Origin: Ectocarpus siliculosus
Lineage: Eukaryota; Sar; Phaeophyceae; Ectocarpales; Ectocarpaceae
DNA length: 64,000 nucleotides
NCBI GenBank assembly: GCA_000310025.1
Contig: FN649733.1
Coordinates: 1,131,851-1,195,850 of the forward strand
Direction: 5' to 3'
The first letter of the stretch is position 1; every line of letters starts with the position of its first letter. Positions 1 through 64,000 of this stretch are shown piece by piece. Below the pieces are notes generated by a model, which made no database searches, was not told where the DNA came from, and saw only the letters and a program-made list of their open reading frames with translations. The translations under genes and the position numbers were made by a program.

Positions 1-11759
<11,759 letters not shown>

Positions 11760-14700
11760 ATGGACAGCTTCACCTCTCCGTCCGCTCCCGACGGAACAAG
11801 CGGCAGCCAATACAGCAGCACCCGGTCAACCTTACCAGCTGCCTCGTCGGGAGCTGCGGAAGGGCAGCAACCTGAAGGAGAAGCACCGGGAGCGTCGGGG
11901 CAAGCGGCAACACCGCGGCAACAACCTCAGGGCAGCAGCATGTACGACCTCTTCCTTACCGCCGTCGGCCTGACCCCTCGAGGACTGGGAGCAGAAACTT
12001 TCTCTCCTGGCGGATCGGGGGTGGAGGCCGAGGAGGAAGAGTTCTGGTCAGCTACGAACGAAGAAGAGAAGGTCGGCGGCGTCCCAAGCGGCAGCGGCGG
12101 CGTTGTTGCTGAAAGTAGCCGCGGTGGTATGATCCCCCGCCGGCAGGAACAGCAGCAGCCGGCTGCGGCGGCGGGTGCTGGTGCAGGGGCAGAGAGCGGA
12201 AACAACAACAACAACAACAACAACGTCCCAATAGGAGGTGCAAACTCTTACAGTGCTTCGGCAGTAGCAGGGGTACGCGGTAGAGACACGATGTTCACAT
12301 ACAGTGCTTCAGCAGGTGCGGGGTTAGGCGGTAGAGACACGATATTTAATAGTCTTGCAGGTAGCAACCGCTCGGCGCCGGCAGCCGGCGCTCAGCGACC
12401 CTCAGCAGGGGCTGAAATAGCGCGCACGCATCCGGGCGAAGCATCTGACGGTCAGGACGCCTCTGTTGACACGGTCGCTGACGCAATGTGCACGGCAACG
12501 GGAGCCGAGGGGACTGCCAGAAGAAGAAGGAGGCTATTGGGCAGTAACGCGGCAGTAGGGCCGGAATCAGGTGCGCGACATGCCGCTCAGTTTATCAGGA
12601 ACAGGCGCACTCGTCCTTGTGTTCCTAGACACGATTTTCGGTATAAGTAAGAGGATCTACGCTCCTCGGGGTGTCGTGGACATTAAAGGTTCGTCAAGTA
12701 GGAGCGTCGATTTGATCACGGAGAATTCGGACATGATATGCATGCACGCCGAATTACGCTCGTGTCGTGTATACGCCAGAGCAACAAACACGTCTACGCC
12801 TTACCTGCCCGGCCGGACCCTCCGAATCCTTTCCCCGATTCCTCCTCCCCCCGAACTTTCGCTAACGTGTGGACAGCAGACTCGAGAGCCTCTCGCTCCC
12901 GAACTTTTTCGGCCACCACACCTCGACTCTTCAGGCGGGGCAACCCTCTGTTCCGCTCGGGCGATATAGGCTCCTTCTGGCGCTCGAACGTCTTCGCCGG
13001 AAACGCCACCTTTGACGACGAGAATGACGTAGAAGAGGACGCGGCCGGCACGGCCACTCGTGCCGTGGAAAGGGCGATCAACGGGACCTCGGCAGTGACG
13101 GCAGCAGCGACGGGTGGCCACGCTGCTGCCGCAGTGGCAGGCATGGAAGGCAATGGCAGGGTCGCCGGCGGCAACAGTCTGGACAGTACCGAGAGGGGGG
13201 AAGGCGGTGACGGCGGAGGACAGGGACGAATATTGTTTTACCACAAGCCTACCCTGGCCAACGTGCCAGCTGGCGACATCCCAGATGTTGTTCCGGTGTA
13301 TCTGGGATGCCCCAGGGGAAACATGGCCCTGGGCTTACCATTGGATGAGGCGTGGCCAGGAGAAGAACACCAGGTGCGTTCGATTTTGCACAGGAGCGGC
13401 GGGAAAGGAGGATTGCGCTTGAATGTTGTTGCTCTCCTGCCTTTGTGACTTATCCTTGCTGAGAGATCGGCTGACACACGCCGCTTTATTCGCACCCGAC
13501 GGTTGTTGAAACAATGTTGACTCCGGGCTGTCCTGGTCGTATGGATGGGCTTCGGTTTGTCATGAATGGATGCCATGTAATAGTGCCGTCCATTATTGGG
13601 CTGCGACCGCTCCTATGCAGGCTAGGTTGGTTGCTGGACAAGGTATGCGATGTCTTGATTACCTTGCAAACGGTTTGATCGCAGGCATCGCCGAAACTCT
13701 TCAGACACCGTTGCTCCTGTCGCAGCAGTTCGCTCTGTTATCTCACGATTTCGCAGTTGAGGCACTCGGTCGTACCGGCAATCAGGTGTGCAGCAGCTAC
13801 CTCAGCATACTCATCTTTGTTTTATTTTGTCTCAACTCCCGAAGGGTAACATCAGGTTCCCTCCCTGCGGCTATTCATGACTTAACTGCCCCTGTTCGAC
13901 AACTCGCAGGACACCACCTTCAACCAGAACCTGTCTTACACCATCCTCAGCTGGCCGGAAGATCACGTGCAGGACTTGCTCGAGCTGTGGCGCCTTCAGG
14001 TGCTCTTTTTCACGACGATCATCTTCAACATCTTGGTGTCGGCGCTACTTTTTTTCACGGAGAACCCTGACAGGTGAGAGGGAAAGACGCGGGTGGCCCT
14101 ATCAACGCCACCCATGGAATCTAGTTGTGGTGGAGGTGTACGTATGTGCACCGAACGATGCAAGAGGTTCATGGATGTGCCAATATATTTCCCGTAAGTA
14201 CTTTCTTAATCTGCGGTATCTTTTTCACACACGCACATTTCAACTATCGAGCTGGAAGGACGGGCGGCGCTTTTGGTTTTCAGCACCGCTTATTGTCACA
14301 ATGCTTTGGAGGTGGGGGAGACCCGCACGGCACACGTTGAGGCTGGGGGCAGGGGTTGCATGGTTGACTTCGCACCCTTTATATGTCGCAGTTAGAACTT
14401 AGAACTGTTGCCGTTTGTGGGAGGACCACCTGGACGACACGTGCTGATTGCGTACGGTTTGCTGACCGTGGATGGTTTGTGCCGTTGCTCTCCCTTGCGA
14501 CAGAACGCGCGTTGAAGGTTTCGCGAGACCGGGTGCGTTCCCAAGGCCGTTCGAAAAGCGCTCCCCCATCGATGACCCGACAGGCTTGAGATCAGAGGCA
14601 AGTAGGCAATGCGTTCACGTAAAAGAGTCTGCCGAGCGAAAGGCGGCACTTGTTTGTAGCTCGCTTTTTCTCAATATGTTTTGCACTTGACCATGCACCC

Positions 14701-15220
14701 TCTTCGAGGCAGAGTTCCAGTGCTTCTCGTGGGACAAGGCGGACCGTCCTCAATGAGCTGGCGTATTTTTCTCTCCCGTACTCGGGTTTGTGTGGTTGCG
14801 CTTTCGTGGTTGCCCCCCACAGCCGTTCCTGTTTTCGTTGATCCTCCTGCTCCCACGCGTGTTCCAAGAGCTCGAACTTGTTGGCAATCCGCCCCCCCCG
14901 CGCGCACGCACTTCCCACATGCGCGTGCATCGGTAACTATTTTCGTTTTCGCTTCAGGCGTGGCACCTCGCGGCTGCGTTGCTCCTCAGCCTTCTTGGCA
15001 TCGTGTGCGTGTTGGCGCGATTGCGGGCGGGCATTGCGCTCTACCTCGTGCTGACCGTCGTGAACGCCGTCGTCGGCCTGAGCCACTCCCCAGACCCTCT
15101 GTTCGCGTGCCGCTACGCCATAGACTTTTTGCTAGTGGCGATGGGCCGATCGTATTTGTCCTCGCTTTCGTATACATGGGTCACCGCCTCCGCAGGAGCT
15201 GGGCGGTGGGGTTGGTAGGT
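11760..15220 (+). CDS. Unrecognised multi-pass membrane protein with low-complexity N-terminus
   Basis: No family recognised. The first exon opens with Met at 11760 (MDSFTSPSAPDG) and stays open to about 12640. It is rich in Ser, Gly, Ala and Gln, has an eight-Asn run, and holds a tandem 51-nt duplication at about 12247-12348 (SYSAS...GRDT twice). The frame resumes after an intron of unresolved borders, giving a glycosylation-rich stretch (NATF, NGTS) to CAG/GT at 13373. An exon at 13910-14073 follows in phase (DTTFNQNLSYT) and ends in a strong membrane segment (VLFFTTIIFNILVSALLFF). Another from 14958 encodes two or three hydrophobic helices (LAAALLLSLLGIVCVLA, IALYLVLTVVNAVVG, AIDFLLVAMG). 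The last two do not join in frame directly, so a small middle exon is missing. The 3' end is uncertain; GT at about 15217 may be a donor. Confidence 0.6.
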
Positions 15221-16719
15221 GTAAATAAGTACGAGGGCATTTTGTGGTGGTGACTGCGGAATGGTCCGACGCACAACTCAAGTCTCTGAAAAACACGGGG
15301 CTGCAATTGCTGTGCTGCCTTCTCCCGACAGATTTGACGGTGTTGGACGCGTATCAGGAACTGATTTGTTCTGTCATAATTAGAATTGGTACTAGGGTTG
15401 CTCTCGAGAGATTGCTGCGCCGGTTAGTTGAGATGGAGTGTTAGGGTAAAACTTACACATGTCTAATAAAAAAAGTTCCTGTTATGTAGCACTGGATGTC
15501 GGAGACACTCGTACGTAGTGCATCGATTGGCGATTGCTATTTTCTGTTGGAAGAGGCCACTCTTATTGGCACGAATACTTTGTGTGGATGAATGGTTTCA
15601 AGACTGCGGCGAGTCCGGGACTCTGTTGTCCGTTTCCTGTGTAAGTGATTTCATGTGTACGTTTGGTGTAGACAAGGCGACACCATCTCCTATTTTTGGT
15701 GATTAAAACTGCAGAAGGCAGAGCTTTTCCCGAGGGGGGCAAGGTCAACACAGTCATTATCAGGCCCGAAACTCGTGTATTCCCCGATTGCGTCTCGCAG
15801 CAGTATCCAGAACCGACTAAGTTTTTGTGATGTGACACAAACGCATTTTTAAACACTTACTCGGAGTATCATTTTTGTGTTTACCAACCTTCAACAAAAA
15901 GTCAAATCAACAAAAAGTCAAATGGAGTAAAAACATAAAACTCGCATCAAGCACATTCCAATCCAAATAGGATTGGTTTCTGCTCCAAACGAACCTATAA
16001 AGATTCTTTTCTCGCGATTTATTGAGGATTTATTGGCCGCAGTCAATTTCTCTCAACTCGCGAAAGCTACGCGCACGAAATCGCGGCGGTGCCTTCGCGC
16101 GACCTACGCCTCGACGGTCCTGTCCAAGGGATTTCAATCGAAGCGACACCGGCTCCAAACGCAAGGATCGTTTCTTGCTTTTCCCCACACCAGCGATTCG
16201 ACACTGGATTTTAGCAGTTGGTGCTGTTGCTGTTACAGTAGCATCCTCAGGCAGATTCAGGAAAGGCGACCCCCCTGTGACACGATGACCAAAGCGTGAT
16301 TCGGTCGCCTCGGGCAAGGCAAGGAGCCTTGGCAAATACCAGAATCACACGTCTGATTTCGGCGAAGAGAAGCAGGGAACGAAAACAGTGCAGGGTCAAG
16401 TTCGTTGCTCAAGAGCTCAGGAGATGCCCCCAGAAGTAGCGAGCGGCTTAAACTCAGATGTCAGCAAAGATCATGTGAGAATGCTAGGCGTGTGCCATGT
16501 CTGGCGTGGCGGCCTTCAACAATTTTTCAACGACGACATATCTCCCACACCTTCCACAAAACCAAGAAACATCACATGAGGCTCCCTGCTACTTGACGCA
16601 GCCCGAGCGATGCGACACCCCGCACCCACAACAGTGCGACACTCCCAACTGTCCTCGGGCCCGGCACCTGGAGCATTCATTGTACTATGGTTTAAAAGTG
16701 CCTGGCACTAGAAAATAGG
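15221..16719. other. Region between converging genes; no supported gene
   Basis: Lies between the plus-strand membrane gene and the minus-strand TMEM185-like gene. It may hold 3' exons of either. A short direct repeat 'caacaaaaagtcaaat' occurs twice near 15892-15921. A 108-codon open frame at 15973-16299 shows no recognisable domain and was not called a gene. Confidence 0.45.
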
Positions 16720-19700
16720 TCACGGGTCGAATTCCGACTCCAAGAGCAAGTCTAAAACGCCATTTGACTCACCGGTGTTGAAACCCTCCCCTTCAGCCCC
16801 ATCGGCCTCTTCCTGTCGGGCCCGTCGCTCGGCGAAGCAGACGAGGCACGTCACCACGAAAGTGAACCAGATGGCGGAAAAGAACTGCGCGAAAAACGTC
16901 AATGTACCATTCGCCCGAGCGCGAGAAAAGGCGTTGTCAATAGACGCTCCTCACCAACGCTGGGAACGAAGGTGCGGTATTGACAACGCTGAGACACGTG
17001 GGAAATGCTGATTAGACGTAGGAGGCGGGAATCGGCCGTCTCAAAACAACGCCTGACCACCAAGAAAAGGAAGATGAACTGAGTGACTGCCCTAAGTTGA
17101 GGGAGGCCGATGACGACTGTTGTGCCCTCCTGCCACTGCAACCAAATCTCTCTGCAAAAAGATGTTTGCCTTTGGAGGTCCTTGCTAACTGAGGGGTAGG
17201 CGGAGATCCTTTCGGGTCGAACTTCTCGAGATCTTACAGGAGCGTGCTGCAGAGAAGGGACCACCGGTGAGCGATGAAAACTACAATTTGAAGAGGCAGT
17301 CCTTCCCCAACCCACCAAGTCTTCTGGTTTCATCGGCACGCTGGTTGATGTGTGCATTTGGGACGGGATCCGATTGAAAACGAGCGTTCAGGCGAAAAAA
17401 AAAGTTCAATCCCGACAGCGACGAGGAAGCCGCCGAACCCTTCTCGGACGCAAAGACACCGCTTTCGTGTACCACCACCCTTCCGAAGCACCACTTCTCG
17501 ACCTCCAAAAAGGAAGTCTGGAGGTGTTTATGTACCTGCGGCAGGAAGACGATGAAAGCCGAGTAGTCCGCGCCAGCGACCAGGTAGACGGCCAGCACGC
17601 TCGTCACCAGGGTGCCCCCTAACAACTTGCGGGAGTGCTTGGCGTTGTCCATCAGGACGGATGCCTCCAGCAGCTTCCTACGTTGCTCCTGCACAAAAAA
17701 AAACGTGGTGAATCCCCCTCCTGAGGTTGGAAGCTTACGTTTTTACGATCCTCCTGCTTGCTCAAACACGTAAATTTGCACGCCCCATCACCGTGGGCGG
17801 GGCGAGTGGGTCCTCCTGTGATGCTAAATATGATATTCTCCCAAGACACACGAACACAACTGCATGATACCCACATGAGTTTACCGTTCTCGACGGATGT
17901 GTCACGTGAATTCGGAAAAAGATGAGCTACCAGGTCGTTTCCGCGGGAGACAACAGGCAGCGCCGTGAAAGTTCTCGTAAGCGGTGTTGCCACCGAAACG
18001 CCTTCCAATTCGAATTGCAGGTATGATGGAAAGCAAGACCCCCGAAGACCGCCGAATTAACAGCGTCTTGCTGGAGAGACAAGCACGCATCTCAGGGTAC
18101 ACCACCCATGAACCCGGGGAGGCTTCATATGGATGGGAAAACGACTTTACCAGAAAACCGATGCGAACCAAACGACGAATACAGGCATGAATGACGTTAT
18201 TCGGAGACCGACTTGTCAACCCCAACGGAGCTGGGCATCACACCTCCGTTGAGCCGTCGTTGTCTTCGAGGCCCCGCGCGAGGGACATCGCCAGGGCCTG
18301 GTTTGTACACCAGGTGAACAACTGCCCGGCGTGGAGGAGCCATGTAGGGACGAACACCACCCACCAGTTCCAGTTCACCTTCAAGAGTACGCAGCGGAAT
18401 GCGCAGGGAACGACAGAGGCGTTACACGACGCGGTTGGAAACATCAGGATACGCGAAACATCGAGACCTACTCAGGACTGGAAAGGCAGCCTAGGCAGCC
18501 TAAAAGCGTGCGCTTCGCAACAAGAGCGCACAAAAAAGCTGTCGTCGTAGACCATAGGTCGGGCAGGTTGGATGGACATAAATATGTCCCAGAACGCTGG
18601 TGGAAAACAAACGTGCACACTTGACATGGACACGAGAGATGAAATAGCATAATCCTATTATAGTGTCACTTGCAAGAGCACAACCAACACGAGACAAGTA
18701 TGCTTTGCAAAACATCAGCCTCAACATTCGTCAGTCAGCCTCAACATTCGTCAGTCAGCCTCAACATTCGTCAGTCAGCCTCAACATTCGTCAGTCAGCC
18801 TCAACATTCGTCAGTCAGCCTCGACAAACGTTCAGCTGGGACGCATTTGAACGTGTATCATGTATCAGAAGTCTGGCTGGCAAGCGAAAACCCTCATGCA
18901 TAATGTTCACAGATCCGCCCACATTCGCATACACATGCACGAACTTGCACGAAGGGAAACAAAATTCTGGTTGCTGTTGCTGCTGTTGTAGCAACACCGC
19001 TTTGATTCCATCCAGTCATGTAAACGTACAGCAGCGTGAGAAGGGACGACAGAGTAACAACACAGGAGCAGCAAAGCCATAGGTGCCATCACACACCTCG
19101 CCGTCGAGTCTCCACATGAGGAATAACACTTGAAGGAACAGCATGGCCGCTTCGCCCATGGCCTGTGTCCCACAACAGCGGCGATAGCGACACGCGAGAG
19201 GACAAAGGGAAAAACCCGCGCTTAAGAATCGCATGCGTGCGCGCTGAACGATACAACAACGAACAGGCAGAAACACCAACTAGTTCAGACGAGTGCTGTT
19301 GAACAACGCGGCGTCGTAGAAACATGGGATGGTCTATGTCCGGGGGAGAGCGGGGGCGGGGGGGGGGGGGGGGGGGACCCCAAATCGGGGGTGGCGGAAT
19401 CTTTTAAACATTTGCCCCCCATCCCCAACAAACCGGGGAAAAAAACGCCGGGGTTTCCCCCGGGTTTTCCATTACCAAACNNNNNNNNNNNNNNNNNNNN
19501 NNNNNNNNNNNNNNNNNNNNNNNNNNNNNNNNNNNNNNNNNNNNNNNNNNNNNNNNNNNNNNNNNNNNNNNNNNNNNNNNGGGGGGGGGGGGGGGGGGGG
19601 GGGTGTACTCATAGTCGTGCATGCCGTAGTCTTTAGACCATTGACCTCGCATCCCTACAAAGCCGGGACAGAGCACGCCGGGTTCTCACCAGGCTTTCAC

Positions 19701-22700
19701 ATCACCAAGCGCGATGCACCGGGAGGTATTCGGCAAGTCGCATGAAGGGTATGGTGCATCCTGCTAAGGGTGTTCGGCATCTTGTGCTTACTCCCTTGCG
19801 TACGGATGACAGCTGCGTATGACTTAATTTATTTTCTGGTGCTTTCACTTCCAGAGACAAGTTACAAGCACTGTGTAACTGCCTCGAGGGTGCTTGACCA
19901 TTTTAACACAACGTGGTGCGATCATCCCCTTTGCGCGGAGTGAGGGTTATCGACCCCGCACAACATAATCAACTCGACCACCATTATGGTTACCGCCAAA
20001 AAAAAAACAGAGATATAAAAAAAGCGGCAACCTTGCTGCCGAGCTCACGAAGTGATCGGCTTGTTTTACAACGTCGTTGTCAAGCGACGAAAACCCAAAC
20101 CCAATGGCAAACACCGGGGGGGGGGGGTTACACACCGATAGGGCATGCAATAGTATGGGAGAAGTATTGTACACAATAGCCCTTAAGAGGGAACTAGAAC
20201 CAAGGCTCGATAGAGGTTGGGAGCCTCTATTGTCTTCGAATGTAGGATTGTAGTAACAAGCAACCGGGGGCGTGGAGCGAGAAGAACGGCACTTTATCGT
20301 CACTCTATTTGTACGGACCCAGGAACACAAGAAGAACGCTTCCTCAGGAGTGAGTAGCCGTGGAGCGCCAATCGACGGTGGCGCCGAGACGGAGCTGATA
20401 TACATTAATATATGCAGCGAATGATAGGTGCCAACTATTCTGGGAGCAGGTCAAGAAAAGCGGGTATATTTCATCAGGGGTGGGTTATCGTTCGAGGTTG
20501 TTTCGTCGGCGTTGCAATCCAAGAGTACGTGTACCAAGGAGAACAAACCGGAGCGCTTTCGTAGAGGCGACTACTCTCCATCATTGTTGCAGAACTGAAA
20601 GTCGTTCAAACCGCAACCGACATGATGTGTATCATCGGCACACGTGTGCTGTCGTTAATGCCAAAGTTGTCGGTGGCATCAAAACTGTGCGCCTTCCCAG
20701 ACGTTTACGATGCCATTGACGAGACATGCCTCATACTGGAGACGTATCCTGAACAGGGATGAACTGCTGTGTCCTGAACAGAGCATGAGATACCAAAGAA
20801 TCTACCGTGTGGACGGTTCTCTGTTCGAAATCATTGCACGTTTGAGCGGTAAACATTGCTGTTTCCCTCGACGTGTTTTCAACTCGACGACTCTTTCTTC
20901 CTCACCTTGATTGCGGCGATGACTCTGCCGACAAACAGCCGCTTCGTCTGAAGCACAATCTGCTCCCATGAGAAACAACGAGATGGCCAGAGAAGCAACG
21001 CCAGAGGGATGTGATGTGGGGTTAGGTTTGAGTTGGAAAGGGTGAAGCTCAATGACAAAGCATCACGTCGGAGATAGGCACGTGGCCGTCCCTGGTCACC
21101 CCCGGAGCAATCGAGAATGGGCGATTCTGTGGGGTTTGATTCGTCACGCATCGCGATATTACACTTGTGGCGTTGGCATGTTAAGCATGACCTACCAAAA
21201 GCGACGCTAAACATGGAGGCAGACCACCCAATCCAGTGACTACGATTTCGAAATTGTCGGGGCAGCCGTGGGGTAACGACCGTCTTGAATTTTTCCACAG
21301 AGACTCACTTTGGCTTGGTTTGAAACCCCAGTCGGTTACACTGTGTACGCTGAACAAGTACCAACACCGACCCCAGGTGCTATCTCTACCTTCTTATTCC
21401 ATCCAACAACCGGGCCCCGAAATGTGCAGCGTCACGAACCGATAACCGGTATTGCATTCACCAAACGCACCCTATACAGCTCTCCAGCAATCCGAAGCCA
21501 GACCCACGCCATGAGCGGCGCCAAAACTTCCTCCCAAGACCAGCTGATGTGGCGATCCAACCTAAGAACTAAGAGTACCTGCGCTTGTCGTTTGCAGGGA
21601 GGGTTTGCCTTTAACATTGGCTCATTTACAGGGTTGGAATCAAGGGGTGAGTGCAGCTACGGTGAAACTAACGTAGGGTTTTGCAGCTACGTATGCATCG
21701 GTGTGCACGCAACCCTAATGTGTGATATAGACATGATCAGCAGTACAGAACGAGAAACGATGACTGCCTTGGCACTTGCATGTCACGACTGCATTCAGCC
21801 AGAAAGCACTGTGGGAGTTTTGCGCCTTTCCATGGACATGCAAGGTGCTCAACGTAGTTCGTTGATCGCCGACACGCGCGGAGGAGAGGGCAGTAGTTTC
21901 AACGCCAGAACAAAGGACACCCAGTATAGACACCAATGCAGCGGATAGAAACGTGCTAGATGTGAAGGGCAAGTCCGTCTATGCGCGTGCCAAGTGCCGT
22001 GTTTCGCCAGGACCGCCCTATCAAGGCAGGTAGGGGGAACCCAAACCTGTGCATGTACGTTGACCCAACAGTAGTCGGACAGCCTTGATTTCCGAAGACG
22101 ATAGGCTGGAAACAGCACACATCATTCGCCGCGTCACGCCACGCCTCGCTTTCGCACAAAATCTGTTAGTGAATGATGCGCCTACTTGAAACATGCACAC
22201 AACACTACAGAATATTAGCCTCTGGCCAGAGAAAACCACGCAAAGCCTACAGCAGGGGGCGCCTAAGGACGACGAAGGAATCAAGACAGTGACATCTAGC
22301 TCAGGTAACAGCCGTGTCACCGAAAGCGGTGGACGTGGTCCAGGTAACACACCTGAAACAAAACGAGCAACCCCCACTTCACGAGCGCAAGCACCCTCAT
22401 CGACATCGGGTAAGGGTCTCGCCACTCGCCCTGCCACTCGGCCGGGGCCTTGATAGGTCCCCAGCTCACAATAAATACGAAGAACATCAACCCTGTAGTA
22501 GTGGTGGAGCAAAAAAATGATTGAAGAGTGCACACATGGGCAGCACCAACAATGGCTCGCAGAAGTGACAAGCTCGCGATAAACCGGCAAGCGAAGACCG
22601 ACGACATTAAAAGTGTAAAAAAAACTGAGCTTACAAAAAAAAGGCTACACAATCAACACCTGACAGTCGTTCATCTCTAGCGAATGTGCCCAAGAAGGAA

Positions 22701-23353
22701 GCGGCGTAAACCATATCTACTTACAGCTGGCGATGGAACGAACTTTGTGGTAAGATCAATGGTGCTGTTGATTCCTCGTCTTTGCTACGTGCACACGGTC
22801 TAACCATTCCGAAACTTGGAGTGACATTAACTTCCTCTACAGCAACGTCAACCGCCATGGTGGGGGGATATCTTGAAGTGTCTAGAAACAAACCCCTGAA
22901 GAGAACGAACCAGGAAACGGCATTGTGGTTGGAAACCACGCACGAAATGCCATCCCGACATTCCTGAGGGGATCTCGCGTCGAAACATTGTTTTTTTAAT
23001 ACTCATAAAAAAAACAAAGCTCTCGTCCTGCACTGGCGTGTCTTACCAATGCCATCAGTAATCCACAGAGGGGTCCACACGGCCGCCCAGGACATGGAGG
23101 TCGTCCCGTCTACCCTCAGGGAGAACAAGATGGGCCACAGCAGCGACACGCTCACCAGAAGAATGACCGTGAGCACCACCAACGCGATGTCTCGCTTGCG
23201 TCTCTTGAGAAAGCCGTTCAGCAGAGACTGTTTGGTCCCGCCGTGAGCAGCGACAGCAGCAGCAGCAGCAGCAGCAGCAACGTCGGCATGTTTGCCGTTG
23301 AAGACTCGGCGTAACGTGCGCACGCATGTACACACAGCAGTCTTCCCTACCAA
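16720..23353 (-). CDS. TMEM185-like (Tmemb_185A) multi-pass membrane protein, partly resolved
   Basis: Family of conserved eukaryotic multi-pass proteins of unknown biochemical role. Supported exons: about 23353-23047 (a polyAla stretch, then VSLLWPILFSLRVDG..SWAAVWTPLW), 21471-21578 (VLLVLRLDRHISWSW), 19097-19162 (LFLQVLFLMWRLDGE), 18244-18378 (VNWNWWVVFVPTWLLHAG) and 17536-17688 (EQRRKLLEAS, then a membrane helix and SAFIVFLP). The recurring L-R-L-D-G + W-x-W-x-V-x-x-P-x-W pattern and the EQRR motif before the late helices match the TMEM185 layout. The 19097-19162 and 18244-18378 exons join in frame exactly between LDGE and VNWNWW. Weaker exons are 20906-20959, about 17045-17155 and about 16770-16895 (FFSAIWFTFVVTCLVCF, acidic tail). 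The first Met and one or more middle exons remain unresolved. An intron contains a sequencing gap. Confidence 0.72.
18717..18822. repeat. 20-bp tandem repeat, five copies
   Basis: The unit 'cagcctcaacattcgtcagt' is repeated five times head to tail with no visible changes, and ends in a diverged sixth start ('cagcctcgacaaacg'). It lies in an intron of the TMEM185-like gene. Perfect copies suggest recent expansion and likely length polymorphism. There are no unique spacers, so it is not a CRISPR array. Confidence 0.9.
19358..19603. other. Sequencing gap (100 N) with poly-G tracts and probable false duplication
   Basis: The N run is 19481-19580, a nominal 100-base gap. Poly-G tracts lie at about 19358-19376 and 19581-19603. 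Sequence left of the gap (from about 19377 to 19480) follows sequence right of it (about 19604-19710) base for base in spacing, but with homopolymer-enriched errors: 'catccccaacaaaccggg' against 'catccctacaaagccggg', and 'attaccaaac' against 'atcaccaagc'. This looks like the low-quality tail of a read that passed through the G tract, kept as a separate contig end. The gap may therefore be artificial. Confidence 0.7.
23253..23280. repeat. CAG microsatellite encoding polyAla on the minus strand
   Basis: About eight CAG units. On the minus strand they fall in frame in the first resolved exon of the TMEM185-like gene and give an Ala run. Confidence 0.8.
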
Positions 23354-25131
23354 AATACATCATAGGTGTTTCCCCAAGCGTAGGGATAAGGCACCTAAGT
23401 GAGGCTTGCCGGTGGATGGCAGCCGCAGTTGTGTGATGTTCGCTGTTATTGAGGACCGGTCGAGGGCGTGGATGGTCGGGAAGGAGACCAAGGATTCTTC
23501 GAGCAACAACGCGCGCTTCCAAGGGACGGGTACATCATTTGAAGGCGCGTATGGGAGCAGCCAAAAGGCAACATCATACGTCTGGTTTATGTCATACTCG
23601 CTGGGAGGCGTCCTAAGGGGTAATCGAATCGACTGTAAATGCTTTCACCTCAGTGCCGCCAAGCAGAATGGGAACGAAGTCATCGTAGCAAGCGATGGCC
23701 GTCTGCTGAGGTCCCTGTTGTGCGAGAACCGGAGAGAGGAGCCCCACAAAAGTGTAAATTAATATGACCTTCACGAGCAAGAAAAGTGTATGAAGCAATT
23801 CTATTCCCATAAACGATGGTTCAGGGGACTTGGAGGAGAGGAAGGTTTTGATGCAATCCTGGATCGGAGCTATGTTCGGTGACAAGAGAATAATACTGCT
23901 GTTTTGGTCGATGTGTAGTACTCAGGGTACGCAGAAGAGCTCGGCACTCGCTGCAGAATATTTCCACAATGTGAACGAAACACGATGAACAGGCTCTTCA
24001 AGGACGACGTTACGAAAAACTTCGTTGGCGTCGCGCCGGGTTTTGGGAACGGGCTATGTACCACGTAGACTACTGACACAGACACGGAAGTCGCCACACC
24101 CCTGAGGTACAATTCGATCACCGAGAAATACCTGTGCAACGATTTTTCCAGACAACAGATTGATTCTACTTCTGCCCCTAACAACACACGTGCATATTGC
24201 TTGTATCACTGCCCTCTCGCTTCAGCGATCAGCGTCTCTCACCGAATGGCTCTTGCTCTTTGGGAAAAGAAGTCTATGGAACGCTGAATGTAAAACCGAA
24301 AAGTCGAAAAGCAACTGAACAGCAAGCAGTCGCAAAAAGACTACAAACAAATGCTGGCCACCACGTCGAACCATGCCATACAAAACTCATTATAAGCAGC
24401 CGTAACCATTAGAGAGCAAATAAATCATCGTCAAAGAAATAACTCTACCCGAAGCGCAGCCTCAGCGGCTAGCTAAATAGTCAAGTCTAAGCAAACGAAG
24501 AGGTGCTGGTGTTGTTGTGCATACAGACATTCAGACGTACAAAGATCTATGTAAGTTATCGGTGCCGGCATACTATTCACAACGTACATAAGTTTTGCAC
24601 AGATAGGAAGTACGGCCTAGAAACATACCCATGCTGGAGCGGAGCTCGCAGAAACCTCCAGGCTCGCCATGCGTCAACGGGCTGCTGCATGTTCGCCATG
24701 AGCGCCGAGCAAAGGGACAAAAAAAATGTACAGGAATTGAGAATTTCGTGCGGGACATTTAGACTATACAGACGACTGCTGCAGTCTGCAAACAGCGATG
24801 GATGAGCAGGTTGAGGAGGAATTAGTGCGACCTGAGATGCGACACGTACGCGTGTAGTTGCGCCGTAGTATCGATAAGGACTACGAGGGCCCGGAGGCAC
24901 AAACGGCACGAGAAGCACGTATGCATACGTCGACCAACAGGTGGGATGACAGAATGTCCAATAGCAGACGTCCGCCATACTTGGCCAACGGCTCTCGGAA
25001 CGAGACCGAGTTCGTAGGATGCACAACATGGGTTGTTCATGCCTGGGACCTCACGTGCGTCAAGTTCACCACCCAGACCCGAGGACTGAAAGCTGCCAAA
25101 CTAGCGCAAGAAGCAGCAGCAGCAGCAGCAG

Positions 25132-25177
<46 letters not shown>

Positions 25178-26950
25178 CAGGTGGAGACGTGGAGACAGGA
25201 AAACAAACAAAGCGAGCGAGCGAAGCGAGCGGCGGAATTGGAGAGGCAGATATGACACAAAAAGGAAGCGAGGCGTTTTTGGTTCCGTGAGAGAGAAACC
25301 AGCAAGCAGCAGGCTGACAACCAGCCTTACAGCCTCGGGTGTCAGAGAGACACAGGAAAAGAGAGGTTGAGATACTGTCAAAAGGAAAATCTATGCCTCC
25401 AGTCGTAGAGCATCTGAAAAGTGAAACACCAGCGCTTTGTGGTGCCAGTCTGTCTCCTCCCTCCTCCCCCTCAGGCATGCTTCGGGACTGTCACCTTCCA
25501 CGATCCTCACTTCGAAGGTCTTCTTGTTTTGCCAATGACCAAAGACCAAGGCATGGTATGTGCAAAGCTACAGCAGGCGTACTGCATGTGAGCTAATGAT
25601 TTCCGCGCTAAATTGATGAGAGTGTGTGGGTCGCTCCGCTGATTCATTTAGTTGAGTAGGAGAGACAACCGGAACACACTTCATGCACAGACACGGTGCT
25701 TCCCAACGCATTCCTCTCATGCACGGTCTTGATACAAACCCACATGAAGGCGGGTCTTCTGAGACATCCATAAAAAAAAAAAGATTCACCTGCAAGTCTA
25801 GATTTGGGAGACACTACTGCTGTCGTGGGAAAGACTAAATTATCCATGTCCGTGCTCAGCCCTTCGGAGGAAAGTACAGTTTTTGCCTCGATGTTTGCGA
25901 ACTCATGCTAACCGACAACGTTAGCGCCGTGCAGTTCAAGAAGTCAGCAAAACCGAAGTATAGCCTAACTCCTTGGCAGACGATACAACAGAATCCTCGC
26001 CAACTGAGACCATCAAAATGACATCTGGCAGTAGCAGCTGGACACCTACGTTGCGTTGTGTCGCGGCCAGAGGTTCCAACGTGTTTCTCTTACTCTGGTC
26101 CAAGCACATGATGGCACCCAAGACTAAGAGAACCGATCGTTGTTGCGGAGGTGCTACTTGTACATCCAAACTACTGACTGGAAAACTCACACTCTTACTT
26201 TCGCGAATTCATTCCCTGTCAAAACCTTCCAAATACGGGTCTCCGTCCTGGTTTCAACCGCTGCCGCTGGTACCTGTTCTGCCTGCCCACCACAACAGCT
26301 TCACGAAACTACGCTGTTGGTGTTGGCGCTGCTGGCGCTCCAGCAGGCTCGGCTTCTCACCAAATATCTCACGGTTGGGCTGCTTGCAAGACACAGACTA
26401 GACAAACACACTCAGACGCCCAGCCCACATGCGGGCAAAGAGACACCCTCCTCAAACAAGAGCCAAAGGGATGGAAGAAAACAACATTTCCGACGAGACG
26501 TGGTACATATTGCACAACATAGAGCAGTCTTGGTTCTTACTTTTTTCGTGTTGCTGCCCCACCTCCCGTGCTCAAACAACAAATTCCACACCGACAAGAG
26601 AGATCTTGCACTCTACATATCCAAATATCTTTGATCCGCTATCGGCTCTTCTCCCCTCTGCATGCGAATATTGATTGCGTGCGAAACAGCCGAACAGCAT
26701 CTAATTATCGGCGCACCAGCTGCACCCAGCCGAATGCAGTGGTAATACACCCCCCGTTCGATCTCTGTCTTCCTTACACCTACCGAACCGGTGGGTAGCG
26801 CATTCGATGCTGTGGAAGTTGAGCTCGTTCTGTCGGAGCCGGCTTTCCGAACGCTCTTTCCATGGCTCCGCCCTCAACCGTACCGCTCTCCACTGTCATT
26901 ACAACTCAATCCTGCCACAGATCCATCCGCCTCAGCCTCTCGACACGTAC
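23354..26950. other. Intergenic; no supported gene
   Basis: Lies upstream of the TMEM185-like gene and downstream of the LRR-XKR gene. It may hold the 5' exon of the former. The main visible feature is a long CAG tract at about 25111-25176. Open frames here (for example 24577-25029 and 25973-26401) show no domain or compositional support. Confidence 0.5.
25111..25176. repeat. CAG/GCA microsatellite, ~20 units
   Basis: Two CAG blocks separated by a single GTG interruption. They generate artificial polyAla, polySer and polyLeu frames on both strands, which should not be read as protein. Confidence 0.9.
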
Positions 26951-28515
26951 CTACAAATCATCTTCCACCTTAGCATCGTCGGAGCCACCTACTGTCGACA
27001 TCGTTGACAAAGGATGCGTTGCGGGTGGAAGATGCGTTCCCTCAGGAGGTGATACTTCAGAACCTCCTGCAGCCTTGGACCCATCCTCAATCTTACCATC
27101 TTCCATTCTCATCAATTCCGACCCTTGTTCCAACTCGTCTGCGTCTGCACCATCCGTTTCATCCTCCAACTTGACATCTCCCGGGCCGCGTATTACCGAG
27201 CCCGTCGAAAGGGCAGAGGTCACGGATGGCCCGTCTGCTCCCTTCGGAGATGCGGGCTCAGAAACCACGCTCGCTTCTACTCCGCCATCAACCTTACTGT
27301 CCTCGATCGCCGACATCTCCACGTCTGCTACAGATCCGTCCGTCACTGCGCTGCCTCGTCCATCTCCAAGAACACCGTCACCTTGACTCTCGGAATAATT
27401 CCCATCCACCTTGAGCGGGGATATTGCTACCAACGCCAAGCACATCTTGCCAACCATGCAACAGCTGGCTACTGTAACCAACACTAACCTCGCGCGGGAG
27501 GGAAGGTCATCGTGCTTGTACACGTGGTAGACCACCATGCACACGATGAACTCCACAAGCGTCAAACCCAGGCCAATTCCAAACGCTGTCGTCTCGTCCA
27601 TGATGGAGTCCAAGAAGGGCATGGCCACCAGCCTCACCCAAAATCGAAACCCCAGGACTTCTCTGGCTGCCATCCAAACCATCAAGGCCCGGCTTACCCA
27701 CAGATACACCAACACAAAAAAAAACCACCCACGTACCACTAGTAGTAGCATGGCCAGGGGGACGAAGCGAGCAACAATCTCGAGGACGTGGTACACGAGG
27801 CAGAGCCACACGTGACTGCGCGGATGAACGTTGCCCAACCCTCTCAAACTGGAGGTTCCTTGCGCTGGCACCCGACTGAACACTAGTCCTGTCAGGGACG
27901 GAAAGCATGGGCAAAGCCTAAACCTCTCACCATCCTTACCGCCATCGCAAGTCGAAAGCCTCTCTACACTGGAGACATCGGTGGCGGCATAGGCCAGGCT
28001 GGCCGCCGAGATGCACACGGAAACTACACGCCATGCCAAGCGGCTAGAGGTGAACGATGTCTCGGTCCAGAGCCAAAGCATTGCATGCAGCTGGAGCAAC
28101 AACTGGGGCACCGATTCAAAAAGTGGCTCAATGACGCGCACAAGCGCCAGAACTGGGGAATAGTCCGCCTTTGTAAGAGTTATCAAGGCTTCGGCTAGCA
28201 AGCTCAACTGGGCCGCCACCAAGAAACGACGGAACCACCCAATGCCGGAGAGACAGAACAAGGACATGATGACCGCCGGCCCCAGGGCGAAGACAAGCCC
28301 AAGTCCAAACCAAACAAAGTGCCTTGCCTCGTAGTAAGACACCGCAGTGTAGAGATCCGAAGCCAAGTCAGCATACCCAAGGAGGACTGGTACTATCAGA
28401 ACCTTAAATGCATGGAGAGGGCCTCTGACGGCAGGGAGAGGGGGTCCATTCAATGCAATCCCTGTGATGAACTTACCAAAGCGTGGGAGCTTCTGTACCT
28501 CCAGCGGAATCGGTC
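26951..28515 (-). CDS. Terminal exon: last LRR, XKR membrane domain and acidic tail
   Basis: The exon starts after an AACAG acceptor in the same phase as the 72-nt cassettes and opens with a degenerate LRR (GPIPLEVQKLPRFG). It continues without interruption into hydrophobic segments. XK-family signatures are ADLASDLYTAVSYYEARH followed by a WFGLGLVFALGPAVIMSLF helix, and EPLFESVPQLLLQLHAML, the region matching the family's E-s-x-PQL-x-LQ motif. More helices follow (VPLAMLLLVVRGWFFFVLVY, FGIGLGLTLVEFIVCMVVYH, VLVTVASCCMVGKMCLALVA). The tail after about 27400 is hydrophilic and acidic, includes a DETDG site, and ends at a stop at 26951. A long open frame on the plus strand (26862-27386) is only the antisense shadow of this tail. 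Confidence 0.88.
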
Positions 28516-31500
28516 CTGTTCGAGGCAACAACCAAGCGAGGGGTTCAGCTGTCACTTCACGCGTGTGCCTGGTTGTCTGCAGATTTCACCTTTGTGGGGT
28601 TGGGAGGGTTGGTGCCATGGGGGTTCGCAGGGGTGAAAGTGTTTGAGCGAGGCATGCAAGGTCTGCAAATGGTAGCGGTACACGCCCAATACAAACCCGT
28701 TTCCCGCACGGATGCACAAGGCTCCTGAGCTCGGCTCGCCACCTTCGGGGCATCCTTGTCCAAAGAACATGTGTTCGGAGGTGTTTTTACCATGACGCTC
28801 ATAGGACGACCTGACCGGGATACCAAGACAAATACTTGGCAAGGCGTTTCCTGCATGATGTTTCGAGAACTACGAAGGAGAGCACAAACTTATTTATGAT
28901 GCGGTCACGATCACAATATAATCGCGCTGAGAGGTATTTGACATGAGCGTGTTTTATACACGTCAACGCCTTGTTTAGGCGCCTTCTTGAAGCTGTGTAG
29001 ATTAGTGCAAGCAGCAGGGCAGCAGTAGAGGAAATTGAGTCGCGTGTTTTCCATCAAGATTCAAGTCAGAACTTGACGTTGCCACGATGCCTTCGGGTTA
29101 AGGAAAATGGTTGGGTTTGTTGACCCGCACGCACTTATCCGAGATTCAGGCTAATACATCTGTTCCAAACATCCGTGACTGCATGAAAAGACGTGGCGGA
29201 CTGAATTCCGACAGCAGCCCGTGGCACAGCATTCATCCTGATTCCTACGTATTTTCGCTCCTCGGAGACTCGTTTTGTGTATTTTCGACCACCACGTGGA
29301 ACGATACCCCACTTGCACACAGCTCTTTTTGACGCCATACGCGATCGTCCATTCACCCGGCAGGGTTAATCAGCCTCCACACCAACACAAGGGTTTGAAA
29401 CGCACACAGCTCGCTACTAAAAGAATCACACGCAGGGGGGTGTAATCCAAACCGTCTTGCCTAAAATCAACAATGGTTGCGTGCTGCGTTCTCAGCAATC
29501 TCCTTTAGGAACGATCAAAACACTAGATGGCACTACGAAGTCTAGCACGGGACGAGTATACGTCTGAACACTTGTCTCGTACTATGTTCGCATGTCGAAC
29601 AGTTTCGACAAGCGTTGTTTGGTAGGATCTAGCCTGGGGGAGCTGGAACACGGTACGGTTTCGAACGGTATGCACTTGTACCAGCGAATTAAACGAAGAA
29701 TTGTTTTCGCACGTTCAGTAACTGTCCTTGCACCTCGGCTCGTTGATGATGGGACTATATAGCAAGTGGAATGCCGTAGTAAATAGGACTGGGTCGGGGG
29801 TGCTGACAGAAGATGTACATCAACAGAGAATATCGGTGGATGAATCGGCCCTGTGACGTTGCTCATTGCTACCGAAGGAAGGTCTACAGCCACCAATGTG
29901 AGCACCGTTGCTAAGACCGTCGCCAAGAGTATCGCCAAGTGTGCTGGGAATTGCAGAACGCCAAAAAAAGTGTCTCAATTAAGCAAAGGTGGTTGAGGTA
30001 TTCTGGGCACTACGAGATTCACCATCGACCATTTCAAAACGTTACCTGCTCTGCTCCAGCAGAGTCTATCCCCAGCAACCTTTATGCTCGAAGGATATAC
30101 TGGTGCTGCGAGATAGTGGCCTGGATGGCGAATCTATTCCCATGAAGGATGGTGATGCTCATATGCAAAACTCCTCCGTCCCTCGTAGGCAGGTCACGAT
30201 CTACGGAGACCGACTTGTGCATGGGCTCTAGAACTCTCGCGCGACGCAAACTCACCAATCACCCGTGCATATTTCAAGTGAGAAAGGCCATCATGAAACT
30301 CACCGCTCAGCTGATTGTTATGAAGATAGAGCCGCTCCAGACCGCGCAAGTTTCCCAGCTCCTTGGGTATGAGCCCTCCAAAACGCAGCACGGCGGCAAA
30401 AGCAAAATAAAAAGATCAAATGATCGAGCTTCTGAACAGATCATGGGCGGGACACACCCGCGTCACAAATTGAACATGTTGCCCCGGTTGTTGCAAACCT
30501 TTCCGTCATCACCTTTCCGCATATTTTTCTGCGACTGGCAGCAGTCATGCCCAAGGAGCTGGATTGCCTTACCGAGCTCAAGTATCTAGCTTGAGCGTGA
30601 ACCAACTTGCAGGGGACAAGGGTGGACTGCAATTTTCGCACTATTAGTTCGAGCGAAGTTTTCGGCGGCGTTCTAGCAGGTACTCAATGAAAACATGAAA
30701 TCGCCAACTCACGAACGATTGGGCACGTGGACTGACAATACTTCAGTATCACGACGCGGTTCAAACAACTTTCGACTTGCAGCTCGTAGGATCCATCCCT
30801 AAGGAAGTAGAAGTCATTGCCGAGGTCACGGGTTCTGCCTTGAGCAGCAACCAATTCGTGGGTGAGGGGAGTCGAACTGTAACTTGTCCACGCTGGCTTC
30901 AAGAACACCACCCACTCTCCCACGCGTATTGGCGAGACAGATGACCCAGCAGAGAGAAACAAATTGCAAATGTGATAGCATGTGACGTTGTCGGCTGCTG
31001 GTGCAGGTTCCACCCCCTAGGAGCTGGGCTCTTTGATGTGGACACGTCAGGATACATGATGTAAACTACACCATACCTGTTCTTCTGCAGCCACGCAGGC
31101 GAGATTCCGGCGACGCTAGGACAGCTCGGGAGATCCATTTCCCTGTCGACCAAGCTCAGCGGTGAGTGGTTTCAAGGTGAACATAAACTCTACAGCTTAC
31201 GCGTTGGCGGTATGCGTGGCAGATTGACGCCAGATTTGTGAACAGCGATTCACCCGCAGTTTGCGCAGGACGTACGCGATGGGAGATCTCAAGATCTCAG
31301 CATGTCGAAGGTGCTTTGGCTCGACAACGACCCGCTCACCGCTAAGAGGCATGCATTACCTTTTGTGTGTTGTCCAATTCGTACAAGTTGGTTCCGCTAG
31401 CTTAAACACGTGACCTACTCAACCACGCGTTGGCAGGACACCTATGCTGGAAGCCAGCGAAAATAACTTCAACACGCGCGTCCGCCCAACAATAAGTTAC

Positions 31501-34500
31501 CTAGTAGCTGGTTGTCGTTGAGCACCAAAAAATCCAGTTCGCTGAGATCTCCCAGCGCCTCGAAGATAGGCCCTGCCCATGGGAGTACCGCCCGGGAAAC
31601 ATATCATCGAGAATTTTATCAAAAGAATTTCAAAGATCCGTCCAAGCTTCTGACCAGGAATCGTCTACTCACCCACTCGTTGGCGAGTGGGTGTTGAAGA
31701 AAAGTCAAGCTTGCGTCGAGGTGTATTTCTGCAGACCTTCCGTAGGCCCTGGGGCGCTGGGGGCACTCAGCGAGCCGGACGAGCTTTGGCTGGACGAGAA
31801 CAAGCTCGCCAGCGAGGGAGAATGAGATTTGAAGGTTTGCTTCCTAGAACATGAGCCCCGTCTGTGCGAGGGCGGGGCTCACCTTCTAGACGCCGCAAAC
31901 TCTGTGAACTGAGGGCATTGAACGGTCCACGCTTCATTGTCATCCATGGGGTCTATACCCCCGGACCTCCGAAAGCTGGGCTCTACCGACACCTATATCT
32001 GTTTCACAGCTATTTCAGCTGAGCGGTGAGCTTCGATTCACCGGCTTCGGTGCATGACTCTTTGAAGGGCATTTTTTTCGTTTTGGAAGACGTGATGACC
32101 TGCTTTACCTACCCATGCCTTCGAAGACTAGTAGGTGATCTACAACATGCGTGACATGTTTAACATACTTCTCACCGGTGAGCTGGTTGTGGTGGAGCCC
32201 AAGCGTCTGAAGCTGGCTCAGGCTTCCTAGCTCCTGTGGGATGTGTCCTGTTCAAGCAACACAGCAACAAGAAGACATGATATTTTCACGTCCTCGAGAT
32301 TGCAGTTCTACATCACCAAAAGGAAGGGTGAATAGGTGATGTTCTGAAATTAGAGTGTTTCACCCATGGGTGATAAAGGGTTCAAGGAACCTGGGGGGGG
32401 GTCATTACCGCTCCCGCACTAACTTCGGGTCCACTTGTTCGCTACAGGTTCCATCCCACCGGAGCTGGGAGTCCTCGCCACCCTGACACACGTCGAACAT
32501 ATGGGAAACCAGCTGTAAGCGGTGACTAACGACCGGCACACGTTGTGCTTTCCCACAAAATTTCAACATCAATCACAACGACGAAGTTGTATCTTCAACA
32601 ATAGTTCGCACCCACGCGTCCGGACAATAATTGTTTTCACCTTGAAACCACTCACCACTGAGCTTGTTCCAAGAGAGACGGAGCTGTTGCAGATTGCCAA
32701 GCTGTCCTAGCGTCGCTGGAATCTCGTCTGCAAGTTACAACAGCGGGTATGGTGGTGCAGTCTAGATCATATGTCTTGAGACTTCCCGAAAGTGTACCTC
32801 GCATCCCTACTCACCCCCGGCGTCGGCGGAACAAATATTCCGCATCTAGCCGTGGTCCCGGTTTAGCGGTCCCTAGCGTCACCCAATGTTATGACCGGCA
32901 TTGCGGGCATCGCCGCTGAACCAGATTGGCAGTTATATACGGAGTAGTTTGACTATTAATACCGAGGTGCAGCCGTGCCACGAGATTTTGGAACCGCTAT
33001 CCAAGGCATCCTGCCGAACAGGAAACCGCTAAACCGGGACCACGACGGTATGCCTGAAGCTTCCTCACACCATTTTCTCAATATTCGTGTTGCTGTTGTG
33101 CTGCTTTGTGCCGGGCCGATACCCAAGGGGCTGGCAGTACAAAACAAATCCGTTGGTACAAATGTCGACTTGCTGCTCGCAGCGCCCATCCCCAACGCGT
33201 GGGGAGCCCTTCAAGGACTCGCGCATCGTGCCCTGGGTAGCAACCAACTCGCAGGTGGGAGGAGGTGGACTGAAATCTTTCCATCCCAGCGCCACAACAT
33301 GACCGACTCACCAACCCGAAGGTGACGGAAGGTATTTCGCAAGGCGTTGGCGCAACATTTTCCTACCAACGCGTAGATGGGACGCACCTTCAAGAAGCCG
33401 CAGCCCTTGACGAATGGCCGGCTGCTAATGAACCATTCTACATCAAATTGAACCCACCCACAGGACCTACACCACTCGAGTTTGGAACCCAGGCGATCTG
33501 TAACGAACTTTACCTTCGTGCCAACCAGCTGAGCGTCGAGTTCCGATTTGCCGGCATCCGCGAATGGCTTTGTCTAGCGCATGTGTGTATGACTTACCAA
33601 CTAATGAGGGACACGTAATCGATCACCCATGCGACAAAAATAATCGATGAATCGAAGCTGCCGACATCTAATATTATGCCCCAGCGCACTGCTGACGAAC
33701 AGCACACAACATTCGCGACCTTCTGGGACACATGGCTGCGAGCTGAAACATTGGATGAATGTCGCCGAACAAGCCTACTGGACCATACGGATCGAGTACG
33801 TAGTCGAGGACGCTCCAGATACCTACAAACAAAGCAAAGACGACTGCAGAATAGGTGATACCGAACGTCCTGCGCATACAAGAGGCTCGACTTATGGCGT
33901 GTTGTTCAGCGCGGTGCATGCTTCACGAAATCTCCTCTTCGGCGAACCAGGAAACATCTGACTTGTTCCAAAAGTCCAACTTCAGATGCTGCTTTGCGGT
34001 TCGATTTTAGAACGCTTCAACCACACCGTGACCGTGTGTAACCGCGGAATTCAGCATATCCTATGTATTTGTAGCCTATTTAAGCAGGTAAAAAGGTCGA
34101 GGTGTAGGTCTACCCGAAACGAAAGGTGCTTGAAGCGGTCGAAAATCGGACCGCCCGCAGCATCCACAACCCTGCTCGCAGCTCACCGAACTCCACGAAA
34201 AAGGGCTCGATTCGAAAGTTGCGGACCGCAATCTGTAGCTTGTATCACAACGGCCAACATTGGAGACGCTTTGGCACGGTGGTACATGGAAAGCATTTGG
34301 AAAGCCTGACTAGGCACGTGTTTCCTGGTGCGCCTACGAAGAGCTCTGAAAAACTCCACTGCCCCCTTCAGAACTTTTTTTTTAGCCTTTCCTCTTTTCC
34401 TTCCGGAATCGTCGCTTTCTCTTTGATTGGTTGGGTCATTGAGATGCCACCGCCCGAGAATCGGGAACGCAGCTTACCCGGGCGGGTGTGGGTACATGTA

Positions 34501-37500
34501 TGAGCACATCTCGCCGAAACTTCGACAGAGCGACTGTGGGAGTTAAGGAGCAAGGGGACCAGGAACACCTGCCGCAACACGCCAGTCGTACAGCACGCCG
34601 CGTACACCTTCGGTGCTGACGTGTCGGGTGTTCTTGGGCAATAATTGATGCTCGGTGGGCTTTCTAACCGCTTCCATAAGGCACACATCACATGTTTTGT
34701 ATCCTTCGCGATAAAAGATCAAGACGACCCGTGCTTCTTGGCCAGCTTTCATCATTCAACATTTGTGAAGCTTAAGAGAGAGCAGCGTGAGCAAGCAAAG
34801 CTGCAGCAACCCCGTACAGCCTCATAGCCACACAACACACCGCATAAACGGTGCTGTGATGCTCGACGAGCTGCCTTTTCCCGCCGTAAAGGCACAAATG
34901 ATATGTCCTGGTTCTTTCGCGGTACAGGTCATGCCACAAATGGCAGTTTCCCTTTGTCAACAAGTCAACTTTCGCGAGATGAGCGGTTACGAGAGGGAGA
35001 GACAGCCCCACACACCCAGCATGAGCAGCAGGATCAGCTGCACTAGCACGGCACAGCCGTACGACGCACCGCACACTCCTTCTCGGCGCTTCCCCGTCAT
35101 TTCTTTACAACACCGATCTATTGGGGGAGTCTTGTGAAACTATCGTCAAGGTTGTCCCCAGATTTGAAGAGAATACTGGGACTGATATTGTACCGCCCGC
35201 GCTAAGTTAGACACGCCGGACAAATGTTGCGGATTCCCATAAATTTTAACATGAACCAAAACCGCGATACTGTTTCTTCAATATTCTTCTCATGCACGAC
35301 CAGTATTGGCTACCTGTAAGCCGGTTGGAGTAGAGAGACAGCTCCCGTAGGTTGCTGAGAGTTCCGAGCGCCTCGGGGATAGGCCCTGCATACGGGTCAA
35401 AGCAGGGGAAACACAGAATAGAGAATCGAAGAAAGTCCAAAAACAGCTTGTCCCGCCCAGCTTCTGAAACATGCGTGGTTTCGGAGAAGATTCAACCTCT
35501 CGGCGAGTGAGTGGTGTTTTTCTGACAACATTACCGGTTGCACAGGCCCCATCCCCGAGCTCCTGGGAGCACTCAGCGAACCGAACGGGCTCTGACCGAA
35601 CGAGAACAAGCCCACCAGCAAGGGAGGATGAGGTTTACACATCTCCTTTCTAGAATATGAGTCACATCTGTTCAAGAGGGGGACTCACCTTCTAGAAGCC
35701 GTGACCTTGGTGCGGCATTGAACTGTCCACTCTACATCATTTCGACTTTATCACAGGGTCTATACCGCCGGATCTTGCGAAGGTGGGGCTCTTGCGGCAC
35801 CTATATCTGTTTCACAGCTAAATGAGCGGTGAGTTTCGATTCACCGGCTTCAACGAATGACTCTTTGTAGGACAACTGTCTTCGTTCTGGGAGACGTGAT
35901 GGGGCTAGCAGGTGTTCTACCGCAACATTCGTGGCACTGTTAACACATTCTCACCAGAGAGCTGGTTAAAGTAGAGCCAAAGGGTCTGCAGCTGGCTCAG
36001 TCCTCCTAGCTCCTGTGGGATGTATCCTGCTGAAGCAACACACCAACAAGACACGATGTGTTCATGTCATCGAGATTGCAGGGTTTTACATCACATACTC
36101 ACCCACAAGGAAGGGCGAGTAGGTGATGTTCTGAAATTTAAGTGGCTCACCCATGACTAAGTGTTCTAGGACCCGGGGGATTTCATTACCGCTCCCGCAC
36201 TAACTTCGGATGCACTTGTTCGCTACAGGTTCCATCCCGCCAGAGCTAGGAAGTTTCGCAGCCCTGACACACCTCGAGCTTGGGGAAAACAGCCAAACTA
36301 TGAGTCACGACGGACACATGTTGCACTTTTCCAGAACGACGATACGATGGATTCAACACGCCTCTCATCCACGCGTCCGGACGTTAAATTGTTTTCAGCT
36401 TTAAACCACTCACCGCTGAGCTTGTTCCAAGAGAGATCCAGCTGTTGCAGGTTGCCGAGCTGTCCTAGCGTCGCGGGAATCTCGTCTGCATGGTAGTAGA
36501 AGAACGGGTGAGGTGAAATGGTGCAGTATAGATCACTGTCCTGAGACTCCCCGAAAGCGTGCCTCGCCTGCGCATGTTCTACAACACCGACTCACCCACT
36601 GCGTCGGTGGAACACATATTCTGCATAATCCTGAGGCTTCCTCAACCCGTTTCTCAAGTTACGTGTTGCTGTAGTCCTGCTTTGTGCAGGGACGATACCC
36701 AAGGAGCTTGGAGCTCTTACAGAGCTGAAGGAGTCTTTTCCGAGCTATAATCAGCTTCTAGACACAAGCCGAGGTCATACTATTTTCAGTCTTACCATCT
36801 CTAAGCCTGCCGCTTCCACATTACCTCCTCACCCACGTCCATCAAGCTTCTAGAATCTTGATGTTCTTGAAGCCAGGGGACCCAAATCTCTAGTCCGCGC
36901 AATTTTTTTCACTCGCTTGCTTGCGTGAGTGGTACAAAACAAATCCGTTGGTACAAATGTCGACTAGCTGCTCGCAGGACCCATTCCCAACGCGTGGGGA
37001 GCCCTTCAAGGACTCGCGCATCTTGCCCTGGGTAGCAACCAACTCGCAGGTGAGAGGAGGTGTACTGAAATCTTTCCATCCCAACTTCCACAACATGACC
37101 GACTCACTATCCCGAAGGTGACGGTGGGTATTTCGCAAGGCGTTGGCGCAACATTTTCCTACCAACGCGTGGATGGGACGCACGTTCAAGAAGCCGCAGC
37201 CTTGAATTGTCGGCAGGTAAAGGACCACCCTACATCATATTGAACCCACCACAGGACCTACCCCACTCGAGTTTGGAACCTGCGCGATCTGCAACGAACT
37301 TCACCTTCATGCCAACCAGCCGAGCGTCGACTTTCGATCTGCCGGCATCAGTGAATGGCTTCGTCTAGCGCATGTATGCATGACCTACCAACTAATCGAA
37401 GCTGCCGACGTCCAAACGATTTTGTCCCAGTGCACTGCTGACAAACAGGACACTCGCGACCTTCTGGGACACATGGCTGCGTGCTTCAACGTTGTATGAA

Positions 37501-40500
37501 TGTCACCGAACAAGCCTACCGGACCATCACGGACCGAGTACGTAGTCGAGGACGCTCCAGAGAACGGCAAACGAAGCAAAAAACGACTGCAATAAAATCG
37601 ATACCGAACGTCTTGCGCATACAAGAGGCACATGGCGAACGCTTCACAAAATCTCCTCTTCGGCGAGCCAGGAAACGTCTGACTTGTTGGGTTTTCCAAA
37701 GTCTAGCATCGCGCAAACGCATCCGCACACCGTCTCGAGTGTACAATTGTAGCTTGTAGGATTGGTAGCCTTTGCACTATTCTACGGATTTGCGGTCCGC
37801 AAATTAAGGAAGGAGCCTACGTCCAGTTTAGTTTAGTGAGCTATGAGCAGCGGGCTATTGATGCTGCTATGCGGTCCGATTTTCGAACCTTCAACCACAG
37901 TGACCGCGCGAACCACCGCCGATGTGAGTGTGGGTGATTTGCGGAATTCACGACGGTCACGTGATGTGGATCCCCACAAAATTTCGACGTGAATCTAAAC
38001 CACGATACTGCTTCTCCAACATGTGTCTCACGCAGGCGTCGGCAGGACACACTCTTAGAAGCCAGAGAAAGCACTTTCAAAGTTGCACACGTCCGCCCAC
38101 TATTAAGTCACCTGTAAGCTGGTTGGAGCTGAGCAGCAGCTCCCGCAGGTTGCTATGAGCTCCTAGCACGTCCGGGATAGGCCCTGTACACGAATTACAG
38201 CCGGGGAAACAGAGCACGGAGAAATGGTAGAAATCCAATTAATCGAAAACATAAACATCCCGTCCAAGCTTCTAAAACATGCATGGTCTTGTAGAGGTTT
38301 GCGTCGGTGAGTGGTGAATTCTGAGGCACTGGCAACCCACAATGAGCCGAGCGAGCTTTGGCTAACGAGAACAAGCTCCCCACGGAGAGGACGGGACTTG
38401 AAGGTTTGATTTCCAGTGTGGGCGGGGTCAAGACCTCTACAAGCCGCAATTTTGATGAAGTGTCGGCATTGAATCGTCCGCTCTACATCATGTCGAACCC
38501 ACTACAGGGCCTGTACCGCCGGAGCTTGGGAAGCTGGGGCTCTTGCGACACCTATGGAAACACGCAGAACCCGCTTGCAAGTTCAGCGGGCCAGCTGCCT
38601 CTCGCTCGCACTCTACGTGCTCTTCCGCTACCTTTACCTTCACTGAAAGTGTTCGTCCCGTGGATCCTTCGGCCTTTTGATTATCGGGCGACAGGTATGC
38701 ATAGTTGTTCGGTCTTCTTGAAGCAAGCCCACAACAACACACATCATACACGCATACCCAGCCCCAACTGAAATCCATTGTTATGACAAGCGCAGCAGCA
38801 CATACAACATGAATGTTGCACCGCTGTTTGTTGGCACACGCGCAGCGGAAGTAGAGTGCGTGCTGAACGTGTAACGGGCGACGATGGAAGTGTGGGTGGG
38901 TCCAAAACGCGCAGTCGTGAATATCCTTCGACCTTTCGCTACGCCACCACCACGACACGATGGGACGTTTTCAGAATACCTCGGAAAAAATTCGAAGAAC
39001 AAAAAAAAAATAACTCTGTAGGGAGACTCGCCTAGAGACACGAGGGTCGACGGTACGTTTCAGATTTCGGAACACCCACGCTCCTGCCCCCAGCAAAATG
39101 TGTATCTTTCTGGAGGAGAATTGTTGGACATGTTGCTGTGCATGGACCGTATGGTTTCTTCAAAATCCAGCTTCGTAACTTGCGTCGTGGATTTGATAGA
39201 TAGATGCCTCATGTCTGAACTGTGGCAAAAAAATCGGGAACCGAAACTCAATCCTCTTGCAAACGTCCCCGCGCCAACTGCGGATGCCCTTTTTCGCTAA
39301 AGGTTCCATCCCGCCGGAACTCGGAAACCTCGCCGCCCTGGCATGCCTCGACCTTAGGGAAAACCAGCTGTAAAGCGGTATGAGTCACGACGGACACATC
39401 TTGTGCTTTCTCACAAAATTTTGAACGTGAATCACAACCACGATACGTGTATCTTCCGACATGCTTGTCACCCACGCGTTGGCAGGACAAATTCATATAT
39501 TTCACCTTGAAACCACTCACCACTCAGCTTGTTCCAAGAGAGGTTGAGCTCTTCCAGGTTGCCGAGCTGTCCGAGGGTCGCTGGAATCTCGCCTGCATCA
39601 TGCGTCGTAGTAGAAGAAATCGTGGGTATGGTGTCAAGGAGTAGATCGGATCATGTATCCTGAGCCTTCCAAAAGCGTGCCTCGCCTGCACATGCATTAC
39701 AACACTGACTCACCCAGTGCATCGGCGGAACACAATCCCGACGTTTTCTCACACCATTTTCTCATTTTTTCGTATTAGGAGTGTTATCCGTGCTACAATC
39801 AGCTCATCATATGTAAAAATGCGGGGCCTAATTTTTTTGTGTTTATTTCTAAAGCCTGCCCCTCCGACACCACCTACACACTCACGCCTCTATCAAGCTT
39901 CTAGAAGCACCGTTCCATTCCAGGCGTGGTGAGGTTCTAGAAGCCAGGGGATCCTACTTTCTAGTCGGCACTAAATTGTCACTTGCGTGCACGCGCGAGT
40001 AGTACAAGACAACTCCTCTGATAAACGTTTCGGCTACTGTAGCTACTCGCAGGATCCACCCCCTCGAGTCAGGAGCCCTTGCCGGACTCGCGCATCTTGC
40101 CCTGGCCAGCAGCCAACTCACAGGGTGAGCTGAGTGGACTGAAATGATTCCATGGAAACTTCCAAAACATTAACCAACGCGAACGTGAGTACGTGTTTCG
40201 CAAAAGCGTTGGCGCAACACTTTCCAACCAACGCGTAGATGGTATACACCTTCAAGACGCCGCAAACTTGAAGAAATGCCGGCAGCTTATGGACCACTCT
40301 GCATCATATTGAATCCGCCAAAGGACCTACACCTCCGGAGCATGGGAACCCAGGCGATCTGCAACGAACTTTGCCTCTTTGCCACTCCGCTGAGCGCTGA
40401 GTTCCGATTTTCGTATGTGTGCATATGACCCACCGGCCAACGCATTGAAGGGGACACGTATTCGATAAACCCATGCAACAATATTTCTTCTGAAATCGAA

Positions 40501-43500
40501 GCTGCAGACGTCTAGAAATTATGCCCCAGCGTACTGACGACGTAAACCAAACAACATTCGAGGCCTTGTCGGACACACTCCTGCGATATGCAACAGTGAG
40601 GGACGCAGCGAACAAGCCTAACGGGCCGAAGCGGGACGGGTTCGTAGTCGAGAATGCTCCAGAGTACGACAAACGAGGCTAAAACGACTGAAAAAATAAG
40701 CGATACCGAACGTCCTGCGCATACGAGAGGAGCCAACAAGTCAACGAGTATTTCGGGGTGTGCAGGGGGACACGTGTTCAAGGACTTCTCTTTGGCGAAC
40801 CAGGACACATCTAACCAGGAAGCGTCTGACTTGTTTGGTTTTCCAAAGTCTACCTTCAGCGCGAACCTGCCATCGTCCAGAAGTGAATGCTCACGTCGCG
40901 AGTGTAAAATGTTCGTAGCTTGGATTGGCAGCCCTTGCGATAAACTACAGATTTGCGGTCCGCAACTTTCCCAAGGAGCCTACGTTCTTTGAGTTCGGTG
41001 AGCGATGAGCAGCAGGCTTTTGGGTGCTGCTGCGAGGTCCGATTTTCGAAAGCTTCAACGACGCAGTGACGCAAATCACCACCTATGTGAGTGCGTGTGA
41101 CCTCGGAATTCAGCGCAGTTCTTCCCTAGCAAACCCTTTGCCGCCTATTTGAGCCCATAGGAAGGTCGCGGGTCATGTTTGGAAAATTCTACCAATAAGC
41201 AAAAGTGCTCGAAGCGTTCCAAAACCGGACCGCACCGCAGCATCCAACATCCTGCTCGGATAGCTCACCGAACTCCATGAAAAAGGGCTCGTTTCGAAGC
41301 TTACGGACCGCGATCTGTAGCTTATCACAAAGGCTACCATCGTACTACGAACATTGTACACTCGCGACGTGTTCGGCGCTTTGGCACGACGATATAGTCG
41401 TCCCGAACAGAGGATTTGGAAAACCAAACTAGGCAGGCGTTTCCTGGTGCGCAAACAAGAGATCTGCACAACTTCACCGCCTCCTAAACTAAGAACTTTG
41501 GTATTGGCCGTTCTTCTCTTCCTTCCGCATTGTCGCTTTCGCTGTTGATTGATTGGGTCATTGAAATGTCACAGCCGGAGAATTGGCAACGCCGCTTACC
41601 AGGGTGGGGGGGGTCGCATGTGTGCGCACATCTTGTTGAAACTTCGAGATTCAAAGAGCGGTTACGAGAGAGAGACAGTCTGTCACACACACCTAGCATA
41701 AAAAGGATCCGCTGCATTAGCACCACACATCCGGGTAAGATCCCACAGAACTTCCTCCTGAATCTCAACCACGATACTGTTTCTCCAATATACTTCTCAC
41801 GCATGCGTTGGCGGCACTTTCAAATGTGCATACGTCCGCCCAAGATTAACCTACCTGTAAGCTGGTTGGAGTAGAGCGACAGCCAGAGCAGGTTGCTGAG
41901 AGCTCCCAGCTCCTCGGGGATCGGCCCTGCACACGAATTGCAGCCGGTGACAGAGTGCGGAGATATGAATACTTTCGGAAGCATCCCGAGCTTCGACAAC
42001 ATGTATCGTCTTGTAGAAGATTGAAGCTTGCCTTGAGAGTGGTGTAATTCTGACAAACTTGGTCCACCTGTTGGGCAAGCCCAATCCCTGAGGCACTTTG
42101 AGCACCCAGCGAGCCGAAGAAGCTTTGGCTGAAACGAGCAAGTTTGATATATTCCAAAACCGCGTCGGCGCGGCACGCCTTCTAGAAGCCGCAAATCTTG
42201 GTGAAATACCGGCGTGGAAGTGTCCATGCTAAATCATTTCGAACCTACCACAACGCCTTTCCCACTGGACCTCAGGAACCTGGGCGCTCTGGGACAGCTC
42301 TACCTGTTTCACAGTTAGCTGAGCGGTTAGCTTCGATTCACTGACCTCGATGAATGTCTTTGGTGGGAGAACTGTGTCCGTTCTGGAAGGCGCTATGACT
42401 TTCTCACCCTCGATCGTGCTAGAACAACAAACAGCGCACTTTTGACACGTCTCACCAGTGAGCTGGTTGCGGTAGAGCTCAAGCGCCTGCAGTTGGCTCA
42501 GGTCTCCCAGCTCCTTTGGGATGTGTCCTGATCAAGCATCACAGCAATACGACACGATAACCTCACGTCACGGAGTCTGCAACACATACTTGACAAATAA
42601 ATTGAGTGGCTCATGCGTGTGGTGATTTGAATGCTCTAGAACCCGGGGGATTTTCAGTATCGTTCCCGCGCCAGGTTGGATGTGCTTGTTCGCTACAAGT
42701 TCCGTCCCGCCGGAGTTGGAAAGCCTTGCCGCCCTGACACATGCACCTCGACTTTCGGGGAGACCAGCCAAGCGGTTAGTCACGACGGACACATCATGTG
42801 ATTTCCACAAGAAATTCAACATCAAGCTCAAGCACAGCCACGATACTTTACGGTCGACATGATTCCAACCCACGCGTTGGTATTAGGACAGATTGTTCTC
42901 ACCCTGAAACCACCTACCACTAAGCTTGTTCGAAGAGAGATGGAGCTGCTGCAGGTTGCCGAGTTTCCCTAGCGTCGCTGGAATCTCGCCTGCGTGGTAG
43001 AAGAACAGTTGTGTGAAATGGTGCAGAATAGATCGTATGTCCCGAACCTTGCAGAACACGTACCTCGCCTGCACACGTTCTAGAACACCGACTCGCCCAC
43101 GGCGTCGGCGAAAGACATATTCCTCAAGCCTCACATCGTTTGCTCATTTTTCGTGTTGCTGCTTGCAGTTATATGATGGACCGATGCGCAAGAAGCTGGG
43201 GGGCCTCACAGAGCTGAAAGAGTTTTTTCGTGCCGCAATCAGCCTACAGGTAAAGAGGCGGGGTGGTACACTTCTATTTTTACCTCCAAAGCCTGCCGCT
43301 TCCTGACCACCTACTCACCCAGGCCTATCGAGCTTCCGGAAACGCCTTTCGACACAAGCGTGGCGATTTTCTAGAAGGCAGGGGACCGTACTTTCTACTC
43401 CGCGATAAATTGTCTCTCGCTTGTACGCGTGAGTAGTTCAAAACAAATGGGAGCCTTCGACGGGGTGTGACAACCGTGTATGTGATAGCTATGGGGGCAA

Positions 43501-44389
43501 TCCAGCTTGCTGCAAAAAGTGCTGCTGCCGAAATCTCAAGGTGGGATGGTAGTCAGGGTGTGTGTGGTCACGAGGGGGGTTGGGATGCATTTGCATGTTG
43601 CGAGCAGAAGGTGGTATTGGCGCACGTCGGCTGTTCGCACCGCAGTGCACTTCTGGAGCGCGCTGCCACTGCTGCTCAGTAGGTGCGATGGCCACCACCT
43701 GGGTGTGCCAGCTGTACGTGGGAGAAGCAGCAAGAGGAGCCGGTCGTGCAGAAGAAAGCCACTCGGTTCGAAGAAAAAATACGTGATAGGTCGAGCCCAC
43801 AACGCTGCTGTCGAAGCAACGGAGTTCTGGTCGCCACATGGCGTGGTTCCAGCCAACAGAGGAAGGTGTTGTGTGTGTGTTGCTTGTTGAGTCCCATCGA
43901 CTGAGTACCACCTGGGTGGCAGAACAGCCCCCCCGCGGTTTGCGCGGCGTAAACTCGGTGTTGGTCGTTGGCAACCCGGGAGATAATTCGACCGAAAGGT
44001 TTGGGTTCAAATCTACGAGTATGTATAACCCAGTGAGGAGTTCGATTTCGTGTGTGGTTTCCTATGTCGTTTACGATCGAACGTGTGCAAAGTGCGGGCA
44101 TGTACTACAAAACAATCCATACCGGGATCACTTTCGGTCGATGGATTTTTGCGAAACACGAAGCACTTCGTAAGAGCAACACGTTATTCTTTTGAGAACT
44201 AGGCCAAAGAGTACCTTCGAGGTTGTTGTCGCGAAGTTTGAGCTTCACCACTCGGCCCTGGTCGTTGACGTCGACTCCGTGCCATGTCTTGAGATCGGCA
44301 TCTGTGTCCCAATTTTGGCGTTCTCTCCAATTCTCCCCGCCGGTAGCACGATACAGGACGACCAGTGCGTCACGGTCCGTCTGTGCCAT
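26951..44389 (-). CDS. LRR-XKR protein: N-terminal cap, 12 one-exon LRRs, thirteenth LRR plus XK-related membrane domain
   Basis: Fourteen exons: 44215-44389 (cap), 42918-42989, 42456-42527, 41855-41926, 39521-39592, 38112-38183, 36414-36485, 35955-36026, 35314-35385, 32656-32727, 32176-32247, 31501-31572, 30304-30375, 26951-28515. All twelve middle exons are exactly 72 nt, phase 1-1, begin mostly G/D-x-IP-x-x-LG and end N-x-L-x-G. Together they total 2604 nt with no internal stop (867 aa). Residues 1-58 are the cap (MAQTDRDALVVLYRATGG.., NWDTD, TWHGV) typical of brown-algal LRR proteins. Residues about 59-360 are LRRs, about 385-700 the XKR region (ADLASDLYTAVSYY, EPLFESVPQLLLQL) and about 715-867 an acidic Ser/Glu-rich tail. 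Animal XKR proteins include caspase-activated phospholipid scramblases. A role here as an LRR-gated membrane effector is inference. No signal peptide is seen on the cap exon. The start at 44389 gives the family-typical N-terminus; an in-frame Met at 44452 is an alternative. Confidence 0.85.
30304..30375 (-). CDS. LRR cassette closest to the XKR exon
   Basis: A 72-nt exon (GLIPKELGNLRGLERLYL..) between a GGAG acceptor and a G|GTGAGT donor. It belongs to the IPKELG type, whose other copies in this locus lie on the plus strand, so this type is present in both orientations. Its polypyrimidine tract is weak, and use of this exon should be confirmed from cDNA. Confidence 0.75.
30545..30613 (+). pseudogene. 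Antisense LRR cassette relic (MPKELDCLTELK)
   Basis: Plus-strand LRR cassette after a CAG acceptor. It reads MPKELDCLTELKYLA, then needs a one-base shift to reach a second half ending NQLAG. It lies in an intron of the LRR-XKR gene. Confidence 0.65.
30790..30861 (+). CDS. Intact antisense LRR cassette (GSIPKEVEVIAEV)
   Basis: An exact 72-nt open cassette on the plus strand with a TCGTAG acceptor and a G|GTGAGG donor, phase 1-1, reading GSIPKEVEVIAEV to SSNQFVG. It is opposite in sense to the gene around it. Either it belongs to an overlapping plus-strand transcript or it is an unused cassette. Confidence 0.65.
31007..31045 (+). pseudogene. Antisense LRR relic (GSTP-stop-ELGSL)
   Basis: A GTGCAG acceptor is followed by the start of a SIPPELG-type cassette. 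TAG replaces a proline or acid codon and the second half is missing. Confidence 0.55.
31099..31161 (+). pseudogene. Inverted EIPATLG-type LRR cassette on the plus strand
   Basis: Opens after ACGCAG with GEIPATLGQLG and closes KLSG|GTGAGT, but is 63 nt instead of 72, having lost three codons in the middle. The other EIPATLG cassettes (42918, 39521, 36414, 32656) are on the minus strand. The flank after the donor ('gtgagtggtttcaaggtga') matches the flank of those minus-strand copies, so exon and flank were inverted together. Confidence 0.75.
31260..31348 (+). pseudogene. Antisense LRR relic (LSMSKVLWLDNDPLT)
   Basis: The second half of an LRR (KVLWLDNDPLTA) can be read on the plus strand. The first half is decayed and no acceptor is clear. 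Confidence 0.45.
31501..33960. repeat. LRR cassette unit D
   Basis: One of four copies of a mixed-strand cassette unit. Left to right: minus PIFEALG exon 31501-31572; plus relic 31746-31813 (GALGALSEPDELWLDENKL, IP lost); plus relic 31951-32021 (SIPPDLRKLG, one-base frameshift); minus HIPQELG exon 32176-32247; plus 32448-32520 (SIPPELGVLATLTH, then a TAA near the end); minus EIPATLG exon 32656-32727; plus half-cassette 33113-33150 (GPIPKGLAV); plus 33183-33254 (PIPNAWGALQGLAH, open, first residue Ala); plus 33464-33535 (PTPLEFG, donor lost). The spacer to about 33960 holds motifs shared with units C and B ('cgaacaagcctac', 'ctcttcggcgaaccagg'). Confidence 0.8.
35314..37760. repeat. LRR cassette unit C
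   Basis: Same order as unit D. Minus PIPEALG exon 35314-35385; plus relic 35546-35616 (PIPELLGALSEPNGL, then stop); plus 35757-35828 (SIPPDLAKVGLLRHLYLFHS, then TAA, donor kept); minus YIPQELG exon 35955-36026; plus 36229 to about 36300 (SIPPELGSFAALTHLELGEN, donor decayed); minus EIPATLG exon 36414-36485; plus 36690-36761 (TIPKELGALTELKE, open, donor lost); plus 36978-37049 (PIPNAWGALQGLAHLALGSN, fully intact); plus 37255-37326 (PTPLEFG relic). Spacer motifs shared with units D and B follow to about 37760. Confidence 0.82.
36978..37049 (+). CDS. Intact antisense LRR cassette (GPIPNAWGALQGLAH)
   Basis: An exact 72-nt open cassette on the plus strand with a CTCGCAG acceptor and a G|GTGAGA donor, phase 1-1, ending SNQLAG. 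It is nearly identical to the cassette at 33183-33254 and is the better preserved copy. Its frameshifted relative is at 40053-40123. It lies inside an intron of the minus-strand LRR-XKR gene. Confidence 0.7.
38112..40830. repeat. LRR cassette unit B, with one sense cassette missing
   Basis: Minus PIPDVLG exon 38112-38183; plus relic about 38336-38400 (EPSELWL); plus 38508 to about 38555 (GPVPPELGKLGLLRHLW, second half replaced). From about 38560 to 39290 the sequence is unlike the other units and the expected minus-strand H/YIPQELG exon is absent. Then plus 39303-39377 (SIPPELGNLAALACL, extra TAA codon before the donor), minus EIPATLG exon 39521-39592, a remnant of the plus IPKELG cassette near 39776, plus 40053-40123 (one-base deletion, then GALAGLAHLALASSQLTG), plus 40324-40395 (PTPPEHG relic with frameshift), and spacer motifs shared with D and C. 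Confidence 0.78.
41855..43450. repeat. LRR cassette unit A (promoter-proximal, truncated)
   Basis: Minus PIPEELG exon 41855-41926; plus relic about 42070-42145 (PIPEAL, then stop, EPKKLWL); plus about 42255-42326 (PLDLRNLGALGQLYLFHS, then TAG, LSG); minus HIPKELG exon 42456-42527; plus 42700-42775 (VPPELESLAALTH, then frameshift); minus EIPATLG exon 42918-42989; plus 43179-43249 (PMRKKLGGLTELKE, one base short of 72). The IPNAWG and PTPLEFG cassettes found in the other units are missing at the right end. Antisense stops and frameshifts differ from unit to unit. Confidence 0.8.
44215..44389 (-). CDS. First coding exon of the LRR-XKR gene (LRR cap module)
   Basis: Encodes MAQTDRDALVVLYRATGG, then NWRERQNWDTDADLKTWHGV and GRVVKLKLRDNNLEG, ending at an AAG|GTACTC donor in phase 1, the phase needed for every following cassette. 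This cap (T-D-R-x-A-L-x-x-L-Y-x-A-T-x-G..W) opens many Ectocarpus LRR genes. The large first intron (42990-44214) holds open frames on both strands of no recognisable kind. Confidence 0.85.
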
Positions 44390-45300
44390 TGTAGAGGGGC
44401 CTGTGGGGCGTCCAACGAAACACAGAGAGAGGTTGCGGGACAACCGAAACAACTCGTAGTGTTACTGCTGCTGCACAACATGTTTTTCGTCGGAGATCCA
44501 CATCCTCATCAGATGGTAGAGACCTCACAAAATCCTAGGATAGGCGATACAAAAAACAGACGATATCACGGGTACAACTGCTGCACAGCAGTTGACGAAA
44601 CGGCTCCCCTGGAACGTGTGTCCTGCCCACGTTTTCAAGCGTGTTGCGTCGGTCCAAGCCAACTCTCCCTGTTGGACGTGCGCATGGCACAAGACGATTG
44701 CTGCTGGAAAATGGCGGGCAGTGTCAACCCCCCTACCAAGAATTGCGTGAAAGTGAGATGCGTCAATGTCAATTCGTGATGTAAAAGTTGTGTGTCGTGC
44801 TCAGAAGAGACGTAACACACGAGAACAGAAGGAGAGTGAAAAGAAGAAAACTTTTCATATCGGCTAGCCTTGGCTGACCTACTCTCAACTCCGCGCGACC
44901 ACCAGCTGAGGTCAATACTCCATTTACTGAAACACCCTTGTGTGACTTCGGGTGTGCCGCGTGATAACTTGGCGGGCCATTCGGATTTTCCATACTCTTC
45001 TGCTCAGCAGGAACGTACGAAATAAGATACCCCGCACACCTTGGATCCCGCCCGCCCGCCCCCTTTTTCGCAGGGTAAAATTTCCTTGACTATTTGCTGT
45101 TCTTCGGGATAAGGGCGCACTGTTTGAGGGTGTCGGCGCAGTACCTTAATACCACGCTCAGGGAGGGGCTCTTGTCTGGAGCGTCTTGAACAGGAGGAGT
45201 CACCCACCCATCTTAAGAACGGGTTCTCTGGCCATTTGTCTATTTTTTTGTGATGAAAAAATAAAGAGGCAGCCGAAAAAAGGAACCGTAACAAATGGGC
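44390..45300. promoter_or_regulatory. Upstream region of the LRR-XKR gene
   Basis: Should contain the promoter and 5' UTR of the minus-strand LRR-XKR gene. Apart from the signal-peptide-like frame at 44770-44859 no motif can be named with confidence. Confidence 0.35.
44770..44859 (-). other. Possible signal-peptide-like open frame upstream of the LRR gene
   Basis: On the same strand, about 380 bp upstream of the cap exon, a short frame reads MKSFLLFTLLLFSCVTSLLS and then stops after nine more codons. It looks like a cleavable signal peptide. If spliced to the acceptor inside the cap exon (GGCACAG before ACGGAC) it would make the LRRs extracellular. No good donor was found, so this may be chance. 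Confidence 0.25.
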
Positions 45301-45599
45301 TTACATAACGAAAAGTTTTATTGTTTAGTTATAGTTGCACAGGGTGTGAAATCTGTTCGAAAGGGCAACTTTTTTGCCCCGGGCAAACCTCCTTCCCTCC
45401 GAAATCTGGTCTTCGTCGACCGTTGGACGGTTTAAAGAACAAATGCATGCCACGCCTCGCAGGTCTACTTGCGAGAAAATACTAAATGCACCCATGGGGT
45501 ACGCACGTAAGCCATGCACCCATAACTTGGCAGTCCAGCCTATTCAGACCTGCACCAACACAGTTTACCACCCAAGAGCGACCAAGCACTACTCGAAGG

Positions 45600-45905
45600 C
45601 CCACCAACCTAGCACCTACCCACGTTAGGACCAACCTAGCACCTATCCAGGCAATAGCATACCAACCTAGATTTATCCCATCAACGCCAACCTAGCACCT
45701 ATCCAAGCAGTCACGACCCAGATTTTTCCCCGTCAACAGCAACCTCGCCCTAATGCAGGCATTAACAACCTGGATTTTTCCCATCAACGCCAATTTAGCA
45801 CCTATCCAAGCAGTAACAACCTAGAGTTTTCCCCGTCAACACCAACCTCGCGCCAAGCCTGGCACACCAACCTAGAACTGAGCCAGCCAGCGCCAACCTA
45901 GCACC
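45600..45905. repeat. Degenerate tandem repeat (ccaacctagcacctatcca)
   Basis: About six or seven diverged units alternate between 'ccaacctagcacctatcca' and 'acaacctagatttttccc', with 'gtcaacaccaacctcg' variants. It has no coding potential and leads into the telomere-like tract. Confidence 0.75.
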
Positions 45906-45916
45906 TATCGGGTGGG

Positions 45917-45950
45917 TTTGGGGTTAGGGTTAGCGTTAGCGTGAGGGTTT
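45917..45950. repeat. Short interstitial telomere-like tract
   Basis: Reads 'gggttagggttagcgttagc' followed by 'gtgagggtttt', i.e. two TTAGGG-type units and diverged ones. TTAGGG is the repeat reported for brown-algal telomeres. Too short to be a real telomere. Confidence 0.55.
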
Positions 45951-46167
45951 TAGCCTGTTTCGTACCCCTGCCAAAGCAGAGCACCTGTTTTTTAGGAGCA
46001 CTAGAATTGCTTTGATTGCAAATAGTGCAGGTCAAGGGTAGGTCTTAACGAAGAAATCAGATCTCGAAATCACGTTTCGATACAAGAATAAAAGAGTCGG
46101 ATCTACCCAAATCCGGACAGAAATGGCCTGTGTGTCTTAACGGGAGATCTGCCAACTGGAAACGAAT

Positions 46168-46868
46168 AGACTACTAATTTTTCGGCCTGAAACATTCCGA
46201 GAACGACCCAGTCGCAGGCTATTTCAGCGGTCCCCAGCGATGCCGGTTCGCAAAACAAAATTTTCCTCTTTCATAAAATCTCCAAATTTCAAAAAATACA
46301 TACTACTTGTACAGTACACACAGCTCTAGTCTACATCGACTAGTCACCGGTACCTACATACATACATCTGCATACACACCGGTATACCCTGTGTACAGCA
46401 CAACCAACCTCCTCCGATGGCAAAGAAACGTGTATATGCTCAAGTAGAGCCTGTCGGGAAGCTGGTGGCATGGCCAGCCTTACCCTACCGTCGGATGGCC
46501 GGAGGGCGAGATGGCTGAGATGCTTACTTTGGCGGCCGAACAGAACTACACGAAGCTTGGCGGGCGGGCGTCTCTCGTTCATGTCTCCCCAAGACCACCA
46601 ATTGAAAAGCAACAAGCCGAATCAGGGCAGTGGCGGTTGCCCTCCGATTGTTCGCGGACGCAAGGAAGGGTGCTGTCCCAGATCAGACGGACGGGCAGAC
46701 AAGGGAGGCGACAGCAGGAGCCTTGGAGAAGTTTCGGAAGGCCGAAGCTCCGGCCGAAGCTCGGTGTGCTGCCTGGGAAAACGAAGCCTCAAGGCAAGGA
46801 GCTGGGGCATCGGACTTGCTTGATAAATTGCGGCTGAAGGACGAAGCAAGGACGATGTCATCTCTTCA
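46168..46868. repeat. Left arm of ~700-bp inverted repeat
   Basis: Starts 'agactactaatttttcgg' and matches the reverse complement of 47183-47862 along almost its full length, including 'ggctatttcagcggtccc', 'ctagtcaccggtacctac' and 'gtcgggaagctggtggcat'. It differs by small indels, among them an extra 'gaagctccggcc' stretch near 46745. Frames such as 46340-46615 recur mirrored in the other arm and are not evidence of genes. Confidence 0.9.
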
Positions 46869-47182
46869 CTCCGAAGTGATGTTACTTGTTTCGCTTCAAT
46901 AATGGTCGCCACCCACATCACAAGCGACGGTAGCGTTGTCGAACACACTCCCGGACGCCGCGAGCCCCTCTAGGTTACGCACGAACACGCTCCAAAAGCG
47001 ACGGTGCTCTTACGGGACCACAGATACTACGCGCTCTGCGCTTGGCTGCAACCGCTTCAGGATCGTGTGGTTGAATCTCCCCTCCCGCCTGCCCCCCCCC
47101 CCCCGACTTCTGTGCCTTCCACACGCCTGCCTAGCCGTCGTTCTCACCATACCCCGCACCAGCAACATTATTATTCTCAGTG

Positions 47183-47862
47183 AAGAGATGACATCGTCCT
47201 TCGTCCTACAGCCGCAATTTATCAAGCAAGTCCGATGCCCCAGCTCCTTGCCTCGAGGCTTCGTTTTCCCAGGCAGCACACCGAGCTTCGGCCGCCCAAG
47301 GCTCCTCCTGCTGTCGCTTCCCGTGTCTGCCCGTCCGTCTGATCTGGGACAGCACCCTTCCTTGCGTCCGCGAACAAACGGAGGGCAACCGCCACTGCCC
47401 TGATTCGGCTTGTTGCCTTTCAATTGGTGGTCTTGGGGAGACATGAACGAGAGACGCCCGCCCGCCAAGCTTCGTGTAGTTCTGTTCGGCCGCCAAAGTA
47501 AGCATCTCAGCCATCTCGCCCTCCGGCCATCCGACGGTAGGGTAAGGCTGGCCATGCCACCAGCTTCCCGACATGCTCTACTTGAGCATATACACAGCAG
47601 TTTCTTGCCATCGGAGGAGGTTGGTTGTGCTGTACACAGGGTATACCGGTGGCATATGTATGTATGTAGGTACCGGTGACTAGTCGATGTAGACTAGAGC
47701 TCTGTGTACTGCTGTACAAGTAGTATGTATTTTTTGAAAATTGGAGATTTTATGAAAGAGGCAAAATTTGTTTTGCGAACCGGCATCGCCGGGGACCGCT
47801 GAAATAGCCTGCGACTGGGTCGTTCTCGGAATGTTTCAGGCCGAAAAATTAGTAGTCTATCT
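47183..47862. repeat. Right arm of ~700-bp inverted repeat
   Basis: Reverse complement of 46168-46868, separated from it by a loop of about 310 bp. The loop includes a poly-C tract near 47093-47104 and a stretch with no match in the arms. High arm similarity implies a recent inverted duplication or maintenance by gene conversion. Confidence 0.9.
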
Positions 47863-48660
47863 CTGCAGTCCACCGCGAACAACCCGAGAGGTCCGCCGCT
47901 TGCCAACTGCCAGATTGCTGTTGTGACGTACTGTTATGACGTGGCCACACCACATGGGGAGCTATCGCTCCCGCCAGGCACACACCAAACGCGTCAATGG
48001 CCTCTGTGCGGTACTGGCAAGATGTCTATATGCATGTGAGAGTTTGAATCGAGCCTCGTCCGACGGAAAGCCGTCAATTCGTCTGTGCGTTTGAAGTTCG
48101 ACAACCCACCGGAGATTGCCCCACAGACCAACACATCCCACACACGTTTTTTTCGGCACCAGCCACGTGCAACAACGATGCGCAGTCACCCTCCCTTTGG
48201 GTTGGCTTTTTGTGCTCTCTCTTTCCTCTGTGCTCGGCGGTGGATGGAGTTCGTGTGGATGGGGGTAGGTGGGCACGCGCCGTGCATGCGAGTAGACCGT
48301 GGTCCCGCAACTATGGACGGTGTCACCCAAATCGGGATCCGATTAAATTATTTCACCTTTTTTCAAATCCCGATTTGGTTTTGGGTCGTCCTGTTTTAAG
48401 TCCTAAAGATTCGACGGGTTCCATAACATTTCAGCCAATCAACAACAGAGTTCTTTGGATCTTCCGGTCTTACAACTAAATCTGAATGTGATTTCGAGAT
48501 CTGATTTCTTCGTTAAGACCTACTCTCAGGGGTTGGAGCCTCGGAACATTTTGCCCTTTTTTCGCCTTCAGGTGGTGTTTTCGGTCTGTCGAGGGCATGA
48601 GTGCATGGCTTATTTGCGTACCCATGGGTGCATATAACGTTTGCTGCCCTATCCGATCTG

Positions 48661-51600
48661 TTAGTGACTCTACATGTAACAGAGTGTAAACTGCTGGGAA
48701 CCGCCTGTCTGTTCGGTTGTGGGGAAAAGTTGCAGCTGCAATCGAGGTGTCTACAGAAACCCTTTGGTTTGGCAGGGTCGAGGCACCGAGGCTTTTTTTG
48801 TCGTCAGAGTGTAAACTGCAAGTTCGCGCAAGATTCACAGAGAGTCCGAAGGCATTTTAGCTGTTTAGTACAGTGCACATCCCTTTCGACTGAGGTTATA
48901 TCTCGAACGGGTAGTCTTTCTGTGAGGTTATGAGTACTTTCTAAAACGCATTTCCATCCGCGGGAGAATGAACAAGTCGCGGTACCAGATCATGACATGA
49001 TTCTTCGAACTTTGCCGTCTGGGTCGCGAACGGCTCCAAATCACCTGCTCGATCTTCGCAGAAGGTTGACGCTGTATTTGGCGTCTTTGCAGGTTTCGGC
49101 TATTGTACAGGCTATCTGTTTCGGCACTTCGGCAAGCGAGGTCTGAACTTCGTCATCAAGCAAGATTTGCCAGATTCTCCCGCCACAGCATAAGTGAGAT
49201 TTGGAACGGAATATATTACACCTGCCTACCTATGTACGTAACACAGCAGTAGTTACACATGTGACACATCACAGGACAAGAAAAAGCATGCGGCCGAACA
49301 AGTGCCCATGCCAGGCAATGAGTCGAACTTCACAAAGGTGACGACGTGCGTCCTGTGGCGCACACTCGTAACCTCTCCACACGACCTCGCCTGCCTGCGT
49401 TCCACGGCTGTTGTTGTTGTGCACACTGTGTGGATTTTCCCGCAAAATACAGGAACACTTACCCAGCAGTCGACGAACGTGGTGTACAGCTGAACCCTGT
49501 CTTCTTCTTCGTGGCACCCGCCGCTGTCTCTTATGGCTCTTTTTCTTTAACCGCTTCTGCCGACCAACGCGCACGGTCCTCAGCTCATGTCCTGGGTCAT
49601 GTGCCCATGTATGTGCAACTCAATCACAGCTCGGCCTTCAGGGGGCCCATCTAATGAGACAGACGCACATGAGCCTCTACCTACATAGCCTCATCGGTCC
49701 CATGATCCGGCACCCCTTGATCCAAATCCAAATCCACTTCACCAGTCACATATCTACGACGAAGACGCCCACCGAGACAGAGCTCCACCTAGCTCACCCC
49801 TCGCACCTTCTTCCGTCGAACGGCCGAGGGCGTTCTTCGTGGTCACCACCAGCTCCTCCTCGTTGGCCGCGTCCACCTCGGCGATATCTGCACTGAGTCA
49901 CATGGAAAGCGTTGCCGCCGGTTGGCCTACAGTGTACACAACAGCAGCAAGCAGTTGTCACAGAAGGACACAATCCACTGAAGACCGTCGGGTGGTACTA
50001 AGCAGAGTCTAGACTACAACTTGTACAAATGGTAGTCTAGACCTACCTGTAGCCTCGATTTACACCCTGAAAAAAAACAGATCTTCGCAAGATAGCGCCG
50101 ACCGATCATGTTCATTCGTCCATGATATCGGCCTTGAATACCTTCTACATGCACTCTCTCTCTCTCTGGCCCTGGATACCTCTCTCACCTACGGCTGCTG
50201 TCCACCCTCATTTGCGAATAGCTCCTGAACTCGCATTTTCTGCAATTCCGTGCGACACAATACATTTCCTCATCGACCACGACTGGTGATCTCGTGTTAT
50301 TCTTCGCCCATCCACCGGGCGCTGAATCGAAAGGTACCGAGATATGTTGTCTGTAGGCATTTGATGACGCTAAATTAGCGCGCGGTTTATAGCCCGCCGA
50401 GCAGGGTGGGCCTAAAATAGAGCGTGCAATCTTTGCCTGAAACCCCCCTCAGCGCACACTTGTAGAGAGGTGATACGAAAATTCGGGCCCGTGCCTCGCA
50501 GCGAAAACAATTTAGGGGCATTCTTTTTCGCCGGCGAGAAGGCATATCGTGACCCCTTTTCCCACCGATATTGACATACGCAGTTTATGCACCAATAGCT
50601 GAAGCAGTTCAACGCACAGCTCGTGGAAATGCCTCCTTTTGAAAGGTTATTTTCCGATTCCGTGCCCCCTCATCCCCAACACCATAGAACCTATTACCGA
50701 GCCAAAGTTTTTGGGCTTGCGGCGAGAAAACACAAGCAGCACGCTGCCGTTAGTCTCGCCCCTCGTCTAGCGACATCAACGAAAACTCAACCCAGCAAGT
50801 CCACATGATATAAAGACGAGCTAGATTTAACAGCAGTCATCGCCACATTCTCGCAACGGACAGCAGTGACGCGCAGGAAAGGCACCGTGGTACGAAACAC
50901 ACAAGTCTGCAAAGATCTCTTGAGCCTACTGCAAGCCCCCAACACAACACGGCTGGCAACAACTGACAGTGATGAGTACTTCGAATCAAACCTCCTCCGA
51001 ATCGACACCCAGAAAACCACAGAAGCAAACTCCAAGCGCCGAAAATATTGGTGAGCCGGACACACGTACTTCTTATGTACCACCACTGTTAGCGAGTCAG
51101 ACCCAGAACAGTAAGTCAGGCAGGCCAACAGTGAGGCGACGCGGCACCTGCCACACATACCAAGGCCGCCTTCCATCTGTTGCGGATGGATCGAGCACCA
51201 TATTACAGTAAGCACCAGCCAACGAACGTGCACACCAACACCCATGAAACACTTGCACGTGACAGCACTAGACGCACAGAACAACACACGCACATGAGGG
51301 CAGCACACAACCAACACTCGCGCAAGCTAACACCTTCCAGAAAACAGTAACACAAACCAACTAGATACACCACGATCACACCATGGCCGGCGGACTAACT
51401 AACGCCTCGCGCTAGAGAGACCGCCCGCGCTGGGGCTCGGTTTACGCATGCTAGATTCAGATATTTACACCCTACCGGCATGCAGACCTATCAATCACGG
51501 GCACGCATCCAGCCGCTGTAATACCCCACAAAATAAAATTCCAATAGCCAGCCTGAAGCCAGGGACGTCACAGACTTCCCATCAGCGTTTCACTCGCAAC

Positions 51601-51773
51601 CTCTACCACTTGAAATCTAGCACGCTTGGTATGATGATGAGACAGCAGGCATCGGATCATCTACCTAGAACGGGCTTTGTCCGGCAAATCGAAAGCCAGA
51701 CACATCAGCACAGCCCCTACCCCCTCCCACGCCAAAAATTATCTCTGATTCATCAGTATGGCGTAAAAAGCTT
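48661..51773. other. Intergenic; no supported gene
   Basis: Beyond the inverted-repeat element and downstream of the GT8 gene. A short hairpin, 'gtctagacta' with 'tagtctagac', occurs at about 50007-50041, and a CT microsatellite at 50155-50168. The duplicated phrase 'cagagtgtaaactgc' at about 48680 and 48806 may mark decayed repeats. Open frames here lack any domain or splice support. Confidence 0.45.
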
Positions 51774-54700
51774 CTACGCGGTGTGATGATCAGACAAAGG
51801 CGAGAGGTTGTTCAGGGCGGCTCTTTCCGCCTGCATCTCAAGACGGTTGCTTCTCGACATCCGCCGACCGCGCTTCCAGCTACCGCAACCCGCCCCTACG
51901 CCGCCGCCACCACCGCTGCCGCCACTGCCCCCGCTACTGACACCTTTGGTGCTAGTACCATTACTACTGTCGAATGACCTCGCGTGCGCGGCCCAAAGGG
52001 GCGGCAGACGCACCGCGGAAAACGTGAACGCTACCAGCAGGGCGAGCAGCCGACCTATCCCCGGGACAACCTCGCGGCTGGCTGGAAACCCGTTGAGGCC
52101 CACCCATAGCGGGGCTGACACGAGGGATGTCTGGGGAGCGGGGGGCAAGGGCGGGTGTGTGGAGAAGGGGGGTCAAGGTAGAGTTGAAGACGCCTAGGTC
52201 ATCGGAGGGAGAGCGGCCGGCGATGCAACCTTAACACGAGCCTGTCGAACAAGGCATACTTTTCGCACAGCCATACATAGAGTGGTGGTTGCTGCGTAAG
52301 GCCACACAAGGCCAAGGGATTCGGCTGGCCTTTTTGTATACCGGGCACCCGACACACTTCTCAGGCAGACTACGAGCCAACTTGAATACTATCCCATCTG
52401 TGTCAAGCGAAATTCGCCGGCCTGACACAGGGCGAACCGGCCGCTCTGCTTCTGCTGTACTCTTGTTGAAGAAAGGAAGTCATTCACGTGCCCCAAGGAG
52501 GTCAACTCACCGCCATCGCCGAGAGAAACACAAGGTGCGCCATCGTCTCCGTCAGCGCCAGCCGCCGCGGCCCGCACGGACCCCCCACGCTCGCACCCCC
52601 CTGCTTCCCCGTCCCCTCCACCACACCGCTGCCACCGATGATTCCGCCGCCCGCCGTCGTAGCACTTGCTTGCCCTCCCGGCGGTTGCGGCACGGCCCCC
52701 GTACCGGTAGCCCGCCGGGGCCCCGGGCACGCCCCCACCGGAGGCGCCATCATTGGCGTTGCCGTGCAACCGCCGTCGCCGTTGCTGGCGGCGTCGAGCT
52801 CGAGCGCGTTGTCCCGTGGGGTCGAAGCTGCGAAGACTTTGTGCGCCTTGAGGGATACGAGCACGAGGTAGGAGCCTTTTTTGAAAAGGAGCGAGTACAC
52901 GCGGAACGCGAGAGGGGGTGGGGGGTTAGGTACTCTGTCTACCAAATAACTGACGTGCTCGGCGCGTTATTATGCCGCAGGAGCCGGGCCGTGTCATGTA
53001 GGGTAACACCGGTACACAACCAAACATATCTAAGCAAAGATGTACCGGATCATCGCCTGAGAGAACATGCTATCCGGAAAACTTGGAAGGGGGCAGGGAA
53101 AAGGTTTTTGTGGTCACTCAGCTCTTGCCTACACATGGACGTTAAACTACTGCCGTCCGGACCAAGGCAGCACAGAGCAACGCCGCCGTTCTGCGGAGTC
53201 ACAAACATTATGTACACTTGTTTTCCATTCTTAAGCGGGGGGTAGACAAGGCGCCGCTTTCAACCTTCGGGTTACCAAAGTATCAAAGGTTAAGAAGAAC
53301 GTGACAAGGTTAACGTTTCCCTCAGAAACGGTACTTTAGTGCACAAAATTGTGCTGAACGGGAGTATGGTTGGAGCACAGCAGTATGCCCCTCACGAGCA
53401 CGTGCCGAAAACGAACCGCAGTCACCTTCGGCGATGATCACCAAGGCCGTCGCCCGGCCCCAAAAAAACGCCCATGCTGCTTCGGGGCGCGCTGCGCCGA
53501 GTCTCGTGGTGGGGACGGCTTTGAACGCGAGTACCGCAGCGGAGAGGGCCAGCACTAGCCCCATTGTCAGATTGAAGACACTGCCGAAAAGGCTCCTCGC
53601 ATTAAGAGCGTTCACGGGAATCTGGTCGGGGGGAGTCGACGGTGAAAAATGAGAAACGTGCCAATACCGGGGGTATGTCGACACGCCGTGTTTGTTTCGT
53701 ATCAATCGACCAGCTGAGGTGCTGCACGACGAATTTATGGGTTTGGAATGGCATGTGCAACAGTGTTCACACGACTCTACATCCGCAACTGCTGGACGCT
53801 GCGCCGGACCGCGATCACTTCGTGCATGACGTGTGAGCGGCAAGAGATGTGAGCCTGGGTACCTTCTATTCGGAACTTACCGTATATCGTGCGAGCGCGA
53901 TGCACATGTTGCGTAGAGCCCTCCGCGTGGCTGTCCAGCGCTTAGCCGCCTAGTCTCCGGGAAAACATGCGTTAGACACCGAAGCAGCAGGACCACCACT
54001 ATCAGCACCAGCGTAGAACAGGATACAACACTTCACGACTTGGGTGGGGGGTATGCCTTGCCGCAGCACGTTCGTCTGTGTAATTTCATAGCACAAGTGT
54101 CATCGAAAGCTCCCAAAACGAAGTTGACACAGTGCTTCAAGCAATGGAGAAACACATGGTCTATATACCTAACACATCTCTCCATTCTATTATTTGGTCA
54201 TTGCGAGCAAGGCCCTCGAGGCTCTCAGCCTGGCAACAACATCCAGTGGCGAAGACGTTTTCGAGAAGTAAGGGCCAACCAATCAAGGCGCAGACCATCC
54301 CAGGTCACCAACCCTGCTCCAGTCGGCGGGAACCAGACGTGCTGTTGCCTCCGGTACTCTTGAGGTAAATATTTGTAGGAGCACCGTTACGAGGGCACAA
54401 GCAAGGGTTCGTGCACGACCGGTACAACGAACAACACCAAGAATCACCCTTGAACGAGGGCCATCATCATCTTAAAAGGCCTCAGCACCGAGTTATGCCC
54501 ATACACCACCGGCACACGAATAACGAATAACGTCAAGAGTCGTCGGGCTACCATCGTCTTAAATAGGCCTCAAAAACGAGAAGTATCTTCAAAGGCCACA
54601 AGAAACATTCAGGTACACGCGAACGCCAACAAAAGAGAGGGATGGCTCTCGAGACTCACCCGCCAAAGCACGGCCACCACAATAAGGGGCGCAAGCCCGT

Positions 54701-57700
54701 GCACGGCCTGGCCCACTACCCCGTTCCATCTCGGTCTTCTCCCTCTGCCTCTCCTTGTCCTACCAGCGCCCTTGTTCGCCTTTTCGCCGCCGCCGCCGCC
54801 GCCCAGGCGGGGCGAACTCGCTTTCCTTCCGTCTAGGCGATGGAACGCTTCCAGCCAGAGGTCTACGTACGGGAGGAACGGGTAGGTCCACCAATTCCTG
54901 TTCCGTATGGTGAAATAGCACAGTATTTGGTTGAGTAGCGGGGGCATATTCATCCGGGCAACGGGGAGGGGGGGGGGTCAGCCCACAAGACGCGCTGCAC
55001 AATCTATATCGTCGTGTTTCGCCTTCCGACTCGCTTTGTTCAAGAAGAAAAAGAAGGGTGCAACACGAGCGCGAAAAGAAAACAGCACGGTGCGTCACAG
55101 CACCAGCGACGCGATCCGATGTGAAACGCCCCCGGAAAAACGCCGGTTTAGCGTGATTCAACCCTCAGGCGCCTTTCCATAAAGGGGATGGGGCCGGTTA
55201 GGATCTCGTGATCGTTTGAACGACACGTGAACAGCTGCAGGAGGTTAGGTTCCACAAAGCCAGCAAGTTCACAGCCAAGAACAGTTAACGGTGCAATCGA
55301 ACAATGTCCGCCACATCACCCGCAACACTACACAGAAATGGGCCGTTGGGCGGATTGGAAGCGCATCGTCACTGCGAGCACATCCCGTATGTGTCTATTC
55401 TTGTACTTGGAGCACAAACTGTAGCACAAGGGTGGAAGATCTTCGGGCGTAGGTTGGCGCCAAACTAGCGAGGACTACGGGCTCTTGCAACAAGGCTCAA
55501 CGGTACATGATGTCCCGCCGAAGGATAGAGGGGACACGATTGAAGCTCCTCCCTAAACATCAAGCTCAAGAGGAACGATCCACACTACAAGAGTCAGCCG
55601 GAAAGAAGAGGCAATACTAGCAACATATCCTACCGCACTACACCCGACGCATCCCACGGAACTACACTCTCGTGTGAACACCTCCGCCGCTCCAATCCCC
55701 TCCCTCCCAGCTCGCCGGCTCTTCCCCTCCCACACACACTCCCCTCCTCTCACCAGGGCTTGGCTGTGCCGAAAGTGAAGTGCAAGATCTTGACCTTCTT
55801 GCGCCGCTTCCAGTCCGCCGGCGCCTCTGGCCCGGCCTCCTTCCCCTGCACCACCTGCAAGTCCCCATCCACGAACAGGAGAGGCCAGTCGCCGTTGTAC
55901 CTCGTGGGCAGCCTCTTGCAGCCCCAGCCCTTAGGCCGAACCCACTCCGACCCCTCGCCCGCTAGCCTCCGCCGCCGGGTTCCCCCTTCCCCTTCCATCG
56001 CCCCCGCCCGCCTCTCTCCCCCAACCATGTCTTCGACCCCCCGTCCCTCCACAAGTAAGCCATCCAACTCTCGGCCCCCTCCTAACGCTCTTCTTCGGCC
56101 CCCGCCACCGCCGCCCCCGCCGTTGATTTCTTCCACACCAGAGCCGACCCCAGCGAGGCGTGACCCGAGGATGGGATAAGGCTCGAACGCCGGACAGGCC
56201 GCGAAGTATGGGTAGAAGGAGTTCAAGAACCCCTGGTCGCTGCAGCATTTTTATATTTAAATTGTTGTGGTTTCGAGGTCGCGAAGAAGGTTCACGTGGG
56301 ATCGCACAAGACGTGTGTTTTGAGAGAGCGCGCGGGAGGAATGAGGGGGCGGGGGGGCAGGGGAGATCTTGTCAATGGCGCGACAAAAATTTTGGTAGCG
56401 CGACCGTTCATGCGACCTACCATGGTTAGGCCGTCGCTTAGAGGTAATTTGCGCAAAAGGCAAAGCCTCACTCTGCTTACAAGACCGACATCGGCCATCG
56501 CCAGCACAGCAAGTTGCGAGTATGGCAGGAGCCGAAACACGCGGTATCAACACCACCTAAGCAACAAATACATAGCGCCGGTTCTTCCAATACCGCGCGT
56601 CTTCGGTTTCCATGAGGTCCAGGCAAAGAATGCCCCGGAGAGTACGATTACCAAGCACTCCTGCGCCCGAAACGGTTGCACCACACACACAAGCTTCAAA
56701 CTTGCGACCGCAGTCGTCGCTCGCCGGTTTTCCCCACGGAAACGCTTACCCTCCCGTGTACGAGTCTAGCTCCCCGATGAGATCGTGCATGTGGCCGTAC
56801 AGCTCCTTGCTGGGAGTGATGACCACGACGCCCGAGTTGAGCAGCTCGGAGTGGCGCATCACGGCGCAGAACGGCTCGCACTCGAAGAGCTCGTCGATGT
56901 TCTCGAGCACGAGCGTGTCCGCGTCAAGGAAGACTATGCGGTCGTACTCCTCCTCCATCTCCACGATGAGGAGCTTGGTGTACACAAACACCAAGCGGGA
57001 CTGGAAGTTCTGGTTGGGGTTCGTCTCGACCGCCACGGGTCGAACGCTGTTGTTCATTCAAGACGTGGACGGGTGTACAGACGTCGTTTCCGGACAGATG
57101 TTGCATGAGAGAGACTAAATCTGGTGAGAACTGTCTTTTTTTGGGGGGGGAGGGGGGTAGAAAACGTACACCTGAAGAGGATGGGGTGTTTCCGCTGCCT
57201 CAGGTCGAAACAGAGTGTTTTCCAGACACAAGCTGTTGGCCGCAGAATACAAGAAGGACTCAGACGATCTATCGTCACGTACTACACGGACGATGCGGGA
57301 GGTGATGCGCCCACAGCGATGGAAAAGGGTTATCATCGTGCAAGGTCAGTCCAACGGTGGGAAACAATGAATTTTGTCTCCCTCAATGTGGTATAGAGCT
57401 GAACGCTTTCATTTGTCAGCTGGTTAGCGCGGTCGATGAATGCCAAAAAGAAGCACACAATACACACACGTTGCCAGGATGCTCGTGAATACATGCGTCC
57501 CTCCTCCAAGCTCCTGCCTGCACGGCTGTTGTTACTAATAAACAGAAAGTCGGTATGAAGTGACAACTACAACAGCAGTCAGTCAGAAAGTGGAGAAATG
57601 GGCCATAATATCCACCATGGACAATCATAAATTTCAGAGCAGGCGCAAGGGCGATGCGCACGTTGTTAGAAAGTAACTGCATCCACGTTTGTTCATCGTA

Positions 57701-58404
57701 TTTTCAAACTCCATCGTCTGCGGTGTACATAGCGAGCGAGAGAGAGAGACGGGCGGGAGAAAGAACAATTTTCTAGTTTCATTTTTTGCCGTCGCACGGA
57801 GACACTCTCGTACAAACGCAACGCACACCAGCTCCTCCGTCGAACCCCACACTCACATCCAGCCGTCCTCGGCGAGTTTTTGCCTTGTCTCTTGCCGCAC
57901 GTCCGGGGTCACCAGGACAACGGTATCCGCGCTCGTCCCGCTCTCCCGCAGGCTCTGGCCGAGGGCGCGCGTCCCCTCGATGAAATCGCTGTACAGCAGG
58001 GTGGCGTAGGCTCTTCTCGACGGCTGGGCAGCAGCAACGGAGGCAGGTGAAGCCTTGCTGTGCTGGTGCTGCGTCGATGCACCTCCGTCGCTGCCTTTCT
58101 TCGCGGCATCCAAGGCGCGTGCGGCGAAATGCCTCGTATCCGCCGTTGTTCCCGAAGCCGCCGCTGCCACCGCATCTGCTGGCAACTGGTGATGATGATG
58201 CCTATACTCCTCTGCTCCTTTCACGTCCACGGTCGATGCTCCCAAGATTGGAGAGCCTACCGCCGATGAGACGATAGTCAAGACATCGAGCGCGAGTGCA
58301 CCACAGGCGGCGGCTGGTCCTATAACCCGCATATAGCCGCACAGCGAAGCCGAGTGACGGACACACATGATCGATAATCTGCGGTGCAGTGACGGAGTAT
58401 CCAA
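51774..58404 (-). CDS. GT8 family glycosyltransferase (glycogenin/PGSIP-like) with C-terminal membrane segments
   Basis: Seven exons in exact phase: 57857-58404, 56750-57046, 55754-56239, 54660-54897, 53426-53621, 52511-52827, 51774-52130, totalling 2439 nt (812 aa) to a TAG. The start is the most upstream in-frame Met; Met at 58368 or 58335 would put the hydrophobic segment GPAAACGALALDVLTIVSSA nearer the N-terminus as a signal or anchor. The catalytic domain shows YATLLYSDFIEGTRALGQSL, NPNQNFQSRLVFVYTKL, the metal-binding DxD in DRIVFLDADTLVLENIDEL, LNSGVVVITPS, GDQGFLNSFYPYFA, LPTRYNGDWPLL and ILHFTFGTAKPW. It should transfer a sugar from a UDP donor in the secretory pathway. The C-terminal half has about four hydrophobic segments (LAPLIVVAVLW, FNLTMGLVLALSAAVLAF, AHLVFLSAMA, LLALLVAFTFSAV), as in plant PGSIP6/7/8 (inositol-phosphorylceramide glucuronosyltransferases). 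Acceptor and donor sugar cannot be fixed from sequence. A Gly/Arg-rich insert of about 75 residues separates the DQGFLN and LPTRYN motifs. Confidence 0.93.
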
Positions 58405-58695
58405 AAAGCGATTTTGTACCCGCCCCGCCCATTTTCATTCCGCGTCCCCCCCGCCCGGAAACGCCATGGAACACGCTTCACGCTGCTGCAGTAGTCTGTC
58501 ACCACTCAGTCGCTGCTGCTGCCGCTGCTCTTCCTCTCTTGGTGCACTCCGACGACTATGATACGGGGGAGGAGGCTTGGACAGGCGTGGAAAGCCCAGC
58601 AGTGCCAGCGATCTTTGAGTGGCAGCAGCAATTCGACAGGAACGACAACGGCAGCGGGGGGAGTTCCGCCGCCTGCTGCTTCGGCTGCGACATCA

Positions 58696-58696
58696 T

Positions 58697-58727
<31 letters not shown>

Positions 58728-58738
58728 CAGCAGCAGCT
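58696..58738. repeat. CAG microsatellite
   Basis: About 14 CAG units with one TAG interruption. Confidence 0.9.
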
Positions 58739-59459
58739 TTGCAGGGGAGGCCACAGTGGACAAGGGTGCGGCGAAAGCGGCAGCAGCGGCGGCACCCGTC
58801 GTCGTTTCACCAAGGAGTTCATGGAGGCCCAGCGAGGCTCACAAGACCTCGGCCACTCGGCGCGCGCGCAGCGAGGTGAACGGCATGCACGTGCATCCAT
58901 GTGTAGACAACAGCAGTGTCCCTCTTGACCTCGATTGCTGATCCGAGAGGGCATCGTTGCTCATATTGTGACCTTGCTCGACTCTGAGCTACTGATCTTT
59001 GTGTCAGGGGCAGGGAGAAAACACTGGAGGCATGGTGTGCAGATGTACTATTGTTGACGATGTTGTTTATGAGCGCGACTTCTATATCTAGACAAACTGC
59101 TGTCGGTATGTACCGTATGCCCCAGACATTGCACGTAGACTACCCCTCGAAGCAGCTTCGTGCGCGTCCTTGCGCTGTTGGCACCATCGCGTGTTCTGGC
59201 TATTTGCGCAGTGAGTGCTGGCGGTGAGCAAGAGCACACACCGGTCGTTTTGAAACAACGATAAGCAAAAAAGAGTGTCACAGCAGGTGGTAGTAAACCA
59301 GGCAATGAGTGTACTGCTGTAGACTACCGAGTTGCCCTGGGGAGGCCTCTCCCCCCCCCCCCCCCCCGAAGTACCATGCAGGTGCACCCCGGAAAAAGGG
59401 TCCGTTTACTTCGTCCTGCAACGAGGATCACGGCTTTGATAGCAGCGGAGATGGATAAG

Positions 59460-59694
59460 TAAAATCTAGACAGGAGGTCGATCAGCAGCAAGGCGAACGT
59501 ATCTGTTTCAGGCGCATGAAGAATTTTTCCTCGACGTTCCCGCGGACCCCTCAAATGGTGTTCAAAACCGCCGGGATACATAAAATCTAGACAGGAGATC
59601 GATCAGCAGCAAGGCGAACATATCTGTTTCAGGCGCATGAACAATTTTTGTTGACGTTCTCGCGGACCTCTCAAATGGCGTTCAAAACCGCCGC
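59460..59694. repeat. Tandem duplication, ~121-bp unit x2
   Basis: Unit 1 at 59460-59580 and unit 2 at 59581-59694. Both start 'taaaatctagacaggag' and carry 'gatcagcagcaaggcgaac', 'tctgtttcaggcgcatga' and 'gttcaaaaccgcc'. They differ by about ten substitutions, so the duplication is fairly recent. Confidence 0.85.
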
Positions 59695-60370
59695 GGCGAA
59701 GCGACGTTTAGAAGCCGCAATCAAACCATTAAGACTGCCGTAGGTGACGTGAGATATCACACCCCCTGGGCCGATTTTCAAAGCTTGATTACTTGGCTGG
59801 GAAAGCAGTGACGGTGCCGGAAATGGCGGAGTTGGAACCGTCCCGTCGAGAGCTTTCCGAACGCGTATCGTTTGCCTTCGGCATCCTCTTCGTCGTGGAG
59901 CAATCGAGCTTTCAAAAATCGGTCCATTGGGTGTGGTATCTAATGCAACCTTCGGTAGAATGCAACTACGGTAGTATGTATGGTCAGCGCTGACATCAAA
60001 ATATGTGACTACTCAGCGCTGATTATGGTTGGTCGAATGGTTTGATTTCGGCTTCTAAAGACGACGCGGCTCGACCTTTGGATTGTTGAGAGAGCCGTTG
60101 TCCTATGTAGGTCGCTGTGGCGCTGTCGGCAGGCGCTGGGAGGTTGCGTCATCCGAGAAACGGCAGATGTTTCGGCTCGTGTGGTACTGTCCATAGATCC
60201 CAAATTGCAGCTACAACGATTCCAGAGCACCGGCAGGTGTAGAATAAATATACGTGAAGTCCTAATCATCTTTACTGGTAGATATTTCAACGCATACATA
60301 TGCGCACTTTTGTCCGACGCCAACTTCGATGGGCCACACGGCCAATCGATGCCCCCCTTTACAACCTTGC

Positions 60371-62051
60371 AGGCCCAACAAGCCAACGTCAAGGCAGGTG
60401 CAGCAGTAGCCCCTCGAGCACCCGCGGCAGCGGCAGCGGCCGCCGCCGGCACGACAAGCAAGTCCAAGTCCCCCGGGCTTCGCCGTCGGGGGTTGCTAGA
60501 CGGGGCCGATGACGTGCCATGGAAATCTTTTCCATCGCTGGTGTCTAGCGCAAGTGAGTCGTCGGTCAGGACAGCGAATGCCGGCGCAGCCGCAGCGCGC
60601 GAGACTCCCGCTCTCTCCGTCGTGTCGCGGTCGGCTACGAGCAGGTTCAGAGCCAGGAGAGAGCTCGAGAGGTGAGTGCCCTTGGGAGGGGGGAGGGGGA
60701 ACCAGGCCAGCCTTTTCCTTTGCGGGTGTACGCGGAGGGACGGGGAACACCTCATTTTCGTCGGTGACAGGCATTCAGGCGAATGCGAAATACAGGTAGC
60801 CTTCTGGATCCGTTGTGCCTTGCAGCTTTTTTCGCCTGCACCGGTAGGTTGTGGCACCTACCTGTGTTTTTCTGTGTGCTGTGGTGAAGTGTACACAGCA
60901 GTTCGGCGATTTTTAACGAGTGCTCTTCATTCCAAAAGCCTATTTAACTTGGAACAAGGCAAACACGGTAAAAAACATCCCATCAGCAGGACGCCCGACA
61001 ATAACGGCTACCGCGATACGAAAGCACGGCGACAAAGAGTATTTTGCCTGGCGCAACTTACAAAGCCTGCCGGAGTTCACTAGAGGCAGCACGCAACCTC
61101 ACTCCTGACGCGGTTGGTGTGCCATGTGTAGCCAGGACAACAAAAAAACGCTACCCGCCTGCGACCTCTCTGACCCCCGATGCAATAAAATCGTCTCGTG
61201 TTCGAATCGATTGTCACACGGTGGCGCCAACTCCTGGCACTGCTGTCTGCGTTCAAGCCGCGTTATTCCTGTTTTTTTCAGGTTTTCACTGGGTAGCGAG
61301 CGCCCTTTCCTTCCTCCCCCCCTCACCGCCCGTGCGTCCTTTCAGGCTGGCCGCGAGCGGGAATGAGGATGCAGTAGAGGCCTTGCGCGCCTTAGACTCG
61401 CCGACGACGTCTTCCCAGCCTGTTGGTGGCGAGGGCGGCGGAGCCGAGGGCAGAGGCGGAGGTGGAGGCGGCCTTACGCCATTAACCGTCCTCCCCGTGC
61501 TGCTCGCCCTCGTCGGCGCCGGCTACTTCGCCGTGAACGACCTGATACCTCGGGAGCTGTCGTGGGCAGGCGGGGGTAGCTCCGGGGACTCAGCCGCCGC
61601 GGGCGACATGGAAGACGAAGACGAGTCGTCCTCCTTGTCGCCCCTCTTGAGAACGCTATCTCGCGTCGCGTCGTTCGTCCCCGTGTCTTCATCTACCACC
61701 ACCCCCACCTCCACCTCCACGAGCGACGACGACGACGATGATGATGTCGGCGGGGCCCCTTCGCCGGCAGAAGCCGCCCCAATCGAGGAGGAGCAGGCGA
61801 GCGAAGGCCAGAGAGAAGAGGGCTGGCGTCTTTGGGGCTGGTGGAGGCGCGGGAGACCTGCCGGTGCCGCCGCCCAAACGGGAGAGGACCTTGTAGGTAA
61901 TAGTGGGACGTTGCCTGAAGACCAGGTTGTGACAGCCGGGGGGGGGGAGGAGGGGCTACTTCATGACGAGCAGCAGCAGCGGCAGCCGCGCTGGTTGAGA
62001 TGGCGCTCGTCGTCGCCGGTACCGCCTGATTCTCCTGAACGGAGCGTGTAG
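60371..62051 (+). CDS. Unrecognised single-pass membrane protein, 5' end unresolved
   Basis: Two exons join in phase: about 60371-60671 and 61346-62051 (AG|GTGAGT donor; CTTTCAG acceptor; junction FRARRELER-LAASGNEDAVEAL). The first is Ala/Ser-rich (polyAla near 60420) and follows a CTTGCAG acceptor, so an upstream exon is likely, although in-frame Met codons at 60349 and 60181 are alternatives. The second has a Gly-rich stretch, one hydrophobic helix (LTVLPVLLALVGAGYFAV) followed by NDLIPREL, then a Ser/Thr-rich and acidic region (DDDDDDDVGG) and a Trp/Arg-rich end. No family recognised. The Ala/Ser/Arg-rich start could be an organelle-targeting sequence, which is inference. Confidence 0.6.
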
Positions 62052-64000
62052 CAACGGATGGAGCTTCTTGGGTGGGAACCATCGCCTATGAGCTTTTTGT
62101 TTTACTAAACGGCGTGAAACTGTTCCCAAATAGGCCGAGCGTTGTATGCATCTTGTGTATCACAAGGCCTATGGGTTAGGGATTTAAGCGTGCTGCCGCT
62201 TGGAGTGAATGCTAGCGCAGGGTTGCGCTACAAGTATTTTCCTTCGCCACGGTGGCGAACGTTACTTGTGTTGAAAGGTTTTTAGTTTCTCGATCGTAGT
62301 TTGCCTGCTTTAGTAGCTTTGTTGTGAGGATAGAAGGCTTTCGAGCGGATATAACACTCCGAGGTTGTAGCGCGCCAACGGGGCGTATGAATCGGGATCT
62401 TTCATCGCGTAGCCGTGGCCCCATCCCCTGAACACGAGGCTTGGGGCAGATACGTACCTGGTAGGACGAAAAAAGTGTTTTGTAGCATAGGAAGTGAGAC
62501 GTGAATATGTTGGTTTTGCATCCCAAAACGAAGCTCATGCCATTGATTTCTCAGAACCCACTAGAAAAAGGTTATTAGAGAGTGTGCATTTAGGGGGATT
62601 TTGGTTGTATCTCGAGACAGAAAGAGAGAATGAGCGCTGCTTTCATGCAGCGATTGTATGCATAATGTAAAAACTCCAACTGGTGGTGTCGCTCCGTGAA
62701 CGGCCAATGGTTGACTTCCACCGAGCACCTCGCGACGGCGTCACGGTACATGCTCTGCCCTTTTCCTAGGTCCACCGTGTGCACCGTATGCAGCAGTAGA
62801 AACCTGTTGACGTGTGGTGGAAATGGGAGACGGGCTGACACAGAGGAAAGGGGAAGGGGGCTGTGCCGTACTGCTGTGTATGCAGCACTCAGCTGCAAGG
62901 CAAGAGACTTCTTCTCTCGGACACCGTGCATCTCAAGACCAAACACGGAACACTTGCAGCAATGTGCTCTGCTTAGAAATACAAGGACCATACGGGTAAG
63001 TATGCATATGACGTACTGCTGTAAGTATCCCAATCGTCCCCGTACTTCCAACCAGAGTGGTCGACACGAACCAAGCCTCCCATCACGTTGTGCTTCAACA
63101 GCGGATGTGGCTCGCTGTCTGACAGCGAAACACGACGTTTTCGTGTCTTTACGAACGATAGCAGCGTCGAAACGAATCAACCAAGCTCCAGCTCCCGCCT
63201 TCGCGCACCTCCCTCTGTCACGCCTTGGGCTTTGTGGTATGTGCGATGTTTCCACCCCGCCGGAGGACAGACAACAAAACGGGGTGAGGAAACGCACGAT
63301 TTTTTTTTTTCAAGTGCATATTGTTCCATCATCACGTCTTGCACGAGTTGTGCCTTCCATTACTATACCCTTTCTCGAGCATCTTTACTTTCGAACATTC
63401 GCCGCGACTATCACCGCTCAAATGGTACCGCGAGCCGGTGGGTGCATCTGCCCCACCCCCACGCCACCCCATCCCCGTCCAGTTGCAGCAAAGTTCAGCC
63501 ACGGCACACCACCTACAAACCCTTTCTTTAACTGCCCCTTCCTGCTAGAACTCATCAATCAATCCCCGTAACGGCACTCGTGGCCACGAAATCCACATAA
63601 TCTCGTCAAAACCTGCTATTATAAACACTGCTGCTTTTTGCACGTCGCGTGTATGCGCGCGCGCGAAACTAAATGTGGGTGAGTTGTGGCTCTGGGATCA
63701 CGAGGAGCGTTGCGACCCACCGTGTCCAGCATACAGATCGCACCGCAAACACTAAAAACTAAAAACCGACGCCGAAAGACACCACCACCAGTAAGTCAAA
63801 TCCTCTTCCACCCAGCAATATCGCCAAGTAAAACAGCTGCTGCTGCGCCACGCCCATAGAAATCATTTTCGTATGCGGACTGATCGACATCTCCACAACA
63901 TAATCACCATCTTCACAAAGCGAAGGCACCATCTACAACACACCACATGTGCGAGGGCATCGGAGTCGCGCACACGGTATCCCGGGGCATCCCCCTCCCC
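62052..64000. other. Right edge; no convincing gene
   Basis: Two long open frames overlap on opposite strands: plus 62696-63571 (291 codons) and minus 62590-63297 (235 codons). Neither shows a domain, repeats or membrane pattern, and their overlap suggests chance openness. A poly-T tract is at 63301-63310 and a purine/pyrimidine 'gcgcgcgcg' run near 63656. Confidence 0.4.

Follow-up and report, generated by a model that had tools for sequence, protein, structure and literature searches.

The animal XKR proteins include scramblases, CED-8 among them, which move lipids from one side of the membrane of a dying cell to the other. FLS2, MIK2, HAESA and similar LRR receptors of plants are extracellular and possess both a signal peptide and a kinase. 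The multicellularity of brown algae evolved apart from that of plants and animals, and brown-algal receptors are poorly known; the LRR-ROCO GTPases of these organisms possess an N-terminal cap similar to the LRR-XKR cap described here. The LRR genes of Ectocarpus were reportedly annotated by Zambounis et al. 2012, and it is possible that an LRR-XKR gene is mentioned there without a label. According to the accessible part of Teng et al. 2024 (PMC11378527), each 72-bp exon of the brown-algal LRR-ROCO genes encodes a single LRR, and codons are split in the same phase as in the gene analyzed below.

The window, a stretch of 64,000 nucleotides of Ectocarpus siliculosus DNA (contig FN649733.1), harbors on its minus strand an LRR-XKR gene that codes for one predicted membrane protein, composed of an LRR solenoid of plant type (a cap and 13 repeats), an XKR domain and an acidic tail. 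With the LRR-ROCO GTPases, as covered by the accessible part of PMC11378527, it shares 72-bp one-LRR exons in constant phase (12 of 12 in the window gene) and variation at the same four concave sites, whereas it gives no ROC-COR match and its output domain is a predicted membrane XKR. With the animal scramblases XKR8, XKR4 and XKR9, it shares a modeled XK-related fold, the D...D motif of helix 1, the R..E...E and PQL..Q motifs and the W45 equivalent, but it differs from them in its N-terminal LRR array. Unlike FLS2, MIK2 and HAESA, it has neither a signal-like N-terminus nor a single Cys in the LRR part. In the open papers searched, no published description of an LRR-XKR protein was found, as the sequence-only reading had supposed, and LRR-XKR is apparently a conserved, so far undescribed domain architecture; for phosphatidylserine exposure in brown algae, the open literature yielded no relevant title and mainly drug studies. 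The best explanation, to which we give somewhat better than an even chance, is a membrane protein of a multigene family in which ligand binding by the LRR part would gate scrambling by the XKR domain.

Anatomy of the LRR-XKR gene

On the minus strand the gene starts with an ATG at 44389, ends with a TAG at 26953-26951 and consists of a cap exon, 12 LRR exons and a terminal exon. The cap exon (44215-44389, 175 nt, donor GT) holds the ATG and the N-terminal LRR cap, and its translation reads MAQTDRD...NNLE plus the first base of a G codon. The 12 LRR exons are all open, exactly 72 nt long, preceded by AG and followed by GT, and they comprise (i) type A, exons 1 (42918-42989), 4 (39521-39592), 6 (36414-36485) and 9 (32656-32727); (ii) type B, exons 2 (42456-42527), 7 (35955-36026) and 10 (32176-32247); (iii) type C, exons 3 (41855-41926), 5 (38112-38183), 8 (35314-35385) and 11 (31501-31572); and (iv) a unique type, exon 12 (30304-30375). 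The terminal exon (26951-28515, 1565 nt) encodes, with approximate inner borders, LRR 13 and the linker (about 28515-28415), the XKR domain (about 28414-27410) and the acidic tail (about 27409-26954), followed by the stop codon.

Acceptors are AG and donors GT throughout, and the codon is split after its first base at every exon junction, as G|GN or, in two cases, as G|AC (Asp). The joined exons give a predicted coding sequence of 2604 nt, equivalent to 867 aa plus TAG, with no internal stop. The sequence-only reading had described 14 exons of constant phase in a single 867-codon frame, with a cap, 12 one-exon LRRs and a thirteenth LRR running into the XKR domain, and joining and translating the exons reproduced this structure throughout, including the uninterrupted terminal exon.

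XKR domain and gene family

When the terminal exon was compared with the Pfam XK-related profile, as the same reading had advised, it matched PF09815 at an E value of 3.5e-14 and 53 bits, against a curated cut-off of 24.8, and nothing but XK-related was found in Pfam at E <= 10. The profile is likewise matched by all 34 relatives scanned at E <= 0.001, the threshold at which P0001, an NCBI-annotated protein of 878 aa from Ectocarpus sp. 6, matched LRR models and XK-related only, with no ROC-COR. Plant LRR receptors made up most of the matches to a family profile containing the LRRs, among which XKR9 (E 0.014) and XKR4 (E 0.021) also appeared, while the XKR-only family profile retrieved XKR9 at E 1.2e-4 and XKR4 at E 0.007; phmmer of the terminal exon alone against the PDB gave no match at E 10. 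In the structure model of the XKR part, which spans 28516-27398, the XKR domain adopts a predicted XKR fold, with 15-16% identity to animal XKRs in structural alignments.

The accessible part of PMC8500837 describes roles in scrambling for XKR8 residues D26, D30, R134, E137 and E141, and the equivalents of these translocation-path residues are kept in 27/27, 26/27, 30/31, 29/31 and 30/31 rows of the family, respectively. The alignment of the family profile to XKR9 ends before the equivalent of R183, the sixth path residue of XKR8. There is good evidence, from sequence conservation, for a predicted intact XKR translocation path in the LRR-XKR family. The R98-D129 salt bridge, which is stabilising and well conserved in the animal XKR family according to the same portion of PMC8500837, has no D129 equivalent in the brown-algal protein: 31 of 31 family rows have V, I, L or T at this position, which keeps the window protein out of the animal caspase-activated XKR subgroup.

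An XKR fold alone is no proof of activity, since purified rXKR9 in liposomes gave no strong evidence of scrambling in the part of PMC8298096 available. The same result favors a reading that we consider unlikely, yet the most serious of the alternatives, in which the LRR-XKR protein is real and its XKR part acts as an anchor or lipid-transfer partner, like XK with VPS13A, and not as an LRR-gated scramblase. Such a role would fit with (i) the binding of VPS13A by XK via a cytosolic loop (PMC9436381, accessible part), (ii) the profile alignment that stops short of the R183 equivalent, and (iii) the acidic tail of the window protein; it fits poorly with the retention, in nearly all rows, of residues that XKR8 needs for scrambling, and with the predicted hairpin of the window protein (model residues 222-230), which lies in a later loop than the VPS13A-binding hairpin of XK, placed in the second cytosolic loop (residues 94-115 replaced) by the available text of PMC9436381. 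A VPS13-binding hairpin in the window protein was rejected, as its position does not fit that of XK.

The preferred reading, LRR-gated scrambling, assigns the protein to a multigene family, and our searches found at least 72 related clusters (38 at first, with a further 9 and 25 in later rounds), a lower bound given that about 8,000 candidates sharing most words were scored per protein search. According to Pfam tables, both LRR and XK-related domains are present in 13 of the at least 72 clusters, originating from Ectocarpus species (10), Scytosiphon promiscuus, Pylaiella littoralis and Laminaria digitata (1 each); the two domains were thereby found in one brown-algal protein, a combination for which the sequence-only reading had proposed a search. 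The junction was counted in the 35 of 72 clusters with at least 48 residues before the helix 1 landmark, 19 clusters being too short and 18 lacking this landmark, and an LRR motif is present there in 34 of the 35; the exception, P0044 from Laminaria digitata, contains LRRs with a different last stretch. As judged from these sequences, LRR-XKR is a multi-copy brown-algal gene family and not a single fusion, and an expanded family of XKR-type domains exists outside animals.

A midpoint-rooted tree of 63 XKR domains, out of 73 sequences given and leaving out P0044 of Laminaria, shows two deep groups, each holding Ectocarpus LRR-XKR proteins, as well as several Ectocarpus paralogue clades. The window protein and P0001 are grouped with a support of 0.94, the nodes leading there having values of 0.65 to 0.996. 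The XKR-only profile gave 35 pattern matches in viral contigs and 28 in prokaryote genome contigs, none of which was a relative by tblastn, and viral or prokaryotic kin of LRR-XKR were rejected for both collections.

LRR face, topology and proposed mechanism

In XKR9, eight helices lie in the membrane and the C-terminal plug is cytoplasmic (PMC8298096, accessible part), from which we infer by analogy that the N-terminus of the brown-algal protein, and hence its LRR part, should be cytosolic. Among 19-aa windows that begin within the N-terminal 60 aa, the highest hydropathy is slightly below 0, and this lack of a signal-like N-terminus agrees, together with the Cys-free LRR part of the protein, with a cytosolic location; against it count the one N-L-S sequon of that LRR part and the single Cys that 8 of 14 relatives checked have in theirs. 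A conserved linker, LRR13-GPPLP, joins the LRR solenoid to the XKR domain. With a pLDDT below 50 for LRR 13 and the linker in the XKR model and a pTM of 0.53 for the full-length model, the models do not fix how the LRR part sits with respect to the membrane.

The tail of the window protein (152 aa, with 34 acidic and 9 basic residues) contains no recognised plug of the caspase type or like that of XKR8 or XKR9, and C-terminal tails differ between clades of the family. Nine relatives that form one clade of the tree (P0007, P0012, P0015-P0019, P0022 and P0036) carry a PREVEGPVRW-like peptide at or near the C-terminus, after a variable linker. By analogy with the C-terminal plug of XKR8 and XKR9 (PMC10938166, accessible part), we would guess that this peptide is an inhibitory plug, and clade-specific inhibitory plugs at the C-termini of relatives are possible. 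Some other relatives have acidic C-terminal peptides, e.g., GEVKVEDGLESV in P0014, and in P0006, P0010, P0011 and P0023 a tail of several hundred residues follows the XKR domain.

Changes cluster on the LRR face, at the four concave positions that also vary in the algal ROCO candidate immune receptors. This clustering is good evidence for a predicted variable, fast-changing recognition face in the LRR part. A point against is the pN/pS, which comes to 0.97 when all five concave codons are taken together and to 0.20 for type-A exons alone, in exon pairs that are not independent.

The proposed mechanism can be outlined as follows: (i) the LRR part, most likely in the cytosol, would bind a variable ligand with its concave face; (ii) ligand binding would relieve an inhibition of the XKR domain; (iii) the freed XKR domain would scramble phospholipids, so that an inner-leaflet lipid becomes exposed at the cell surface, receptor and executor thus being combined in one chain. 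Scrambling by the XKR part, control of the LRR part over it and a role in defence, self-recognition or cell death are plausible only, from the conserved residues and the change on the LRR face. Counting against the mechanism are the absent D129 equivalent, the profile alignment that stops short of R183, the acidic tail with no recognised plug and the rXKR9 result in liposomes. More tentatively, and with a probability that we place a little below even, the family could represent intracellular LRR receptors of brown algae in which a ligand opens the fused XKR scramblase and lipid asymmetry collapses, specificity being renewed by tandem duplication of LRR exon cassettes. If true, this would be a receptor-scramblase with no need of a caspase, kinase or NB-ARC step. 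With its diversifying LRR array linked to a scramblase-type domain, the family hints that a single protein could lead from recognition to a change in the membrane, and it offers a concrete molecule for asking if lipid signals are exposed by brown algae during defence or cell death.

The variable LRR face of the same protein might alternatively function in development, mating or self-recognition and not in defence. LRR proteins in general have many recognition roles, and the data contain no pointer to a pathogen; the change at those four positions of the ROCO candidate immune receptors speaks for defence, and overall we regard the non-defence role as improbable.

Integrity of the locus and other features of the window

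Several features of the sequence favor a single protein with both the LRR part and the XKR domain. LRR 13 (GPIPLEVQKLPRF...) and the XKR domain are encoded by one uninterrupted exon, and the first Met after position 1 of the predicted spliced protein is M430 (at 28267), within the XKR domain. The terminal-exon frame, followed upstream through its whole stop-free length, has no ATG before 28267, so membrane helix 1 and its two key aspartates can be reached from an ATG only via the upstream exons. P0001 shares with the window protein the cap, the 12 LRRs in identical order (compared by eye) and the terminal exon, over which the two are 95% identical; they differ by additional residues at two of the LRR junctions and by a few changes in the tail. 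It is very improbable that an LRR gene and a separate XKR gene were merged by gene predictors: some database models, e.g., P0002 and P0004, do begin within the XKR domain, but they start at the position of the internal Met M430, the first ATG of the terminal-exon frame, and the LRR-XKR junction is kept in the 34 relatives noted above.

At the score cut applied, an amino-acid LRR pattern that demands no splice sites matched 12 times on either strand of the window. On the minus strand, all 12 are open 72-nt exons with AG/GT and keep 5 of 5 core hydrophobic positions, whereas 3 of 12 on the plus strand (30790, 33183 and 36978) are still open with AG/GT and none of these keeps all five, which shows that the minus-strand exon array exceeds chance. 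A profile of the 12 exons detected antisense LRR exon relics on the plus strand. It gave 23 matches at E <= 10, of which 16 reach about 0.05 or less; all 23 lie between 30542 and 43253 in introns of the LRR-XKR gene, and 2 are open with AG and GT. As read from these matches, a divergent plus-strand relic lies 153-205 bp upstream of 8 of the 12 live LRR exons, and the relic at 31099 is an inverted type-A exon. Stops occur at matching positions in relics of different cassettes (32448 with 39303; 35757 with 42254), which points to relics that were already defunct when the last duplications took place. For selection on the live exons the relics provide a control, albeit one found with a profile that had been trained on those same exons. 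With 47 family proteins as tblastn queries (E 0.01), the plus strand of the window showed LRR pieces only and no cap or XKR relic, and a second gene on this strand was rejected. A decaying locus has hardly any probability: the many broken LRR exons are on the plus strand, while on the minus strand the cap, the 12 LRR exons and the terminal exon are all intact, and the frame is undamaged at 95% terminal-exon identity to the Ectocarpus sp. 6 protein.

Elsewhere in the window, long stop-free frames extend over 9138-15250 and 47013-63568; the 10 of 45 stop-free frames that were scanned had no Pfam match at E 0.01, and ARAGORN found no tRNA in the window DNA. Just upstream of the LRR-XKR gene, a tandem repeat with units of about 52 bp (and 103 bp) occupies 45630-45909. 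It is followed by a large inverted repeat (46166-46846 and 47199-47860, spacer about 350 bp), whose arms are 97-98% complementary in pieces of 291, 149, 96 and 60 nt and which is perhaps a recent mobile element or inverted duplication.
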